DNA of 64,000 bases from a virus. The stretch is taken from IMG/VR virus record IMGVR_UViG_3300043410_001823, positions 21,338 to 85,337 of that record, one strand, 5' to 3'. This document shows positions 1 to 64,000 of this stretch, piece by piece (position 1 is the stretch's first letter; every line of letters starts with the position of its first letter). The notes beneath the pieces were generated by a model. That model searched no databases. It saw only the letters and a list, made by a program, of their open reading frames with translations, and was not told the origin of the DNA. Both the position numbers and the translations under genes were made by a program.

Positions 1-449
1 TTATTTGGTCCGTATGCACGAAGCTTTAGACAAGCTTCTCCACCATTTGCCTGTGAGCCCTTTTTCTTATCAGGCGTTGTATTTCCTTCACCTGTCCAAC
101 AAGTACCATCCCCGTTGTCTTCAAGAATAACACCAACGTGATCAATATCTCTGCCACCTGGAAAATTAAAAAATACTGGTGATCCAGGAAGTGGACGAGC
201 ACCCTTACCCGCCTTAACATACTGACCACTCTTCTTAAATGCTGCTACACCTGCGGGTGTATAAACAACACTTGGAATCTTAATTCCTGCTTGATTAAAA
301 CACCACATAACGAATGAACCACACCATGGCAAGAAGTTTGCCTTTGTGAATGCTCCATACTTTGTTTCGTTATCTTTTGGACCCTCTACGTATCCAATTT
401 CTTTTCTAATAACTTCTAGCAATAATGCTAGTGTACCTTTTTCTGCCAT
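1..449 (-). CDS. CHAP-domain endolysin (partial, C-terminus beyond window edge)
   Basis: Peptidoglycan hydrolase of the CHAP (NlpC/P60-like cysteine amidase/endopeptidase) family, probably the phage endolysin. 149 codons are visible from the ATG at 449, and the frame is still open at base 1. The catalytic Cys43 lies in PWCGSFVMWC, His104 in DIDHVGVI and a polar third residue near GEGNT (Glu121), in the usual CHAP order. The start is fixed by an AGGAGG box six bases upstream and by a near-perfect promoter (TTGACA, 18 bases, TATAAT). No signal peptide is visible, so export would depend on a holin. The missing C-terminus may hold a cell-wall-binding domain. Confidence 0.85.
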   Translation of the reverse strand, partial: MAEKGTLALLLEVIRKEIGYVEGPKDNETKYGAFTKANFLPWCGSFVMWCFNQAGIKIPSVVYTPAGVAAFKKSGQYVKAGKGARPLPGSPVFFNFPGGRDIDHVGVILEDNGDGTCWTGEGNTTPDKKKGSQANGGEACLKLRAYGPN

Positions 450-471
450 AAATCCTCCTAAGATTCATTTA

Positions 472-501
472 ATTATATCATTAAGCAGTCTTTGCTGTCA
501 A
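472..501 (-). promoter_or_regulatory. Promoter of the CHAP endolysin
   Basis: On the minus strand TTGACA (501-496) is followed after 18 bases by TATAAT (477-472), preceded by TG at the extended -10 position. Transcription should start near 465, giving a leader of about 16 bases containing AGGAGG. It is one of the best consensus matches in the window. Confidence 0.8.
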
Positions 502-756
502 CCTTATATGTGTTCTTATTCTATGACAATTAGCACAAACTACTTCACATTTTTCAATTTCTTTAGCAATTGCTTTCCAAGAAAATCCATCGTGAATCAT
601 TCTTGATATGTTATATTTTTTATTATGTAGATGATCAAAATCTAGGACAATGTGATTTGTTTCTCCACAGTCCGTACACCCACTGGCCTCTTTGATCTCT
701 GCCAGCTTTTTCTTAAACTGCTGCTTTTGTCTATGTAACAACTGCTTATCAGTCAT
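481..756 (-). CDS. Small HNH-type zinc-finger protein (putative nuclease)
   Basis: 91 residues. A CTDC pair (Cys27, Cys30), an LDFDH core (Asp41-His42) and a second CANCH cluster (Cys74, Cys77, His78) match the compact HNH endonuclease proteins common in phage genomes. The N-terminal third is a basic helix (RQKQQFKKKLAEIKE). Such proteins may be free-standing homing-type nucleases or packaging cofactors; which applies here is unknown. There is no Shine-Dalgarno sequence: the extended -10 motif at 763-771 ends only six bases before the ATG, so the mRNA is probably leaderless. Confidence 0.75.
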   Translation of the reverse strand: MTDKQLLHRQKQQFKKKLAEIKEASGCTDCGETNHIVLDFDHLHNKKYNISRMIHDGFSWKAIAKEIEKCEVVCANCHRIRTHIRLTAKTA

Positions 757-762
757 AAAAAC

Positions 763-771
763 ATTATATCA
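763..771 (-). promoter_or_regulatory. Extended -10 promoter for a leaderless HNH mRNA
   Basis: The minus strand reads TGATATAAT, then GTTTTT, then the ATG at 756. With the usual 6-7 bases from -10 to the start point, transcription begins at or one base from the ATG. No -35 box is evident. Confidence 0.65.
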
Positions 772-775
772 GGAT

Positions 776-867
776 ATAAAAAGCCCCACACAGGTAATTC
801 AAGCACGATGGCCCGTTGGTCATAAATATGGGTAACTAATCCATCTCTAAGGTCCTGTGTGGGGACT
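776..867 (-). ncRNA. Candidate structured small RNA with its own promoter
   Basis: The region holds no ORF. An 11-bp perfect inverted repeat (CCCCACACAGG at 864-854, CCTGTGTGGGG at 794-784) closes a loop of 59 bases. Inside it a GATGG/CCATC stem (845-841 with 811-807) and a CCC/GGG pair (832-830 with 814-812) can form. The closing stem is followed by CTTTTT (783-778), as in an intrinsic terminator. A TGATATAAT promoter motif (881-873) is placed so that transcription would begin around 866, just before the stem. A simple terminator for the upstream peroxidase gene is the alternative, but the loop is far longer than usual. It resembles no RNA family I recognise. Confidence 0.55.
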
Positions 868-872
868 ATATA

Positions 873-881
873 ATTATATCA
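873..881 (-). promoter_or_regulatory. Extended -10 promoter feeding the candidate small RNA
   Basis: TGATATAAT on the minus strand overlaps the last codons and stop of the glutathione peroxidase gene. Its predicted start (about 866) falls at the base of the structured element at 864-784, with no coding sequence before the HNH gene's own promoter. Confidence 0.55.
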
Positions 882-1341
882 GATTGTCTAAAATAAAAGC
901 ATCAATCATTTTTGGGTCAGCTGCTGGTCCAAAATTGTAAACCTTGCCATCAAACCCAATAAGGAACTTTTCAAAATTCCAGCCAATGTCGTGACCATCT
1001 TTGTAAGCACTCTTTAAATGTTTATATAGTGGGTGAGCATTGTCACCGTTGACATCGATCTTAGATGCAATTGTAAAAGTTATCTTATAAGTACTACAAA
1101 ATGATGAGATTTCTTCATCGGTACCTGGCTCCTGCTCTCCAAATTGATTGCATGGAAAAGCAATAATTTCAAGCCCCTTACTCTTATACTTTTCATATAA
1201 GTCTTGCAGTCCTAAATATTGTGGTGTAAAACCACACTTACTTGCCGTATTAACTATCAGTAGCATTTTGCCAGCGTAGTCTGATAGGTTTTTTGTTTCC
1301 CCTGAATTTGTAACAAAATCAAATTCATCATAATTGAACAT
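874..1341 (-). CDS. Glutathione peroxidase-like thiol peroxidase
   Basis: 155 residues, full length for bacterial GPx/BtuE-type peroxidases, which reduce hydrogen and organic peroxides using a thiol donor. The peroxidatic Cys36 lies in NTASKCGFTPQY, Gln70 in FPCNQFGEQEPG, and Trp121-Asn122 in GWNFEKFLI, completing the catalytic tetrad. Cys82 (SSFCSTYK) sits where thioredoxin-dependent members have their resolving cysteine, so thioredoxin rather than glutathione is the more likely reductant. AAGGAG precedes the ATG. It follows the tRNA by 22 bases and is probably co-transcribed with it. Such an enzyme is unusual in phages and looks host-derived, perhaps protecting infected cells from oxidative stress. 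Confidence 0.9.
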   Translation of the reverse strand: MFNYDEFDFVTNSGETKNLSDYAGKMLLIVNTASKCGFTPQYLGLQDLYEKYKSKGLEIIAFPCNQFGEQEPGTDEEISSFCSTYKITFTIASKIDVNGDNAHPLYKHLKSAYKDGHDIGWNFEKFLIGFDGKVYNFGPAADPKMIDAFILDNLI

Positions 1342-1363
1342 AGTTTTCTCCTTTTGTTATTTG

Positions 1364-1436
1364 CTGGTCCAGCAGGTCTCGATCCTGCGACATCCGAATT
1401 AACAGTTCGGCGCTCTACCAACTGAGCTATGGACCA
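1364..1436 (-). tRNA. tRNA-Asn (anticodon GTT)
   Basis: A full cloverleaf can be folded. The 7-bp acceptor stem is TGGTCCA (1436-1430) with TGGACCA (1371-1365). The D arm contains GCTC/GAGC, the anticodon stem is CCGAA/TTCGG with loop CTGTTAA (anticodon GTT), and the T stem is GCAGG/CCTGC. The discriminator base is G (1364), as expected for tRNA-Asn. CCA is not encoded. Confidence 0.95.
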
Positions 1437-1443
1437 ATTCCAT

Positions 1444-2331
1444 TTACGATACGTATCCGTATCCAAGCACCTTTGGAAGTGATGCTATCAAGGCGTCTAT
1501 CGTAGACGATCCTTTCTTTGCTACAAGCTTTGCTGCAACAACAGGAGTTGCAATAGATGTGCCAGTCACAGTGATCTTCCATCCTCCGTAAGAAATAATA
1601 TTCATATCTCCACGAGCAACAAGATCAAGTCCTGGACCGACATTGCTATAGGTTGCAAATGTATTGTCTGGCTTTAGTGCTGACACACTTTGTACACCAG
1701 GAACGCATGATGGAAATCCAATCATATTTTTCTTTCCATCGTTGCCAGTAGCTACAAATGTAGGGATGCTCTGCTGATTGAGAACTGCTACTGCACCCTC
1801 AAACACCTTATCTGTCGGACATATTCCTGCAGTAAAGTTTGAGCGAGATTGGCTAATAGATACAGCATCAATTCCGTACTTTGATGCATTCTTTGATACC
1901 CAGTTAATTGCTAGGTCAAGTGAAACATCATCGTTGCGAATCATTGAAAATGTGGGATATTTCTTAATGCTTGAAATTCTAATGAACACAATTTTTATAT
2001 TAGGATTAGACAATGATGCAACGGTGCTTACCTTATGTCCGTGGTCAATTCCAGTAATGTCATATGAGCTTGCTGCTGCAGACCCAGCGCCTTCTTGTTG
2101 GGTTAGTCCATTTGGACATCCTTCTGCGTAGTATTCTGTTTTACCAGTTCCCTTATTGATGACTGGTCCAGTTTTTTCAATAGTAAAGCATGCTTCATAG
2201 ATGACATTTGACATCTTTGCAGAGTCAATAGCTGTGTCAATAATGGCAATAACCTGTTGATCTTCTGCATGTGCTGTTTGTGATACTGACACTCCAAGTA
2301 CTAGTGCTAGTGCAATAGCAATCTTTTTCAT
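1444..2331 (-). CDS. Secreted subtilisin-like serine protease (S8)
   Basis: 295 residues. A Sec signal peptide (residues 1-22, ending AHA) precedes a compact subtilase domain with the catalytic triad in order: Asp32 (IAIIDTAID), His97 (DHGHKV, a shortened HGTHVAG motif) and Ser259 (GTSIATP). The oxyanion Asn is in VATGNDG. Four cysteines could form disulfides. There is no long propeptide and no cell-wall anchor. An exported protease is unusual in a phage. Sitting between the DUF885 peptidase and the lysis genes, it could trim surface proteins during lysis or block superinfection; both are inference. Family assignment is firm, substrate unknown. Confidence 0.9.
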   Translation of the reverse strand: MKKIAIALALVLGVSVSQTAHAEDQQVIAIIDTAIDSAKMSNVIYEACFTIEKTGPVINKGTGKTEYYAEGCPNGLTQQEGAGSAAASSYDITGIDHGHKVSTVASLSNPNIKIVFIRISSIKKYPTFSMIRNDDVSLDLAINWVSKNASKYGIDAVSISQSRSNFTAGICPTDKVFEGAVAVLNQQSIPTFVATGNDGKKNMIGFPSCVPGVQSVSALKPDNTFATYSNVGPGLDLVARGDMNIISYGGWKITVTGTSIATPVVAAKLVAKKGSSTIDALIASLPKVLGYGYVS

Positions 2332-2349
2332 TTATTTCTACCCCTTGTT

Positions 2350-2529
2350 TTAGTTTGTTGTTATATTGTCTTCTAATATTTTTAATACTGGGCAACATGG
2401 ATCTCCACCATCTTCCCATTCTTGCATTTCTTCTTCAGACATATATGGGTCACCATCATGTGTGCTGCAAAACGGGTCAGACACCCACTTCTGCTCAACA
2501 CCATACTCTAGCCACTCAATAAAGTCCAT
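2350..2529 (-). CDS. Small acidic protein of unknown function
   Basis: 59 residues when begun at the ATG at 2529, which has GGGAG five bases upstream. A GTG at 2547 overlapping the preceding stop would add six residues but has no ribosome-binding site. The protein is acidic with two aromatic-rich segments (DFIEWLEYGVEQKW) and conserved-looking Cys/His positions (DPFCSTHDGDPYM, GGDPCC). I recall similar small proteins in other actinobacterial phages but no function. It lies between the DUF885 peptidase and the subtilase. Confidence 0.7.
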   Translation of the reverse strand: MDFIEWLEYGVEQKWVSDPFCSTHDGDPYMSEEEMQEWEDGGDPCCPVLKILEDNITTN

Positions 2530-2543
2530 TTTTTCTCCCATAA

Positions 2544-4196
2544 TCACTTACCATCCCATTTTAGCAGTTCTTCCTTGAGCATGTCAAGTCCCATTGGGCC
2601 TAATTTTAATGCGTACATATGAAACTTTTTTAGATCAAATTTATTGCCAAGGCGCTTTTTAGCATCTTCACGAGCATCAAGCCATACCTTTTCACCAAGC
2701 TTATAAGTAATTGCCTGTCCTGCCCAAGAAATATATCTATTTACTTCGCTAACAGCATAGCTATGATTTAATAAAGCTTTTTCTTTCATATATTCTACAG
2801 CAAGTTCTGGTGTCCAAATTTGTCCATCACCATCTGGATATTTATATCCTAGATGAAGTCCAACATCAACAACCATTCTTGCTGCCCTCATTGCTTGGCA
2901 CATTAGATATCCCATTTTATATCCTGGCTTATCAAAATAACCAAGTTCATCCATTAATTTTTCAGAGTAAAGTGCCCAGCCTTCACCGTAACCACTATTC
3001 CATGCGTACTCTCTTTGATACACACTTAATGTTTCTTTATTTAGTGTAGAGGTTGCAATTTGCATATGGTGCCCAGGAACGGATTCATGAAACCATGTAG
3101 AATAATTTTCCCAGGTTGTAAATTTAGTTCGACCTAAAGTAGGATAGTAAGTTTTACCTGGACGCTGTAGATCATCTGATGGACCTTTATAATACGGAGA
3201 CTCATCAATAGTATCCTCATCCATAACGACTTCACATTTTTTAATAGCAACGGGAATTGTAAAATACTTTCCACTCATATCTTTAATAGCTTTAGAGGTA
3301 ACACCCTCTAAAAAAGCTTTAAAGTTATCTACACCCTCTATGATATATTCTGGATCATTGTTTAGTATCTTAGAAAAATCACTTAGCTTTGTAGCATTTG
3401 GATCAATCTGCTTTCCAACTTCCCACATTTGCTCATTAATAAGAGATAGCTCATGCATACCGTCATAATAAACTTTTTTCGGATCAATAGTCAGTCCACT
3501 TTGATCTTTTACTGTCTTAATATATCTTTGCTTGCCAACTCTCCAGTTTTCTTCTGCAAGTGGCTTATACTTTGCTTCAAGCCAAGCTGATAGCTGTTCA
3601 AAAGCCATCTCAGCCTCTCTCGCAGCTTTCATTAATCTCTTATCATCTTTATCTACTGTTTCTGCATATTTTGATATTTTACCGTCTGATAAATTATTTA
3701 AAATAGCAATGACAAAATCAATTCTCATTTTAGCATTTGAGTGACCCTTAGACTGAATTATCTTTAAGGAATGTGCCCATTGGTTTAAGGCTACTGGCAT
3801 CTTTTCCAAACGCTTTATAATGTTTAAAACATCTTTACGGGTGTCCTTAGGCATAACCTCAAAAACCTCAAAAAGGCTTTGCGCTTCAGAAAACACGGAA
3901 CCAAAGTAAGTATAAGGCCAAAGATCATCTGCATCATTAATATAGTTATCCATATCTATTAGGATAATCTTTTTAGCTAATTCATCGTAATAGTCCATAG
4001 GCTCTGCAGCCTCAATTTTCTTTTTATATGATTTTACAATTTTAAGAAAAGGGTCTACATCATGATAGCTATAGTCATTCCAGCTATCATTTTGGTCTTT
4101 AATGTTTGCATAGGAAGATGCGATTGCATCATGTTCTAGACTTTTAGTATAGTACTCTTCGCACAAACCAAAAATAACAGATCGTGATTTTGGCAA
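2544..4196 (-). CDS. DUF885-family metallopeptidase-like protein
   Basis: About 550 residues, matching full-length bacterial DUF885 proteins. The family hallmark HESVPGHHMQ starts at His370 and is followed about 30 residues later by GYGEGWALYSEKL, which supplies a downstream Glu in the manner of zinc peptidases. No signal peptide. I place the start at the TTG at 4196, because AGGAGGGG lies six bases upstream; the longer frame reaching 4253 begins inside what looks like the -35 box of the promoter. The last codons overlap the next small gene. DUF885 enzymes are rarely reported in phages, and the substrate (peptides, possibly cell-wall peptides) is unknown. Confidence 0.8.
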   Translation of the reverse strand: MPKSRSVIFGLCEEYYTKSLEHDAIASSYANIKDQNDSWNDYSYHDVDPFLKIVKSYKKKIEAAEPMDYYDELAKKIILIDMDNYINDADDLWPYTYFGSVFSEAQSLFEVFEVMPKDTRKDVLNIIKRLEKMPVALNQWAHSLKIIQSKGHSNAKMRIDFVIAILNNLSDGKISKYAETVDKDDKRLMKAAREAEMAFEQLSAWLEAKYKPLAEENWRVGKQRYIKTVKDQSGLTIDPKKVYYDGMHELSLINEQMWEVGKQIDPNATKLSDFSKILNNDPEYIIEGVDNFKAFLEGVTSKAIKDMSGKYFTIPVAIKKCEVVMDEDTIDESPYYKGPSDDLQRPGKTYYPTLGRTKFTTWENYSTWFHESVPGHHMQIATSTLNKETLSVYQREYAWNSGYGEGWALYSEKLMDELGYFDKPGYKMGYLMCQAMRAARMVVDVGLHLGYKYPDGDGQIWTPELAVEYMKEKALLNHSYAVSEVNRYISWAGQAITYKLGEKVWLDAREDAKKRLGNKFDLKKFHMYALKLGPMGLDMLKEELLKWDGK

Positions 4197-4202
4197 CGGA
4201 AA

Positions 4203-4253
4203 CCCCTCCTGGTCAAGTATATCTAGTATACCATCAACTAGGAGGGGCGTCAA
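4203..4253 (-). promoter_or_regulatory. Promoter inside an RBS-sequestering hairpin
   Basis: On the minus strand TTGACG (4253-4248), 17 bases, then TATACT with an upstream TGG (4233-4225) forms a good promoter. CCCCTCCT (4247-4240) is perfectly complementary to the Shine-Dalgarno stretch AGGAGGGG (4210-4203) of the DUF885 gene. RNA reading through from upstream would fold the site shut; RNA started here (about 4218) lacks the blocking strand. Confidence 0.65.
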
Positions 4254-4265
4254 TTAAGCTTAGAT

Positions 4266-4562
4266 TTAAGCCTTAGCCTTAGCTCTACGCTTTTCAACAA
4301 CCATATCTTCTACAGTAACTGCATTTTTGTCTGTAGTAGAAAATGCTGAATTAATCTCATCCGCTGTTAGCTTTCCGTCATCCATAAATGCACGAGCAAG
4401 TTTCTCAACTACCGCTGCTACTGCTGTCAGTCCAGCAACTGTAATAGCTTTGACTGTAGAAATGCCAGCAATTGCACCAGCGCCAATTACAGCAAGACCA
4501 TTGGCAGCAAACACCGCAACAATACGCATTAGAATGTTCCAAATATTTTTGACACCATTCAT
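4266..4562 (-). CDS. Small membrane protein, holin candidate
   Basis: 98 residues. Residues 8-55 are almost entirely hydrophobic or small (RIVAVFAANGLAVIGAGAIAGI onward), enough for two membrane segments. They are followed by an acidic stretch MDDGKLTADEI reminiscent of a calcium-binding loop and a basic tail (EKRRAKAKA). A positively charged tail after membrane helices is typical of holins, and the gene pairs with a second small membrane protein whose stop codon overlaps its start (TAATG). AGGAG stands eight bases before the ATG. Holin function is inferred from topology and position near the endolysin. Confidence 0.6.
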   Translation of the reverse strand: MNGVKNIWNILMRIVAVFAANGLAVIGAGAIAGISTVKAITVAGLTAVAAVVEKLARAFMDDGKLTADEINSAFSTTDKNAVTVEDMVVEKRRAKAKA

Positions 4563-4732
4563 TATTCGTCTCCTCTATTCCTAATTGGATAAGTTAATAT
4601 CCAAGTTATAGTAGTTAAAATAATTCCATAACCAACAACTGCTTTGGCACTACCGTCCAAAACAACCCAAGCAATAAACATGCCTAGGAGGGTCCACTGT
4701 TGATCAAGAATATCTTTTAGTAGTTTTACCAT
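4562..4732 (-). CDS. 56-residue two-helix membrane protein (holin or antiholin candidate)
   Basis: Short gene with ATG at 4732 preceded by AAGGAGG and a TAA stop that shares one base with the next ATG. Two hydrophobic segments (residues about 13-25 and 32-48) flank a short LDGSAK turn, and the protein ends with charged YPIRNRGDE. Overlaps at both ends (7 bases with the PA14 gene, 1 base with the following holin candidate) argue for a translated, coupled gene. It may act with the 98-residue protein as a two-component holin system; this is inference. Confidence 0.7.
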   Translation of the reverse strand: MVKLLKDILDQQWTLLGMFIAWVVLDGSAKAVVGYGIILTTITWILTYPIRNRGDE

Positions 4733-6888
4733 CTTTCATTCCTCCTTGAACCGCCTGAGTTTGTACCCCCACTTGGTCCAGATGAACCACCACCTGTTGG
4801 TGCTGATCCACCAGTTGCAACACCTACAGCATTTAAAGCTGCTCCTGCTGCCACTACTGTTGCCACAACCATCTTGGTTGCTTCTTCTCTTTCTGCTGGA
4901 GACATATCTGCTCCAATGCTTCCAAGAGCTGCCAAAGCTGCTCCAGGATCTGATAATGCTGTTGATAATAATGCTGCTGGGTCTGAAACTAATTCAACCT
5001 GAGCAGCAACTTCAGCTGTTATAACGACTGCGCTTCCATTTTCATCAGTTCTAACATCTACTGGTGTTGCTGGTGGAAGGTCAGAATATGAAATACCAGA
5101 AGCTTTTATATCTGCTGAGGATATTGCTTGGCCTGGTTGTAAGCTTGCTATTAGATTTTCTACTACTACTTCTTTTTGTGCCTCTGTTAACTTGCCATCT
5201 TCAGCTGCCTTTTTTAACGCATCTGCTTCTGCTTTAGCTTTAGCTGCTTCTTCAGCTTTTTTAGTTTCTAATGCTTTGGCTTCTTCCTCAGCTTTTGCCT
5301 TTGCTTCAGCTTCTGCTTTAATTTTTGCTTCTTCAATGGCTAATCTTTCTGCTTCTGCTTTTGCATCTGCTTCTGCCTTGGCTTTAGCTTCTGCTTCTGC
5401 TGCTAAGCGATCAGCCTCAGCTTTAGCTTCAGCATCAGCCTTGGCTTTGGCTTCTTCTTCTGCTTTCTTTGCAGCCTCTTCAGCAGCAATTCTCTCTGCC
5501 TCTAATCTTTGTGCCTCAGCTTCGGCAGCAAGTCTATCTGCCTCAGCCTTTGCTGCAGCTTCCGCTGCTGCTTTTGCCTCTGCTTCAGCTTTAATTCTTG
5601 CTTGTTCTGCTGCATATGCTTCTGCTGCAGCAACTCTTGCAGCTTCCGCTGCTATCGCTGCCTGTCTAGCAATCTCTGCTTGTCTTGCTTCTTCAGCAAT
5701 CCTTGCTCTTTCTGCTTCTTCGGCAGCAAGTGTAGAGGCTACTAATGTTTGTGCTGTTGTAACATTATTATTCATTATTGTAACTGCAATATCTACTGCT
5801 AAAAGTGCAGATACTAGATTATTTTTTGCAGTTGTAAGATTGGTTTGTGCTTCTGTTAAATCTGCTTCTGCTACTTCAAGATCTGTTTCTAATACATCAA
5901 GCGTTGCCTGAGCAACTTGAAAATCTGTTTGTGCTGTTTGTAATGTAGCAATCTGTTCTGGTGTTGCAGATGTAGTAGAAAATTCAGATGCAGGAATTAC
6001 TGACCACGATCCATCTCCGTTATATCTCATCAATGCAACCGATGCTCCACCGCCATTTTCATAAAACCAAAATTCAAAATCTTTACCAACTCCTGCTGTT
6101 GTTTGAACTGCAGCAGTTGATCCACCACCACCCTTGTCATACCAATCATTAATGACTAGTTGTCCATCTAAATATAATTTTGTTCCATCATCTGCTGGTG
6201 CATAAATCCACTGTGTCCCAGTATATTGTGGAGTCCAAATCCCTTCCCACTTAACTTGAAAATCTTCAGGATACGTATTAGCAGGCCCTCCACCGCCCCA
6301 AGGCTCATTAATACCATTTGTATCAGTAGTTACAGATACAACAGTTCCTGCCCCTTGTGGAGGAGCATTGTTATATCCACGATCTTGATAAACCGTCATT
6401 GTCAATCCAGGAGATGTGTTTGCTTCTACAACTGCTGTTGCTGAATCAACTATCGATACTTTTACTTCAACTACAGCTGTTTGTGAATCTACTGCTATTT
6501 GAGATATTTGTACATCTTGTTGAGCCACTTCTACAGATACCGTTGCAGAATCAACCTGAGCCATAGCCACAGTAGCACTATCTACTACTGCTTGAGCCTG
6601 ATCAATAGAAACCTGTGCCTGTGCGATAGTGGCTGTAATTGTTTCTGTAGGCTGTGTAATGGCTTGTGCTTGTGTTTCTATGGTTGCCGTTGTACTTTCA
6701 GCCTGAGTTATTGCAGATTGTGCTGACTCTATAATGGCTGTTGGTGTTATTGTTGCTGTAGATGTATCTGATGTAGAAGGTGACACCTGTACGGTAATTT
6801 CATCAGCAATAGCTGTTTCAGAAGGTGAAAAGATTAGCCATAGTGTGACTAATAATCCAACTAAACTAAACTTAAACAGGGTCTTAAT
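4726..6888 (-). CDS. Secreted PA14-domain protein with long Ala/Glu coiled coil
   Basis: A signal peptide appears only if translation begins at the ATT codon at 6888: it lies in frame, has GGAG six bases upstream and gives a basic start, a hydrophobic core (LVGLLVTLWLIF) and a cleavage site near AIADE. The total is then 720 residues; the first conventional start is GTG at 6786. Order of parts: Thr/Ala/Gln-rich repeats to about residue 160, a PA14-type beta domain (about 162-305, with WEGIWTPQYTG and ADDGTKLYLDG), a heptad-like Ala/Glu/Lys coiled coil (about 380-560), then a Gly/Ser tail ending RRNERW. PA14 domains often bind carbohydrate. It may act at the host surface or in lysis. Confidence 0.8.
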   Translation of the reverse strand: MKTLFKFSLVGLLVTLWLIFSPSETAIADEITVQVSPSTSDTSTATITPTAIIESAQSAITQAESTTATIETQAQAITQPTETITATIAQAQVSIDQAQAVVDSATVAMAQVDSATVSVEVAQQDVQISQIAVDSQTAVVEVKVSIVDSATAVVEANTSPGLTMTVYQDRGYNNAPPQGAGTVVSVTTDTNGINEPWGGGGPANTYPEDFQVKWEGIWTPQYTGTQWIYAPADDGTKLYLDGQLVINDWYDKGGGGSTAAVQTTAGVGKDFEFWFYENGGGASVALMRYNGDGSWSVIPASEFSTTSATPEQIATLQTAQTDFQVAQATLDVLETDLEVAEADLTEAQTNLTTAKNNLVSALLAVDIAVTIMNNNVTTAQTLVASTLAAEEAERARIAEEARQAEIARQAAIAAEAARVAAAEAYAAEQARIKAEAEAKAAAEAAAKAEADRLAAEAEAQRLEAERIAAEEAAKKAEEEAKAKADAEAKAEADRLAAEAEAKAKAEADAKAEAERLAIEEAKIKAEAEAKAKAEEEAKALETKKAEEAAKAKAEADALKKAAEDGKLTEAQKEVVVENLIASLQPGQAISSADIKASGISYSDLPPATPVDVRTDENGSAVVITAEVAAQVELVSDPAALLSTALSDPGAALAALGSIGADMSPAEREEATKMVVATVVAAGAALNAVGVATGGSAPTGGGSSGPSGGTNSGGSRRNERW

Positions 6889-6924
6889 TTTTCTCTCCTA
6901 AGGGGTCGTAAGAGTATTAAGATA

Positions 6925-6933
6925 ATTATAACA
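6925..6933 (-). promoter_or_regulatory. Extended -10 promoter of the PA14 gene
   Basis: TGTTATAAT on the minus strand, directly after the terminator of the upstream gene. The predicted leader is about 30 bases and contains TAGGAGAG. Confidence 0.6.
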
Positions 6934-6936
6934 CAA

Positions 6937-6968
6937 AATAAAAAGGGAGCCAGCGTTAACTGACTCCC
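6937..6968 (-). terminator. Intrinsic terminator after the secreted surface protein
   Basis: GGGAGTCAG (6968-6960) pairs with CTGGCTCCC (6953-6945), one G-U pair, loop of six bases, followed by TTTTTATTTTG. A clear Rho-independent terminator for the minus-strand gene ending at 6984. Confidence 0.85.
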
Positions 6969-6983
6969 TTAATATAGTTAAGA

Positions 6984-8039
6984 TTACTTAAGAGTTGCAA
7001 CCTTAGCCTTTGGATTCTTTGCATTCCACTTCTTAGCAAGTGCGTTGAAAGCATCCTTTACAGCCTTAAGAGCTGTAGCATTGTCAATGTTTGCCTTAGC
7101 AAGAGCAGCATTAGCTGCTGCTGTTTCTGCCTTAGACTTTGCAAGTTCTGCGTCTGCTAGTGCCTTAGCGTCTGCTAGTGCCTTTGCTCCTGCTGCCTTT
7201 TCTGCAGCAAGTTGGGCTACTGCCACTGCAAGTTCTGAGTTCTTTGCAGCAAGTTCTGCAGCAAGATCACGAACAGTTGCTGTCTTAACGATAACACCAA
7301 GTGGTGCTGCAAGACCAGTCACTACGGTAGCAACAGTTGCAGTTGCAACAAGAGTTACTGTACCAGATGCAGGAAGTGTTACATCCTGTGTCTTTGTACC
7401 AAGTGTTGCTGTTGCTGTATCTGTTGTCAAAGAATATGTTGTTGATGCAGTTGGAGTGATGTACTGAAGGCTAATTGATGCCCCACCCTTTACGTTACCA
7501 AATACGTCATAACCAATTACCTTTGGTGAAACAACTGTTCCTGCAGCGCCAGAAGATGGAGCATCAAGAGCAATTGTATTAAGTGCACCAGCGGTACCGT
7601 TAAAGTAATATGTTGTTACGTTTCCACCAACTGTAACTGCTACAGATCCCTGTGCAGTTGTAGTAGTAAATACATAAAAATCAGCAGTTGTTCCTGTACC
7701 AGTGCTTACTGATGCAGATGTTGATCCTGCTGATGCTGCTACAGGTGCTGAAACAGTTGCAAGAGCTGTAACGATCTTACCTGCTGTAACGACTGCAGAA
7801 ACAGTTGTTCCTGTGTCAAGACCTGTGATAGCAATCTTAAGAGCATCTGCTGAGTCTACAGAGTTATCTGCTGGAACTGGCAATGCAATTGAAGTTGCTA
7901 CTGTTGTACCCGCTGTTGCTGGTGAGCTTCCACCTACTGTGAGTGTAGTTGCTACTGCAGCACTTGCAGGTGTTGCTACTAGTGTGCCCAATGTCATGGC
8001 TGCAACCACGCCAAGAGCGACCTTCTTGAATGAATTCAT
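6984..8039 (-). CDS. Secreted surface-type protein, actinobacterial-like
   Basis: 351 residues with a textbook Sec signal peptide (MNSFKKVALGVVAAMTLG... cleaved after ASA at about residue 27). The middle is Thr/Val/Ala-rich beta-sandwich-like sequence. Residues about 255-325 form an Ala/Lys/Glu coiled coil (AELAAKNSEL and similar), and the end is basic (KKWNAKNPKAK). AAGGAG precedes the ATG and a strong terminator follows the stop, so it is a separate, probably highly expressed unit. It resembles bacterial surface or S-layer-associated proteins rather than virion proteins and may be host-derived. Function unknown; surface remodelling or superinfection exclusion are possibilities. Confidence 0.75.
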   Translation of the reverse strand: MNSFKKVALGVVAAMTLGTLVATPASAAVATTLTVGGSSPATAGTTVATSIALPVPADNSVDSADALKIAITGLDTGTTVSAVVTAGKIVTALATVSAPVAASAGSTSASVSTGTGTTADFYVFTTTTAQGSVAVTVGGNVTTYYFNGTAGALNTIALDAPSSGAAGTVVSPKVIGYDVFGNVKGGASISLQYITPTASTTYSLTTDTATATLGTKTQDVTLPASGTVTLVATATVATVVTGLAAPLGVIVKTATVRDLAAELAAKNSELAVAVAQLAAEKAAGAKALADAKALADAELAKSKAETAAANAALAKANIDNATALKAVKDAFNALAKKWNAKNPKAKVATLK

Positions 8040-8070
8040 TCTTTCTCCTTGTTTGTATTTGTTTGTTTAC

Positions 8071-9846
8071 TTAGATTAATCCAAGCCTATCCAGGTAATC
8101 CTGAACATCGCTTGGCATTTCCTTGTTCTCTAATTTTACCACAGCTTCCTGCTCTCTTGCAAATCGGGCTGCAGTTGACCAATCATGAACCTCAACAACG
8201 ACATTAGGGTTTTTAGGAGTATGAGAGATAGCATTAAATACTGATCCGCATACTGCATCCGCTAAGTCCTTAGATTTTTTACGTGGATGGTCTACACGCT
8301 TACCATTGTCTGTGATTTTTAACTCAGACATTTCTTCTAACAATAGTGGAATATTTGGCATTGCAACTCTTTCTTCATAAATCATCATTGCCAAATCTTC
8401 ATAATGTTTTTTTGCTACAGATACTGTGTCGGTTTTCATTCCTACAGCCTGTAATTCTTGCTGAATATCAAATGACTGCCATCGGTCAAATGATACCAAT
8501 CCTATGTTAAATCCTTGTCTTCTTAATCCTTGAATCCATTGTTTAACCTCAGATAGATTAACTGGGCCTTCTACTTTTGGTTCCCACCAAACAACAGCAT
8601 CTACAACTACTATTGGGGCTACCTGCTCATAATCTTTGATAACCTGAATATTGACCCATCGATCCACATGTGAAATTGCAACGGCACATTTGTCATGTTT
8701 TTGTGCAAGGTCAGCGTGAACATAGTAAACTTTATCTGGGTCTGGAGCAAAGGTGGTATCAAATCTCTTAGCGGTATCAATTGGATTTCTTAAGCTCATA
8801 CATTTTTCTAGCTTATCCTTTTGTTTAAAGAATGCGTCAGATGAGTACGTTGGTGTACACAAGAAACGCATCATTGCATCTCCTAGGTCTGTAATAAAGG
8901 CAATCTTAAAATCTTCAATTTTACGTGTTGGATTAACTTCCCAAGTAGGTCTTTTTAATGCAAACATTCTTGGATACTTATATGAAATAATATGATCTTC
9001 ATCCCACTCAATCTCAAACTCATTGTCTGGACCTTCTGGAAGTTCTTCATTAATAATAAACTTATGTGTGCGATGAATAGTTTCTTTTTCCATGATTACA
9101 TCTTCATACCGCTTTGAAATAAAGTCTCCTACGTAGCGGGGGAAGGAAAGCAACACAACCTTACCAAGATCTGGAAAACGAGAATCTACAGTACCACGAA
9201 AAGCTTTATAGATGTTATCAGCAGTTTTGCCCTGCTCATTTCCAGTTCCTACCTCAGTAGCAAAACCAGAAATCTCGTCAAGAACTGCCATAAACAAGTT
9301 CAAACCCTCATGAGATTCTCTTTCAGAGTGTCCAGAATAAACAGTGATAGATTCATCAAAGCCAATCGAGTTTACCTTTGGATCATACTTTCCAGCAAAC
9401 CATGGTGACTTTTCAATTTTTGTCTTGAAACCTTTAAAGAATACGTTCTTAGCCTGCTCAGCGTTAATAGCAACGTTGATAATATCTATAGCATCTCCAG
9501 GTGGTTTCCCGAAGTATCTCGCAGGGTCTTTAAGACATAAAAGTTTATAAACAACATAAGCACAGCCAATAGTAGAAACGTGGTCTTTACCACTACCTTT
9601 ACCAAGCTGAAGGATGATTTCATTCTTTGTATATTTTTTATAATGACGTGCCCCTTCCTCTGTACCCAAAACTTCTTCTAGGTCTTCCTGTCTATAAATC
9701 TGACTCATTGCTTCTACAACATCATACTGAATGGTAGATAGAGAAGGTTGCCCCAAGTATTCTGGAGATTCGACAAATGTCTTTACATCTACTGGTATTT
9801 CCCTGAAAACATTTTCTTTTAATGCATCAAGAAAATCATTGAACAT
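8071..9846 (-). CDS. terL: Terminase large subunit (packaging ATPase/nuclease)
   Basis: 591 residues from the ATG at 9846 (a TTG three codons earlier is possible). The ATPase half has a Walker A motif LGKGSGKDH (about residues 81-89) and a Walker B motif LFMAVLDE (about 185-191). The nuclease half has acidic motifs VHADLAQ, VSFDRW and KDLADAV. Together these drive DNA translocation into proheads and cut the concatemer. The start overlaps the end of the small-subunit gene by a few bases. Notably it is about 38 kb from the portal gene rather than next to it. Confidence 0.93.
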   Translation of the reverse strand: MFNDFLDALKENVFREIPVDVKTFVESPEYLGQPSLSTIQYDVVEAMSQIYRQEDLEEVLGTEEGARHYKKYTKNEIILQLGKGSGKDHVSTIGCAYVVYKLLCLKDPARYFGKPPGDAIDIINVAINAEQAKNVFFKGFKTKIEKSPWFAGKYDPKVNSIGFDESITVYSGHSERESHEGLNLFMAVLDEISGFATEVGTGNEQGKTADNIYKAFRGTVDSRFPDLGKVVLLSFPRYVGDFISKRYEDVIMEKETIHRTHKFIINEELPEGPDNEFEIEWDEDHIISYKYPRMFALKRPTWEVNPTRKIEDFKIAFITDLGDAMMRFLCTPTYSSDAFFKQKDKLEKCMSLRNPIDTAKRFDTTFAPDPDKVYYVHADLAQKHDKCAVAISHVDRWVNIQVIKDYEQVAPIVVVDAVVWWEPKVEGPVNLSEVKQWIQGLRRQGFNIGLVSFDRWQSFDIQQELQAVGMKTDTVSVAKKHYEDLAMMIYEERVAMPNIPLLLEEMSELKITDNGKRVDHPRKKSKDLADAVCGSVFNAISHTPKNPNVVVEVHDWSTAARFAREQEAVVKLENKEMPSDVQDYLDRLGLI

Positions 9847-10372
9847 CGTGGACAACTGTAATCACTTCGCCTTCTTTAGCAATAGAAGAAAGTCTCTTCA
9901 TGATAAGATCACGTACCTCTGGATGAGTAGCAGCAATATCACGCAAGATTCCAACAAGAACTTCCTGTCGCTTTTCAATCTCAACCATTTCTTCAGCCAA
10001 CTCTTTATTCTCTAACAATCCAGCCTTTTGAAGCATGTCAATACGCTTAGATTCAATATCCATAACAAGTTTAATTGCTGCAGTCTTTGCTCCAAGATTT
10101 GCAGTTGTTGTTGCATCATCAATAACTTCATATGCCTGCTTGATTAGTTTTGTATAGTGTTCATCAGCACCAACCAAAGCTTCTTTTGCACGAATACGAA
10201 TAGCTGTATTATCAGATGCCATCCTCTTCCACTCATCTAAGTGAGCGACAACTCTTGTACGTGGGAGATTAAGCTGTTTTGAAATACGTGTTGGATCGCT
10301 ACCTTTTAAATATTCAGCAACAACCGTATTTACTTCATCAAGGTGTTTGACGATCTCAATCTCTGCGTCCAT
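9836..10372 (-). CDS. terS: Terminase small subunit (putative)
   Basis: 178 residues, placed directly upstream of and overlapping TerL. The N-terminal region holds a helix-turn-helix-like stretch (EYLKGSDPTRISKQLNLPRT), followed by long amphipathic helices, fitting a DNA-recognising, ring-forming TerS. Start chosen at the ATG at 10372 with GAAGG upstream; a GTG at 10381 is possible. Assigned mainly from position and the HTH; sequence similarity among TerS proteins is always weak. Confidence 0.7.
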   Translation of the reverse strand: MDAEIEIVKHLDEVNTVVAEYLKGSDPTRISKQLNLPRTRVVAHLDEWKRMASDNTAIRIRAKEALVGADEHYTKLIKQAYEVIDDATTTANLGAKTAAIKLVMDIESKRIDMLQKAGLLENKELAEEMVEIEKRQEVLVGILRDIAATHPEVRDLIMKRLSSIAKEGEVITVVHDVQ

Positions 10373-10607
10373 TGTATTCACCCTTCAGTCGTTTAATCTC
10401 ATCCTGAATATAGAAAATTGCCTTTTCCAAATCTTCGATGTGCTTATCTTCACTCTTGATTCCAGCTCTCCAGATATACTTCATTGCATTACCTAGATTA
10501 AAATTCATATGTCTTGTGACCTGCAAAGCTTCAATACCGCTTGGGTGGCTAGTATAGTGCGTAGGATGATTGACTTGGTCAACCTTAATATCAAACTTCT
10601 TATCCAT
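10356..10607 (-). CDS. DUF3310 (SaV-like) protein
   Basis: 83 residues carrying the complete DUF3310 signature: VNHPTHYTSHPSGIEALQV then NFNLGNAMKYIWRAGIK. The family is widespread in phages and often named a nucleotide-kinase-like or SaV-like protein, but its activity is not well established. The ATG overlaps the preceding small gene by eight bases, and its end overlaps the TerS start, indicating one transcription unit. Confidence 0.85.
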   Translation of the reverse strand: MDKKFDIKVDQVNHPTHYTSHPSGIEALQVTRHMNFNLGNAMKYIWRAGIKSEDKHIEDLEKAIFYIQDEIKRLKGEYNGRRD

Positions 10608-10764
10608 TTGTCTTATTAGTCCTAATCTTTTTTAAACAACGCTTGCAGTATGTGTATGTTAATCCCGTGAATGGGCATGAAGAGCTGTAAGACTCTGGAT
10701 GTTTGCAAAAGAGCATCTTTGATTTAGCTGATGCTACATGCAATAGGTGTTTTAAAATTCTCAT
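10600..10764 (-). CDS. 54-residue basic Cys-rich protein
   Basis: ATG at 10764 overlaps the stop of the upstream HTH gene (ATGA). The protein is basic with Cys/His positions that could bind one zinc (FCKHPESYSSSC then YCKRC), like a small zinc ribbon. Function unknown. Tight overlaps on both sides support a real gene. Confidence 0.6.
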   Translation of the reverse strand: MRILKHLLHVASAKSKMLFCKHPESYSSSCPFTGLTYTYCKRCLKKIRTNKTNG

Positions 10765-10916
10765 CGTTTTGATTTGCGGAGACCAAACTTAGCAAGATAT
10801 ACATAGATAGTCTCTACGCTTGCTCCACACTCCTTTGCAATTTCCTCTGGAGACTTTTTGTCTAGCGTAAATCGCTTACGAAGCCAAGTCTCGTTAGTAT
10901 ATAGTTTAGCAGCCAT
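10761..10916 (-). CDS. 51-residue helix-turn-helix protein
   Basis: A short gene whose central part (KKSPEEIAKECGASVETIYVYLAKFGL) reads as a sigma/resolvase-type helix-turn-helix, ending RKSKR. It may bind DNA as a small regulator or packaging accessory. The start at 10916 has no close Shine-Dalgarno, only AAAGG 19 bases away. It ends in an ATGA overlap with the next gene. Confidence 0.65.
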   Translation of the reverse strand: MAAKLYTNETWLRKRFTLDKKSPEEIAKECGASVETIYVYLAKFGLRKSKR

Positions 10917-10920
10917 AGCT

Positions 10921-11496
10921 TTATTTGTCAACCTTTACTACTTTAGACCAATTGTTAATAGCATAATGCCCAATACCGCAAGCATCAGCCACGTCATTAT
11001 CTTCAATCTTTTGATCATAAATTATCTCCAATAATCTCATGGTTCTCTCTTTACGTAGGTTACGCTCATAGTTTTTGTACCATGCTACAGATTTTCCAGG
11101 TGTCTTGTTTCTAATCAAAAGCTGTTCATCTTTTGTAAGCTTTTTATTACCAAGAAATGTTTGCCATGTAATTGGTGGTACGGTGCCAAAAACAGTAATC
11201 CCAGACATCGCAGAACCACCTAGAATTGCCCCTTGAATCATAGATAAATCTATTAATGTTTTAGGACTATTCATAAAAACTGACTGCTCAATAACGACTG
11301 CATCTACCATACCGATCATATCGAGTAAAGCTTTTGTTTTCTTGACAGCATCACCTATTCTATCAAATAATGTTGAGCCTTCAAAAGTTACTTTGCCGTA
11401 GGAATATAATTTTCCATGGGTGTAAACTGAAAAAGCTAAGCTTGTTGTATTAGCATCAATACAAAAGATCTTATCAGGACTAGTTGTCTTGTTCAT
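10921..11496 (-). CDS. RuvC-like Holliday junction resolvase
   Basis: 191 residues from the ATG at 11496, overlapping the upstream gene. The RNase-H-like fold is marked by Asp14 (FCIDANTTSLAFS), Glu70 (AVVIEQSVF) and the C-terminal acidic pair Asp168/Asp171 (DNDVADACGIGHYA), the usual catalytic set of RuvC enzymes. It probably resolves branched DNA before packaging. The neighbouring recombinase and nuclease genes support a recombination module. Confidence 0.8.
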   Translation of the reverse strand: MNKTTSPDKIFCIDANTTSLAFSVYTHGKLYSYGKVTFEGSTLFDRIGDAVKKTKALLDMIGMVDAVVIEQSVFMNSPKTLIDLSMIQGAILGGSAMSGITVFGTVPPITWQTFLGNKKLTKDEQLLIRNKTPGKSVAWYKNYERNLRKERTMRLLEIIYDQKIEDNDVADACGIGHYAINNWSKVVKVDK

Positions 11497-11773
11497 AGTC
11501 AAAAAATCCTTTAATCTGCTTAAGCATCTTATCCACAGCCTTCTTGCTTACATTGCAATTAGAACAGAATCCAGCATCGTTGTATATAGATATAGCCATT
11601 CCGCATCCACCCAAACAAAGTCTTTTCTTACCAATCCTATTCTGGCGACGAGTAACTCTATACCGTTCCAGTATTTTTTCTTTTGTAGCTTCTTCTCTAC
11701 AAATATCGCTACAATATATTTGGTAACTGACCTTAGGTGTAAACCTAGTGTCACATCTACTACATAGTTTCAC
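11480..11773 (-). CDS. Double zinc-ribbon protein of unknown function
   Basis: 97 residues with two Cys4-like clusters: CSRC...YCSDIC near the N-terminus (residues 4-25) and CLGGC...CSNC in the second half, separated by a basic helix (KEKILERYRVTRRQNRIGKKR). This looks like a nucleic-acid-binding zinc protein. It overlaps both neighbours (Cas4-like nuclease upstream, RuvC-like resolvase downstream) by 14-17 bases. No specific function is recognised. Confidence 0.7.
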   Translation of the reverse strand: MKLCSRCDTRFTPKVSYQIYCSDICREEATKEKILERYRVTRRQNRIGKKRLCLGGCGMAISIYNDAGFCSNCNVSKKAVDKMLKQIKGFFDYEQDN

Positions 11774-12590
11774 TCAATTCCTCCAGAGACGCTATCTTAA
11801 TAGTCCCTGCCTCTGCTTCAGCACATGCTGCTTTAACTGGACAACTTTTGCACACTTTAGAATTAGCTCTGTAATTCTTTGTGGGCAATGTTTGGTTGTC
11901 GGAAGCCTTTTTGACTTCTCTCATCCAGTCAAACGCATAGTCTACCCATTTTCTATATCCATCATTTACCTCTACAGGAAAAGCAATCATGTCGTGATTG
12001 TTTTTATTTTCATAAATTAGCACACCCCTTGCCTTTTTAAGAATCTTCATGTAGATAAGTAATTGAACCAAGTGCCCCTTCTTAGGAGTCTTGTTATTTT
12101 TGAAATACTCAAAAGCTTCGCTAGACATTGTTTTAATTTCTCCAGCTAACTCTTCACCATTCCATTCGACTATAGCATCGCCATAGCCAAAAATACCAGG
12201 ATCGTTGTTAATGATCTTGAATTCTGTTGTATCTTGCCCATTATCGTCCTTGAATACCTTTGCAACATTTGACTTCATCATTGCACTTTGAATTCTTTCA
12301 TGAGACAATGTTCCGTTTTCCATATTTGCAACGTTATCTGGAGTTGCCTCATCTTCAAAAATATTACCCTCAAAAGCTAAATACCAATATCTTGGACACA
12401 CACCATGACCATATGCGATTGTAGATGGTGCAAATGTTTTTTTCTTTGTATGCTTTGGCCCTCTGTCAACTGTATATCCAGACTTGATTTGTTCTACCAG
12501 ACCATCAACATCAAATGCCTGCACAAACTTCTTCTTTGCAGGCTTATCTGGCTGTTGAACCATTACTTGTTTTAATAAATTTCTTGTCAT
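11760..12590 (-). CDS. Cas4/RecB-like PD-(D/E)XK exonuclease with Fe-S cysteines
   Basis: 276 residues. The nuclease core is visible as His97 (GTLSHERIQ), Asp138 (GYGDAIVEW), Glu151-x-Lys153 (GEIKTM) and Gln176 (HLVQLLIY). Cys65 (VCPRYWY) and a C-terminal triad Cys247, Cys250, Cys256 (CKSCPVKAAC) match the four ligands of the Cas4/AddB-type iron-sulfur cluster. There are no CRISPR genes nearby; such phage proteins act with RecA-like recombinases in replication or recombination. GAGGG precedes the ATG, and an extended -10 promoter lies just upstream. Confidence 0.85.
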   Translation of the reverse strand: MTRNLLKQVMVQQPDKPAKKKFVQAFDVDGLVEQIKSGYTVDRGPKHTKKKTFAPSTIAYGHGVCPRYWYLAFEGNIFEDEATPDNVANMENGTLSHERIQSAMMKSNVAKVFKDDNGQDTTEFKIINNDPGIFGYGDAIVEWNGEELAGEIKTMSSEAFEYFKNNKTPKKGHLVQLLIYMKILKKARGVLIYENKNNHDMIAFPVEVNDGYRKWVDYAFDWMREVKKASDNQTLPTKNYRANSKVCKSCPVKAACAEAEAGTIKIASLEELSETM

Positions 12591-12611
12591 TTTCCCTCTG
12601 CTCTTATCTCT

Positions 12612-12620
12612 ATTATAGCA
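12612..12620 (-). promoter_or_regulatory. Extended -10 promoter of the Cas4-like gene
   Basis: TGCTATAAT on the minus strand fills the gap between two genes. The predicted start near 12605 gives a leader of about 15 bases with GAGGG. No clear -35. Confidence 0.65.
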
Positions 12621-12932
12621 TTAACGCATGATGTACTTGAGAGCAGAAACAAGATTGTTGACAGCCTCTGCTGCTGTATAGTAAATATTCTTTTTTGATC
12701 TATCTGATTTGTCTACATTAGCCATCCAAGTAGCCTTTAAAGATAACTTTGCTGCAATTGCCTGAAGTCTAACAATTTCAAGACTAGCTGCTTGGATTGG
12801 TATATCTGGTTTAAGAATAAGCTTTGCAATGGTAGTTAAAGCCACTGTGAGCTCTTCATCGTTCATATAGTCAGCTATTTCTGCTAGACCATTAACCATA
12901 TCAATCGTTGTTTTTTGTGATTCGTTTTCCAT
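12621..12932 (-). CDS. Helical protein of unknown function
   Basis: 103 residues, predicted all-alpha, with no cysteines and no recognisable catalytic motif. Its start (ATG with GGAGAG upstream) shares a base with the stop of the preceding gene (TAATG). It belongs to the recombination/replication operon; a role as a structural or accessory factor is possible but unsupported. Confidence 0.65.
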   Translation of the reverse strand: MENESQKTTIDMVNGLAEIADYMNDEELTVALTTIAKLILKPDIPIQAASLEIVRLQAIAAKLSLKATWMANVDKSDRSKKNIYYTAAEAVNNLVSALKYIMR

Positions 12933-13216
12933 TATTGCTCTCCTACAAGTTGTTCTAAAATTCCCGCTTCAATAATTGCCAAACGCACTTTTGCATTACC
13001 CTCCCCAAGGATAACAAATATAGCTGGATCGTTTTTATTTTTAAGAGCATCTGTTACCGCCTTGGCCCAGTTGTCCTTATTTACCGTAAATCCCTTTGGA
13101 TACTCTTTGAAATCAACTGTAAAGTTATTCCAAACAGCGTCCCCCTTCTTGGTTCCACGCCCACTATTTTTAACTTGCTTAGCACCAATTCTTTTTGCTT
13201 CTGATCTCTCACTCAT
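12932..13216 (-). CDS. Possible small PD-(D/E)XK nuclease
   Basis: 94 residues from the ATG at 13216 (overlapping the upstream stop). The N-terminal part runs AKRIGAKQVKNSGRGTKKGD, then FTVDFKEYPKGFTV. The spacing of GD and (V)D-F-K after a basic GRG loop recalls archaeal Hjc-type resolvases and other PD-(D/E)XK enzymes. The second half (KNDPAIFVILGEGNAKVRLAII) could supply a core strand. The assignment is tentative: the protein is short, and the helix carrying the usual first Glu is not obvious. Confidence 0.5.
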   Translation of the reverse strand: MSERSEAKRIGAKQVKNSGRGTKKGDAVWNNFTVDFKEYPKGFTVNKDNWAKAVTDALKNKNDPAIFVILGEGNAKVRLAIIEAGILEQLVGEQ

Positions 13217-13394
13217 GAGCAAAATCCTTCTTCTTCTTCTTTTCTGCCTTAAGGCCTACTTTAGAAATATGCTTTTCAGAACATAGCCATGAGATTTCTC
13301 CAGAGCCATACCAGAATCTAGCTGCTCTACACTCAACCTTACATGTCTTACATATAAATTGTCCTTGAACAACCATAAAAAGTTGATCAGACAT
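13209..13394 (-). CDS. 61-residue zinc-ribbon protein
   Basis: CKTCKVEC and WLCSEKH in a 61-residue basic protein suggest one zinc site; the tail is lysine-rich. It starts within the end of recA (ATG overlaps by eight bases) and overlaps the next gene, so it is translated in the same operon. Function unknown. Confidence 0.65.
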   Translation of the reverse strand: MSDQLFMVVQGQFICKTCKVECRAARFWYGSGEISWLCSEKHISKVGLKAEKKKKKDFAHE

Positions 13395-14403
13395 TAGATA
13401 CCTTACTCATAATGTCTTCTTGAAGGTCTAGATCTTCTTTAACACGACTAATGAATCCGTCACGACCCTGCACCTTAGTGCCATCTTCAAGTTGATACCA
13501 TGCACCAGTTCTAGAAACAATACCCATTAACTCAGCAGTATCGACGAGATCTCCCACACTATCAACACCAGTATCAGGACCTCTAAAATAGAAATCATAC
13601 TCGCCAGACTGAAAACCAGGAGAAGTTTTCGAAAACTGTAGTTCCCATCTGACTTTTCTGCCAATCTTTTCTTCAATAAGCTTGTCGCCAACATGAATCT
13701 TTCCCTTCAATGCTTGATTATCTGATTCTGATGAAAATAACTTAACTACTGTTGATGAATAAAACTTAGTTGCATTACCGCCAGTAGGTTCTGGCTTAGT
13801 ATACATTGCACTAATATTATTGCGTTGCTGTGAAATTAATACCAACATAGTTGGTTTAACCTTGTTATTAGCATAATTCAACATCTTCCAAGCATTACTA
13901 AAATCTCTTGACTCAGCACCGATCTGCTTTGTATTCTCTAGTTGCTTAAGTTCGTCAGAATCTTTTTCAAAATATACAGCAGGAAGCATAGATGTAATAG
14001 AGTCAACTACAATCATATCAACTCCTGCTTCCATAAGCTGTACACCAACATCAACCATGTCATTAATAGTTCTAGCCTGTGAATAAATAAGCTTTGATGT
14101 ATCTACCCCAAGCTTCTCAGCCCAAGACTTGTCATATGACATTTCTGAGTCTATCCATGCACACACCTTGCCCTCTTTTTGGGCCTTAGCGATGATCTGA
14201 AGGCAGAATGAGGACTTACCAGCAGACTTATTACCCCAGATAAGGATCTGGCGTCCATATGGCAATCCTCCGCCAAGTGCACGGTTTAGTCCATAGCTAG
14301 GAGTTTGTGCAAACTCTGTAGCTGGAACAGCATCTCCAACCATAATATTTTTGCGTAGTTTTGGATTTAGCTGTGATAAAACTTCTTCTACCGTGACTGT
14401 CAT
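13387..14403 (-). CDS. recA: RecA/UvsX-like recombinase
   Basis: 338 residues. Walker A GNKSAGKSS (about residues 57-65), the RecA-type Glu in WIDSEMSYD, Walker B DMIVVDSIT, and ISQQRNNI followed by the DNA-binding loop region (EPTGGNATKFYSS) are all present, as in phage RecA/UvsX proteins. It forms filaments on ssDNA for strand exchange during replication and repair. It overlaps MazG at its start (TAATG) and a zinc-ribbon gene at its end. Shorter than bacterial RecA at the C-terminus. Confidence 0.92.
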   Translation of the reverse strand: MTVTVEEVLSQLNPKLRKNIMVGDAVPATEFAQTPSYGLNRALGGGLPYGRQILIWGNKSAGKSSFCLQIIAKAQKEGKVCAWIDSEMSYDKSWAEKLGVDTSKLIYSQARTINDMVDVGVQLMEAGVDMIVVDSITSMLPAVYFEKDSDELKQLENTKQIGAESRDFSNAWKMLNYANNKVKPTMLVLISQQRNNISAMYTKPEPTGGNATKFYSSTVVKLFSSESDNQALKGKIHVGDKLIEEKIGRKVRWELQFSKTSPGFQSGEYDFYFRGPDTGVDSVGDLVDTAELMGIVSRTGAWYQLEDGTKVQGRDGFISRVKEDLDLQEDIMSKVSNV

Positions 14404-14720
14404 TAGAATCTTACTCCGTGCTTCTCTGGTCTTGTCTTATTAAACTGTGTCTTTGTATCCATAGCGTAATCTAGTGATATCTTAGTATACCCTGCTTCGA
14501 CCATTCCTGCATAGAGATCTAGGGTACGAATAATAATATCTGCAAATTCTTTTGCAATTTCCTCTTCACCCTTATCCTTGCGTACTGCTTCCATTACTTC
14601 TGTAACCTCAGATACGATCATCATACATTGTTTTGCAACAAAAATATCATCGATCTCTTCTGGCCAAAATCCTTTTTCTACTGCTGTTGTGTGTAGTTGT
14701 TCTGCTAGTTCATCAAACAT
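14403..14720 (-). CDS. MazG-like nucleotide pyrophosphohydrolase
   Basis: 105 residues. The all-alpha NTP-pyrophosphatase pattern is visible: SEVTEVMEAV (ExxE) followed by EEEIAKEFADIIIRTLD (ExxD), which bind magnesium. Phage MazG-like enzymes hydrolyse dNTPs or alarmone-type nucleotides; the substrate here is unknown. It starts inside the last codons of dnaE (GGAGG upstream of the ATG) and its stop overlaps recA. Confidence 0.85.
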   Translation of the reverse strand: MFDELAEQLHTTAVEKGFWPEEIDDIFVAKQCMMIVSEVTEVMEAVRKDKGEEEIAKEFADIIIRTLDLYAGMVEAGYTKISLDYAMDTKTQFNKTRPEKHGVRF

Positions 14721-17700
14721 TTATATCCTCCAATATGACTGTTCCATCTTTTGTTTTACCAAATGAAAACTTATATGTATTGCCTTCTTCAATCTTCATG
14801 TATGCTTTTGCAAATGCTGTTGGAAATACCGTTACAGGATGAAGATTTCTTGATGCATCAGCTAGCGTTAATGATGCCATTTTTTTACCTGCTTTAGTCA
14901 TTCTAGGTTTAAATGATATCACAAACATATCATCATCCTTGAATGGAAGCATCTTGTAATTTAAGAATTTAACTAAAGCATCGGAAGAGTTTTTAATCTC
15001 ATCAACAGGAATAGAAGAAACAATCCTATTGTCAGAAGCCAAGATCAAATATGTTCGTCCAGACTCAATTGCCGTTTGCTCTTCATCAAAGATTCCTGCA
15101 GAACCAGTCTTATCTAGAATTTCTACTCTAGACCATCCTGTTCCTCGTTTAATACTCTTGACCATGCCCATCAAAATAAACGATCCCTTTTCTTCAAAGT
15201 CATCGATATCATTAATATATGCATAGTAATGCTGTGGCACTGGCATATTAAATTCTGGCAAGTTTAAATACTCATATAGATTTTCTTTAATCTCTGACTC
15301 ATTCATTGGATTATCAGGGAATGTTGCAGCGCCAATTACTCTTAAGGCTTGTAGTGCTCTGCTGTTAACTCCATTGCCTTTCGTAAAGGTGAACTCTTCA
15401 AGTTCTTTATACGAAGCAAAAGGACGTGCCTCAATATAACGGCTTGCAATCTTTTCTGAGATAAACTTAATCGCAGTGAGTCCAAACCTGATACCCTTAC
15501 CCTCAATCTTAAAATCAATATCTGAATCATTAATATGTGGTAGTTTAACAGGGATGCCCATGCGTTTCGTTTCGATAAGATATTCTGTTCTTGCATCTTT
15601 ATCACTTTCATTCTTTAATAGTGAATACATAAACTCTAGAGGATAGTGGTATTTTAACCATGCTGTCCAGTATGAGAGTGTTGAGTAGGCAACGGCGTGG
15701 GACTTGTTGAAAGAATATCCTGCGTGGGCCTCGAAATCATGCCATAAGTCAAGAGCGTCGTTAGGAGCAATATACTTGCTAGCACCACTAATGAAACGGT
15801 CTTTGAACTCATCAAATTCTTTTGCATCTTTCTTCTTTCCAATAATCTTACGAACCTTATCCGCATCTGCCATAGACATGCCACCAAGTTCAACGCAAGC
15901 TTGCATAACTTGTTCTTGATAGAGAACACATCCAAAGGTCTCTTCTGTAAATGGCTTCATGACTTGATGAAGATAATTAATATTTTGACGTCCATGCTTG
16001 CGCTCAATATAATCTTTACCAATTGTATTCATAGCACCAGGACGAACCAAAGCATTAGAAGCAGCAAGTTCTGCCAAATTCTTAACGCCCATCTTAATAA
16101 GAAGGTTAGTATATGGTGCTGCTTCACATTGGAATACACCCTTAGTATATCCATCTGAAAGCATTTGATAAACATTCTTATCATCCATATCTATAGATAA
16201 AAGATCAATCTTTTTATCATATCTATCTTCAATAATATCAAGAGTATCCTTTAGAACAGATAAAGTTTTTAGTCCTAAAGCATCAATCTTAATCAAGCCA
16301 ATGTTTTCAGCCTCCCCCATGTCAACTGCAACAACTGGAATGCGAACGTCATTTCCAGTAACAGAGCGAGTCTCCAACGGCGCATACCTAAAGATTGGAT
16401 CTTTACTAGTAACAACTCCTGCAGCGTGAATACCAGTACCCCTAATACGACCACGTAACTGCTCTCCATATCTTTCTACCTCTGGATATTTTTCACGGAA
16501 TTCCCGTGTTGTTTTTGAAGTACAATACTCATCCCATGTATCTACTGTCTTTAAAACCTTGTTTACATCTGCCAACGGAATATTTAAAGCACGTGCTACA
16601 TCTCGAACAACACCCTTGTCTTTAAATTCAAGGAATGTGGTAATTGATGCAACATGTCGATATTGTCTAACAAGATAATCCTTTACCTCATCACGACGTG
16701 AATCCTGAATGTCTGAGTCAATATCTGGAAAGTCATTACGTTCTGGATTAATAAATCGGAAGAACAACAATCCATGTTTGATTGGATCAATATCCGTAAT
16801 CTCAAGAGCATAACAAAGTAAAGAACCTGCAGCAGAACCACGACCTGGACCAACCATAATTCCTTCTTTTTTAGCCCAGTTCAACATATTTCGAACAACT
16901 AGAAAGTATGGAGCAAACTTCTTATCATTAATAACCTTAAGCTCTTCGTCTAGTCTATCTAAGTATTCTTGATTATCTGCAAAACCACGCTTTTCCAAAC
17001 CTTCTAGAGCAAGCTTTTTAAGTTCTTGTCCAGGATTCTTATACTGTGCTGGAAGTAGGTTTAAACCACTCTTAATGTCATATTCTTCTACCTTATTAGC
17101 AATCTCAATAGTAGACTCAAACATCTGTTCATTCTCAATACCCTGCTTTGCCATCGCATCTTTCATTTCTTCATATGAAAGTAGGTGAATATCAAACGAT
17201 CTAAAACTCATCATGCGGTCAGCGCCATATAGATAATCTAGGCGCTCCATCATATCTGAATACTTCTTAGACTTTTCGTATGTTGCATCTTTTTGCAATT
17301 TAGCATGAGTATTCAGAATAAGCATCATTTCCTGAATAACCTTTTGATCAACATCAGAGTGGTGGCAATCTGGAGTAATTACTGGCTTAACCCCCATAGA
17401 CTCTGCTAAATCAAGAAGTCCTTTATTTACCTCTGCAGGATTATGTGGCATTACTTCAATGTAATAGTCATTGCCAAACTCTTCTTTAAACCATGATATA
17501 TACTTCTTAGCAGTTGCTAGTTCTCCTAGTTCTACTGCCTTTGCAATCCACCCACTTAAACAAGCAGATGTTACAATGATGCCTTCTTTATATTTCTTTA
17601 AAATTTCAAAATCAAAGCGTGGCTTACTGAAGAAACCGTCTGTCCACGCAATTTCATTAATCTTGTTTAGGTTTTCTAAACCCTGTTGGTTCTTGGCAAG

Positions 17701-17985
17701 AAGAACTATATGATGATAATTTAGATCAAGAGGATCAGTGCGGTCTGCCTTTGCTCTCTTGTCAGCCATATCTGTAGTCATATAGCCTTCTATGCCAAGT
17801 ATTGGCTTAATACCTTTTGCTTTTGCAACACGGTGCAGTTCCCTGTGCCCAGATAAAGTACCATGGTCGGTGATTGCGATTGCAGGCATCCCCAACTCAA
17901 CTGCACGGTTCACGTATTCTTCTGGAGTAGCAACACCATCCATCAAGGAATAGTGTGTATGTACATGTAAGCCAACGTAGTTCAT
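14713..17985 (-). CDS. dnaE: DNA polymerase III alpha subunit (DnaE-type)
   Basis: 1090 residues, close to bacterial DnaE length. N-terminal PHP domain (GLHVHTHYSLMDG at 5-17; ITDHGTLSG), C-family polymerase core with PDIDSDIQDSRRDEV and LIKIDALGLKTL carrying the catalytic aspartates, then the thumb/fingers and a C-terminal OB-fold-like part (FILMGMVKSIKRGTGWSRVEILDKTG). It should replicate the phage genome. No sliding clamp, clamp loader or separate proofreading exonuclease is encoded in the window, so the PHP domain or host factors may supply proofreading and processivity. Confidence 0.95.
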   Translation of the reverse strand: MNYVGLHVHTHYSLMDGVATPEEYVNRAVELGMPAIAITDHGTLSGHRELHRVAKAKGIKPILGIEGYMTTDMADKRAKADRTDPLDLNYHHIVLLAKNQQGLENLNKINEIAWTDGFFSKPRFDFEILKKYKEGIIVTSACLSGWIAKAVELGELATAKKYISWFKEEFGNDYYIEVMPHNPAEVNKGLLDLAESMGVKPVITPDCHHSDVDQKVIQEMMLILNTHAKLQKDATYEKSKKYSDMMERLDYLYGADRMMSFRSFDIHLLSYEEMKDAMAKQGIENEQMFESTIEIANKVEEYDIKSGLNLLPAQYKNPGQELKKLALEGLEKRGFADNQEYLDRLDEELKVINDKKFAPYFLVVRNMLNWAKKEGIMVGPGRGSAAGSLLCYALEITDIDPIKHGLLFFRFINPERNDFPDIDSDIQDSRRDEVKDYLVRQYRHVASITTFLEFKDKGVVRDVARALNIPLADVNKVLKTVDTWDEYCTSKTTREFREKYPEVERYGEQLRGRIRGTGIHAAGVVTSKDPIFRYAPLETRSVTGNDVRIPVVAVDMGEAENIGLIKIDALGLKTLSVLKDTLDIIEDRYDKKIDLLSIDMDDKNVYQMLSDGYTKGVFQCEAAPYTNLLIKMGVKNLAELAASNALVRPGAMNTIGKDYIERKHGRQNINYLHQVMKPFTEETFGCVLYQEQVMQACVELGGMSMADADKVRKIIGKKKDAKEFDEFKDRFISGASKYIAPNDALDLWHDFEAHAGYSFNKSHAVAYSTLSYWTAWLKYHYPLEFMYSLLKNESDKDARTEYLIETKRMGIPVKLPHINDSDIDFKIEGKGIRFGLTAIKFISEKIASRYIEARPFASYKELEEFTFTKGNGVNSRALQALRVIGAATFPDNPMNESEIKENLYEYLNLPEFNMPVPQHYYAYINDIDDFEEKGSFILMGMVKSIKRGTGWSRVEILDKTGSAGIFDEEQTAIESGRTYLILASDNRIVSSIPVDEIKNSSDALVKFLNYKMLPFKDDDMFVISFKPRMTKAGKKMASLTLADASRNLHPVTVFPTAFAKAYMKIEEGNTYKFSFGKTKDGTVILEDINV

Positions 17986-17988
17986 TGA

Positions 17989-18642
17989 TTACCAGTCGAT
18001 GTTAGTTGTAGTAACAGACGGTGTATCAAATCCAAAGTAGAACGTTTCCTGTTCTGCGTATGGAACTTCACGAACAACCTTTTCTAGGTTGAACGGTTCA
18101 TGTGTGCCCCAGTTAAATGGCTCTGAATCTGGTGCAGATGGAATAAGTGTGTAATTAGTTTCAGTTCCCTGACCATTACGCTTTAGCTTCCACTGAATAT
18201 TTGAGATGCTTCCTGTTTCAAGTGCATACTCACGAATTGTATTAAATGCAGACTGCTTGCTAATGCCCTGTGACCAGACTGCGATATAAGGGTCTTCTAG
18301 ACCGTCATCCATAAGAACGTTAGTGTAGAAGCGTAGACGTGCCTTCCAACCGCTCTTAGGCTCCTTACGAGCCATTTCACAACCAAAGCAACGACCTTCT
18401 GTATCCTGTGTACATGCAGCCTTGCGCTTGTAGTCCTTTGGGTTTGTGTGTTCTGAAACAACAACAGCGAGTCCACGCTGTTCATTGTAGTGTGCTGAAT
18501 CTGAATCTAGCTCATTTACAAAACGGATCTTTGCAGATTGACCATCGGCTAGCTTTACCCAGCGTACTTTGATTCCTGATGATTCTGTTTTTGGTTTTTC
18601 GACTAGGGCGTTGATATTTTTAAGTCCCTTTACAACAGTCAT
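17989..18642 (-). CDS. Single-stranded DNA-binding protein (gp32-like, putative)
   Basis: 217 residues. Cys77, Cys85 and Cys88 (ACTQDTEGRCFGCEMAR), probably with His65, form a zinc site like that of T4 gp32-type ssDNA-binding proteins, embedded in a beta-rich region (WKARLRFYTNVLM). Its place between primase and polymerase genes fits. The acidic C-terminal tail usual for SSBs is not pronounced. AAGGAG precedes the ATG, and a TTGACA/TACAAT promoter lies upstream, so it can be expressed independently at high level. Confidence 0.7.
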   Translation of the reverse strand: MTVVKGLKNINALVEKPKTESSGIKVRWVKLADGQSAKIRFVNELDSDSAHYNEQRGLAVVVSEHTNPKDYKRKAACTQDTEGRCFGCEMARKEPKSGWKARLRFYTNVLMDDGLEDPYIAVWSQGISKQSAFNTIREYALETGSISNIQWKLKRNGQGTETNYTLIPSAPDSEPFNWGTHEPFNLEKVVREVPYAEQETFYFGFDTPSVTTTNIDW

Positions 18643-18665
18643 TTTTTTCTCCTTGTGTGTTTTAT

Positions 18666-19589
18666 TTATTGTAGCATAGCTTCAATGGAATTGTCAAATG
18701 AAAACTCAAGTTTTCTAATTGCATCATCATCCATATCACCGATGTCTTTATATTGTTTATTTAGTTTTATTATTGTTAAGGCATTCCCCAATTTGTCTTT
18801 TAGTTTTTCAGACATAATCCTACCTGCCTCATCGTTATCCGCAACTAAGACAATGTTGTTAAAATATTTTTCTAACAATTTTATCTGCGTTGCAGAAACA
18901 TTTGCCCCTAGTGTTGCCACTGCAGGGAATCCTACTTGATCAAGTCTAATTGCATCAAAAGATGATTCAACTACATATATTATACTTGAAGCCTTTACCC
19001 TATGCAAGTTAAAAAGAATTTTACTTTTCGGAAGTCCTGGAGTATTCTTAAATTCTTTTCCTTCTACAGTTCTTGCAACAAAACCAATGCATACACCATC
19101 TGGAGAATGCATAGGTACTATAACTGAATCCTGCTTTTCAGAATATCCTAAGTCAAACTTTTGCATTGAGTCTCTAGTGATGCTTCTACCTTCAAAATAT
19201 CGCACAGCTCTTGGGGACTCTAAGGCTTGTCTTCCCAATCTTTTGATCATCAATTCATCATAAGGCACAAAATCTGGTGGAGCTAGCAATGCTTTATTGA
19301 CAACAGATTCAATATTACTTTCTTGCTCTTTGCTTTTAATAAAACGCATTGCCTCAAAATAACTACGACCTGATGTATGCATTACAAATTCTATAAGAGA
19401 TTTAGTTGTTTGACATCCAAAACAAAAGAATAAGCCAGATTCTTTGGATACTTCTCCAGCTGGAGTTCTGCTATTGTTGTGATATGGACAATAAACTATA
19501 TAATCAGTTCCATATTCAGCCTCAATATCAATTCCTGCACCTGTTAATACTCGTTTGATCTGTTCTTCTGTATAAATATCTTTAGCCAT
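18666..19589 (-). CDS. dnaG: DnaG-like primase
   Basis: 307 residues from the ATG at 19589. CHC2 zinc finger Cys34, His37, Cys56, Cys59 (VYCPYHNN ... FFCFGCQ), then the catalytic core and Toprim motifs: Glu in YVVESSFDA and Asp-x-Asp in VLVADNDEAGR. Shorter than bacterial DnaG, lacking the helicase-interacting C-terminal domain. The start overlaps the helicase stop by eight bases, consistent with coupled translation of a primase-helicase pair. Confidence 0.9.
   Translation of the reverse strand: MAKDIYTEEQIKRVLTGAGIDIEAEYGTDYIVYCPYHNNSRTPAGEVSKESGLFFCFGCQTTKSLIEFVMHTSGRSYFEAMRFIKSKEQESNIESVVNKALLAPPDFVPYDELMIKRLGRQALESPRAVRYFEGRSITRDSMQKFDLGYSEKQDSVIVPMHSPDGVCIGFVARTVEGKEFKNTPGLPKSKILFNLHRVKASSIIYVVESSFDAIRLDQVGFPAVATLGANVSATQIKLLEKYFNNIVLVADNDEAGRIMSEKLKDKLGNALTIIKLNKQYKDIGDMDDDAIRKLEFSFDNSIEAMLQ
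18668..18697 (-). promoter_or_regulatory. Promoter of the ssDNA-binding protein gene
   Basis: TTGACA (18697-18692), 18 bases, TACAAT preceded by TGC (18676-18668) on the minus strand, overlapping the end of the primase gene. Confidence 0.7.
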
Positions 19590-20808
19590 TTTTATCTTCA
19601 AAGTCCTTATATCTGTAATAGCCCTTATCGAAATCTACCTCTACGAGGAAGTCTCCCATAAAACCATTACGGTTTTTTCTGAATACACATTCAATGATAT
19701 CACTATTCGTTGCTCTACCCAGCGCTAATACCCAGTCAGCATCGTATGCAATCTGCTTTGACCATGCTGTTTGAGCTAGAGTTGGAGCACTACTCAAATC
19801 CTTGACATCATCTGGTGTAGCTGATGAGATAGCAATAATTGGAACTTCATCACCAATAGCCATAAGCTTTAGCTCACGAGAAAGATTTTTCATCTTAACA
19901 ACTTCGCTTTCAGACTTTTGGTTTGGACTCATCAACTGAAGATAATCTACAACAACAAAGTCTGGCTTATACTGATCAATCTTTCCACGAATAACTGATG
20001 GAGTTACTTCTCCACCACCATCATTAGATATAATGTTAAACTCTGGTCTACCTGCCAATTTACTAGCATGCCATTTTTTCATCATATCTAATTCAACTTC
20101 ACCATTGCTCAATTTGCGGTGAGACCATAATCCTTCTCCCATAATTGCGTATACACGATTACGGACTTCTGTTTCAGACATTTCAAGACTGATGATAAGT
20201 GGTGACTTACCCTGCTTCCATGCCTGTACCGCAAAATAAAGAGCAAGCCAGGACTTTCCAATTCCTGGATATGCTAGGAACACCCCTAGTTGACCTGGCA
20301 TAATCCCAGATGGGAGATAATTGTCAAATCCTGGCAAGCCTGTTTTGATTCCTAGTACTCCAGCATCTTTCATCTTTTGTACCTGTTCATAATATGCAAC
20401 TGCAGAATCAATATCTGTTGCATCAACATCTCTAATAGCAGCTGTATTTTTCTTTAACTCGGATGTTTTTGTAATAAGTTCTTCAAGAGCCTTTGTTCCT
20501 TGCCCACTCTGAACTTCAGAAGCAGCATTTCTAATAATATCTTTTAGGCTATCTGTGAGATACTCGCCTTGAAGTTCATCCAAGTGGTACTTGGTTGATC
20601 CAATACCCTCTACTGGATTAAAATCTCTAAACTTCTCTACAACAAGAGATACTGGAGGAACTGCGTTATTGTTTTCAAAGTAACGCTTAATGAATGTCCA
20701 AACATCTGTATGTGTTTTTAAAATAGACTCTACATTGGCTTGCAACAAAACATGCATCTGCTTGTCATTCAGCACAGCTGAAATAACTTTTGCCTCTGTA
20801 TTATTCAC
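19582..20808 (-). CDS. dnaB: DnaB-like replicative helicase
   Basis: 408 residues starting at GTG 20808, which overlaps the upstream stop and has AGGAAG before it. The N-terminal helical domain is followed by a RecA-type motor: Walker A AYPGIGKSWLAL, Walker B DFVVVDYLQLMSP, and downstream LMAIGDEVPIIAISS and WSKQIAYDADWVLAL. It unwinds DNA ahead of the polymerase and would pair with the primase encoded next. Confidence 0.92.
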   Translation of the reverse strand: MNNTEAKVISAVLNDKQMHVLLQANVESILKTHTDVWTFIKRYFENNNAVPPVSLVVEKFRDFNPVEGIGSTKYHLDELQGEYLTDSLKDIIRNAASEVQSGQGTKALEELITKTSELKKNTAAIRDVDATDIDSAVAYYEQVQKMKDAGVLGIKTGLPGFDNYLPSGIMPGQLGVFLAYPGIGKSWLALYFAVQAWKQGKSPLIISLEMSETEVRNRVYAIMGEGLWSHRKLSNGEVELDMMKKWHASKLAGRPEFNIISNDGGGEVTPSVIRGKIDQYKPDFVVVDYLQLMSPNQKSESEVVKMKNLSRELKLMAIGDEVPIIAISSATPDDVKDLSSAPTLAQTAWSKQIAYDADWVLALGRATNSDIIECVFRKNRNGFMGDFLVEVDFDKGYYRYKDFEDKNG

Positions 20809-21109
20809 TTAACCACTTCCTCGCTAATTCTCGTCGCTCTTTGCGCTCTTTGATATCTTGTGTGACTTCATCCCTACCATTGATAATTCGCTCTGCATTA
20901 TATGCAAAGAAATTCCAAGAAGGTTCTTGTGCTATTGAAAAGTAATATTCTAATAGGTCATAGCATGCAGGCAGGCCATAAGATTCAACTAAGGCATCTG
21001 CTGCCCATTGCTCAACATTTAGATTGAGATTAGACTTTTGCTCATATCTTTGTAGATAAAACTTATTGTATCGACTGAGCAAAGCCATACGGTCTTTGCG
21101 CTCAGCCAT
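20801..21109 (-). CDS. Small helical protein upstream of helicase (loader candidate)
   Basis: 102 residues, helical and charged, containing YNKFYLQRYEQK and an aromatic stretch (LLEYYFSIAQEPSWNFFAYNAERII), ending with a basic tail. No recognised domain. Immediate upstream placement and eight-base overlap with the DnaB-like gene suggest a helicase loader or partner, by analogy with other phage replication operons; sequence alone does not show it. Confidence 0.6.
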   Translation of the reverse strand: MAERKDRMALLSRYNKFYLQRYEQKSNLNLNVEQWAADALVESYGLPACYDLLEYYFSIAQEPSWNFFAYNAERIINGRDEVTQDIKERKERRELARKWLSE

Positions 21110-21110
21110 T

Positions 21111-21320
21111 TTATTCCTCTACAAGAGCTTCTCGGCCCTGCTGAACCTTTTCTACTACTTGGTTCTCTACAAAGGCGTAAACACGGTCCATGGCGTCTTT
21201 AGTAGTCTCTCCATCACGAACGTGGTCTGTTACTCCAAGATCCACTCGTAGAGACTGAAAATTTCCTAGATTAAGTGTATAACCTAGTGTTGCTGTTACT
21301 TTTGTTGTTTCGTTTTCCAT
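21111..21320 (-). CDS. Small conserved-looking phage protein, unknown function
   Basis: 69 residues from the ATG at 21320, which has GGAGGGG upstream (an in-frame start at 21335 lacks this). The sequence reads as a beta hairpin (TATLGYTLNLGNFQSLRVDLGV) then a helix (AMDRVYAFVENQVVEKVQQ). I recall similar small proteins in actinobacterial phages, always without function. One base separates it from the next gene. Confidence 0.7.
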   Translation of the reverse strand: MENETTKVTATLGYTLNLGNFQSLRVDLGVTDHVRDGETTKDAMDRVYAFVENQVVEKVQQGREALVEE

Positions 21321-21340
21321 TGCTACCCCTCCCAAGGATA

Positions 21341-21883
21341 TTAAATGCTTTCTGACCAGACTGGAATAAATCTTCCATCTTCTGTCTTTGTATATGTAAG
21401 TATACCGTCTCCCATTCGCCTTGTCAACTCTTGGCTAGTGGGTGTTACATTGTTTGTTATTAAATTATCTTTTCGTGCTTTGCCGTGATGAATACTTGCA
21501 AGTATATCACGAATCTCTTTTACTTGCGACTCTGAGTAATAAGCTCGTACTTGCCATCCACGTTTTCCATCAAGCTGTGATCCGACTGGTGGTGGAATTA
21601 CTCCACGCTTAATTAATCTTGGTAAATATTTACGATGCCTATTGACAAGAACTGCAGTTTCTGCTACAGTATATGCTTTTTCTCTGTTTTTTCTAAAATC
21701 AGAACGTAAGCATGTTTCAATGCGATCTTTATTGATATTGTAGACAGAAACTAAACCTGTAGATCTTGAGCTATGATGAAGTCTAACTAAATCACCATTT
21801 AAAAACCAAACTGTTTGATTACCACGAATTACAGGCTCGTTATTGTATATCTCGCCCTCAATAATTCCTTTTCTAGTAACCAT
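21341..21883 (-). CDS. Winged-helix DNA-binding protein (MerR-like)
   Basis: 180 residues. Residues about 68-125 (YTVAETAVLVNRHRKYLPRLIKRGVIPPP ...) follow the MerR/excisionase-type winged HTH pattern, with a basic wing (DGKRGWQVRAYY). The N-terminal part is beta-rich. It is probably a phage transcriptional regulator or DNA-binding accessory protein. It overlaps the upstream zinc-ribbon gene by 55 bases, which is long but with both frames well formed. Confidence 0.65.
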   Translation of the reverse strand: MVTRKGIIEGEIYNNEPVIRGNQTVWFLNGDLVRLHHSSRSTGLVSVYNINKDRIETCLRSDFRKNREKAYTVAETAVLVNRHRKYLPRLIKRGVIPPPVGSQLDGKRGWQVRAYYSESQVKEIRDILASIHHGKARKDNLITNNVTPTSQELTRRMGDGILTYTKTEDGRFIPVWSESI

Positions 21884-22020
21884 AACCCGTCCCTGCTATT
21901 TTGTGGAGGATGATAAAACTTTCTTCCACCACACCTAACGCAATATACCTCAATGTGCTTAATGGTTGTATACTGTCGATCAATAAAAACTCTACCACTG
22001 CATTTCTCACATTTCAGCAT
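21829..22020 (-). CDS. 63-residue zinc-ribbon protein
   Basis: Two CxxC pairs (CEKC near residue 4 and CVRCG near residue 27) in a small basic protein. Similar proteins often precede MerR-like genes in related phages, in my recollection. Weak ribosome-binding site (GCGGAA). Function unknown; nucleic-acid binding likely. Confidence 0.65.
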   Translation of the reverse strand: MLKCEKCSGRVFIDRQYTTIKHIEVYCVRCGGRKFYHPPQNSRDGLWLLEKELLRARYTITSL

Positions 22021-22032
22021 TTGATTATTCCG

Positions 22033-22224
22033 CTACATACTTTCACTCATTTTTGCAGCAAGTTCATTTGAATATTCTTCTGCTGCTATTGTCTTATTAT
22101 TGTTATTTTCAACATACTGTGTTAATTCTGCTCTAAGCATTGCAACTGTAATTGCATGATCTGCAGACATTTCAGCAATTTGTTGCTTTAATGCAATAAT
22201 AATTAATTCTTCTTTCGTAGCCAT
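22033..22224 (-). CDS. Small coiled-coil protein
   Basis: 63 residues, mainly one amphipathic helix (EELIIIALKQQIAEM ... AMLRAELTQYVE). The ATG follows GGGGGTATAA. No domain recognised. It lies between another coiled-coil gene and the zinc-ribbon gene in the run into the replication module. Confidence 0.6.
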   Translation of the reverse strand: MATKEELIIIALKQQIAEMSADHAITVAMLRAELTQYVENNNNKTIAAEEYSNELAAKMSESM

Positions 22225-22246
22225 TTATACCCCCAATTATAAATTA

Positions 22247-22483
22247 CTATACAGCAGAGTTTATTTCTGCATTAATGTCATCAAGCTCAGACTGCAGCAC
22301 AGCTTTTTGTGCCACAACATCTTGCATCTGTGAGTTTAAAGAGTCAATATTTGTTTGATTCTTTTCTGTCATTGCATTTGCCTCAATAAGGCTTAATGAA
22401 AGGTTGTACTCAGAAAAAGCAATTGTCTTCATGTGCTGCTCGACAATAGTCTTCTTTTCTTCTGGTGTTAAAGATATGGTCAT
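22247..22483 (-). CDS. Small coiled-coil protein
   Basis: 78 residues, helical with heptad-like hydrophobic spacing in the second half (IDSLNSQMQDVVAQKAVLQSE). AGGAGGAAAAC precedes the ATG. An extended -10 promoter directly upstream suggests this gene begins a transcript that may continue through the replication genes. Function unknown. Confidence 0.65.
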   Translation of the reverse strand: MTISLTPEEKKTIVEQHMKTIAFSEYNLSLSLIEANAMTEKNQTNIDSLNSQMQDVVAQKAVLQSELDDINAEINSAV

Positions 22484-22499
22484 GTTTTCCTCCTTATAT

Positions 22500-22508
22500 A
22501 TTATATCA
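22500..22508 (-). promoter_or_regulatory. Extended -10 promoter before the replication-side operon
   Basis: TGATATAAT on the minus strand overlaps the stop of the glycosyltransferase gene. The predicted leader is about 10 bases, containing AGGAGG, for the gene starting at 22483. Confidence 0.65.
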
Positions 22509-23402
22509 TGTATGTATTTGCTTCAATGAAAAATCAATATTTGCATAAGATTCATACTCATTGAGTGTTCTGGAGGATCCAAGTGCCTGGGCTCCAACTT
22601 CTTTAGTAGTTATAATTCGCTCAAGCTCTAGCTTAGACTTTTTATCAAGGTAGTTTGATTCTGATGGAAAATCAACTGATGTTTGACGTCTAAGATTCTT
22701 AAATCCTTTATCAGCGTCATAATATAAATGATAGACATTTTGTGCCTCTGGTAACATTAAATCATACCCGTGAGTAAATAATCTAATTGCAGTTAATATC
22801 TCTTCACCCCAAAAGAAAATGTTTTTATTTGGTTCTACGGACGCTATTGAACCATCCGAAAATATAGATGCTGCCGACACAGACTTAGTAAAAATATTAT
22901 TAGAAAAATTTCCAACAGCTCTTTGATGTGGTATCAAATCATTTAAAAAACTTAACTCTGGAACAAAATCAGTATATGACACATGAGCCTTATTGTTTAA
23001 TATATTTAAAGTTCCATCCGTATATTCATATGCTCCAGGGTAGCAAGATAGAACTGGATTTGCGCCACTGGATTTATTTTTAAGATAATTCATAATAAGG
23101 TTGTGATCCCAATTTTGTTCAAATCGTGAATGAGAATCTATTTGAAAATAATAATCTTCACCATCATAAAAAGAATTTGCAATATACCTAGATATTCCTA
23201 CACCAATATTTTCTGGGGCTAAACTTAGTTCGTACTTTACATTGGGAATATCTGGTAAATCAAAGTCTATTTTTTGATAATAAGATATGTGTACGCCAAA
23301 CTTAATAACATGGTTACCTGAACTTTTATTTATAGCATCACGAATAGTTCTGACTAATTCATAATCATGATACGATGGAATCTGTACAAATATGCTAGCC
23401 AT
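22506..23402 (-). CDS. GT60-like polypeptide GlcNAc transferase
   Basis: 298 residues. The pattern matches the Pfam GlcNAc glycosyltransferase family (PF11397, CAZy GT60): IFVQIPSYHDYELVRTI at the N-terminus, the nucleotide-sugar/metal motif FQIDSHSRF (DSH 89-91) followed by NWD, then VLSCYPGAYEY, and FFWGEEI further on. In eukaryotes this family (Skp1 Gnt1) transfers GlcNAc from UDP-GlcNAc to 4-hydroxyproline of a protein hydroxylated by a 2OG oxygenase; this phage encodes many such oxygenases. The start at 23402 shares a base with the upstream stop (TAATG). Its substrate here is unknown: fibre protein, host surface or nucleic acid. Family assignment is by motif reading. Confidence 0.8.
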   Translation of the reverse strand: MASIFVQIPSYHDYELVRTIRDAINKSSGNHVIKFGVHISYYQKIDFDLPDIPNVKYELSLAPENIGVGISRYIANSFYDGEDYYFQIDSHSRFEQNWDHNLIMNYLKNKSSGANPVLSCYPGAYEYTDGTLNILNNKAHVSYTDFVPELSFLNDLIPHQRAVGNFSNNIFTKSVSAASIFSDGSIASVEPNKNIFFWGEEILTAIRLFTHGYDLMLPEAQNVYHLYYDADKGFKNLRRQTSVDFPSESNYLDKKSKLELERIITTKEVGAQALGSSRTLNEYESYANIDFSLKQIHT

Positions 23403-23656
23403 TACCATTTACCAATTGGGCAGGTTGATTCTTTAAGCTTAGTTTTTAATGCCATAAAACATCCGCATTTTTTGCATTGCTTGGTTAAATCAAATAGCTC
23501 TGGACAAGCCTTACATATCTCAAATCTTTCTGTGGAAATAACTTGATCTACATATTCTGTATTTGGATTAATCAAGTCCCAGGGCTTTACAGACTTATTA
23601 GGATTTTTGTCCTTTTGTTTTTCCAAATATTCTTCCCACCTTGTTTTATTGCTCAT
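23402..23656 (-). CDS. 84-residue zinc protein with C-terminal Cys cluster
   Basis: The second half holds five or six cysteines (ICKACPEL, QCKKCGCFM, STCPIGKW) in the arrangement of a small phage zinc-binding family I recognise only as hypothetical. The N-terminal half is charged and probably flexible. It is translationally coupled to both neighbours (ATGA and TAATG overlaps) in the glycosyltransferase operon, so it may assist that enzyme. Confidence 0.65.
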   Translation of the reverse strand: MSNKTRWEEYLEKQKDKNPNKSVKPWDLINPNTEYVDQVISTERFEICKACPELFDLTKQCKKCGCFMALKTKLKESTCPIGKW

Positions 23657-24009
23657 GGATAAAATACCCCATCAATATATTTTGAACCAATTTCTACCCA
23701 CCTTGAATTTTCTGGCACTTCAATTAATAAAGGATTGCTAACTACGATAGCCCCCCGTCTTTCATCAAAAACTACACCCTGAACTTCTCCAGAGTCCTTA
23801 TTTGTAAAAGATACTAGAACTTCACCTGTTTCTAAGATAGAATCTTCTTTAATGATAGAATTGTGAAACATTTCAAAAAATTCTCTTGAAAATACATTAT
23901 TATCGACTACAATATCGTTAATAACAAAACAGGCTAATAAATGTGTATCTGTACTAACGGAATCAATTGCTCCATCATTTAAAATATGAATTATACCCTT
24001 ACTCAACAT
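23653..24009 (-). CDS. Hypothetical protein, first gene of the glycosyltransferase operon
   Basis: 118 residues from the ATG at 24009. Another ATG at 24018 lies within the -10 box of a consensus promoter and cannot be in that transcript. Beta-rich sequence (GEVLVSFTNKDSGEVQGVVFDERRGAIVVS) ending WVEIGSKYIDGVFYP, a style seen in tail-associated accessory proteins. No domain recognised. It directly follows the large fibre gene. Confidence 0.65.
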   Translation of the reverse strand: MLSKGIIHILNDGAIDSVSTDTHLLACFVINDIVVDNNVFSREFFEMFHNSIIKEDSILETGEVLVSFTNKDSGEVQGVVFDERRGAIVVSNPLLIEVPENSRWVEIGSKYIDGVFYP

Positions 24010-24016
24010 ACCTATC

Positions 24017-24045
24017 ATTATATCAAATACTAACCATTATGTCAA
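24017..24045 (-). promoter_or_regulatory. Consensus promoter for a leaderless transcript
   Basis: TTGACA (24045-24040), exactly 17 bases, TATAAT with upstream TGA (24025-24017). The ATG at 24009 begins eight bases after the -10 ends, so the mRNA should start at or next to it. No Shine-Dalgarno is present. It drives the hypothetical/zinc/GlcNAc-transferase operon. Confidence 0.85.
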
Positions 24046-27011
24046 CATCCAGCTGGATAATATGTATTTCCATCATACAAACATTGACCAACATAGGTGC
24101 ATGGATTAGAAGGATTTGCAACGTCAGCAGAATTACATTTCCAATATACTAATGCCCTAGTTGTTGTAGTAGTGGTTGCTGTCTTGTTATAATTTGGACA
24201 ACATGAGCCAGATGTTGTAGATACTCCTGGAACACCAACTACAGCGGATCCCGTTGGACAGCATTGTGGAGAATAATAGTATGTTCCATAATCCTGATAA
24301 TAACATGTACAAGATGTAGTAGTAGTAGTTGTCGTAGTAGTTGTTGTTGCTGCACTTACTGAAACGCTATTAGACCCTGCAGTAGTGCTTCCTACTGTAT
24401 TGGTAGCAGTAACAACACAATAAATAGTATACAGGAATCCAGAAACACCTGCTAGAGATGCTGGAGGAGTCCAACTACTTGATGTTGCTCCACCATATGA
24501 TGACCATCCTCCTGTTGTAAGATAATACCATTGATACGAATAACTAGATACCGCTGGATTTGCATCCCAGCTTCCAGTAGAACAAGAAAATGATGTTGAT
24601 CCAAGGGTTCCAGATGTAGGGGTAATTGCTGGCGATGTAACAATCTTTGGCTTATATGTTGCAGGTACAATTGGGCCTACCTCAGTTCCAGCCTGCCATG
24701 ACGAGGATCCAGCAGAGTTGGAGGCTTGTGCATAAACTCTAAAATATCTTGCCCCAGAATCATAATCAGCCTGTGTGGTTACATACGTAAGGCTAGTACT
24801 TGTTCCACTAGCAACAAGTGTTTCACTCATCAATACTCCAGCTGTTCCCCTATAAATTCTAAGATCGTAGCTTGTTGGAGAATTATTCCATGTTCCAACT
24901 CCAGCGGTCAAAGTTCCTCCAACAGTAAGAGAAGAAGCACTTAAGGTTGGTGCTGATGCATTGGTAGGTGAAATTACTGGAGCAGAAACAGAAACATAGT
25001 TTGCTCTCTGCGTTGCAGAACTATTTGTTGTAGTATTTTTTGCCGTAACATCACATGTCAATGATGTTCCGTAGACCTGAGTAAAATTAGGTGATGGGGT
25101 AAACTGTGAGGATATTGCTCCAGATATCGCTGGGTAAAGACTTCCTTGATCCCAGTACCTCCATTGATATGTGTATAGATCTGGATTTCCATTCCATGTA
25201 CCGTTTGTAACTGAAAATGTAACAGAACCTGCTACACCGCTTGTTGGACTAATTACGGGGGCTGTAACATTAGAAACAAAAACAGCTGTTGTAATTGAAC
25301 CAGTCACAGGCGTTCCAGCATAACCAGTTCCATTTGCACCAGTATACGGAGTTACTTTCCAATAGTATGTGGTTCCAGATGGGAAGGGGCCTGTTGGACT
25401 AATATTTCCTGGTGAATTAATCGTTCCACCATTAGCTGAATAAACACCTGCAGTACTGCTATAAGTCAGCACAACAGAACCAGTTCCTGTCGCAAAAGCA
25501 GAAACGTTTACCGACCATTGACTTGTTGTCGGAGAATTATTAGATACAGTAGGAGCATTAAGCGTACTTGTTGTATATGTATTAGAAACTGGTGGTCCTA
25601 ATACCTGTGTACCATCTATAGATGTAGTAGCTCTTAATGTTAAAACATAGGATGTGTTTGGAGTTAGGCCTAAATATATATACGCATCTCCAGTTGTAGC
25701 TCCATCGAAACTTCCATCAATGTATGCTCTAGTTGCAGATGTGAGTGGGGCCTTAGAAAAATTTAATGTAATGTCTGTTAGAGATAAAGAAGATGATGTT
25801 ACTGATGGAGATCCTAGTGCAATGGTAGATGATTGATATGTCCATGGTTCGCTATCTACTCCATTATTTGCATAAACAACAATATCTAAATAACCACCAG
25901 CAGCACGAAGCGGTATAGTAAAATCAATATAGTTATCTGTTGTATATGTAGATGCACTTGCTGGCATACTGATAGTTTCATAAACATTATTAACATTTAA
26001 ATAATCAATATAATATTGATATTGATATGGAGAGCCAGTCCATGTGCCCGCATATAGGCGATAAGTGTCTCCAACCGTCATCCCCGTACCAGATAATTTT
26101 GATAGGAATGGTCCTGGGTTTGCAGTTGGAGCAATTTGAACATATGTTGGTCCAGTAGTTACAGTAACTGGAGTACCAAACCAATCTGTGCCAGAATTGT
26201 ATTGGGTTTCAACTACATAAAAGTATTTCCCGCTATTGTTAGGGTCTGTAGAAATATCATATGTAAATGATGTTGAATAGCTGGTTGTATGTGAGCTAGC
26301 ATTATTTCCAGTATCTTGACTGTAAGTCGCTACTAATGTTCCTCCAGTAGTTGAGTTAGTTGTATTTCTATATAACTTTGTTACTGATCTTGTTACGTCA
26401 GGAACTTCCTTGGTGGCTGCAGACCAATTAGAACTATATATCAGATCATTACCTGAAAGAGTTAAAATATGATAATTATTAACAGGATTTTTTCTGTGAA
26501 TAAAATATCTATACCCATTACTATCGGTATTGTCATCTCCAGATATTCCGTCTGCTCTTGTTGCTTCTACCTGAAAAACCAGCCACGATCCGTCATACAT
26601 TTCTAGTGACATATCTAAAACTTGGTATGCACCCATTGATCCATACTCTATTGGGTAGACAAAATCTTGCCCAAGTATAGACGATGTAGCATTATATGTT
26701 TTATAAGAGTATGATGTTATTTGAGATGTTGTACTATTCGCATCCCAAATACCCCTTTGACCATAAACATTGGTTCCAAACTCTAAATCAAAACCTGAAG
26801 GAAAATTATTTCCCGCTGCATCTAAAGTAATATACGGAGGAAGGATTGCATATGGTCCAGTTTTAGGCCAAAATAATTGCCAAGTTCCATTTGCTGTTTT
26901 TACCCAAAGCTTCTTGGCAGATTTCCAAGCAGTTGAGTACGTTGTTTTTACCCACAGTTTTTTTACAGATTTCCACTGCGTCGAATAGTCAGTTTTAGCC
27001 CAAAACCCCAT
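24042..27011 (-). CDS. Tail fibre-like protein with Ig/FN3-like repeats and Cys-rich tip
   Basis: 989 residues. The N-terminus carries three tandem Trp/Lys repeats (YSTQWKSVKKLWVKT type). The body is a series of Thr/Ser-rich beta-sandwich repeats resembling fibronectin III/Ig domains (recurring motifs such as SPTSGVAGSVTFSVTNGTWNG). Near residue 885 a run of eleven threonines leads into a tail with about ten cysteines (SCTCYY, QCCP, SCCP, then four more) broken by a second Thr run. It is probably a receptor-contacting tip protein. It overlaps the upstream tail gene by one base and lies beside the glycosyltransferase operon. Confidence 0.75.
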   Translation of the reverse strand: MGFWAKTDYSTQWKSVKKLWVKTTYSTAWKSAKKLWVKTANGTWQLFWPKTGPYAILPPYITLDAAGNNFPSGFDLEFGTNVYGQRGIWDANSTTSQITSYSYKTYNATSSILGQDFVYPIEYGSMGAYQVLDMSLEMYDGSWLVFQVEATRADGISGDDNTDSNGYRYFIHRKNPVNNYHILTLSGNDLIYSSNWSAATKEVPDVTRSVTKLYRNTTNSTTGGTLVATYSQDTGNNASSHTTSYSTSFTYDISTDPNNSGKYFYVVETQYNSGTDWFGTPVTVTTGPTYVQIAPTANPGPFLSKLSGTGMTVGDTYRLYAGTWTGSPYQYQYYIDYLNVNNVYETISMPASASTYTTDNYIDFTIPLRAAGGYLDIVVYANNGVDSEPWTYQSSTIALGSPSVTSSSLSLTDITLNFSKAPLTSATRAYIDGSFDGATTGDAYIYLGLTPNTSYVLTLRATTSIDGTQVLGPPVSNTYTTSTLNAPTVSNNSPTTSQWSVNVSAFATGTGSVVLTYSSTAGVYSANGGTINSPGNISPTGPFPSGTTYYWKVTPYTGANGTGYAGTPVTGSITTAVFVSNVTAPVISPTSGVAGSVTFSVTNGTWNGNPDLYTYQWRYWDQGSLYPAISGAISSQFTPSPNFTQVYGTSLTCDVTAKNTTTNSSATQRANYVSVSAPVISPTNASAPTLSASSLTVGGTLTAGVGTWNNSPTSYDLRIYRGTAGVLMSETLVASGTSTSLTYVTTQADYDSGARYFRVYAQASNSAGSSSWQAGTEVGPIVPATYKPKIVTSPAITPTSGTLGSTSFSCSTGSWDANPAVSSYSYQWYYLTTGGWSSYGGATSSSWTPPASLAGVSGFLYTIYCVVTATNTVGSTTAGSNSVSVSAATTTTTTTTTTTSCTCYYQDYGTYYYSPQCCPTGSAVVGVPGVSTTSGSCCPNYNKTATTTTTTRALVYWKCNSADVANPSNPCTYVGQCLYDGNTYYPAGC

Positions 27012-30000
27012 TAGTAATCAACCCACAAATCTCCAATAACTCCAGCAGTATTGCTTGGTGTGTTTGTTGAATCCACACTTGTATCTCTATAGTATACACC
27101 AAGTCCAAGCTTTACTTCTCCAGTATCTGGGGTCTGAACAAGCATTCTTTGTCGTGGATGAGGACCAAGTGGGTACATATCCAAATAATATACCGATCCC
27201 TTTGTCATATTAATATTGCCTTGAGCACGAATACCTTTAATTGTTGTTCCACTTGAACCAAGAGTAATCATTGATGGACCATCATATGCGTTATTTCCAT
27301 CTTGACTAGATGTGTATGATGTTATTAAGGAAATCTGATTTGACTCATACTTAATATAAGCAGAAGATCCTCCAAGGTTGAAAGTTCCACCATTATCCAA
27401 ATAATACCCGTCAGCCGTACTTGCAACGCTTGTTTTAGAACCACCCGCAAGTGTTCCCTTAATTGTTGCTGCTTGAGCATACATTGTTCCATCATGTTTA
27501 ACCCAGAAGTTTGCATTAGAAGATGTTGGGCTTCCAGTTAGCAACCCTGCTTCAATAGCATACTCAGAATCTGCTCCAGCAATAATTCTTACGCCCTTTG
27601 CAGAGTTTGCTGTTGATGAAACAACCTTTAAATAGTTGTTTGCAGAATCTAAGGTAATATAATCTGATGTAATAGTTCCATCTGCTATGAGCCATCCAGA
27701 TGCCTCGCTTGATCCAAACAAAGCTTTTTTGCTCCACAGGCTAATACCACTTACACCCTTATATGAAATAGGATTAGAGTAAATTTTTGTAGTAGGTGAA
27801 CTTGATGAATCAAGGGCCAATAAGCCTTCAGATCCAACCTTTACAGTTCCAGTTCCAGCAGATATCAGGTAGGACCCAGAGTTAATGTTAACATTTGCAC
27901 CAAAATAAGATTGCTGATTTACTGTAATGCTTCCTGTAATTGTTGCAGAAGAAGCTGTTAAGGCACCAGTGTTTGTTACCTTAAAAACTCCTCCACCTGC
28001 ATTAATAAGGTCTGAAGTTGTTCCATCACCTATAATGCTAATCTTTCTTGCAACCACTTGACCTGCTGGGGTTACAGAGAATTTTGCCATTCCGTCAGAA
28101 TTTTTAGATGCATCTGCACCTGCCCAGAATGCATATGTTCCACTAGCAGACAATCCAGTATATGTTGAACCACTGACATACCCATCATTTTCAATGGCTG
28201 TTGGAGAAATTGTCCAGTCTGCGATTACAGCTCTTTTTGTAATAAACGTAGGAGACCCTGCAGACGCACTATTAATGATTTCTGTAGTCCAGTCTCCATT
28301 TGAATCGTATGCAAAAATACCATCCTTATTAAAAAATACCTGTGGATATTGTGTGCTATCACCCACACCAGCAAATATAGAACCATCGGTAGCAATTTTT
28401 ATTGGGTTTTCAATTAATGTTACCAAACCTATGTCGATTGGGTTTACAGAAACACCACTCTCTTGCCCAACCTTTTCCATACTGTAATACGAGTTATTAT
28501 TAAATTGATCATAATATCTTACAATCACATATCTTGTATCGTTATTTGGAGTAATAATAGTTGCAGGACTGAGTCCAGAGTAAACCATGTCTGCGTCATC
28601 AGTTGGGACACTTGTCCATGCAACTGATTTTTCATATACTTCTAATCTTGTTGCCCCTACTGGCATATCAAAGTCAACAACGTAACCATTAGAAATTGGA
28701 CTAACTCTAAATATTCCTGATGGGGAATTTACATTGGGAGTTCCTAATGTTGGATATAAAGTAGCTAGAGGGTTTGCTCTAGTTACTGGACCAGAGGAAA
28801 TTACTGCACCCAATGTTTCTACACCTTGTGCAGATACGGATGTTATATATGCCTTAAACTTAGAATAATATGTTCCAAACTGACCATACATGTCTAAAGA
28901 CTTAATGGTAAATGATGTTTCAGAGCCTGTTATTAAGTGATAGAAGTATGCATATAATGATGTGCTTTCTACATCGTTTATATATGGTACTAATTTTACC
29001 TTTACCGTTGTTCCAGCATTGGATGATGGCTGAGTATAAGAAACATTAATGTCGTTACCGTTCCAAGAAATGCTTGCTGCTGTAAACTGTGTTGGAGGGT
29101 TGGTATTTACAGGCATAAAAGAATCTGGAGTGATATCTGCAATGTCTGAATAAACGGATGGCAAAGCTGCCTCTCCTACAAACTTAACTCTAACCCATCT
29201 ATGAGCATCGTCTGGAGCATAAATGACAATTGGGCTAGTCGCAGTTATTGGTGAGGCTTGAACCCATCCCTGTGTCAGACTAACATTTGCCTTTATAGTT
29301 TCAGTTGTTACTTGTTCTTCTACAATAATTCCATAAAATGATCCAACAGCTAGAGCTTGAGCTAAATTCTCAACTGTAACCGCATAATAATCTACACCCT
29401 TTGATAATGTGATGACAGGCTGAGGCAGTGGTGACACATATGCTGGAACAGTTGCACAAACATATTCTCCAACATTGATGTAGTCTGCTGAAGCTACACA
29501 AACTTGATTTATTGTTGAAATTAAGTTAATGCCTGTTGCATTTAATACCACAAAAGAAAGTCTTAATGTTTGTGAAACTGAGTTTGTATCTATAAAACTA
29601 GTTGCTGAATATCCATAGCCAGCTTGAAGAACATAATCTTTGTTTTTTGCTGAATCGTGAACTTTAATAAGAAATCTATCAATCCATTGATTCTCATCGG
29701 CAGCTGGGTCCCAATCAAATGTTAAAACAATATCATCGCCATCCCATGCAGCAACTAAGTTGGTGACACCTAGTGGCGCAGTTCCTTTTACTGGTCCACC
29801 AAAGACTCCTCCAGAATCTCCGCCATCACCTGGAGTTGGCTTTGGATTATCTCCAGTATATAGTGATGATGATGAGTTTGCTATAGTAGAAAGAAAAGCT
29901 CCTACTGGTTTGTTTAATCCAATATTTGCAACTTCAGCATTTTGTCTTGCTAACTTAAATGGTGCTGTTATAGATGATGATCTGGGGTCATCTAGATCAA

Positions 30001-30064
30001 TATGCAACGTCTGTCTTTTAGCTGTTGATGAGCTTGAAATATATGACGGAGATATTTTTTTCAT
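27011..30064 (-). CDS. Minor tail / tail fibre protein
   Basis: 1017 residues. The N-terminal half has fibronectin-like domains (VAAWDGDDIVLTFDWDPAADE; AASISWNGNDINVSY). The second half is built of short beta-helix-like segments typical of phage fibres (repeated ADGT, GSSGTTIKG type turns) with an ISPTAIENDGYVSG segment, and ends with IGDLWVDY. It lies between the lectin-like protein and the larger fibre. Likely a structural fibre or baseplate component; exact role unknown. Confidence 0.75.
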   Translation of the reverse strand: MKKISPSYISSSSTAKRQTLHIDLDDPRSSSITAPFKLARQNAEVANIGLNKPVGAFLSTIANSSSSLYTGDNPKPTPGDGGDSGGVFGGPVKGTAPLGVTNLVAAWDGDDIVLTFDWDPAADENQWIDRFLIKVHDSAKNKDYVLQAGYGYSATSFIDTNSVSQTLRLSFVVLNATGINLISTINQVCVASADYINVGEYVCATVPAYVSPLPQPVITLSKGVDYYAVTVENLAQALAVGSFYGIIVEEQVTTETIKANVSLTQGWVQASPITATSPIVIYAPDDAHRWVRVKFVGEAALPSVYSDIADITPDSFMPVNTNPPTQFTAASISWNGNDINVSYTQPSSNAGTTVKVKLVPYINDVESTSLYAYFYHLITGSETSFTIKSLDMYGQFGTYYSKFKAYITSVSAQGVETLGAVISSGPVTRANPLATLYPTLGTPNVNSPSGIFRVSPISNGYVVDFDMPVGATRLEVYEKSVAWTSVPTDDADMVYSGLSPATIITPNNDTRYVIVRYYDQFNNNSYYSMEKVGQESGVSVNPIDIGLVTLIENPIKIATDGSIFAGVGDSTQYPQVFFNKDGIFAYDSNGDWTTEIINSASAGSPTFITKRAVIADWTISPTAIENDGYVSGSTYTGLSASGTYAFWAGADASKNSDGMAKFSVTPAGQVVARKISIIGDGTTSDLINAGGGVFKVTNTGALTASSATITGSITVNQQSYFGANVNINSGSYLISAGTGTVKVGSEGLLALDSSSSPTTKIYSNPISYKGVSGISLWSKKALFGSSEASGWLIADGTITSDYITLDSANNYLKVVSSTANSAKGVRIIAGADSEYAIEAGLLTGSPTSSNANFWVKHDGTMYAQAATIKGTLAGGSKTSVASTADGYYLDNGGTFNLGGSSAYIKYESNQISLITSYTSSQDGNNAYDGPSMITLGSSGTTIKGIRAQGNINMTKGSVYYLDMYPLGPHPRQRMLVQTPDTGEVKLGLGVYYRDTSVDSTNTPSNTAGVIGDLWVDY

Positions 30065-30077
30065 CTATATCCTAGTA

Positions 30078-30557
30078 TTACTTATGTCCTATAGCAATCC
30101 AGTTTACGTTAACAGTACCAGTTAACCAGTCTGAATTTTTTGCTGCATGTCTTAAAACAATATTAAAGCTTGATGGTGTTACATCTCTAACATTTGCAAT
30201 AATGTCTAAATAGTTAGTTGAGCTAGATGATACCTGAGCTTGAGCAACAATAAATGGAGATGATGAAAATGGTTGACCAATAAATGTTACGGGCATTGTG
30301 TATGTATACATGGTTCCATTAAATGTGAATCCTGGTGATGATGGGTTAAACTTTGTTTGTCCATATAGGATCTGTTGAGATGCCATATCGTACTGATATT
30401 CTGTGCTTGCGCCACTAACAGAAGAGCCACTGTAGACATTTCCATAGTTATTTGTCAAAGCAGAAATATTATCACTGTGCTGATTAACAACATTAACAAT
30501 TTGATTAATTGTTGATAGGTCAATGATTTTTGGATCTGATATTTTTATATATGCCAT
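30078..30557 (-). CDS. Lectin-like tail protein (H-type lectin fold suspected)
   Basis: 159 residues. A short N-terminal coiled-coil-like stretch (IINQ... INQIVNVVNQH) is followed by a beta domain with PVTFIGQPFSSSPFIVAQ and ending TGTVNVNWIAIGHK, the pattern of H-type lectin domains found on phage fibres. It may bind host glycans. The ATG is preceded by GGAG, and an extended -10 promoter lies upstream, so it may be expressed in excess of the large tail genes. Confidence 0.6.
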   Translation of the reverse strand: MAYIKISDPKIIDLSTINQIVNVVNQHSDNISALTNNYGNVYSGSSVSGASTEYQYDMASQQILYGQTKFNPSSPGFTFNGTMYTYTMPVTFIGQPFSSSPFIVAQAQVSSSSTNYLDIIANVRDVTPSSFNIVLRHAAKNSDWLTGTVNVNWIAIGHK

Positions 30558-30575
30558 TTTTTCTCCTTAAATAAA

Positions 30576-30584
30576 ATTATACCA
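30576..30584 (-). promoter_or_regulatory. Extended -10 promoter before the lectin-like gene
   Basis: TGGTATAAT on the minus strand in the gap between two tail genes; the leader of about 12 bases includes GGAG. Confidence 0.6.
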
Positions 30585-30586
30585 TG

Positions 30587-33500
30587 TTAGACGCTTATTC
30601 CAGCATCAAGCATTTTTAGTGATATCTGCGTTTGTAAGCCATTATTAAATGAGTTGTTTACAGAGTGAACCACATACTTTTGCTGATTAACTCCAGCAAC
30701 TGGGTATGTTAGCTTGACAACATCTCCTACCTCAATAAGTGGATTTCCGAATATGTTCAAGGACACATCCTTAGAGAAGTTTTCAAGAGAGGTAGAAACT
30801 AGCTTTAGAAGCTTATTAGCATCTTGCTTAGACTGGATAAATTCGCTATCTAATTGAACGACTTCTTGCATATTTCCTGGATTGGTTACAACCTCAATAA
30901 TTTCAGGATCTGACGGAACAATAATCTCGTGTGTCCATAGATTAAAATTAACTGCAAACTGATTAATATCATCGGAGTCTTTTTTGAGGTATACCATATG
31001 TGAGCTATTGTTGGCTACCGCAAACTTACCTCTAAATCCTGTATTAACTGGTGTTGAATATGCTACAGAATATTCATCAACAACCTGCCTTTGTAGATAT
31101 TTTTGATCTAACAATGTATTTCCAGGGAAGTAGTACCATGCATACTCTACTGGCAATACATCTACCGATACCGCAGAACCGTTGGTATACTGAACATCAT
31201 ATACGTTAATTCCAGTTACACATGGTTGAGTTTGCATTATAAACTCGTCATAGTTAGAGGCTAGATTGTGTCCCTGAACTAAACCATTTAAAAACTCTGG
31301 ATCTTGAAAATAATAATTTACGCTTCTATTTTTTAGAATTTTTTCAGATGCGTAGATCTCTCTGACATAACCAATAAGCCCATTAGAGCTAGTCTCTGGG
31401 TAGTGTAATGGTTCTTTCCATTCACCGTCTATATAGCTAGAAGGAAGGACGGTTGGAGCATTAGATAGAAATACTCCGAACTTTGTATCTGTCCCCTTTG
31501 CATATTCAAGCAATGCAACCTTTTTCCTTAAACCATTAACAGTATTAACATCTGTGCTTTTCCATGCATCATTTTCATAAACTTGCCAACCACTAATCTC
31601 AAAATTATTTAAAAATGCTGTGAATGTATGTCCCGTTGGGTTATCTGCAGAACCCTCACCACTTTCATGATAATCAAACTCTTCCATAGCAATTCTTAAA
31701 TTAAATGCTTCATGTGGATCGACATAAAGGATATAAGCATCTGACCCATCTTTTTTAGTCGGTGACGGATTTTTAACCCATATCTTTTCAAAATTACTCA
31801 TAATAGAATTGACTACGCCAGACACGTTAGCATAAGCTATCGGAGAAAGATCACCAGAATAGGCATCTTGCTTAGAGAAAATTAATGCATACATATAATC
31901 TGCTGCTGCAGTTTGTGGTGGATTATATCTAACCAGTTCTAAGAAATATGTATCAGCTAAATTAGATTCATACATATTAAAAAATATACCGCCAGAACAT
32001 AGCTCTACTGGTCTATTTGACTCAATTGGCATAAAGAATTTTCCTGAGTAAGAATTATACACGCTATCTGATGCTGACCCAGAATATATGAGCGTTCTGC
32101 CAGTTGCGCCTGGCTCTACCTGAATATAATAATATGGATCCGAATTCTGTGTAGTTACTACGCTTGCATTATTGCTTGTAGAGAGGGTAGTTCCATTATG
32201 GTCTTTAGCATATAGGTCTTTTTTAGTATTTACCCCTGTTGAAAAATCTCCAGATATAACTTCATGCTTTGCTGCACTTGTACCAAACATTCCACGCTGA
32301 ATATTAGTAATAGTGCCTAATGGTTCAATAGTTATATCATAACTTGTTGCTTTTTCAAATCTGCCTGACGTCCAACCTGACTGCATTGTGTCTGATGTTG
32401 GAGATATTACAGTAAATGAGTTAGATGTTACGTTTTGCACTACATAAGATCCATTGAGAGCTTCTGGCTTCATACCTCTAATAGATACAAGGTCTCCAAC
32501 TTTTACCGTAGTTAATGGGTTTTTGACATCTGCTGTTGGTGTACTTGAGAATGAATATGTTGCAAAATTTTGTCCACCCGATTCTGATTGAGATACACCA
32601 GAAATAATTCCTACATTTTCTACAAGACCAATTCTTTTTTCTTTAATAAATTGATTAATTGCTGCACCAAGCTCGATGTCATTTTTAACAGATATTTCTG
32701 AGTATGTGGCAGAATCCGATGTCTTTGAAATCTTATATTTTTTATATACAAAAGATACAATTTCATTTTCAATAGCAGCATATCCATTAGTTGATAGGTT
32801 AAAAGTATGGAATATATCTAGTAAGTCTGACTTGTGCAATGTAAATTGATGATCTGTTTCAGACATGTCTTCTACTAAGTAATTTAATCCTAGAGAATCA
32901 ATGCTCTGCTGTTCCCACACAACGTCGTTACTTGTTGTATATATGTACGACGGTCCATTCTTGATTTGTGGGTCTATAACATTTTGCAATGATAAAGACT
33001 GCTTAATTCTAGGAGTTGTATATCTTAAAGAAATCTTTCCTGGCTTTGCCTTGGTAGAAACAGAATAACCACCATTAAGGATATCTGAATCATCCAATGA
33101 AAAATCTTGAGTAGCCGAAGCTTTTCCAAGAATATTGGATAAGCTCATAAACTTCATTACACCAAAATTATCTATATAGGCTGCTATTTGATATGGCAAA
33201 AAGATTTGATTTAGCGCTTCTGCTAACGTAGTGTCTTTTGAGTTGCAGTAGTAATAACTAATACTTAATGGAGTGTGTGAATCCATACATGCAGCATATA
33301 AAGAATCTACATCATAATCTGTAAACCCACTTAAATCCAAGATATTTGTTATGGTTTCAAACGCAGTTTTAAAATGAGAAACATAGTCTGAGGCTGGGAC
33401 ATTTTGAAGGTATCTAGTGATATCATAGCATTGTACAGAAACTCTATCAATATCATCTTGTTGCCAAGAATCAGAATAATAGACTCCTCCAGGAATAATC

Positions 33501-35041
33501 GTGTTGGAGACTGTTTCCCCTCCAGAAGACCAGTTTGCATAACTCTTAAGGTTATAGTTAATGTAGAACTTTACATTCTTTTTAAACATACCCTTTAGTT
33601 GTGTTGACGTATAATTACTAATATCTGAAAAAACTGGCACTGGGCTATTAATATCTCCAAGAGGCATTCCACTAAAAGAAATATTTGCATCGTCAGTGAC
33701 TAGAGAAGAAATCGGCATAACCGTATCTTTTCCATCTAAGGATTTATTGGTAGATGTTTCTAGTACAAAATCGCTTAGGTCAATTTCAAGTCTTGGTGAT
33801 ACCTCAATTAGCTGCATACTATCAGCATCTTGAGATACATATGGATTGTCTAAATCAAACTCTGGCAATACTGTTGCGCTGTTTTGAGTCACTGTAATTT
33901 TTTTAATATATACATAGCTAGTAATAGATCCATTAGTTCCAATTGTTGGCATTGATGCCTGTGGCCATCTAGAAGTTGTTAAAGAATTACCGTCTAAATA
34001 TACGATTAAAACACCAGTTGAGTTAGGGGCTCCCTGAAATGATATGGTTGAATTATCTGATTTTGTAACCGTAACTGTGACAGACGGAGATGATAAAAAT
34101 GTGTTGAACTTTAAAACAATCTTATTCATGATAATAGGAATGTTATAAATAGCAGAAACTGAGTTGTCTACATTTTGTCCAGATACGTAGTATTTATATG
34201 AAGAAATGTCTGTTAGTAATGCGCTTTTATATATTGGGGCATCTGATGAAAGCGCAAAGAAATTTGGAGTAGATACAATCGGACTTACTGGCATCTTAAA
34301 TGGTGAAGAATATCCTTGTAGTATGCTTGTGTTGTTTACTTTTCTATAATTGTCTGCAAATGGTGCTCCTCCAGTGCCTAGGGCATACCCTGCATTTCCT
34401 GTGCAAACGTAAGATTCCCCTGGTCTAAATGATGAAAAAACAACATCTGTTGGCCAAGTAGTTCCATATTGATAATCAAAATATGAGGTCTCATAGACCT
34501 GTGGAGTTGTAAAATATAGGTATGACTGGCTGCTTTGTGATGCATCTCCAATTGGAGAATATGTCATTCTGTATGTAAGTGAATCTATTGCAGACTGTGA
34601 TCCAACATATGTCTCTATCTTGGTCCAGCTAAAGGAATTGATTTCTTCGCTACTGGATCCAAACTGATTTTCTGTTCCATTTGCACTAATGTTTACCAAA
34701 ACTGGCTTATCTAAGTCAGTTGTTACATATGTGACAATCTTAAAAGCTTTATACCCATTTGTAGGAAAGTCTGGAGTGCTATCTGGAACTAATGAAAATG
34801 AAGCAGTAGCAACAGAGTTATTGCTATTAATTTCTTTTTTTAGCGCAGACAGTCCTTGGTATGTTTTAGTAGACGAAGTTATTCCGCTACCAGCTGTGAC
34901 TGCAACAGTATTCTTAGCATTACCAGCAACAGTGTATGATGGTGGATTAAAAATATTCTGATTCCACTCAGCAGAAACTACTGGTGTTAAGGTAATTGAC
35001 TCAGATTCAGTGAATATGGATGAGCTAACATTTGTTAACAT
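30587..35041 (-). CDS. Large minor tail / tail-hub protein
   Basis: 1484 residues, directly after the distal-tail-like gene (TAATG overlap). The N-terminal third contains carbohydrate-binding-like beta domains. The middle includes a hub-like segment with DIEISVKNDIELGAAINQFIKEK-like features, and the C-terminus (VHSVNNSFNNGLQTQISLKMLDAG) matches the usual end of tail hub or Tal-type proteins. In siphophages this position encodes the protein that closes the tail tip and carries fibres. No peptidoglycan hydrolase motif is visible. Confidence 0.75.
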   Translation of the reverse strand: MLTNVSSSIFTESESITLTPVVSAEWNQNIFNPPSYTVAGNAKNTVAVTAGSGITSSTKTYQGLSALKKEINSNNSVATASFSLVPDSTPDFPTNGYKAFKIVTYVTTDLDKPVLVNISANGTENQFGSSSEEINSFSWTKIETYVGSQSAIDSLTYRMTYSPIGDASQSSQSYLYFTTPQVYETSYFDYQYGTTWPTDVVFSSFRPGESYVCTGNAGYALGTGGAPFADNYRKVNNTSILQGYSSPFKMPVSPIVSTPNFFALSSDAPIYKSALLTDISSYKYYVSGQNVDNSVSAIYNIPIIMNKIVLKFNTFLSSPSVTVTVTKSDNSTISFQGAPNSTGVLIVYLDGNSLTTSRWPQASMPTIGTNGSITSYVYIKKITVTQNSATVLPEFDLDNPYVSQDADSMQLIEVSPRLEIDLSDFVLETSTNKSLDGKDTVMPISSLVTDDANISFSGMPLGDINSPVPVFSDISNYTSTQLKGMFKKNVKFYINYNLKSYANWSSGGETVSNTIIPGGVYYSDSWQQDDIDRVSVQCYDITRYLQNVPASDYVSHFKTAFETITNILDLSGFTDYDVDSLYAACMDSHTPLSISYYYCNSKDTTLAEALNQIFLPYQIAAYIDNFGVMKFMSLSNILGKASATQDFSLDDSDILNGGYSVSTKAKPGKISLRYTTPRIKQSLSLQNVIDPQIKNGPSYIYTTSNDVVWEQQSIDSLGLNYLVEDMSETDHQFTLHKSDLLDIFHTFNLSTNGYAAIENEIVSFVYKKYKISKTSDSATYSEISVKNDIELGAAINQFIKEKRIGLVENVGIISGVSQSESGGQNFATYSFSSTPTADVKNPLTTVKVGDLVSIRGMKPEALNGSYVVQNVTSNSFTVISPTSDTMQSGWTSGRFEKATSYDITIEPLGTITNIQRGMFGTSAAKHEVISGDFSTGVNTKKDLYAKDHNGTTLSTSNNASVVTTQNSDPYYYIQVEPGATGRTLIYSGSASDSVYNSYSGKFFMPIESNRPVELCSGGIFFNMYESNLADTYFLELVRYNPPQTAAADYMYALIFSKQDAYSGDLSPIAYANVSGVVNSIMSNFEKIWVKNPSPTKKDGSDAYILYVDPHEAFNLRIAMEEFDYHESGEGSADNPTGHTFTAFLNNFEISGWQVYENDAWKSTDVNTVNGLRKKVALLEYAKGTDTKFGVFLSNAPTVLPSSYIDGEWKEPLHYPETSSNGLIGYVREIYASEKILKNRSVNYYFQDPEFLNGLVQGHNLASNYDEFIMQTQPCVTGINVYDVQYTNGSAVSVDVLPVEYAWYYFPGNTLLDQKYLQRQVVDEYSVAYSTPVNTGFRGKFAVANNSSHMVYLKKDSDDINQFAVNFNLWTHEIIVPSDPEIIEVVTNPGNMQEVVQLDSEFIQSKQDANKLLKLVSTSLENFSKDVSLNIFGNPLIEVGDVVKLTYPVAGVNQQKYVVHSVNNSFNNGLQTQISLKMLDAGISV

Positions 35042-35514
35042 TAGATCTCCGTAAATTCAATATTCATTGAAACATAGTCACAATCTGTTGTTCTATGCAT
35101 AATAGTATTATTAAAATCAGTGATGAATACACGGTATGTTTGATATGTACTTTGTGCTGTTGCAAATGTTGAGTCTGATGGAGCTACTCCTGCAGCTGGT
35201 GTAGTTACAGATGAACTTGTTACCTTTACATATACTGGAATTCCAGCATTGGCTTCGTAGAAGGCCTCTAGCCATGCCCCGCCTTTGTTAGCATCTACAG
35301 TTAATTCACTCTTTGTTGGAACATAAGACCAATTAGTGGAAATTTTATTTTTCTTTGCAATAACAAATCTACGCATTTTGCCATTAGCCATTCTTTGTTC
35401 ATTCTGAATAAGCTCTGGAGTTACGTTAATTTCTTTTCTATTATGGTCTGTCAGCTTGTGCCAAGTTACCCCATCAAAGGATACAGCTAGACCAGTATTA
35501 ATTGCATATGCCAT
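35041..35514 (-). CDS. Distal tail (Dit-like) or minor tail protein
   Basis: 157 residues, beta-rich, beginning MAYAINTGLAVSFDGVTWHKL, immediately downstream of the tape measure (one-base overlap). Position and size match the first baseplate protein after the tape measure. No sequence-level domain call is possible by eye. Confidence 0.65.
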   Translation of the reverse strand: MAYAINTGLAVSFDGVTWHKLTDHNRKEINVTPELIQNEQRMANGKMRRFVIAKKNKISTNWSYVPTKSELTVDANKGGAWLEAFYEANAGIPVYVKVTSSSVTTPAAGVAPSDSTFATAQSTYQTYRVFITDFNNTIMHRTTDCDYVSMNIEFTEI

Positions 35515-38500
35515 TACATCACCATATTACTTCTGTTGGCTCTTGACGATAAAACATTTAGCTTCTTGATGACTTGATCAGCTATCTCATTTGCGCTTGA
35601 AGTTCCACCATTAATTGTCATTGTTACATTATACACTGAGCTATTGTTTGTTGCGCCATCATTTACACCAACTTTGCCATCATTTATAGCATTCATAAAT
35701 GATGTTCCATATGTTCTAACAGCTGCTTGACGCATTACATACTCACCATTTGATAGATTAATCATGCCACCTGCAGCGTATCCAACCCTAGCCTTTACAG
35801 AGTCCGACATAGCGGTTCCAGGGCCTCTTACAAGCCCTCCGAAAGCTAATCCAGACTTAGCCTTAGCCAATGCCTTTTCAGCTGCTGTAACCTTCTCTCC
35901 AGCCTGTAATGCAGAGATTCTGTTCTCAAGTCGTGTAATAGTTTTATCTAATGCAAGATTAGCTGTTTCCTTATTAAAGTCTGCAGTTGTTTTATACTGC
36001 TGTTGTTGAAGCATGGCTGCTTGAATATAGTTACCCTGTGCCTTTGCTTGCAATGCACTTTGTTGAAGATCTGCAAGTTTTTGCTGATATTCATATTGAC
36101 GATTAAGTTCATCATTAGTTTCTTTTATAAGGTCTCTTTTTGTCTTTAAAGCATCTAGTTCTTTTTGTAGTCTAGCAATTGTAAGTTTTGCTTCTTTAGA
36201 TAGCGTATCAGTTCCTGTGCCAGTCCCAGTTCCAGTTCCAGTGCCTGTTTCTTGTTTGGTCATTTCTGCTATTTGCTTTTGAAGTGCTAAACCTCTTTTT
36301 ACCGCTGCAGATAATTGCATCTGGGCTCTTCCAACAACTTTTGGATCATATTTATCTCTATTTGCTAATACTTTAAGAATCTGACTATCAACATCGAGGC
36401 CACCGTAAGACAAGGCTAAGAATGCATTCAGCTGGTCGTGAGCTCCCTTGATTCCAGCAGTTGCTTTTACTGCTGCAGGACCTAGCTTTTCAAACATACT
36501 ACTAATAAATTGTAGCTGAGTTGCTTGAGGCATTGATTGAATTTGCCCATTCAATACAGCTATTTGCTTATTAAATGATGTGGCATTAATCGTTCCCTGC
36601 TGGAATTGTCCAATAAGACCTTGATATATTCCAAACATAGAGGATGCTGCAGCATTCATTAGTGATTTTTGAGATTTTGAAAATTCAGTAATAACCTTAA
36701 CTATTGGTGCTGATCTTGGACCTGTATATTCAACTAAGGTCTTTTGAACACCCTTACCAAATGTTTCTGAAAACTTTTGAGAAATATTAGTTGCTTGTGA
36801 TTGAATATTTTTATCATTAATTACACCAACACTCTTAAAATCAAGCTTAAGGGCTGTCTTGCCAGATTCTACTTGGAGTGCTTGAATAATTGTTTGAATT
36901 TGATCTTGAGCAAAACCTCTTGCACCCAATTGTAACCCTAGTGACTGTAAAACCATTTTAGCATTAGAACCACTTGTTTTCTTTAATGAAGCAATGTCAT
37001 TTTTAAAATTCTTTTTAAAGTTTGGGTCTTCTCTTAGCTGGTCTACCTTTGTTTTTTGCTGGGCAGACATAGCCATCTGATTACCGCCAAGACTTTCATA
37101 TGGTAGTTTTGTAGTAACAACACCAAAGAAATCTCCTAGTGTCTTTAATTTATCACCAGACATGGTGGCAGCATCAGCTAATCCTTGAATTGCCACTCTT
37201 TCTTTTTCTCTCCACCAATTAACTACTTTAATTATTCCATATGTAGCTAGTAAACCACCCGAAACCAACTTCAATGGTCCAGGCAACATCTTTAATGCTT
37301 GTAACAAGAATCCAACTGTTGAGGCTTGTCCAGCAATTTCTCCAGCTTTACCTGGAAGCATTGATCCCATCATGAGCGCTGAAGATAGTCCAAATCCAAC
37401 CTTTGGATTACTTAACTTACTCATTGCAGTTCCAGCAACACCTCTCATGCGGGACAACATTGATGCCTTTGGAGCTACTCCTCCAGCGACAATACCTCTC
37501 TTAGCAAGTTTTCTTTCATGACGAGCAATAGATTTTTGAACAGCAATATCTGCAGAATCAGCTGTTCCATTAACCATTGTTCTAGATGCTGTTTTTGCTT
37601 GTGCTGTTTTTTCTTCAATTCCATTGACATAGCCTTGACCAAAATCATTACCAAGTTCACGACCAACTTCTGATGGAGATGCAGACTTTTGTGCTTGCTT
37701 AACTCCTCGTTCAACAATAACAACTAAACCTTTTGCCTGTCTTGTTAATGCATCACGTAATTGTTTTGTTGGTGTTGAAATTTTTGTTAAGTCAAGCATT
37801 TGTCTATCTGCAACGTGAGCTTTAACTAATCCCTCTGTGCTTGATAGTCCTAATGCTTTAGATACCTTGTCATATACAGAACTCTTATTTCTATATGAAG
37901 ATACTCCTGCTGTTGTTTGTGCACGGCCTATTGATTCTAAAAGACCACTAGATCTTCTTCTCTTCATTGAAGTATCTTCAAATGTAGTGATCTCGGTAAA
38001 AAACTTTTCTACAGCATTTGAATAAACGCTTCCATAGTTTTGTGCCTGCTGCCTTGCAACCTTCTGATAAATCTGTGTTAATTGTTGATCCGCAACTTTA
38101 TTATTTCCAAGAGTTAAAAGTTCTTGAGCAATGCCCTGTGAAATAGAAGAACCAAACTTAGCAAGATTAGGATCTTTTCCGAGCATCTTAACAATATCTG
38201 GAGAACGCTTTGCACCAAGGGCTTCTGCAATTGCAGTAATAATTGGAGACTGAATTCCTGCGCCGCCCTGTGCAAATTCTGCAGCTAGGTCAGATGCTGC
38301 AATTCCTGATCCGCCCTTACGTGTATTAAGAGCATAGTTAGTTGATTTCTTTAATAGTGTAACGGCGTTGGTGTATGCAGGGAATAATCCATTTTGAAAA
38401 CCTGGAATATTTCCAGCTACAAGTCCTGCAGTTAGGTGTGGATATTTTTGTACATTTTTTGCTGGAATAACTGCTTCACCATTTGAAAGCATTGCTGGTA

Positions 38501-40547
38501 CGCTATCTGAAGTTCCATTTCCTGGACCAACTACCATTCCACCAGTTGCCATCTTCTTGCCTCTAAATCTTGGAACCATCATTCCAGGATTGTTCTGTGC
38601 AAATGCAGCGCTTGCTCTAGTAGCTGCTTGGTATGCTGAAATTAATTGGTTTAAAGCATTTTTTTCAACATTAAATGTTTGTGTTAGTGTAGCGTGAGAC
38701 TGATTAAGCGAGTGAGCAGCTGCAGCTGCATCTAACTGTTCGCTATTCAAATATCGTGTTTGCTCTCCAAGAACTTGTGATTGTCCTGTAAGTCTTAAAT
38801 ACCCATTTCTCAATGTTAAGAATAGTTTAATAATATTAGCAATACCGTTAGCTAAAAGACCAAATGCCATAAGAACAATAGGTCCAATTCCTGCAACTCC
38901 GACAGTCATAATTGTTATAAACTTTTTAACACCATCAGAGAGACCATTAAATCTATCTAAAATACCAGAAACAAAATCAATAATTGGTGTTACGGCTTTT
39001 AAGAATGTTTCTCCGACTGGAACCAATGTCATCTTAAGATCTTCAATAGACTTCTTAAACTTATTCATTGCAGAGTCTGCAGTTACACCTAATTCTTGTG
39101 ATGATAGATTTGCAAGTTCTTCAGTTGATGCACTAGCTAAATCAAGTACTCTTGCTGCCTGTGTACCAGTTTTTGTAACATTTTGAAATAATGCTGATAG
39201 ACGAGCAAACTGGAACTTACCAAACATCTGCTCAATTGCACGTGCTCTTGCAAGTGGATCAAGTGTGTCTAGAGCTTTTGCAAATTCAACAACGGTAGAT
39301 CTTAGATCACCCTTGTTCTTTGAAACAATTTGTTGAATATTAATACCCATGCTTTGAAGCATTGCTGTTGCTTTTGTGCTTGGATTAATCAAAGATGCAA
39401 GACCAGACTTAAGTGCGTTAGCACCTTCTGATGCGTTAACTCCTCCTTCTTTCATTGCTGTTAAGAAGAATGCTAAGTCTTTTACGTTACCGCCAAGTTG
39501 TTTGATAACTGGAGCAACCTTAGGAATAGCAGTAGTGATATCATCAAGGGATGTTACAGTTTGGTTTTCTACTGCGTTTAAAAAGTCAATACTATTTGCA
39601 AGGTCTGCTGAAGATGTTCCAAATGCATTTTGTAAAGAAATAGTTGTTTGTAGAGCTTGCTGTGCATCAATTTGTCCAAGGACAGAAAGCCTTGTTGCTT
39701 CAGTTGTTTGTCGCTGTAGATCAAGTCCTTGGAAACCTGCTGCTGCTGCATCTGCTGCAAGACCTACGGTTTGTGAAACAGCAATACCATATCTAGTAAA
39801 CTGCTTTCCTAATTCTTGAATATTTGCAAGAGCTTGCTGTGTTTCGGCTTGTGGAGTAAATAAGTCTCCATAGACCTTTTTAAATTTAAGTGCTTGTGTT
39901 TCCATGTCCATAAATGTCTTTGTTGCCATCGAACCAACTGACATTAATGGAAGCGTAAAACCAACCATGAGCTGACGACCAGCCCACTGTGTATTCTTAC
40001 CAAAGTTCAAAAGATTTGTTGAACCTTGCTTCATTAATTGATTAAATATTGCTTGCTTTTGTGCAGCTATTTGTGCTTTTGTAGAATAGCTAGAAAGATC
40101 TAATTTATCAGGGATAACAGCTATAGCCTTCATAGCTCCAGAAGTATCTCTTCCAAGCTTTATATACTGTGTCTGTAGTTTCTTTACACGATCTTCTGCT
40201 ACCTTGCCGATTGTGTCAAACTCCGATTGGAATAGCTTGCCGAATGTTTTTGTAGAAGCTCCAGCATATCTGAAGTACTCACGCATTGAAAACTTATTCT
40301 TTTCAAGCGATGTTGTAAATGATTCGGCTGTTGTTTTTACGGTACGTAGTTCTGCAGAAAAAGCACCAATAGAATTGATATTGTTAAGAAGATTTTTCTG
40401 TAAAGACTTTTGTGCAAGCGCTGCAGCCTCAGATGATTTTGCTATAGAAGAATGGAATCTAGAGATCTGAGATTGTAGATTTTTAAGTTGGCTGAGGGCG
40501 TCTGACGTATTAATGTTAACGTCAATATTAGCATTTACATCAGACAC
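35514..40547 (-). CDS. Tape measure protein
   Basis: 1677 residues, the longest gene here. Alpha-helical N-terminus; a TP901-type core (residues about 200-430: FTRYGIAVSQTVGLAADAAA, VTSLDDITTAIPKVAPVIK, MKEGGVNASEG); hydrophobic helices around 540-590 and 1080-1140; a C-terminal coiled coil with a Gly-Thr repeat. The motif GG-VxGPG..SDSVPA.LSNGE occurs near residue 670 and again near 1600. It sets tail length and is injected or ejected with DNA. Starts at GTG 40547 (AGAGG upstream). By the usual relation of roughly 0.15 nm per residue the tail could be about 250 nm. Confidence 0.93.
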   Translation of the reverse strand: MSDVNANIDVNINTSDALSQLKNLQSQISRFHSSIAKSSEAAALAQKSLQKNLLNNINSIGAFSAELRTVKTTAESFTTSLEKNKFSMREYFRYAGASTKTFGKLFQSEFDTIGKVAEDRVKKLQTQYIKLGRDTSGAMKAIAVIPDKLDLSSYSTKAQIAAQKQAIFNQLMKQGSTNLLNFGKNTQWAGRQLMVGFTLPLMSVGSMATKTFMDMETQALKFKKVYGDLFTPQAETQQALANIQELGKQFTRYGIAVSQTVGLAADAAAAGFQGLDLQRQTTEATRLSVLGQIDAQQALQTTISLQNAFGTSSADLANSIDFLNAVENQTVTSLDDITTAIPKVAPVIKQLGGNVKDLAFFLTAMKEGGVNASEGANALKSGLASLINPSTKATAMLQSMGINIQQIVSKNKGDLRSTVVEFAKALDTLDPLARARAIEQMFGKFQFARLSALFQNVTKTGTQAARVLDLASASTEELANLSSQELGVTADSAMNKFKKSIEDLKMTLVPVGETFLKAVTPIIDFVSGILDRFNGLSDGVKKFITIMTVGVAGIGPIVLMAFGLLANGIANIIKLFLTLRNGYLRLTGQSQVLGEQTRYLNSEQLDAAAAAHSLNQSHATLTQTFNVEKNALNQLISAYQAATRASAAFAQNNPGMMVPRFRGKKMATGGMVVGPGNGTSDSVPAMLSNGEAVIPAKNVQKYPHLTAGLVAGNIPGFQNGLFPAYTNAVTLLKKSTNYALNTRKGGSGIAASDLAAEFAQGGAGIQSPIITAIAEALGAKRSPDIVKMLGKDPNLAKFGSSISQGIAQELLTLGNNKVADQQLTQIYQKVARQQAQNYGSVYSNAVEKFFTEITTFEDTSMKRRRSSGLLESIGRAQTTAGVSSYRNKSSVYDKVSKALGLSSTEGLVKAHVADRQMLDLTKISTPTKQLRDALTRQAKGLVVIVERGVKQAQKSASPSEVGRELGNDFGQGYVNGIEEKTAQAKTASRTMVNGTADSADIAVQKSIARHERKLAKRGIVAGGVAPKASMLSRMRGVAGTAMSKLSNPKVGFGLSSALMMGSMLPGKAGEIAGQASTVGFLLQALKMLPGPLKLVSGGLLATYGIIKVVNWWREKERVAIQGLADAATMSGDKLKTLGDFFGVVTTKLPYESLGGNQMAMSAQQKTKVDQLREDPNFKKNFKNDIASLKKTSGSNAKMVLQSLGLQLGARGFAQDQIQTIIQALQVESGKTALKLDFKSVGVINDKNIQSQATNISQKFSETFGKGVQKTLVEYTGPRSAPIVKVITEFSKSQKSLMNAAASSMFGIYQGLIGQFQQGTINATSFNKQIAVLNGQIQSMPQATQLQFISSMFEKLGPAAVKATAGIKGAHDQLNAFLALSYGGLDVDSQILKVLANRDKYDPKVVGRAQMQLSAAVKRGLALQKQIAEMTKQETGTGTGTGTGTGTDTLSKEAKLTIARLQKELDALKTKRDLIKETNDELNRQYEYQQKLADLQQSALQAKAQGNYIQAAMLQQQQYKTTADFNKETANLALDKTITRLENRISALQAGEKVTAAEKALAKAKSGLAFGGLVRGPGTAMSDSVKARVGYAAGGMINLSNGEYVMRQAAVRTYGTSFMNAINDGKVGVNDGATNNSSVYNVTMTINGGTSSANEIADQVIKKLNVLSSRANRSNMVM

Positions 40548-40570
40548 TCACTCACCTCTTTTAAGTTTTA

Positions 40571-40891
40571 TTATGCATTGAGTTCAAAATTTGGTAGGCC
40601 AGCGAAACTTGTTCCTGCTGCAACCTCAACAATTTTATAAACTGTTGGAAGATCTACAATTTCTTCTAGGGCTGCTTTGTCACCAGAAAAATCTGGCTTG
40701 TATTGCTTAAGAGCAATCAAAACACAATCCATAAGAACGTCAATTGACTTATCGTTATCTTCTGCCACCTTTTCAACCTCACCAAACTTCTTCAAAAATT
40801 CACGAAGAAGAGAGATTTTTAAAGGACGAAGACTAAGCTCTGAGTTGTCCATAAGCTTAATTGTTTCTTCCTTGTACTCGGTTGTTGCCAT
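40571..40891 (-). CDS. Tail assembly chaperone-like protein (short paralogue)
   Basis: 106 residues. Clearly related to the N-terminal half of the preceding gene product: ETIKLMDNSELSLRPLKISLLREF aligns with TITFLDGSEAYITPLKIKYLRDF, and DVLMDCVLIALKQYKP with SILSECVAISMRQYFP. Both sit between the major tail protein and the tape measure, the canonical chaperone position. AGGAGG precedes the ATG, and an extended -10 promoter lies upstream, so it is expressed separately rather than by frameshift. Confidence 0.75.
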   Translation of the reverse strand: MATTEYKEETIKLMDNSELSLRPLKISLLREFLKKFGEVEKVAEDNDKSIDVLMDCVLIALKQYKPDFSGDKAALEEIVDLPTVYKIVEVAAGTSFAGLPNFELNA

Positions 40892-40916
40892 CTATACCCT
40901 CCTAGATATTAAGTTA

Positions 40917-40925
40917 ATTATATCA
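40917..40925 (-). promoter_or_regulatory. Extended -10 promoter before the short tail chaperone
   Basis: TGATATAAT on the minus strand in the 43-base gap between the two chaperone paralogues; predicted leader about 18 bases with AGGAGG. Confidence 0.6.
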
Positions 40926-40934
40926 TAATCGAAT

Positions 40935-41630
40935 CTAATTTCTTAGATCTTCATAATCTAATCCCATGCCGATACCAAATCCAGCATTTACTGCATTTTG
41001 TCCTTGTAATGAAACAACATCGTTTGAATCTGATGTTTGTCCCTTACTAAACACCCTAGCCTTTAGGTCTTCCCATTCCTTTTGGCCCTTTTCTTCTTCA
41101 GCACCTTCATCAAGATCTACACCTTGAATTGCTGCTAAAAACTTATTTTGTGCATACTCTGTTTCTCTTTTAGCTTCAAGAGTAGATATTAACTCTGGTA
41201 AAGAAAGAGATGTTTCTAGGTCTTCGTAGTCTTTCCAGATGCCCAACAAAAATAGTTCTGCCTCTAACTTGGCTAAATCTAGAGTTTCCCATGTAGCCCC
41301 GCCTTCTTCTGCCTGCTCCTTAACAGAATCATCTGATTTAGGATTAATAATGATATTTGCAGATAGTTCTAAGATCTCGTTAATCATTGGCATATTCATA
41401 ATATTTTCAACATCCTCTTGCGTAAACTTTTTACCTGGAAAATATTGACGCATTGAGATAGCAACACATTCTGACAAAATTGACATAGACTCTACATCAT
41501 CACGGGATTCATGAATCTGCTTAAAAACTTCCATAAAATCTCTTAAATATTTTATTTTTAATGGAGTTATATAAGCCTCTGATCCATCCAGAAATGTGAT
41601 AGTTTTGCTTTTATAGACTGATGTAGGCAT
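40935..41630 (-). CDS. Tail assembly chaperone-like protein (long form)
   Basis: 231 residues from the ATG at 41630. The frame is open to an ATG at 41648, but no ribosome-binding site supports either, and TGATAAAAT (41647-41639) may be a promoter making 41630 leaderless. The N-terminal domain (about 95 residues) is shared with the next gene. The C-terminal extension (WETLDLAKLEAELFLLGIWKDYEDL ... DLDEGAEEEKGQKEWEDL) resembles what is normally reached by a programmed frameshift, here fused in frame. Confidence 0.7.
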   Translation of the reverse strand: MPTSVYKSKTITFLDGSEAYITPLKIKYLRDFMEVFKQIHESRDDVESMSILSECVAISMRQYFPGKKFTQEDVENIMNMPMINEILELSANIIINPKSDDSVKEQAEEGGATWETLDLAKLEAELFLLGIWKDYEDLETSLSLPELISTLEAKRETEYAQNKFLAAIQGVDLDEGAEEEKGQKEWEDLKARVFSKGQTSDSNDVVSLQGQNAVNAGFGIGMGLDYEDLRN

Positions 41631-41649
41631 AGATATCAATTTTATCATA

Positions 41650-41685
41650 AAACAACAAAGCCCACTACCAAAAAGGTAATGGGCT
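41650..41685 (-). terminator. Terminator after the major tail protein
   Basis: AGCCCATTACC (41685-41675) pairs with GGTAGTGGGCT (41669-41659) around a TTTTT loop, one G-U pair, followed by TTGTTGTTTT. The U-run is interrupted, so it may attenuate rather than stop transcription. Confidence 0.75.
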
Positions 41686-41701
41686 CGTCGTCTATATTAA
41701 A

Positions 41702-42337
41702 TTATGAAGCTGGTGTAAAAGTACGATCTACGATCTTACCATATGAACCAGATGTGTCTTCTGGGAGAAGACGGAATGAAACTTCGAACATTGAAGCTTC
41801 GTCACGCTTTGCAGAAACTGTAACATTTTCGATTGAAAGTGCACGGTATGCTGTGTAAACACGCTCTACTGAGTCTGAATTTACGCAGTCACCTGTTCCT
41901 GGTCCGACTGCAACGAGGCCACGTTCAACTGGACATTCACCAATCTTACCTGCAGACATGTTTAGAACACGTCCAGCGGAAGTTGACTTTGATCCAGTAA
42001 GCTCTGTATCCTTGTATGCTAAAGCCAATAGAAGATTTTCTAGTGTAGCTTCAGCGAAAGCAGTTGCAAGATTTACCTTCATGCCCTGCTTATAAAGTTT
42101 AGCAACGTCAAGAACCTGATCAACCTGTACTTCACCGAAGTCTGGTTGGAACTGGAGCTCAAGACCGTTACGAGTGTATCCAACGTTCTCGTATGTTGAT
42201 GCTGCTGAAAGTGTATCCTTGAACGATTCTGATGAAACAAAAGACTGAGTTGTTGACGGAGTCAGTGTTGTATCAGCAACGAAAAGGGCAGCTGCACCAA
42301 CGATAATGTTGGTTGACGTACCACGGCTGTATGCCAT
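41702..42337 (-). CDS. Major tail protein
   Basis: 211 residues, beta-rich, no cysteine-based motifs of note. It is assigned as the tail-tube subunit from its location between the neck genes and the tail chaperones/tape measure, its size, its own promoter (42397-42405) and the strong hairpin terminator directly after it, an expression pattern typical of tube proteins. The ending (FEVSFRLLPEDTSGSYGKIVDRTFTPAS) is in keeping with tube proteins. GAGGTG precedes the ATG. Confidence 0.8.
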   Translation of the reverse strand: MAYSRGTSTNIIVGAAALFVADTTLTPSTTQSFVSSESFKDTLSAASTYENVGYTRNGLELQFQPDFGEVQVDQVLDVAKLYKQGMKVNLATAFAEATLENLLLALAYKDTELTGSKSTSAGRVLNMSAGKIGECPVERGLVAVGPGTGDCVNSDSVERVYTAYRALSIENVTVSAKRDEASMFEVSFRLLPEDTSGSYGKIVDRTFTPAS

Positions 42338-42396
42338 ATTTTTTCACCTCTACTTTCAGAATGAGATTTTAGTATTGGCGTGTTTCCTCAAAATAC

Positions 42397-42405
42397 AGTA
42401 TATCA
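42397..42405 (-). promoter_or_regulatory. Extended -10 promoter of the major tail protein
   Basis: TGATATACT on the minus strand; the leader of about 50 bases is longer than at other genes in this genome and contains GAGGTG close to the ATG. Confidence 0.6.
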
Positions 42406-42411
42406 GCCTTT

Positions 42412-42966
42412 TTAATTATATTTGTAGTTGGCTGGGGTTACTATATGATAGTCGTACTCAACAATAATCTTATTAACAAACAGGGTTCTGGCTGAGGCTA
42501 GCTCTGCTACGTCCCTGCTTTCATCTGCCTGATAAACCTTCACATTATGGAAAAATGTATTAAACCCTGTCATATTCTTGGAGCACCATGAGTTGATATC
42601 TTGGGCTGCTGCATCTTCTCGATCTAGAACATCTGTGATGACCCTAACTGTATTAATAAGCTTATCAAGGTCTGCTGTATAAACAAAATATACAAGTTGC
42701 TCCTTTTTAGTCCTATAAAATGCATTTGATCTGAATCTCATTAAACGGTCATATACCATCAATAGCGGACTCTGAGTTTGTCTAATTTGCAAGCTATCAT
42801 TGTATAAATCTTCTATGTTAGTAGGGAATTGAGCTGGAACCATTGGGCTTGTGACTAGATCAGTATCTGCAATCAAACCAAACTCTTGAAGCTTAGCTAA
42901 AACATAAGCATTTATAAAAGTAGGTGGAAAACCTGTGTCAGCGATATTTGGAACATATGTACTCAT
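42412..42966 (-). CDS. Neck / tail-terminator-like protein
   Basis: 184 residues, last of five overlapping head-tail connector genes before the major tail protein. Mixed alpha/beta with MVYDRLMRFRSNAFYRTKKEQLVYFVYTAD, reminiscent of tail terminator proteins, which cap the tail tube. Identified mainly by synteny; the sequence gives no decisive motif. It overlaps the upstream stop by one base. Confidence 0.6.
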   Translation of the reverse strand: MSTYVPNIADTGFPPTFINAYVLAKLQEFGLIADTDLVTSPMVPAQFPTNIEDLYNDSLQIRQTQSPLLMVYDRLMRFRSNAFYRTKKEQLVYFVYTADLDKLINTVRVITDVLDREDAAAQDINSWCSKNMTGFNTFFHNVKVYQADESRDVAELASARTLFVNKIIVEYDYHIVTPANYKYN

Positions 42967-43643
42967 TATTCTAGTCCTATCTGTGCATTAGATATCCAGC
43001 GATACCCTGTTGAAATTCCGACATTTTTTCCCATCTTAGCACCAGAAGCAAGATTTTTCTTGTATGCTACAGGCTTGCTTAGATATGAAGATATTCCAGA
43101 CGCAGATAAAAATGATTGTCTAAAATAGTTATTCATAAATGAATCAAAAGCTCTTTCAAATGCACCTTGAACTTCTGTTCCTCCAGGGTTATTTATCGTG
43201 ACTGGCTTATTTGTAAAAATCTCTTCACCATCTATTTCAAATCTAAGAACATTAGATTTTTTTGGTGCAATCTTGATTGGTATTCCATTTTCCATAATCT
43301 TTGCTTTATCATAAAATGGTTTATCTGCAGTATTAGCTTTTGTTTTAGACTGTTTAAAAGTAGATCTTACAGATAGCCCCATATTGCTAACAGTATAGTC
43401 TAGGTCATAAAGTCTAGCCATTGGGCTACCCGTCTTGTACCATTCATATACGTGGTGCATTGCTTGTGGATTTGCTTTTGCTTCTATATCTATATAGCTA
43501 TGCATAATTGGCAAAATTCCCTCACCAAGATTTTGCAAGAAAATTCTTTTACCTTTTTGAACACCCTCTAAAAATCCAATTGAATATTGAACAATATTTT
43601 GAAGCTGTTTCTCAAAGTTCTTTGAGTTGGTGGTAACTATCAT
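42966..43643 (-). CDS. Head-tail connector / tail completion protein (HK97 gp10-like position)
   Basis: 225 residues. An N-terminal helical part (FEKQLQNIVQYSIGFLEGVQKGKRIFLQNLGEGILP) resembles gp10-type tail completion proteins, followed by a beta region and a basic C-terminus. It overlaps both neighbours by one base, forming a coupled connector operon. Function by position. Confidence 0.6.
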   Translation of the reverse strand: MIVTTNSKNFEKQLQNIVQYSIGFLEGVQKGKRIFLQNLGEGILPIMHSYIDIEAKANPQAMHHVYEWYKTGSPMARLYDLDYTVSNMGLSVRSTFKQSKTKANTADKPFYDKAKIMENGIPIKIAPKKSNVLRFEIDGEEIFTNKPVTINNPGGTEVQGAFERAFDSFMNNYFRQSFLSASGISSYLSKPVAYKKNLASGAKMGKNVGISTGYRWISNAQIGLE

Positions 43644-44092
43644 TATTCACCAACTGTCTGGTTTTCAGCTCGTCTTAATAACAATCTGTAATATTCTACA
43701 TCTCCGAATGGACCAACAAAAGGTTGGACTGTAGCTAATTCATAAATAGTTGCTTTGCCAGTTCTAACACCAGCGGTCTCTACGTAGATTGGTTCATCAC
43801 CACTATTTCTAATATTAGTCATGAGGATATTGGTTATTGCATTACTACCACCCTTAGATGCAAGTCTAGGGTCAGCCTTAACTCGTCCAATCAACTGATT
43901 CTCAAGCTGTAAAAATGATGCTGGATTAATTTCATCTTTTGCATACTTGCCAAATGGAGTTGCATTGCAAACAACAGTTCTATCAAATACCCATTTCTTT
44001 TTAGGCTGACCATATTCACCCTGTTCGATTACAGGATAGAATATGTCTACCTTCATGGGATAAATAGCATCTGGTCGTTCGCAATTAATCAT
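43643..44092 (-). CDS. Head closure (stopper-like) protein
   Basis: 149 residues, beta-rich (KVDIFYPVIEQGEYGQPKKKWVFDRTVVCNATPFG), in the position of head-closure/stopper proteins between the adaptor and the tail-completion gene, with one-base overlaps on each side. Assignment from synteny. Confidence 0.55.
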   Translation of the reverse strand: MINCERPDAIYPMKVDIFYPVIEQGEYGQPKKKWVFDRTVVCNATPFGKYAKDEINPASFLQLENQLIGRVKADPRLASKGGSNAITNILMTNIRNSGDEPIYVETAGVRTGKATIYELATVQPFVGPFGDVEYYRLLLRRAENQTVGE

Positions 44093-45066
44093 TAAATTAC
44101 CCTTGGCTTATAAATAGATACGATATATCTTTGTAGAATTCTATCAACAAAGTTATTGCCAGTACCCTGAAATGCTGAGGTGTCAATCGTTACGCTAAAT
44201 TGATCTGTTCGATAATCTGTTACATATCTTTTAGCATAATCAAGCTTTCCGCACTTGATATCGTCAATTAATCTTGTTGTTGCATCTTCAATGTCGTGAG
44301 GAATAACCTTGTACCCTGCTTCATAAATAACAACATAGTCCCATCCTTCTGGGAATAAAACTGGTTGATCGTACATGATCTGATTTGCACTATCAATTGG
44401 AACTGATCCACGATATGAATCAGATACAGCTCTAGGAAGCTTACGAGGGCGCTTCTCGGCACGATTAAAACCAATCTGTGCAGGAACATACTCTTTATAA
44501 ATAGCAGATCTATCTTGAGTTATTCCATAAACAAAACCTTTGCCAAGAGATGGGTCTTCAGCATTTACATCGTAAACAAGGTCTCCATTTTCATAAACCT
44601 GCAAAACTTTATATCCCATATCCCATAGTGGAAGATAATCTGTGCCTTCTCCAACGACTTCCATAACTGTCTTTTCAAAAATCAAACCTTTTGGTCCAAT
44701 AACAGAATCAATGAGGCCACGAGCAAGTTGTTCGTTTTCCATATATTCAGAAACTTCTGATGCTGTACCTGATCCATATTTTTCTGCAAGCATATATGGG
44801 TTAACATAGGGCTTCATAATATTAAGTACGTCTTGCACAACAACATCTCCGTCTGTATCATAAACTAAAACGGCATAGTTGTGATCATATTTTACAAAGT
44901 CGCCAGTTAACTCATACTTGATCTTAGAGTTAGCATCTGATACCAGAGTCACTTCTGCCTCAATGGTACGTGGAGCATTTTCAATAGTGAATACATACTG
45001 AGCATTTGGCTCTGGAACTGAATATTCAGCATATAGTGGGAATGGTGGGATTCGTAGAATCTGCAT
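44092..45066 (-). CDS. Head-tail adaptor-like protein with N-terminal beta domain
   Basis: 324 residues. The N-terminal ~90 residues look like a beta sandwich (EAEVTLVSDANSKIKYELTGDFV). The remainder is helical with the compact LARGLIDSVIGPKGLIFEKTV and DDIKCGKLDYAKRYVTDYRTDQFSV segments seen in adaptor proteins docking on the portal. It is larger than most adaptors because of the added domain. Overlaps both neighbours by one base. Confidence 0.6.
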   Translation of the reverse strand: MQILRIPPFPLYAEYSVPEPNAQYVFTIENAPRTIEAEVTLVSDANSKIKYELTGDFVKYDHNYAVLVYDTDGDVVVQDVLNIMKPYVNPYMLAEKYGSGTASEVSEYMENEQLARGLIDSVIGPKGLIFEKTVMEVVGEGTDYLPLWDMGYKVLQVYENGDLVYDVNAEDPSLGKGFVYGITQDRSAIYKEYVPAQIGFNRAEKRPRKLPRAVSDSYRGSVPIDSANQIMYDQPVLFPEGWDYVVIYEAGYKVIPHDIEDATTRLIDDIKCGKLDYAKRYVTDYRTDQFSVTIDTSAFQGTGNNFVDRILQRYIVSIYKPRVI

Positions 45067-45419
45067 TATACTTTACCGTAGTATTTGGCTACCTCTTCAG
45101 GAGTTGCTTTACGCACTTCCTTACGGGTTAACCACTTCTCGGTGTCCTCCTTTGCGACAATGTTATATCCCACTTTTAGCTCTCCAAGTTCACCCCAAAA
45201 AAGATTTCTAGATGAGTATACAGCTTCTTTTTCACCTGTCTTTTTTACTTCTTTTTTCTTTTCTTTTACATTTGGAAATTCTTCGATTGGAACAAAGTTT
45301 AGAATTGTTTCTAATATTTCATCTTTAGTGCTTGTTCCATATAGGTCAATATTGTTATCTTTTGCGTACTTCTTAAGCTTTGTTATTGAACTTTTCTTTA
45401 ATTCTTCTACTAATCCCAT
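45066..45419 (-). CDS. Small head-region protein with SAP/Rho-N-like N-terminus
   Basis: 117 residues. LKKSSITKLKKYAKDNNIDLYG...KDEILETIL fits the helix-extended-helix of SAP or Rho N-terminal domains, often nucleic-acid binding. A Lys/Glu linker follows, then a C-terminal GYNIVAKEDTEKWLTRKEVRKATPEEVAKYYG. Often found beside capsid genes in phages. AAGGAG precedes the ATG, with an extended -10 promoter upstream. Confidence 0.65.
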   Translation of the reverse strand: MGLVEELKKSSITKLKKYAKDNNIDLYGTSTKDEILETILNFVPIEEFPNVKEKKKEVKKTGEKEAVYSSRNLFWGELGELKVGYNIVAKEDTEKWLTRKEVRKATPEEVAKYYGKV

Positions 45420-45439
45420 TTTTTCTCCTTATTTAATGA

Positions 45440-45448
45440 ATTATATCA
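45440..45448 (-). promoter_or_regulatory. Extended -10 promoter for the connector operon
   Basis: TGATATAAT on the minus strand between the capsid-like small gene and the SAP-like gene; leader about 14 bases with AAGGAG. Confidence 0.6.
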
Positions 45449-45453
45449 CAGGA

Positions 45454-45696
45454 CTATCGTCTTGTGGTTCTAAAGCCATTCTGTTGTGGTAGTCTTGCTC
45501 CACTTGGAGTTCCTGATGGGTTTACTGCATTAGGTCCTGATGTATCTCCAAAGATTGCATCAGCATGATTTCCTAATATATATGTTTGTGTCATTACACC
45601 TCTAGGTCCAGATACTATTGCCCCACCAACTCCACCAACTACAAAAGCACCGTTACCATTTAACGGATTACTTTGATCTGCTCCTGAATATGACAT
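45454..45696 (-). CDS. Small protein resembling the N-terminal arm of the major capsid protein
   Basis: 80 residues, Gly-rich. GPNAVNPSGTP (residues 54-64) followed by a Leu-Pro-x-Gln motif is almost identical to residues 61-71 of the major capsid protein encoded just upstream, and PLNGNGAF parallels ALNGEGSF, so it looks like a partial duplication of the capsid N-terminus. It ends NGFRTTRR. AAGGAG precedes the ATG. It could be a decoration or assembly factor binding where the capsid arm binds, or a degenerate duplicate. Confidence 0.7.
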   Translation of the reverse strand: MSYSGADQSNPLNGNGAFVVGGVGGAIVSGPRGVMTQTYILGNHADAIFGDTSGPNAVNPSGTPSGARLPQQNGFRTTRR

Positions 45697-45718
45697 ATTT
45701 ACTCCTTAATAGACTAAA

Positions 45719-45748
45719 GGGAGGGAGGCTATGAAAACCATCCCTCCC
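45719..45748 (-). terminator. Hairpin after the major capsid protein
   Basis: GGGAGGGA (45748-45741) pairs perfectly with TCCCTCCC (45726-45719), followed by TTTAGTCT. The stem is strong but the U-run short, so partial termination or 3'-end protection of the capsid mRNA is likely. Confidence 0.6.
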
Positions 45749-45768
45749 CTTGTCGGGTAGAAATCAGA

Positions 45769-46905
45769 TTATGACTCTACTGCAGCATCTGCGTACGCAA
45801 CTGCATCAAGTTCTTCCCATTGGATACCGAAACGAACGAATACTGTGTACTCGATTGTGTCCTTCTTTGGACGGTATTCACGGTTAACAGTGATGTCACG
45901 CTGGAAGCCCCATACACGGTTCTGTGGGAATGTCAAGTCGACATATCCTGCAGGGTAGTAAGGAACTTCTTGCACGTCAATTCCAAGAACACGAGTTGTA
46001 CGTGCTCCACCAAATGTCTGTGCTGTGCCATCAAGGTATGCTTGACGCATCTGTGGTGTACCAGCAGGTACTGAAGAGAATGCTTCTGCGATTGCATCAG
46101 CAAGTGTTCCATTGTGCTTTACGATACCTGCGAATGCATCGGTACCAGCATAGAACTTAAGGTTTGACTTAAGTGCACGGTACTTACGTGGCATTGCAAG
46201 GATGATATCCTGCATCACGTTTGTGTTCCATGCATTGTCAGATACTGTTACGATTGACTCGTGAGCACCTGATCCTGGAGCCTTAACCTTGTGAACGAAA
46301 CCTTCCATAATTGAAAGGAAGTCACCTGTTGATCCATCGCCATTAATAGCAAGATCTTCAATATCGTTACCGAATGCATTGGTCATCAAGCGAACTAGAT
46401 GATCTTCAAGTGCACCGCCTTCAATATTGTCTTCAAGTGCTTCAGTTGCAACTTCCCAGTCAAGACGAATCTTCTTTGTAGTCAATTCGACCTTTGTGAA
46501 TGTTGCGCCAACGTTTGTGAAGTCGTATGAAGCCTGTGCAGCTGCACGGATCACACGCTCTCCAACGTTAACCTTGTCAAGTTCCATTGTATTAGCACGC
46601 ATTGTAACTCTACGTCCATCTTGAGCGAGTACAGTTGCATCCCATACGTAATCAATAAAACGACGAGCTTGTTCTGGTAGAAGAATACCACCAGGTGTAC
46701 CAGATGGATTTACTGCGTTTGGTCCAAGTGTAGAACCTGCAAGTGCTGTTGGGATATTTCCAAGAACAGCATTGTCATGGTAGTTACCTGGAACGTTAGC
46801 ACCAGTATCTGAGCCAGACGCAAATGAACCCTCACCGTTCAACGCTCCTGGAGGAGTTGCTGAACCTGGATAGTTCTTTACGATTTCTGTGTTTTGTTCC
46901 GACAT
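45769..46905 (-). CDS. Major capsid protein (HK97 fold)
   Basis: 378 residues from the ATG at 46905 (AGGAGG eight bases upstream; a GTG three codons earlier is less well placed). A Gly-rich, probably flexible N-terminal arm (residues 1-75) precedes the HK97-like body (ARRFIDYVWDATVLAQDGRRVTMRANTMELDKV; later VLGIDVQEVPYYPAGYVDLTFPQNRVWGFQRDITVNREYRPKKD). It follows the prohead protease, as in HK97. There is no obvious long delta domain; the scaffold appears fused to the protease instead. Confidence 0.9.
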   Translation of the reverse strand: MSEQNTEIVKNYPGSATPPGALNGEGSFASGSDTGANVPGNYHDNAVLGNIPTALAGSTLGPNAVNPSGTPGGILLPEQARRFIDYVWDATVLAQDGRRVTMRANTMELDKVNVGERVIRAAAQASYDFTNVGATFTKVELTTKKIRLDWEVATEALEDNIEGGALEDHLVRLMTNAFGNDIEDLAINGDGSTGDFLSIMEGFVHKVKAPGSGAHESIVTVSDNAWNTNVMQDIILAMPRKYRALKSNLKFYAGTDAFAGIVKHNGTLADAIAEAFSSVPAGTPQMRQAYLDGTAQTFGGARTTRVLGIDVQEVPYYPAGYVDLTFPQNRVWGFQRDITVNREYRPKKDTIEYTVFVRFGIQWEELDAVAYADAAVES

Positions 46906-46930
46906 ATTGTTCACCTCCTAGTGATTTTCT

Positions 46931-48262
46931 TTACCTAAATAGGTCGGTTGTTTTGAGGAAACGTTCGCCCCATAGGGATTTTTGAACCTGTGAAGTAGGT
47001 TCTAACTGTACGATTTCGCCTAAATCGCCAGACTTGCGGAAAGCTGTGTCAAGTTCGACAGCATCTACTCGCTTTCCAAATTCATTAAAATTACCCTTAA
47101 CATCTGCGACTTCTTTTGCAACTATTGCAACTTGATCGTTTGTGTTTGCGAGTGATTTTGCTAGTTCAGCAACTTGATCATGAAGTGACTTCATGGTTGC
47201 TGCTAGGTCACCAAAGGCATTAGTAACAGAATTCTTAATTTCAGCAACTGCATCTACTGTGGCATCTACAGACTTTTCTACAACATCAGCTTGCGCTTCT
47301 GGAGCAGAATCTTCTGCCTTTGCAACAGTCTCAACTGGAAATTCTGCTTGAGCATCTGATTCATTCTTTGGTGATTCACCAAGTGCATGATCTTCAATCT
47401 CAACAGTTTTTTCCGCTGCTTCTTCTGCTTGTGTCTCTGGAGTAACCTCAACGCTTTCCTCTGCTGAATCTTCAGCAATTGGATTTACGATATCTTCTGT
47501 CATTGGATTGACCTCCTTTGTCATCTTAATTGTCCTAATGCCTTTTGCATTGTCAACTAAGAACTTTATTGTATCGGGGTTATCTACATCTGCTCGTTCA
47601 ATAAAACCAATATTTTTCATTGTTTCAAAACATGATGGACATGACTCACTAGACTCATCTGATGTTCGTGCAACAGCATCCTTTTCGCACCAGAATACAT
47701 CTAGTACATCTGCTTTTGCTAGAAATCCACCTACAACATCTTTTCCATCTACCTTCTCAATTGAGATAACATTAGCAAACTGATTTGCAGGGTTATCAAC
47801 AAGAGAAAGTTCAAACAAATGATATTCCTTAATAAGGCGTACTGGCTTATCTAATTCAACATTGTATTCGTCTTCTGACTTTGTAATGTTGCCACCAATC
47901 GAGAATCCCGTTAGTGTACCGTCCAAAACTTTTTCCCATGTATCTTGTGCACCCTTTGAAACGTAAGCAGATACATAAACTCCGTTATAAAACTTTTTTG
48001 TATTCGGATCAAAATAACGATCCTCTTTAAATGAGACTACCTTACCAACAGCTGTTGGCTGATGCATTTCACGTAGATTTCCACGGAACTTTCTGAAGGC
48101 CTCTAAGCTAGCCTCAGTTGAAACAATATCATTTTGTTTGTCAATATTGTCTAGAGTAGCAAAGCCTGATACAATACGCTTTTCCTGGTCTACCTTGCCG
48201 ATAGGCATAGAGAAGCGAAGATTGTCACCATCTGTGGTCCATTGTGCTTTATTGATAATCAT
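46931..48262 (-). CDS. Prohead protease fused to a scaffold-like coiled coil
   Basis: 443 residues. Residues 1-170 are an HK97-type S78 protease: His67 in REMHQP, Ser121 in LTGFSIGG, and the family motif ELSLVDNPAN (151-160). A Cys cluster (Cys192, Cys208, Cys211) follows, then an acidic Glu/Ala-rich region and a coiled coil (about 330-410), which could act as the internal scaffold before proteolysis. The ATG at 48262 has no Shine-Dalgarno; the promoter's -10 ends nine bases before it. Confidence 0.85.
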   Translation of the reverse strand: MIINKAQWTTDGDNLRFSMPIGKVDQEKRIVSGFATLDNIDKQNDIVSTEASLEAFRKFRGNLREMHQPTAVGKVVSFKEDRYFDPNTKKFYNGVYVSAYVSKGAQDTWEKVLDGTLTGFSIGGNITKSEDEYNVELDKPVRLIKEYHLFELSLVDNPANQFANVISIEKVDGKDVVGGFLAKADVLDVFWCEKDAVARTSDESSESCPSCFETMKNIGFIERADVDNPDTIKFLVDNAKGIRTIKMTKEVNPMTEDIVNPIAEDSAEESVEVTPETQAEEAAEKTVEIEDHALGESPKNESDAQAEFPVETVAKAEDSAPEAQADVVEKSVDATVDAVAEIKNSVTNAFGDLAATMKSLHDQVAELAKSLANTNDQVAIVAKEVADVKGNFNEFGKRVDAVELDTAFRKSGDLGEIVQLEPTSQVQKSLWGERFLKTTDLFR

Positions 48263-48271
48263 AGCAGTATT

Positions 48272-48280
48272 ATTATATCA
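48272..48280 (-). promoter_or_regulatory. Extended -10 promoter giving a near-leaderless protease/capsid mRNA
   Basis: TGATATAAT on the minus strand, then nine bases, then the ATG at 48262. The predicted leader is only 2-3 bases. No clear -35. Confidence 0.6.
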
Positions 48281-48301
48281 AATGTTTTTAATGTTTCTCA
48301 G

Positions 48302-49978
48302 TTATTGAGACGCTCGACCTTCACCCTTAGGATTACGTCCAGACACTGTGGCTGGACCATCTGATTGGGTGTTAGTTCTTTGAGCATCTCTAGTTCTGTT
48401 TTTAGAGCCATTAGCCTTTGCATCAGCTGCTGCTCTAGCAGAAAGTTGTAGTGGTTCATCCCCGTGTGGAGCTTGAGGTAGACCCAAAATCTCACGAGCT
48501 TCATTAGGAATCATAATCTGATTCTTAACATAACGTTCCAAGATCTGTGACTGAGCAATCTCATCTGTTAGTGTAAGCTCATTAAACTTAAACTCAAGAA
48601 CATCTGTCTTTTCACGAATGATCTTGTTGACTACCTTTGCTAAATGGTTCTGCTCTGGTCTTGAAACTTGCTCTTTAAATGTTCGATCCTGTGCAAGAGA
48701 TGCAGCAAGTGCTGAGCTATCTGATCCACCAATTTTAGAAATTGGAATCTGATGAGCAATAAATATATCATCACGATTCTGCTTACGATATTCTCTAAAT
48801 GAACCTTCTTGAATTCCATTCTCAATTGGCATCATCTCAAACTCAACCTTGTTGTGATCTCCATCACCAGGTAGAGGAATATAAAGAGTTCTATGTGATT
48901 GTGACTTTAGTCCTGTTTGCAAAAAGCGGAACATCTTGTCTTCAGCATCAGGCGAAAGTTTTGCACCCTTAAGCATGATGATGTAACGTGGAACAGCTTT
49001 ATTTTCAAAATAGTCAATGTTGTATTGTGATGCAAGTTGATCACCAATAAGTGATGGCATTGCAGCAATAATATCTGGAACACCATAATATGTATTTAGT
49101 GGTGAGTATTCCTTAATATGGATAATTTCGTTTGGTCTTGGATCTGCTGTCAATGGATTTGGATTCTTGGCACCAAAGTTACGGAAGTAAACAAGTTTTT
49201 GTCCAATAATTTGTACATATCCATCCTTAAGACGACGCACACGCATTGTTGTAGAAGGTATGTGGCCTACATATCCAATGTCGCCCTTTACTGTTCTACC
49301 AATTTCAATATAACCATTTCCAGTTGCCTGTACATCTGTATAAACTTTTTCCATTGTTTTAATAAAAGAGTCATCATCATTCAATGACTCTATCCACTCA
49401 CGCAACTGAAGTTTTGCTCTTTCAATTCTGTTCCGTGCACGATCAACTTGATCTGAATCTTCGTTATTTTCTAATCTTAGTGCAACAGACTGTGTCGGGG
49501 AAAAATCATATCCAAGACTTACAACATTTTCAACCTTTGCATCAATTGCTGCATGGTTTGCAAACGATGTATCATAAAAATTTGCTAATTCATAAAGATT
49601 GTATGGTGGTGTGATAACATCAAAGATTCCGTAACCATTTCTATAAACAGTTCCAGGATTTAGTTGCTTTGAGTTTGCTCCGACACCAACTGGACTTGCT
49701 TTTGCAGAATCTAAATATGGCCCCATAGTATCTGATTGATACGGACGCATTGCATTCTTTGTATCTACATTGCTAAAACTTGTATAGTCTCCACCAGCTG
49801 CTTTTGTAACGTTTCGTGATGTACGACGTTTAAAATTTGTATCAATTCCGCCTAGATCTTTTAAGTTATCCCAAGATTTAGCAAAAGGATCTTTATCAGC
49901 GAATAAATCTTCACGAGCTGGCTGAGTATTTAAACTAATGTCTACAATTTGACTGTAATCTTCATTATCCATTGTCAT
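48302..49978 (-). CDS. Portal protein
   Basis: 558 residues from the ATG at 49978 (a TTG-initiated frame five codons longer is unlikely). Typical portal features: central FIKTMEKVYTDVQATGNGYIEIGR, IGYVGHIPSTTMRVRR, EIIHIKEYSPLNTYYGVPDI, and the long C-terminal helix region with EQNHLAKVVNKIIREKT, then a disordered polar tail. It forms the dodecameric DNA gate at one capsid vertex. It precedes the protease and capsid genes as in HK97-like phages. Confidence 0.9.
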   Translation of the reverse strand: MTMDNEDYSQIVDISLNTQPAREDLFADKDPFAKSWDNLKDLGGIDTNFKRRTSRNVTKAAGGDYTSFSNVDTKNAMRPYQSDTMGPYLDSAKASPVGVGANSKQLNPGTVYRNGYGIFDVITPPYNLYELANFYDTSFANHAAIDAKVENVVSLGYDFSPTQSVALRLENNEDSDQVDRARNRIERAKLQLREWIESLNDDDSFIKTMEKVYTDVQATGNGYIEIGRTVKGDIGYVGHIPSTTMRVRRLKDGYVQIIGQKLVYFRNFGAKNPNPLTADPRPNEIIHIKEYSPLNTYYGVPDIIAAMPSLIGDQLASQYNIDYFENKAVPRYIIMLKGAKLSPDAEDKMFRFLQTGLKSQSHRTLYIPLPGDGDHNKVEFEMMPIENGIQEGSFREYRKQNRDDIFIAHQIPISKIGGSDSSALAASLAQDRTFKEQVSRPEQNHLAKVVNKIIREKTDVLEFKFNELTLTDEIAQSQILERYVKNQIMIPNEAREILGLPQAPHGDEPLQLSARAAADAKANGSKNRTRDAQRTNTQSDGPATVSGRNPKGEGRASQ

Positions 49979-50375
49979 ATGCTTCTTTTCCAATTACATT
50001 AACTGTATCTTGAGCAGCCTTCCATGCACCTAGATCATTCATAGAAGGAATAAGTCCTTGCTTTAAACGATCCATTTGCTCTGAGTGCTCTTCTTCTGAA
50101 ATTCTTGTAAGTCCAGGAACAAAGACTGCTTGTCCATCGCCAGGATCTCCATTTCCCATTGCAGCAGCTTTTAACTTTGCAATTTGAGAAAGATCACCTT
50201 TCATTGAAGGAATGTTCAATACACTTCCTTCTCCGTCAGTAAACCAACGTCCGTTAGCCTTCTTATAAACGTATAGACCCCAGTCATAGTGTTTATCTAT
50301 AACCTGGCGTCTTACGTTTCCTACAATAGGCTTACCAGTTTTGCGGTTAATTAGTGGGCTTAGATCCATATCCAT
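49965..50375 (-). CDS. Hypothetical protein upstream of portal, leaderless mRNA
   Basis: 136 residues. Beta-rich N-terminal half (GNVRRQVIDKHYDWGLYVYKKANGRWFTDGEGSVLNIP) and a helical C-terminus; no recognised domain. The ATG at 50375 has no Shine-Dalgarno and begins seven bases after a TGGTATACT motif, so a leaderless transcript is expected. Its stop overlaps the portal start, making it the first gene of the head operon. Confidence 0.7.
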   Translation of the reverse strand: MDMDLSPLINRKTGKPIVGNVRRQVIDKHYDWGLYVYKKANGRWFTDGEGSVLNIPSMKGDLSQIAKLKAAAMGNGDPGDGQAVFVPGLTRISEEEHSEQMDRLKQGLIPSMNDLGAWKAAQDTVNVIGKEAYDNG

Positions 50376-50381
50376 ACCATA

Positions 50382-50390
50382 AGTATACCA
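50382..50390 (-). promoter_or_regulatory. Extended -10 promoter of the head operon (leaderless)
   Basis: TGGTATACT on the minus strand; the start codon at 50375 lies at the expected transcription start. A weak -35 (TGGTCA) stands about 18 bases upstream. Confidence 0.65.
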
Positions 50391-50416
50391 TAACTAAATG
50401 ATCAGTGACCAAAAAG

Positions 50417-52450
50417 CTATGAAATCTTAATCTCACAAACATCAGTTGTGCAATATGCCTCACCAGCAGCTTCTAGGTTGTCAACTCCATCATATATAGC
50501 AGACCAATCAATCTTCTTGATCTTACCAAGGTATGCCTCGTATTCATCCTTTGTGATTTCTGTATATGGTTGCTGTGGATAAGTTTTATTACCCATTGGT
50601 AGGAAAGACACTGCCTTAAGCTGACCCTCATACATATTGAGTGCGGGTGCAACGAACTTCTTCTCTTCATCTTTGTCAAATGAAAGAGTTACAGAAACAC
50701 CATTATCTGACCAATACTTCTGAGCTGTTGCTGCCAAACCAATCTTTTCAAATAGGCTAACCTGCTTCTCAGAACGCTTATGTCCTGATGCTACTGGGAA
50801 ATATACTACCTGAGTATTTGCTGATACTAGATCTTCTTCAATCTTATACCCCGCTGCTTTAAACAAGTGAAGCATTGGATCTTGATTTCCAAATCGAATA
50901 GCACGAAGATAAAACTCTCCACCTGGCCCCCAGTGAACTCCAGGAGTTGCGCCAGAAAGAAGAGAGACAGACCCTGAAGGCTTAACTGTTGTTACACGAA
51001 CTGACTCACGAACACAAAGCCATTCTGAATATTGATGGTCATACTTACGAATTGTATTATATCCTTCATCCATCCACTCACGTGTTGTTGGAAGGCCATG
51101 CTCATCAGCAAATGCTGCGATACCTGTCAAAGATGTTCCAATACGACGATTGCGTTGCATGATACCATTTGTCTGCTGCCAATGTGTTGGCATAAGGGTT
51201 ACAGTCTTGCCATAAAGATAAGCAAACTTCAACGTCTTGAGGAAGTCCTCCTTGGATTCATGACGATTTAAATGCACCTCTACAAGCGTACATAATTCGT
51301 AACTTTCCAATGGCTGCTCCGCACAAGGGTTGAAGCCCATAATGCGAGTGTCCTTGTAATCAGGAGCATCTGCAAGACGGCCATAATCACGTGCAACATC
51401 AAGCCAAATAAAACCTGGCTCTCCATTATCTGCAATTAAATCTACATAATCTTCATACTTAGTTCCAACTTTTGCAGCAATGGAGTTATTACTCATCCAA
51501 GCCCATCCTGGATTCTTCGGATCATATGAATTTCTATCTGGAAAAACTTCTGGATTCTTAAGATTAATGAATGAATCATCTTCTGGAGTTCCCAGAGCAA
51601 GTGTTGCTGATCTACGAACATTTCCAGAAACAACACATGTTCCAATTAAATTAATAATGTCTACAATTGCTCTGCTATCAAGCATCTCTCCCGCTCTAGA
51701 GCCTACAACAGACCGAATGCGTGTGTGTAGGTCAATCAATGGCTGTGGACCGCTAGCAACGCCACCAAAGCCCTTAATAGGGGCACCCATTGGACGGATA
51801 AGGTCATAGTTAAACTCTTGAATAGGCTGATTTTGACGAAGGAATGAGTTAATCAAAAGACGAACAGATTCCACCCATCCTTCACGAGTATCTGGAATAT
51901 CATAAACAGAAGCTGGCTCTGTTGGAGCAAAAATAGGCATTTGCTTATCTTGTCCAAGAGTATCAAAGCCAACACCAATTCCAAGCATCAAAGCATCCAT
52001 AACCCACGAAAATAGAGCACCTGGATCATTGCGGTCAATGTCACGAGTAGATACCATTGCACAGTTTTGAAGAGAGGCAGAGTTACGCTTCTCCATAGTC
52101 ATTGGAGTACCAAATGCCCATAGGCCTCGTCCTGGTGGTGTCCACTTTAGCTCAAACATTCTCTGAAATGCTTCTTGAGCAGACTTCTGAGCCTTGTTAT
52201 CGTTCCAAGGTAGACGGTTATCTTTAGCGTGGTTCTTTTGAACTGAGTACATACCCTCAATTACACGACGACACACCTCGTACCAACGTTCCTTTGTGCC
52301 ATCATCCTTAACACGAGAATAAGTTCTGATAAATGTAATCTCTCCAAGGGAGTTAGACCCTGCATCCTGGAATCCAAATGGAGCTGCAACTGCAGCATAC
52401 TTATTAACAAAATCTTCAGACAAACGGAAAGAGAAAACACTTTCAGACAT
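50417..52450 (-). CDS. nrdJ: Adenosylcobalamin-dependent (class II) ribonucleoside-triphosphate reductase
   Basis: 677 residues, a monomeric class II enzyme like that of Lactobacillus leichmannii. Cys130 (LQNCAMVST) and Cys387 fit the redox pair, Cys376 (GFNPCAEQPL) the thiyl-radical cysteine, 11 residues from Cys387 as in that enzyme. Cys667 and Cys672 (CTTDVC) near the C-terminus are spaced like its reducing pair. It makes deoxynucleotides for phage replication using host coenzyme B12 and needs no oxygen or second subunit. Expressed from its own promoter with an overlapping palindrome; GAGAGG precedes the ATG. Confidence 0.93.
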   Translation of the reverse strand: MSESVFSFRLSEDFVNKYAAVAAPFGFQDAGSNSLGEITFIRTYSRVKDDGTKERWYEVCRRVIEGMYSVQKNHAKDNRLPWNDNKAQKSAQEAFQRMFELKWTPPGRGLWAFGTPMTMEKRNSASLQNCAMVSTRDIDRNDPGALFSWVMDALMLGIGVGFDTLGQDKQMPIFAPTEPASVYDIPDTREGWVESVRLLINSFLRQNQPIQEFNYDLIRPMGAPIKGFGGVASGPQPLIDLHTRIRSVVGSRAGEMLDSRAIVDIINLIGTCVVSGNVRRSATLALGTPEDDSFINLKNPEVFPDRNSYDPKNPGWAWMSNNSIAAKVGTKYEDYVDLIADNGEPGFIWLDVARDYGRLADAPDYKDTRIMGFNPCAEQPLESYELCTLVEVHLNRHESKEDFLKTLKFAYLYGKTVTLMPTHWQQTNGIMQRNRRIGTSLTGIAAFADEHGLPTTREWMDEGYNTIRKYDHQYSEWLCVRESVRVTTVKPSGSVSLLSGATPGVHWGPGGEFYLRAIRFGNQDPMLHLFKAAGYKIEEDLVSANTQVVYFPVASGHKRSEKQVSLFEKIGLAATAQKYWSDNGVSVTLSFDKDEEKKFVAPALNMYEGQLKAVSFLPMGNKTYPQQPYTEITKDEYEAYLGKIKKIDWSAIYDGVDNLEAAGEAYCTTDVCEIKIS

Positions 52451-52475
52451 TTTAAACCTCTCAAAAAGTAATAGA

Positions 52476-52494
52476 GCTTTACAATTTGTAAAGC
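52476..52494 (-). promoter_or_regulatory. 19-bp perfect palindrome in the RNR leader (operator or hairpin)
   Basis: GCTTTACAATTTGTAAAGC is a perfect 9-1-9 inverted repeat placed from about +2 of the predicted RNR transcript. It could bind a dimeric regulator or fold as a 5' hairpin. Confidence 0.6.
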
Positions 52495-52501
52495 AGTGTT
52501 A

Positions 52502-52510
52502 AGTATATCA
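52502..52510 (-). promoter_or_regulatory. Extended -10 promoter of the RNR gene
   Basis: TGATATACT on the minus strand; predicted start about 52495. The rest of the 188-base gap (52451-52638) contains no ORF I can support, only this promoter, the palindrome and a weak TAATAG/CTATTA hairpin at 52624-52641 after the upstream gene. Confidence 0.65.
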
Positions 52511-52638
52511 TAAATTTTAAAAGTATTCTACGCTTAAAAACTATATCTAAAGGTTTACATGAGAGTAAGCACTTAGATCTAAACAATCTAGTTAAACATA
52601 AAAGCAAGAGAGCTATTTAAAACTAATAGTGCTAGCTA

Positions 52639-53514
52639 TTAATCTTTATTTTGTTTCTTTAAATGCTTTCTAAATTCTTCTTTATCAATGTGCCTAAAAA
52701 ACTTTCCAGATAGTTCTTCGCCTTCGACGCCAGCACTTTGATATTCTCTAATCTTTTCTTCTGTAAACTGAGGATTAGGAATTAGTGGAATTTTCCATCT
52801 ATCGATATGCTCTTGATCTTTATTTCCTATTTGCTCATAGTACTCTGGGGTGCCATAATTGTAAAAAGTTCCAGGGTTGTCTATTGCCTTTAAAGAAAAA
52901 TTAGAAAAAGCATATCTAATTCCAGAGGTAACTTCTCTAACACCATGAGCATATGGATCAAAAGCACTATGGATAACCAAATCTCCTCTTTCTGGCTTAA
53001 ACTCTAAACACTGTCCAATAACATTGTTATCTTCAGTTTTTAAAGTGCCGTCTGGATTAATGTTTGGATAGAAGATTTCTCCACCTTCGTAATCTCCAAA
53101 ATATGCGACTACCCCATAGTCTAATTCGCAGCAGGTGCTCCATACATCTACTTGAGACAATAGATTACACATTCCTTTACCTGGACTATCGGAGTGAATA
53201 AACATTCCGTTGTCACCAGGCTTTACAGATAGCAGATTATTTTGTGGATGAATGACCCAGTCTGGGCCTATAATGTCTCCAATTTGTTCCCAAACATCTA
53301 TTAACCCATCAACTGTTGGAGTTAATTTTTCTGAATACCAAGAGATTAAAGTATCTTTATATACTTCATTTTGTGTGCCCCTCAAGCCAGACTCAATTTT
53401 TTCAACAAGCTCTGGCTTAATAATATTTTTAAAAAGAAATACTCCACTTTGGGTTCCATATGCATCTACATATGGAGATATTGTAATACAGTCTTCTCTT
53501 TCGTAAAACTTCAT
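52639..53514 (-). CDS. 2OG-Fe(II) oxygenase, prolyl-hydroxylase-like (1 of 7)
   Basis: 291 residues, the last gene of the oxygenase island. The iron triad is His107-x-Asp109 (MFIHSDSP) and His190 (YAHGVREV), with Arg200 (SGIRYAF) to hold 2-oxoglutarate. The core strand YFGDYEGGEIFYP and KPERGDLVIH are typical of the P4H-like 2OG family. A C-terminal extension of about 80 residues (with PNPQFTEEKIREYQ) is longer than in its neighbours. It would hydroxylate a protein or sugar substrate using O2 and 2-oxoglutarate; the substrate is unknown. It has its own promoter. Confidence 0.88.
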   Translation of the reverse strand: MKFYEREDCITISPYVDAYGTQSGVFLFKNIIKPELVEKIESGLRGTQNEVYKDTLISWYSEKLTPTVDGLIDVWEQIGDIIGPDWVIHPQNNLLSVKPGDNGMFIHSDSPGKGMCNLLSQVDVWSTCCELDYGVVAYFGDYEGGEIFYPNINPDGTLKTEDNNVIGQCLEFKPERGDLVIHSAFDPYAHGVREVTSGIRYAFSNFSLKAIDNPGTFYNYGTPEYYEQIGNKDQEHIDRWKIPLIPNPQFTEEKIREYQSAGVEGEELSGKFFRHIDKEEFRKHLKKQNKD

Positions 53515-53534
53515 AGTTCCTCCCTCATAAAAAT

Positions 53535-53543
53535 ATTATACCA
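53535..53543 (-). promoter_or_regulatory. Extended -10 promoter before oxygenase 1
   Basis: TGGTATAAT on the minus strand overlaps the end of the upstream oxygenase gene; GAGGGA lies in the leader before the ATG at 53514. Confidence 0.6.
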
Positions 53544-54207
53544 CCAATACTGAACAAGGCACTGTATATCTTATTCCAGATATGATTGGTTTTACCTCAT
53601 GAATAAACTCTGAAGTGGCTGGAAACATAACTAAGCTACCTGCTTTAGGCTTAATCATAACGTTGTGGTTTGGAAAATTAATTTCTCCGCCTTCATAGTC
53701 GTCATTTAAATACAAGACCATAGTGAAGGCCAATCCATAACTTCCATCCTGTCCATCTGCGTGTGGACCCATATTTTGACCAACATTCCATTTTTTTATA
53801 TTGATAATGTTTTGATCTAAAGCATATTTGTTTGGGTCTAATCCATGCCCTTTTGTATATCGATCAAAGCACATCTCTAAAGCCATACTTAGGCTATTGC
53901 GTATATACCTGGTTTTTTGCTCTACTCTTTTATTGTCAATTTGAATATTGTTAGATTCTGGAACAATGGTCTTATAGTATCCATATAAAACATTTTTGTC
54001 GTTACTTGCAGTCCATTCCTGCCACTTATTAATTCTTGGATAAGATTCTTCGACTAAATCTATTTCTTCAATAAAATCAACAAGTTCATTAGGACAGCTT
54101 ACAACATTATCCCAATACCAAATATTAGCACTTGGTGCAACTAGATCAAACATTGTATATTGCTTTTTACCTTCCATGTGAGAAAGGTTATTAGACATCA
54201 TACTCAT
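53536..54207 (-). CDS. 2OG-Fe(II) oxygenase, prolyl-hydroxylase-like (2 of 7)
   Basis: 223 residues, closest to the plain P4H-like fold. His149-x-Asp151 (MGPHADGQDG), His203 (FIHEVKPI) and Arg213 (GIRYTVP) complete the metal and cosubstrate sites; LYLNDDYEGGEINFP and IKPKAGSLVMFP are the core strands. The start shares a base with the upstream stop (TAATG), so it is translated with oxygenase 3. The short C-terminus ends right after the last core strand. Confidence 0.9.
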   Translation of the reverse strand: MSMMSNNLSHMEGKKQYTMFDLVAPSANIWYWDNVVSCPNELVDFIEEIDLVEESYPRINKWQEWTASNDKNVLYGYYKTIVPESNNIQIDNKRVEQKTRYIRNSLSMALEMCFDRYTKGHGLDPNKYALDQNIINIKKWNVGQNMGPHADGQDGSYGLAFTMVLYLNDDYEGGEINFPNHNVMIKPKAGSLVMFPATSEFIHEVKPIISGIRYTVPCSVLVV

Positions 54208-54959
54208 TACTCAACCTCTTCGGCAAGATACTTATTTCCTTCTGGACTAATTCTATATCCACTTTCTCTGATATCTGCCCAGTCTTTTTGTTGATCTTTT
54301 TGCATAGCTCTAACCTCTGCCAATTCCTTGGCCCACTTTTCTCTAATATCTGCTGGATAATCAGACTCTTCTCTGTCATCCCAGAATGAACCTAGTGTGT
54401 ACCTAGCGCCATGTTTAATTACTGACACCTCATGCATATTTTTATGTCCGCCATGAAAAATAGCAAACATTCCAGCTTTAGGCTGTATAGATATATCTTG
54501 TTCTCCATAATTTGCTTTAAACTTTAATAATCCACCTTCAAAATCACTGTTCAAATACATAAAGCCAGCATATCTACTTCTAGTAAAGGCACCCATAACT
54601 CCATTGTTATCTGAATTGTCTGAGTGTAGCGGAGCAAATGCTCCTGGTAGCCACCTCTGTACGTGAAAACTAATTCTAGACATTTTCTCTGGAGAAACCC
54701 CAGCGACATTTGCTGCTGCTTCCCTATATCTAGTCATCATTGTAGACATCCAATTACTAGGTAAGCCAAATTGCTCTAAAATAGGGTCATTATCTTCTGG
54801 GTATCCAGCAGAGTATGATTCGTAGAAAGATATTGGCTTCCAGTAATCTGGATCTCTTTCAGCATAAGCTAAAATCATGTTTAAAGTTTTTTCTGATTCT
54901 TCTGGTGTCAAAAAATCATCATAAATATGAATATCCTCAGATATTTTATTTAGCTTCAT
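54207..54959 (-). CDS. 2OG-Fe(II) oxygenase, prolyl-hydroxylase-like (3 of 7)
   Basis: 250 residues from the ATG at 54959, which lies inside the end of the upstream gene (GGAAAGAG upstream). His112-x-Asp114 (APLHSDNSD), His176 (MHEVSVI) and Arg186 (GARYTLG) are present, with YLNSDFEGGLLKF and IQPKAGMFAIF. A charged C-terminal helix (REKWAKELAEVRAMQKDQQ) is not seen in oxygenase 2 and could bind a partner or substrate. Confidence 0.88.
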   Translation of the reverse strand: MKLNKISEDIHIYDDFLTPEESEKTLNMILAYAERDPDYWKPISFYESYSAGYPEDNDPILEQFGLPSNWMSTMMTRYREAAANVAGVSPEKMSRISFHVQRWLPGAFAPLHSDNSDNNGVMGAFTRSRYAGFMYLNSDFEGGLLKFKANYGEQDISIQPKAGMFAIFHGGHKNMHEVSVIKHGARYTLGSFWDDREESDYPADIREKWAKELAEVRAMQKDQQKDWADIRESGYRISPEGNKYLAEEVE

Positions 54960-55800
54960 TTGATTCTCTTTCCATCTTTTCAGCATGCATCTGCTCGTAA
55001 GGAATAATCTTTTGATCTTTTAGATATACCATATTGCGCTTATCTTCATAGTCAATTCTTTCTTCTTCCATCTTTGCCCATCGATATGCACCATGCTTCT
55101 TTTGGTTAGCTAGCCATTCAGCGCTTCCATCGTAATCAAACATAACAAAGTTTCTAATAAAGAATTTATTTCCATCTGGAATGGTTTTAACGCCATGGAA
55201 GAATGGTGCTCCTGAAGGAAATACAACAAGGTCTCCTGCCTTTGGCTTATGATTTACAATGTCTCCATTAATATAAAATTCAATATCTCCACCATTATAA
55301 TTATCATTAATATAAAAAGTACATGTGGTATGGAATTTTTCTCCAGGCATGTCTCTTTGAGAAATAATATAGTCAGTATGATATTGCATTGTCATATTAT
55401 TTTTTAAATTATCAATTTTATTGAAATACTTACACCAAGACTGGCCACTATATCTAGCACCCTCTGGAATCTCAATTCCTGTGTGCTTAAAGTAATGAGA
55501 TATTGCCTTATCATAAGATATAGCAATTTCCTCATACAGAGATTTCTCTTCTTCGAAAATTGGACCAAGTTCAGCTTGAGCTAACTCAGTTCCAAACTTT
55601 GCTTGCGTATATGTTCCAAAATGTGCCCAAGGATCCCAGGTCTTAAAGAAGTATTTTCCAGCACTAGATTCTTCAGAACGCATCATAATTTCATATGCCT
55701 TATCTGGATTGCTTAACATGTTTCGATAAACGATAACTCCTGGATAAAGTTCTTCCCAGTCTAGTGCATCTATATCATCTCTAAGGTTTAAACTATGCAT
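54946..55800 (-). CDS. 2OG-Fe(II) oxygenase with Lys at the usual Arg position (4 of 7)
   Basis: 284 residues. His141-x-Asp143 (MQYHTDYI) and His202 (FFHGVKTI) form the iron site, with YINDNYNGGDIEFY and HKPKAGDLVVFP as core strands. Where the relatives have GxRY, this protein reads DGNKFFIRNF, so Lys212 (or Arg216) must bind the 2-oxoglutarate carboxylate. Long N- and C-terminal extensions. It overlaps the downstream gene by 14 bases and the upstream gene by one. Confidence 0.85.
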   Translation of the reverse strand: MHSLNLRDDIDALDWEELYPGVIVYRNMLSNPDKAYEIMMRSEESSAGKYFFKTWDPWAHFGTYTQAKFGTELAQAELGPIFEEEKSLYEEIAISYDKAISHYFKHTGIEIPEGARYSGQSWCKYFNKIDNLKNNMTMQYHTDYIISQRDMPGEKFHTTCTFYINDNYNGGDIEFYINGDIVNHKPKAGDLVVFPSGAPFFHGVKTIPDGNKFFIRNFVMFDYDGSAEWLANQKKHGAYRWAKMEEERIDYEDKRNMVYLKDQKIIPYEQMHAEKMERESNEAK

Positions 55801-56549
55801 TATTGATTCTCTTTCTGTTCGAATATCTTCTTATATTCTGGATTATCAAATCCACCAATATAATCTTGTGGAGGTTGCTTTTCTCCTGTATGTCTTTTAA
55901 TTGTCCAAAAAAATGGAGAAGTAAATCTATTTCCTGACTTAATTGGTCTTACCCCGTGGGCATAATGTCTATCACCAGGGAAGAAGTAGGCAGATCTTGG
56001 TTTTGGCTTAAACTCAATGCCATGTTGAGGGAAATAAAGCTCTCCTCCCTCGTAATCATCATTAAAATAAAATAAGGACGCTATGTCATACCAAGGAAAA
56101 TCATTTGGTCTTCCAGTCTCTTCTCCTACCCAAAACTCTTTATCTGCATGCGGTTCTTGCCTTGCACCAACTGGCCATTTTACAATTGCTGGTCCAGTTT
56201 CTTTTGCATCGACATTAAAAAATTTATCTACTTCTATTTTTAATCTATTAATCATGCTGTATATAAGTTCTAGAATTGATGGGTCTGAAGCCATCAATGA
56301 GTTGTATGTACAAACTCTATCTGCCCAAATATTATGATCATACAAAACTAGTCCATCTTCATCTATATGTGTTTCTGTTACATCCCAAATTTTATTATTA
56401 AGTGCAAAACTCATAAGTCTTTGCTGCTCTTCTTCTGTTAAGAAGTTTTCAAGCTCTACAATATTGTCTTCAGAATTACCAAAGAACCCTGATGGAGTTA
56501 TGGACTTTGGTGCGTTATTCTTATTCCATGCATTACTTGTTTCGTTCAT
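55800..56549 (-). CDS. 2OG-Fe(II) oxygenase, prolyl-hydroxylase-like (5 of 7)
   Basis: 249 residues. His134-x-Asp136 (QEPHADKEFW), His198 (YAHGVRPI) and Arg208 (SGNRFTSP); core strands YFNDDYEGGELYFP and FKPKPRSAYFFP. The N-terminal region (VELENFLTEEEQQRL) is the usual helical entry of P4H-like oxygenases. The start overlaps the end of oxygenase 6 by four bases. An acidic/aromatic insertion after the HxD motif (WVGEETGRPNDFPWYD) may shape substrate choice. Confidence 0.9.
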   Translation of the reverse strand: MNETSNAWNKNNAPKSITPSGFFGNSEDNIVELENFLTEEEQQRLMSFALNNKIWDVTETHIDEDGLVLYDHNIWADRVCTYNSLMASDPSILELIYSMINRLKIEVDKFFNVDAKETGPAIVKWPVGARQEPHADKEFWVGEETGRPNDFPWYDIASLFYFNDDYEGGELYFPQHGIEFKPKPRSAYFFPGDRHYAHGVRPIKSGNRFTSPFFWTIKRHTGEKQPPQDYIGGFDNPEYKKIFEQKENQ

Positions 56550-57163
56550 TCTGACTCCTTAACAACATATGGTGTAATTTCATAAGAACTAAAAGGCTTT
56601 TCATATACATAGACAGACGTTAGGTATCTACTTCCACTGCTTACTAATTTAACTCCATGATTAAAATTGCTAGGGAAAATAACAACTGATCCTGCCTTTG
56701 GCTTAATTGAAACTGAGTGATCTGGAAAATATATTTCTCCGCCCTGATAGTTATCATTAAAATAAAGCAATAAAGTTATGTATGGTTTTACATTAACCCC
56801 ATTTTCACTAACAAAGCCATAACCATCGTTATGAGATGACATTTCTGATCCCTCACAGTATTCTCTAATAGGTATTCCACCCAGATCAATATGATCTACA
56901 GAGATTGAAAGCGATAATTCAGATATATAGTCTTGTAAAGAATCTCTAAACACATCTAAAATTTCTTCATGTTCTTTGTCTTCTGATGAAACGTAGGCGC
57001 TATTGCCAACAATGGTGCTGCCACCATTTAGATTTGTATATGGTTGCCAAAAATATGATTTAAGTGATTGTAGCAAATTATCAGCTTGTAGACATGCGCC
57101 ATCTATTTCCCAAATTTTTTCTGCATGTCTGACAATGGTTCTAGAATTTCCCATATCGCTCAT
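56546..57163 (-). CDS. 2OG-Fe(II) oxygenase, prolyl-hydroxylase-like (6 of 7)
   Basis: 205 residues from the ATG at 57163, which has GGAGG in place; the longer frame to 57175 starts at a TTG inside that box. His111-x-Asp113 (SSHNDGYG), His169 (FNHGVKLV) and Arg179 (SGSRYLTS); LYFNDNYQGGEIYFP and IKPKAGSVVIFP. A TATAAT lies at 57180-57175, only 12 bases before the ATG, so an extra promoter is possible though the extended -10 TG is absent. Confidence 0.9.
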   Translation of the reverse strand: MSDMGNSRTIVRHAEKIWEIDGACLQADNLLQSLKSYFWQPYTNLNGGSTIVGNSAYVSSEDKEHEEILDVFRDSLQDYISELSLSISVDHIDLGGIPIREYCEGSEMSSHNDGYGFVSENGVNVKPYITLLLYFNDNYQGGEIYFPDHSVSIKPKAGSVVIFPSNFNHGVKLVSSGSRYLTSVYVYEKPFSSYEITPYVVKESE

Positions 57164-57192
57164 TTTTGCCTCCAATTATATGATATCATATT

Positions 57193-57894
57193 TTATAAAT
57201 CGTTTATTACATTTAAGTTAATTTTTTTGACCTGGTGGTCTCCAAGTTTATTATTTTTATGATCTACGGCATTTCTGTAAAAGTCTGCCCATTTGCCTAG
57301 CTTATTTATTTCAAAAATAGTATTAGAATAGTCATTCATGTCTACTTTGCTTCTTTTCATATTTGATGCTGAATCAAAATTAATAGACGAGTCTTGAATT
57401 ATTTCTAAATCAATTGGCAAAATAGCAGCTATTGGCGTATTTGCTTTAATAATAATTTCAGTTTTTGGCTTTAATATTCTACAAGCAATTGGAAGCTCTC
57501 CGTCATACCAGGATGTGCTCATTAAGGTTGTAAATGTTTGAAAATTATCATTAAAGTGGTTTGGAACTGGCATAGTTAAAAGTGTTACATTTTTAGGTGT
57601 CTCAAACTTTATACCTGTGTGAAAGCTTATTGTTGCATTTGCTCTTCCAGTGTATGCATATTTTTCACCAGATATTATCTTTACATGATCTGAGGTAGAA
57701 TCAGATATTCCATCCCAAGTAAAGACTATGTCTTCTGGAAATGATACTTCCCAGCCTAATTTGTTTGCCAGACTTACTGGAAAACAGTGATAAGCATGAG
57801 CGTTATAGGTTTCATCCATCCAATCTCTATTAATTGATAATGGAGCAATATTTGCAAAACCTGCTTGTACCCTATAAGCTTTTATTTCATACAT
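57193..57894 (-). CDS. DUF6065-family protein
   Basis: 233 residues. INRDWMDETYNAHAYHCFP, then NKLGWEVSFPEDIVFTWDG, ISFHTGIKFETP and a late IKANTPIAAILPID match the family I know as DUF6065, whose function is undescribed. It carries none of the 2OG iron motifs. It sits in the middle of the oxygenase island with a four-base gap to oxygenase 7 upstream, so it probably belongs to the same pathway, perhaps binding or presenting a substrate. No Shine-Dalgarno is evident; translation may be coupled. Confidence 0.7.
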   Translation of the reverse strand: MYEIKAYRVQAGFANIAPLSINRDWMDETYNAHAYHCFPVSLANKLGWEVSFPEDIVFTWDGISDSTSDHVKIISGEKYAYTGRANATISFHTGIKFETPKNVTLLTMPVPNHFNDNFQTFTTLMSTSWYDGELPIACRILKPKTEIIIKANTPIAAILPIDLEIIQDSSINFDSASNMKRSKVDMNDYSNTIFEINKLGKWADFYRNAVDHKNNKLGDHQVKKINLNVINDL

Positions 57895-57898
57895 ATCG

Positions 57899-58597
57899 TT
57901 ACATGCTTTGCGATGATTGATTTTGTACCCAGCGTTGTCTCATCTGCATAAACTCATCATTATGAGCATGATCATTATAATCAAGCATGGTAACAACTGA
58001 GTACTTAGTTCCAGTTTCTACTGGCAAAGCTATATGAGAAAATAAAAACGTAGATGGGAAAATGTATAGATCTCCAGCTTGAGGCTTAATTTCTAATCCT
58101 AACTTAGGAAACTTTAAGCCACCACCTGTATAATCATCATTTGGATACCCTACCAAAGAAACGGTAGCACTATAAGAAAATCCATCATCAGCATGTTCTT
58201 GGAAATGCTGTCCTGGTATATATCTTATACAATTCATTACTTCCCAATAATCCATTCTGACAGAATATCTAGTGCAATAGTCTGAAACTGGACCATCCTG
58301 TGCTCTCTTTAGATCTTTCCATAAAGAATCTACAAGTACTTCAGTATTATTTCTAGGATACTTTATATCTGTTACTTTGATATCATGACAATCACGATAA
58401 TCTGGTCTCTTATCTGCATATCCAACAAAACCAAAGGTCCACTTAAAAGATTTTGCATCATCTTTTTCTGCAGAAATACCAATTTCATCTAGTCTATTGA
58501 TAATATCTAAATCTTTAGTAAATACATTTCTATAAACCCAAACACCAGGGAAAAGCTCTTCTGCATTTGTCCAGTTTTTATTTTCTTGATTAATCAT
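57899..58597 (-). CDS. 2OG-Fe(II) oxygenase with Lys at the usual Arg position (7 of 7)
   Basis: 232 residues. His135-x-Asp137 (FQEHADDGF) and His188 (FSHIALPV) make the iron site; GYPNDDYTGGGLKFP and IKPQAGDLYIFP are the core strands. The cosubstrate position reads TGTKYSVV, giving Lys198 instead of Arg, as in some other 2OG subfamilies. The N-terminus (AEELFPGVWVYRNVF) resembles that of oxygenase 4, and the two may be a closer pair. Driven by a TTGACT/TATAAT promoter. Confidence 0.85.
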   Translation of the reverse strand: MINQENKNWTNAEELFPGVWVYRNVFTKDLDIINRLDEIGISAEKDDAKSFKWTFGFVGYADKRPDYRDCHDIKVTDIKYPRNNTEVLVDSLWKDLKRAQDGPVSDYCTRYSVRMDYWEVMNCIRYIPGQHFQEHADDGFSYSATVSLVGYPNDDYTGGGLKFPKLGLEIKPQAGDLYIFPSTFLFSHIALPVETGTKYSVVTMLDYNDHAHNDEFMQMRQRWVQNQSSQSM

Positions 58598-58620
58598 TGA
58601 ATACCCCTATCCACCTTTAT

Positions 58621-58649
58621 ATTATATCATGTCATCCATTGTAAGTCAA
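58621..58649 (-). promoter_or_regulatory. Promoter of oxygenase 7 and the genes after it
   Basis: TTGACT (58649-58644), 17 bases, TATAAT with TGA (58629-58621) on the minus strand, overlapping the end of the beta-hydroxylase-like gene. Confidence 0.75.
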
Positions 58650-59213
58650 CATTTCATCTGGAAGAATATCAACGATCATATGGATTCTGTCTATATCGCT
58701 TCCGTTTAAAACTGAATGTGGCAACTGATTATTAATCTCATACCCTATACCTTCTTTCATATGAATAGTATTATCCATAACTGTAAATGTAACGTGCTCG
58801 TGAGTAATTAACGGTATATGAACTCTTCTTGAGTAATGAAGTAATGCTCCTCCATCAGTATGCTTGTATACTTCTGAGTTGGCTTTTAGCTTAATAATTT
58901 CACATCTAATTACTTTGCCACTATAATATTTTTCTAAAAAATCAAAGATTTTTTGAGCTTGATTCTGAGCTAACTTTGTTTTAAAAGTATTTATATAATC
59001 TGTTTGAATTGGTGTTCCTGGAATCCACTCATAATCTGTTTCAAATAGCCTAAACATAAAGGTATTCATATGGGTTGTACCTTTTTCTTGCCTTGATGTA
59101 TTTAAAAACCATTCATCAGAATAAGTAGATACTTCTTGCTTAATAGCATCAATATTAAAAGATCCCAGATCTTGTATGGTCCATTTAGTATCTTTTTTTA
59201 CTCTTTTGTACAT
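58632..59213 (-). CDS. Aspartyl/asparaginyl beta-hydroxylase-like 2OG oxygenase
   Basis: 193 residues from the ATG at 59213 (AGGGG nine bases upstream). The pattern differs from the P4H-like set and matches the Asp/Asn beta-hydroxylase family: His118-x-Asp120 (YKHTDGGALLHYSRRVHIPL), YEINNQLPHSVLN with His166, and Arg176 (DRIHMIVDI). Such enzymes hydroxylate Asp/Asn side chains or related substrates; phage targets are unknown. It overlaps the sulfotransferase gene by about 29 bases. Confidence 0.87.
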   Translation of the reverse strand: MYKRVKKDTKWTIQDLGSFNIDAIKQEVSTYSDEWFLNTSRQEKGTTHMNTFMFRLFETDYEWIPGTPIQTDYINTFKTKLAQNQAQKIFDFLEKYYSGKVIRCEIIKLKANSEVYKHTDGGALLHYSRRVHIPLITHEHVTFTVMDNTIHMKEGIGYEINNQLPHSVLNGSDIDRIHMIVDILPDEMLTYNG

Positions 59214-59889
59214 ACTCATATACCCCTAAATCTATATGATTCAATTCTAGCACTCTATTTTTTTGCTCTTTTGTAAGCTCAATGCCTATATTAGGAGACA
59301 TGTTAGATTTGTCTGTATACTTAAATGTAGAAAATCCAAAATGTTTAATTAAGGCTTTGTTAAAATCTTCAATAAAAATATTATGATTATCTAATGAATA
59401 GCAATAAAATTTATCAACATTTTCAAGCACTTTATCTATATCCAATGAATAATCCTCTATATACCAGTTATTCATTATTGCATCTTGAAAATATTTATGA
59501 TTATCATTAAATTTTTCAATATTAGTGCTTCCAGTTAAAAATTTTGACTGAACATTAGATTGAACATCAGACTGTGGTCCATAAAGCCAGTCATCTAATC
59601 TTCTTTCTGCTTCTTCACCCATTCTTACTAATCCTGTAGTATATTTAAAATAACTAATAAAACGGTCTACTGGATTTCTAACAATACAAAATACATCTGG
59701 ATTACTCATATACTTAAGTGGCATGATTCCAAAATGACCACCAACAACCTTGCTATTTCTTAGTACATCTGGTTCTATTTTAGTTCTATTGGATATAAAA
59801 TGTGATACCCCACCAGATATTAGATGGGGTAAAACATTTTGCTTAACGTATATTCCTGATGTTCTTGGTATATGTAAATGATAAATCAT
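59185..59889 (-). CDS. PAPS-dependent sulfotransferase-like protein
   Basis: 234 residues. The 5'-phosphosulfate loop is HIPRTSGIYVKQN (residues 6-18), and the 3'-phosphate motif is IVRNPVDRFISYF (about 69-81), the order seen in carbohydrate and tyrosyl sulfotransferases of the Sulfotransfer_2 type. It would transfer sulfate from PAPS to a sugar or protein hydroxyl; a hydroxylated residue made by its neighbours is an attractive but unproven acceptor. Starts directly after the stop of the Hint gene (TAA then ATG). Confidence 0.85.
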   Translation of the reverse strand: MIYHLHIPRTSGIYVKQNVLPHLISGGVSHFISNRTKIEPDVLRNSKVVGGHFGIMPLKYMSNPDVFCIVRNPVDRFISYFKYTTGLVRMGEEAERRLDDWLYGPQSDVQSNVQSKFLTGSTNIEKFNDNHKYFQDAIMNNWYIEDYSLDIDKVLENVDKFYCYSLDNHNIFIEDFNKALIKHFGFSTFKYTDKSNMSPNIGIELTKEQKNRVLELNHIDLGVYEYVQKSKKRY

Positions 59890-61242
59890 TTACGCAAAAC
59901 CCTTTTTATTGTGAACAACAAGGCTGCCAGCAATAAGAAGGTCATTTGGAGAAGCATCAAATTCAAAGACTCTACGCTTTTCATCAATTAGTGTAATGTC
60001 GTTGATAACAACTTCAGAGAATGTTCCGTCTTCTTGTCTTTCAACAAGGACATCTCCAATTTCCAAAGCACCAGTTGTTCCAAAGAAATATACATCATTT
60101 TTCTTAGTAAGAACTGTTTGTTCAAGAGAGAATCTCTTATTGCTATCACCGTTAACGATCATGGTTACATCCTTAACGTGCTCAATAATGTTTGTAATTG
60201 AAGCTTCTGCATCTGCAATTCCTTCAATTGAAGAGTTTTGCCATGTATATGGATCAAAGGCAAATTCATCTTCAAGTCCTGGAACTTTTACAGATAAAAC
60301 CTTGTCTCCAATTACCATATCTTTTGCTTTCTTCCAGGCAATTGTGTTATTGTCAAGAAGAATTGCAATTGGAGTATCCTCATCAATACAGAATAGAGGT
60401 GGTGCGAAGAACCCTGGAGGTGCAAAGAACACTGGAGGTGCAAAGAACACTGGAGGTGCAAAGAATCCTGGTGGTGCGAAGAATACAGGTGGTGCGAAGA
60501 ATACAGGTGGTGCAAAGAATCCTGGAGGTGCAAAGAACCCTGGAGGTGCGAAGAACCCTGGAGGTGCAAAGAACCCTGGTGGGAAGAATGGTGGGAAGAA
60601 TGGTGGCAATGTAGTTACAGTATTTGTATTTGCTGAAACTAGAGATCTTCCATTAGCATTATCCGCATATACATTGTAATATTGCGATGTGTTTGCAGTA
60701 TCGTTAATTGTAATGCTTGTAGATGTTGTATTTCCAGACGTGCCATCTGATCCAACTACATAATAGTTTGAAATAGCTTTTCCACCATTTGCTGGTGCTG
60801 TCCAAGATATTACATCTGAATTAACAGCTGCAGTAGCAGATGGTGATTGTGGAGCCTGTGGAACTGTTGTAGCAGTTACAGAACCAGAAACTGTTGCTAC
60901 TCCGCTACCAAATGTATTTTTAGGAGTTATCGTAAATGTATATGAAACACCAGATGCTAATCCCTGAAAGGTATAGGATGTAGCTGGTGCTGCAACATTT
61001 GCTGTATATGTAGATGGTGTTGTTGTAATATCGTAAGATGTAGCAGCAGTTGATGTTGAAGGAACCGCCCATGATATTGTAACAGATCCACCAGTACCTG
61101 CAGCCGAAGCTGCAGATGTGGTGTTTGCTGTTGCTAAATAAGGTCTTGCAGTTCCAACATCTGTAACTGTTACTCCAGTTACTGCCAATGGCGGAATTGT
61201 TGAGTCCTGACCATCACTAAATCTACCCTGTAATTTTGCCAT
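59890..61242 (-). CDS. FN3 protein with FFAPP repeats and C-terminal Hint (intein-like) domain
   Basis: 450 residues. Two fibronectin III-like domains (about 20-112 and 113-200) are followed by a proline/phenylalanine repeat region (about 213-283) and a Hint domain from Cys285 (FCIDEDTPIAI, block A) to His444-Asn445 (SLVVHNKKGFA, block G). The residue after Asn445 is Lys, not Cys/Ser/Thr, and the block B TxxH is replaced by TVLT, so true splicing is unlikely; cleavage or cross-linking as in bacterial intein-like domains is possible. Probably a fibre-associated structural protein. Upstream of the modifying enzymes in the same direction, hence a possible substrate. Confidence 0.82.
   Translation of the reverse strand: MAKLQGRFSDGQDSTIPPLAVTGVTVTDVGTARPYLATANTTSAASAAGTGGSVTISWAVPSTSTAATSYDITTTPSTYTANVAAPATSYTFQGLASGVSYTFTITPKNTFGSGVATVSGSVTATTVPQAPQSPSATAAVNSDVISWTAPANGGKAISNYYVVGSDGTSGNTTSTSITINDTANTSQYYNVYADNANGRSLVSANTNTVTTLPPFFPPFFPPGFFAPPGFFAPPGFFAPPGFFAPPVFFAPPVFFAPPGFFAPPVFFAPPVFFAPPGFFAPPLFCIDEDTPIAILLDNNTIAWKKAKDMVIGDKVLSVKVPGLEDEFAFDPYTWQNSSIEGIADAEASITNIIEHVKDVTMIVNGDSNKRFSLEQTVLTKKNDVYFFGTTGALEIGDVLVERQEDGTFSEVVINDITLIDEKRRVFEFDASPNDLLIAGSLVVHNKKGFA
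60394..60606 (-). repeat. Coding 18-bp tandem repeat (FFAPPx)
   Basis: Ten 18-base units encode FFAPP followed by Gly, Val or Leu, preceded by two shorter FFPP units. Codon differences between units are slight (third positions and the Gly/Val codon), indicating recent expansion. Followed directly by the Hint cysteine. Confidence 0.9.
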
Positions 61243-61265
61243 AGTATTTTATATACCTTTCACTC

Positions 61266-63950
61266 TTAGTTAGTTAGGTCTCCGAAGATAGCCCATGTAT
61301 TTGCTGCCACCTTTAGTGCGGTAGCTACAGAGAACTGTCCTCTGAACTTTAATGCCATTGTTCCATTAACTGAAGCTGCCTGGAAGGTTACTCCAGATCC
61401 AGCTACGAAACTTGTTTGTCCTGCACCGATTTGCTGGAAATCTAATGAAGCTCCGACTGGATAGCTATATGTTGAATCTGGTGCAATTGTAATTGTGTTT
61501 GCAGAACCAACATTCATTCTTACAAAAGAATCCTTAACATATGAAGATCCAAGTGTAATGGATGCAGTTGGTGTGTTGATTGGAGTTAAGGATGGTGTTC
61601 CAGCTAGTGTCTGTGTTCCATCTGAGAAAACAATTCCAGATGATGGAGTTACAGTTGTAGCTTCAAGAGAACCTAAAACAAGTGTATCCTTTGTCCATGT
61701 AGTAAAATCGATTGTATCTGAAGGCTCTGTAGTTACTCCAGAGAACAACTTCCACTTTCCATCAGAAGCATCACGGGTTAAACCTGTGTGCTGATATGTT
61801 CCATCACTAAAGTGACCAACAATACCAAGATCCTTAGAATTTGCTGAATTACCAGTTCCGATATAGATAAGTGGGTCAGTGACTTCAAGATTTTGTGAAG
61901 AAACTGTAGTTGTTGTTCCATTAACAGTCAAATTGCCTGAAAGTGTAAGACTTGTACCTGAAACAGCACCTGTAAATGTTGCTCCTGAAAGCGAAGCCTT
62001 TGCATCAAGTGCTGTTTGTGTAGCAGTTGAGACTGGCTTATCGGCATCTGCTGTATTGTCAACGTTGCCAAGACCAACCATGCTCTTTGTAATACCAGAA
62101 ACTGTCCCAGTAAAGGTTGGTGAAGCAATTGGTGCCTTTGCATCAATATTTGTTTGTAGTGCACTACCAGCATTATCTACGTATGTCTTAGTAGCAAGTG
62201 CTGCAGTGTCTGCAATTCCGTGAACATTTGTGCTTGAAGATGTGTGAGATGATAGGTCTGCATCGAGAGCCTTATCATCAAGTTGTGTTTGAATTGCAGA
62301 GGTTACACCATTTACATATGAAAGTTCTGTTCCTGAAACATCACCGATTGATGTTGTTGAAGGCAAAACTACGCTTCCAGTAAAGGTTGGGGCATCTGTA
62401 GACGCTTTTGTTCCAAGAGCATTCCAAATATCTGTATTTTGTTCTTGAAGTATATCTGTTGTTACTAATGCTGATGTATCTGCAATACCGTGAACATTGA
62501 GAGACTGTGCGGTATGGGCATTAAAATCTGAAACATCCGCCTTTGATGCAAGATCTGAAAGATTAACCTTTAATGCTAGTGCTGACTCTACATCTGTTGC
62601 TACTGCCTTGAGGTCTAACTGATCCTGAATATTGCCAGTAATTCCTGCAAGTGTTCCTAGTTCAAATGGATTAATTACATGATTTCCATCTGTAACTGTA
62701 ATAGTAGGATTTTCAAGAGTTGCATCTACTGATGGAGCCTTTGTATCAAATTGTTCTTGAATAGTGTAAGCCTTATTAATTCCATTTAGTGTTTGAAGTT
62801 CGCCGTTATCTACATTTCCGATAATAGCTGAGGTTGCTTCAATTTGTCCAACTTCCAAATTTCCCTTTGTGTATGTTGTAAAATCAATTGATCCTGATGG
62901 TTCTGGAACTACGCCCTCAAAAATTTTCCAAGTTCCGCTTGATGAGTCTTTAACAAATCCTGCGTGAGCATAACCACTTCCATCCTTATATCCACCAACA
63001 AATCCAAGATCTGGATTAAGAGCAGCCTTTGATTCAGCTGATCCTCCAGATGTGTATGTTGCGGTTGATGTATTTGCAAGTGTAAAGCTTGTTTCTGTAA
63101 CAGATAAAATTTCTGACCAATCTGTATTTAGTCCAGATGGAGTAATTCCTGTTACGACTGCAATATTGCCAGCAACAAATAGTGAATCCGCATTATCGAT
63201 AGTATATGTTACGGATGTGCCATTTCCAACTGCTGCAGTAATTGGTTTTGTAACTGCTTCATTAAGATAAATGATATTATCTGTGATTGATAAATTGGTT
63301 GAATTTACAATCGACTGTGTACCTGCAACTGTAAGATTTCCTTCAATGATTACGTTATTTGCTGTAAGATTATTGTTAACTCCAATAGAGTCTGCCTGAA
63401 GATCTGCTGCTGTTACAAGATTTATAAACGTTGGTGAATCTTTTGGAGCATATACATCTGCAACATCGCTGACCTTTGCAAAAACGCTTCCATCAACATC
63501 AAATTGAGATGTACCTAAATTCCAAGATAGTCCATATCCAGCTAGTTCTGATTCATTAACTGCTGCACCTGCTACAGCACCATCAACATATGAAATAGTT
63601 GCAAGTTGAGCTGTATCTTCAATTCCATGTACGTTAGTTGTTGATGATGTATGATCAGATAGATTAGTTGCAACTGTATTTATGAAATCTGGATCATCTC
63701 CAAGTGCTGCTGCTAATTCATTTAATGTATTTAGAAGATCTGGAGCTCCATCTACAAGGCTGTCAATTGCAGATGCTGCATCAGTAAAATATGTTAGATC
63801 TACCCAGTGATTAACACCATCACCGATCTTAAACTTATTTGTATCGGATTCAAATCCAATTTCACCAGCAGCTAGGATAGGCCCGCTACCATTATTTACA
63901 GAAATCCACTGCGCTGCAGTTCCTCTGCGCTGTTGCATTCTTGTTGCCAT
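61266..63950 (-). CDS. Tail fibre with Mtd-like N-terminal domain
   Basis: 894 residues. The N-terminus (MATRMQQRRGTAAQWISVN ... ILAAGEIGFESDTNKFKIGDG) is the virion-attachment motif shared with the Bordetella phage Mtd N-terminal domain. The body has repeated fibre segments (SPTFTGTVSGITKSMVGLGNVDNT; TSLTLSGNLTVNGTTTTVSSQNLEVTD, which occurs in a second version as ANNVIIEGNLTVAGTQSIVNSTNLSITD) and ends in a beta-rich domain. It probably binds the host receptor. AAGGAG precedes the ATG. No template/variable repeat pair typical of diversity-generating elements is visible. Confidence 0.85.
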   Translation of the reverse strand: MATRMQQRRGTAAQWISVNNGSGPILAAGEIGFESDTNKFKIGDGVNHWVDLTYFTDAASAIDSLVDGAPDLLNTLNELAAALGDDPDFINTVATNLSDHTSSTTNVHGIEDTAQLATISYVDGAVAGAAVNESELAGYGLSWNLGTSQFDVDGSVFAKVSDVADVYAPKDSPTFINLVTAADLQADSIGVNNNLTANNVIIEGNLTVAGTQSIVNSTNLSITDNIIYLNEAVTKPITAAVGNGTSVTYTIDNADSLFVAGNIAVVTGITPSGLNTDWSEILSVTETSFTLANTSTATYTSGGSAESKAALNPDLGFVGGYKDGSGYAHAGFVKDSSSGTWKIFEGVVPEPSGSIDFTTYTKGNLEVGQIEATSAIIGNVDNGELQTLNGINKAYTIQEQFDTKAPSVDATLENPTITVTDGNHVINPFELGTLAGITGNIQDQLDLKAVATDVESALALKVNLSDLASKADVSDFNAHTAQSLNVHGIADTSALVTTDILQEQNTDIWNALGTKASTDAPTFTGSVVLPSTTSIGDVSGTELSYVNGVTSAIQTQLDDKALDADLSSHTSSSTNVHGIADTAALATKTYVDNAGSALQTNIDAKAPIASPTFTGTVSGITKSMVGLGNVDNTADADKPVSTATQTALDAKASLSGATFTGAVSGTSLTLSGNLTVNGTTTTVSSQNLEVTDPLIYIGTGNSANSKDLGIVGHFSDGTYQHTGLTRDASDGKWKLFSGVTTEPSDTIDFTTWTKDTLVLGSLEATTVTPSSGIVFSDGTQTLAGTPSLTPINTPTASITLGSSYVKDSFVRMNVGSANTITIAPDSTYSYPVGASLDFQQIGAGQTSFVAGSGVTFQAASVNGTMALKFRGQFSVATALKVAANTWAIFGDLTN

Positions 63951-63983
63951 TATATCTCCTTGCTAGTAGATTGGAATAGTGCT

Positions 63984-63992
63984 ATTATAGCA
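63984..63992 (-). promoter_or_regulatory. Extended -10 promoter of the tail fibre gene
   Basis: TGCTATAAT on the minus strand; any -35 would lie beyond base 64000. The leader of about 27 bases contains AAGGAG. Confidence 0.65.
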
Positions 63993-64000
63993 TTATTTTA

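Follow-up and report, generated by a model that had tools for sequence, protein, structure and literature searches.

Introduction

Hydroxylation of viral proteins at proline has already been proposed for the algal virus PBCV-1, and genes resembling prolyl 4-hydroxylases (P4Hs) are common in phages. The PBCV-1 enzyme (vCPH, PDB 5c5t) is, like the enzymes described here, a virus-encoded 2OG P4H, and it is among their top profile and fold relatives; its proposed targets are viral proteins rich in proline. PBCV-1, however, is an algal virus with one such enzyme, whereas the locus described here is a single phage operon with five to eight distinct ones, adjoining a repeat protein that can be named. 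In animal collagen, P4H and prolyl 3-hydroxylase 1 likewise bring several hydroxylases to one repeat protein, and two of our enzyme classes (C and D) are nearest to prolyl 3-hydroxylase 1, but the collagen repeat is Gly-X-Y whereas that found here is hexameric (FF-x-PP-x), and the partner proteins of the collagen system were not recognised. Collagen prolyl 3-hydroxylase acts on the proline preceding 4-Hyp-Gly, and this Pro-4-Hyp-Gly target resembles the PPG of the present repeat. The algal P4H with (Ser-Pro)5 (3gze, 2jig) has the same fold and also a peptide-repeat substrate, although that repeat differs from FF-x-PP-x and a single enzyme is involved. L-proline cis-4-hydroxylase, of family PF05118, has its fold family and triad in common with one accessory protein of the locus (H); the known enzyme acts on free proline, whereas the gene for H lies between those for a sulfotransferase and a core oxygenase (A).

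Among phages, T4-like cyanophages encode 2OG-Fe(II) oxygenases of the same superfamily (phrog_61), up to five per genome (PMC3037559). These are approximately 25–37% identical to the proteins described here. We know of no link between them and a Phe/Pro fibre. Phage 2OG and P4H-like genes have been assigned to DNA repair and to nitrogen or iron metabolism (PMC3037559; PMC13184970), a structure-based survey reported similarity to a human prolyl hydroxylase with the target not named (PMC12774648), the viral use of prolyl 4-hydroxylase "remains cryptic" according to another survey (PMC9301287), and the functional relevance of viral 2OG oxygenases has been called "less clear" (PMC13184970). In the open-access literature searched we found nothing relevant on hydroxylated phage fibres, nor any description of a phage in which a conserved operon of several hydroxylases is coupled to a repeat fibre.

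Results and Discussion

Organization of the island

The DNA analysed here (the window, 64,000 nucleotides) comprises bases 21338–85337 of an 85,337-bp IMG/VR virus record and includes genes for a phage portal, a prohead protease and a B12-dependent ribonucleotide reductase (RNR). Between the RNR and fibre genes lies an almost gapless island on the minus strand, encoding seven P4H-like 2OG oxygenases, a DUF6065 protein, a PF05118 hydroxylase and a PAPS-type sulfotransferase (Table 1). An earlier note, made from the sequence alone, had reported a run of eight 2OG oxygenases with a DUF6065 protein and a sulfotransferase, and this description holds: the open reading frames (ORFs) are located as described, their products match the corresponding Pfam families (among the P4H-like ones, six of seven above the cut-off), and the HxD...H...R/K sites of the oxygenases are intact. 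The span given there, 52639–59889, is one gene too short, the FFxPP fibre encoded at 59890–61242 being part of the same unit. We divide the enzymes of the window into a core set (A to E), accessory classes G and F, and a pair formed by the sulfotransferase (S) and the PF05118 hydroxylase (H). A second small set (2OG, 2OG, DUF6065) is found outside the window (G000 3273–5486), so that the whole record encodes nine P4H-like enzymes and one PF05118 enzyme.

Table 1. Features of the island and its neighbours, in window coordinates.
Feature	Position	Strand	Basis
Fibre protein, 450 aa, with fn3 region, FF-x-PP-x repeat and Hint-like C-terminal cap; proposed substrate	59890..61242	-	ORF; fn3 PF00041 E 3.3e-10
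Repeat region, 68 aa, ~12 FF[x]PP units, 35% Pro, 35% Phe	60397..60600	-	
Intein-like (Hint) C-terminal cap; Cys1 and C-terminal VHN kept	59893..60396	-	Alignment; PDB profile matches
PAPS-type sulfotransferase (S), accessory	59185..59889	-	PF00685/PF03567 (Sulfotransfer_1/2); HS6ST3 E 6.7e-5
PF05118 hydroxylase (H), accessory	58632..59219	-	Pfam; L-proline cis-4-hydroxylase E 4.8e-7
Core 2OG oxygenase class A	57899..58597	-	Pfam, tree, synteny, profile, model
DUF6065 protein, constant island member	57193..57894	-	Pfam E 7.2e-28
Accessory 2OG oxygenase class G	56546..57175	-	Pfam, tree, synteny
Core 2OG oxygenase class B	55800..56549	-	Pfam, tree, synteny; B. anthracis P4H E 2.9e-12
Core 2OG oxygenase class C	54946..55800	-	Pfam, tree, synteny; prolyl 3-hydroxylase 1 E 1.5e-4
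Core 2OG oxygenase class D	54207..54986	-	Pfam, tree, synteny; prolyl 3-hydroxylase 1 E 3.2e-10
Core 2OG oxygenase class E	53536..54207	-	Pfam, tree, synteny; B. anthracis P4H E 5.7e-10
Accessory 2OG oxygenase class F, small clade	52639..53514	-	Pfam below cut-off; profile match 97%
Long fibre with Mtd_N domain, without repeat; usual upstream neighbour	61266..63950	-	PF18454 E 1.6e-11; synteny

Identity of the oxygenases

The family PF13640 is recognised above its cut-off in six of the seven P4H-like proteins, and the Pfam search also recovered PF05118, DUF6065 and Sulfotransfer_1/2. The seventh protein, class F (52639–53514), scores 20.2 bits for PF13640 against a cut-off of 27; it carries HSD...H...R and was placed by profile comparison, in which it matches class E with 97% probability (E 8.8e-11). 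Conservation of the HxD motif, the distal histidine and the basic 2OG-binding residue is 96–100% within each of the core classes A to E. The fold was modelled for class A, and the remaining oxygenases were assigned via their sequence profiles. The class A model (pLDDT 91.9) supports the double-stranded β-helix that the earlier note had expected, with Foldseek E-values down to 1.8e-10, and its nearest folds are the Pseudomonas EF-Tu P4H, the algal P4H with (Ser-Pro)5, PHD2 and the PBCV-1 P4H. The best profile matches of A, B and E are bacterial and viral peptidyl P4Hs, and those of C and D are to prolyl 3-hydroxylase 1, which is the sole PDB match for C. Judged by sequence profile, the closest solved relatives of the core enzymes are peptidyl-prolyl hydroxylases, including a prolyl 3-hydroxylase, and the distribution of best matches offers a lead towards a split between 3- and 4-hydroxylation across the classes.

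The fibre and its repeat

The 68-residue repeat of the fibre encoded at 59890–61242 has the form FFPPFFPPGFFAPPGFFAPP.... Homologues of this fibre sit directly upstream of the island and contain a similar Phe/Pro stretch, which ranges from 14 to approximately 209 residues where it forms a single block, and their C-terminal caps consist of a few residues, Hint domains or Cys-rich tails, with many of the repeat fibres lacking a Hint cap. Among 1323 hexamers from 115 distinct regions, proline occupies position 4 in 1321 and position 5 in all 1323, a constancy that is partly built in because a hexamer was counted as a unit only if it differed from FF.PP at no more than one position. Phenylalanine is nearly as constant as proline; position 3 is mostly Ala, Ser or Gly, and position 6 is free, with Gly the commonest residue at 42%. 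Synonymous codons vary within the repeat, which argues that the motif is kept as protein. Second, separate Phe/Pro ORFs are present in 30 loci. In the PDB, the profile of the Hint cap matches inteins as well as an intein-like domain from a bacterium (best E 4.6e-5), and in an alignment of such caps Cys1 is invariant and the C-terminal HN is present in 10 of 12, while the block-B His is mostly replaced by Gln or another residue. Identification of the fibre as a collagen was considered and rejected, since Gly-X-Y triplets are absent: the period is six residues (FF-x-PP-x) and Gly, common at position 6 alone, is not fixed.

Conservation of the operon

Across IMG/VR, 68 loci, which between them encode 46 distinct D proteins, keep the full order fibre-(S-H)-A-DUF6065-(G)-B-C-D-E, and nine further loci have the order B-D-(C)-E; some of the loci counted share one contig. 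The number of proline-hydroxylase-like enzymes varies from five to eight per island. In a tree of 236 non-redundant oxygenases the core enzymes A to E fall in separate supported clades, mostly with one member per locus and with class A present twice in some phages. Such position-specific orthologous clades point to distinct activities that are jointly kept. As to the origin of the set, recent tandem duplication was rejected, since the enzymes of one genome lie far apart in the tree and orthologues cluster by position. A nucleotide search of phages gave no match, a tblastn search with DUF6065 gave none, the fibre gave one weak tblastn match only (an intein-domain protein of phage NCTB), and class D gave only weak cyanophage matches, so that none of these searches found a cultured phage with the module.

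Co-occurrence of the enzymes and the repeat was examined from three anchors. With class D as the anchor, a Phe/Pro fibre is present in 37 of 37 informative loci, a locus being counted as informative if 1.5 kb or more of sequence precedes the first A or DUF6065 gene. With the repeat as the anchor, and counting ORFs with 3 kb of downstream sequence, a 2OG gene lies within 3 kb downstream of 61 out of 67 repeat ORFs and a DUF6065 gene does so for 56. All six repeat ORFs without a 2OG gene are explained by contig context: for five (L139, L163, L193, L197 and L209) the contig has an island elsewhere, and for the sixth (L150) it ends inside the next Phe/Pro fibre.

With the portal as the anchor, there are 28 loci in which the MTD-to-RNR interval is intact and a 2OG gene is absent; in 24 of them the two flanking genes are only 141–168 bp apart. 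Two of these 28 records (G014 = L024 and G022 = L037) have an island and a Phe/Pro fibre elsewhere. In the remaining 26 island-less relatives a Phe/Pro fibre is never found in this interval (0/26), and in 25 the repeat pattern is absent from the whole record. In the exception, G044 (L074), a tail protein of 1807 residues includes an FFPP stretch, and the 56 kb of the record gave no PF13640 match; G044 may be a fragment, since its relative G022 is 114 kb long. The earlier note had regarded relatives that lack the island while keeping the fibres as evidence against the fibre as target, and the comparison went the other way, with the fibre missing from that place in all 26 and present beside every informative island. 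Five portal-anchored islands without the standard unit (L251–L254 and L256) are nevertheless preceded by repeat fibres of FFPPFFPF or FPFFPPYF type, which suggests that the Phe/Pro character is what is kept. Over 48 records, the pattern together with at least two PF13640 matches was found in 6, the pattern only in 1, PF13640 only in 2 and neither in 39 (Fisher p 1.5e-5, a value that is optimistic and indicative only, as the phages share ancestry and are not independent). The two PF13640-only records are G009, whose sequence breaks off within the island, and G014, in which the fibre repeat is PFPPP. Where a portal was seen it is 44–75% identical to that of the window, placing these loci in one broad phage group. 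In prokaryote genomes the repeat pattern is rare: 28 stretches were found in 257 Gb, and no 2OG gene was recognised in the DNA available around any of them. A general link of the repeat alone to 2OG genes was rejected for this reason. It may be noted that adjacent genes can be co-inherited without acting on each other.

Proposed function

Gene content, active sites, positional orthology, synteny, joint presence and absence, and similarity to peptidyl-prolyl hydroxylases together make it likely, with a probability of roughly three in four, that the prolines in the fibre repeat are hydroxylated by enzymes from the same operon, with the S–H pair as an add-on tied to one type of cap. The earlier note had pointed to the fibre proteins encoded just upstream as the simplest common target; the comparative data favour that proposal and narrow it to one protein and to the FF-x-PP-x motif. 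The locus would be a fibre-maturation operon whose structural gene encodes a short, presumably tail-associated fibre with a shaft made of the Phe/Pro repeat, mostly FF-[A/S/G]-P-P-x. The prolines of this shaft would be hydroxylated by the five core 2OG-Fe(II) enzymes together with the accessory ones, which probably differ in the position that they modify or act one after another: A, B and E would be 4-hydroxylases, and C and D may 3-hydroxylate the adjacent proline. For the virion this would likely mean a stiffer shaft, with a very hydrophobic, Phe-rich rod kept soluble and functional. A more specific version, to which we give somewhat less than even odds, is that 4- and 3-hydroxylation of adjacent prolines are ordered, with an optional sulfation branch, in a dedicated phage pathway that would resemble the 3Hyp-4Hyp-Gly of collagen but be independent of it.

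The same genes could instead form one receptor-binding cassette, in which the enzymes act on the long Mtd_N fibre or on other virion or host surface proteins. The genes are all adjacent and are gained or lost as a block beside MTD and RNR, and the phages are related, as would be expected of such a cassette. However, MTD fibres persist in the island-less relatives, so that MTD does not need the island; the Phe/Pro repeat persists while the fibre caps differ completely; second Phe/Pro ORFs occur separately, as described above; and in G014 kilobases separate the island from the PFPPP fibre. A bare cassette is insufficient to explain a motif that stays constant as caps change, the second ORFs and the specific type of enzyme, and we consider this alternative unlikely. 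It is highly improbable that the oxygenases act on DNA or small molecules, in DNA repair, in control of 2OG level or nitrogen, or in iron uptake. Such roles have been proposed for 2OG genes of cyanophages (PMC3037559) and of lagoon viruses (PMC13184970), and PiuC-type proteins are among the weaker profile matches of the present enzymes, but peptidyl-prolyl hydroxylases head both the profile and the fold matches, metabolic genes would not be expected to form five orthologous classes bound to a fibre gene, and absence of the enzymes is coupled to absence of the fibre. Hydroxylation of the fibre at Phe, or at fn3 or Hint side chains, instead of at proline would fit the near-constancy of Phe in the repeat and the association of the S–H pair with one cap type, but is scarcely credible given the resemblance of the core classes to prolyl hydroxylases, the match of the PF05118 enzyme to L-proline cis-4-hydroxylase and the many repeat fibres without a Hint cap.

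Hydroxylation of the repeat prolines by the operon would give the 2OG oxygenases, which are common auxiliary genes of aquatic phages, a proposed target in the form of one peptide motif served by five enzymes in many phages, and would provide a concrete, testable substrate for phage prolyl hydroxylases. If this is correct, the operon would amount to an unusually elaborate apparatus reserved for modifying a phage fibre protein, and it would supply proline hydroxylases that differ in specificity; if the ordered 4- and 3-hydroxylation is also correct, the fibre would represent a new class of hydroxyproline-rich viral fibre.

Accessory pair and DUF6065

The PF05118 enzyme H scores 43.2 bits against a cut-off of 22.6, residues H120, D122, H168 and R178 are invariant, and its only PDB match is L-proline cis-4-hydroxylase. 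The Pfam score of S lies at the cut-off, but a PRTSG-/PR-T-[SA]-G loop and an R.PV.R..S.F-type motif are conserved among 13 homologues, so both the 5'-PSB and the 3'-PB motifs are present. The two genes co-occur in 14 loci of the synteny set, always directly between the fibre and A, and S is found without a recognised H in two loci of the class D set (L321 and L322). As an accessory gene found in a minority of islands, the sulfotransferase cannot be central. All nine complete fibres that precede S share one Hint type ending in VHN[KRL]K, and for this reason the target of S and H may be the Hint cap; the pair is best explained as an add-on to this kind of Hint-capped fibre.

The DUF6065 protein was modelled with a pLDDT of 95.2 and shows a weak match to a dUTPase-like fold (TM approximately 0.33–0.42 by query, E 4.6e-5); dUTPase catalytic motifs were not recognised by eye in the DUF6065 consensus. 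The protein perhaps serves in substrate binding or assembly.

Domain structure and distribution of the Phe/Pro fibres

In alignments, the Hint/intein-like domain that forms the C-terminal end of the fibre retains Cys1 and has a C-terminal VHN with KKGFA after it, while the block-B His is replaced by Gln in most of these caps. The cap is possibly self-cleaving or purely structural. Other fibres carry Hint caps without the terminal HN, or short or Cys-rich tails instead.

A further, longer Phe/Pro fibre is found several kb upstream in 30 loci (for example L086, L088 and L098), likewise behind a fibre of the Mtd_N type. Phe/Pro stretches also occur inside very large tail proteins, and the record containing the one in locus L287 has no match to PF13640, the family of P4H-like 2OG oxygenases.

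DUF6065 and the phage host

DUF6065 is a near-constant member of the oxygenase island and is modelled (pLDDT 95) as a beta fold with a weak resemblance to dUTPase; it was not named in any paper found in the open-access literature searched. A second, small 2OG/DUF6065 set lies outside the window in the same record, about 70 kb from the island.

The nearest cultured relatives of the portal are Streptomyces phages (approximately 45% identity), and for this reason its sequence suggests actinobacterial hosts.

Coordinates of the features described
Feature	Location
Portal	48302-49993
DUF6065	57193-57894
Hint/intein-like domain, C-terminal end of fibre (alignment)	59893-60396
2OG (-), 2OG (+), DUF6065 (+)	L257 3273-5486 (G000, whole record)
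Tail protein, 1807 aa, internal FFPPFFPPFF stretch	L287 3627-9047
Tail protein, 1561 aa, internal FFPPFFPPFF stretch	L288 6684-11366
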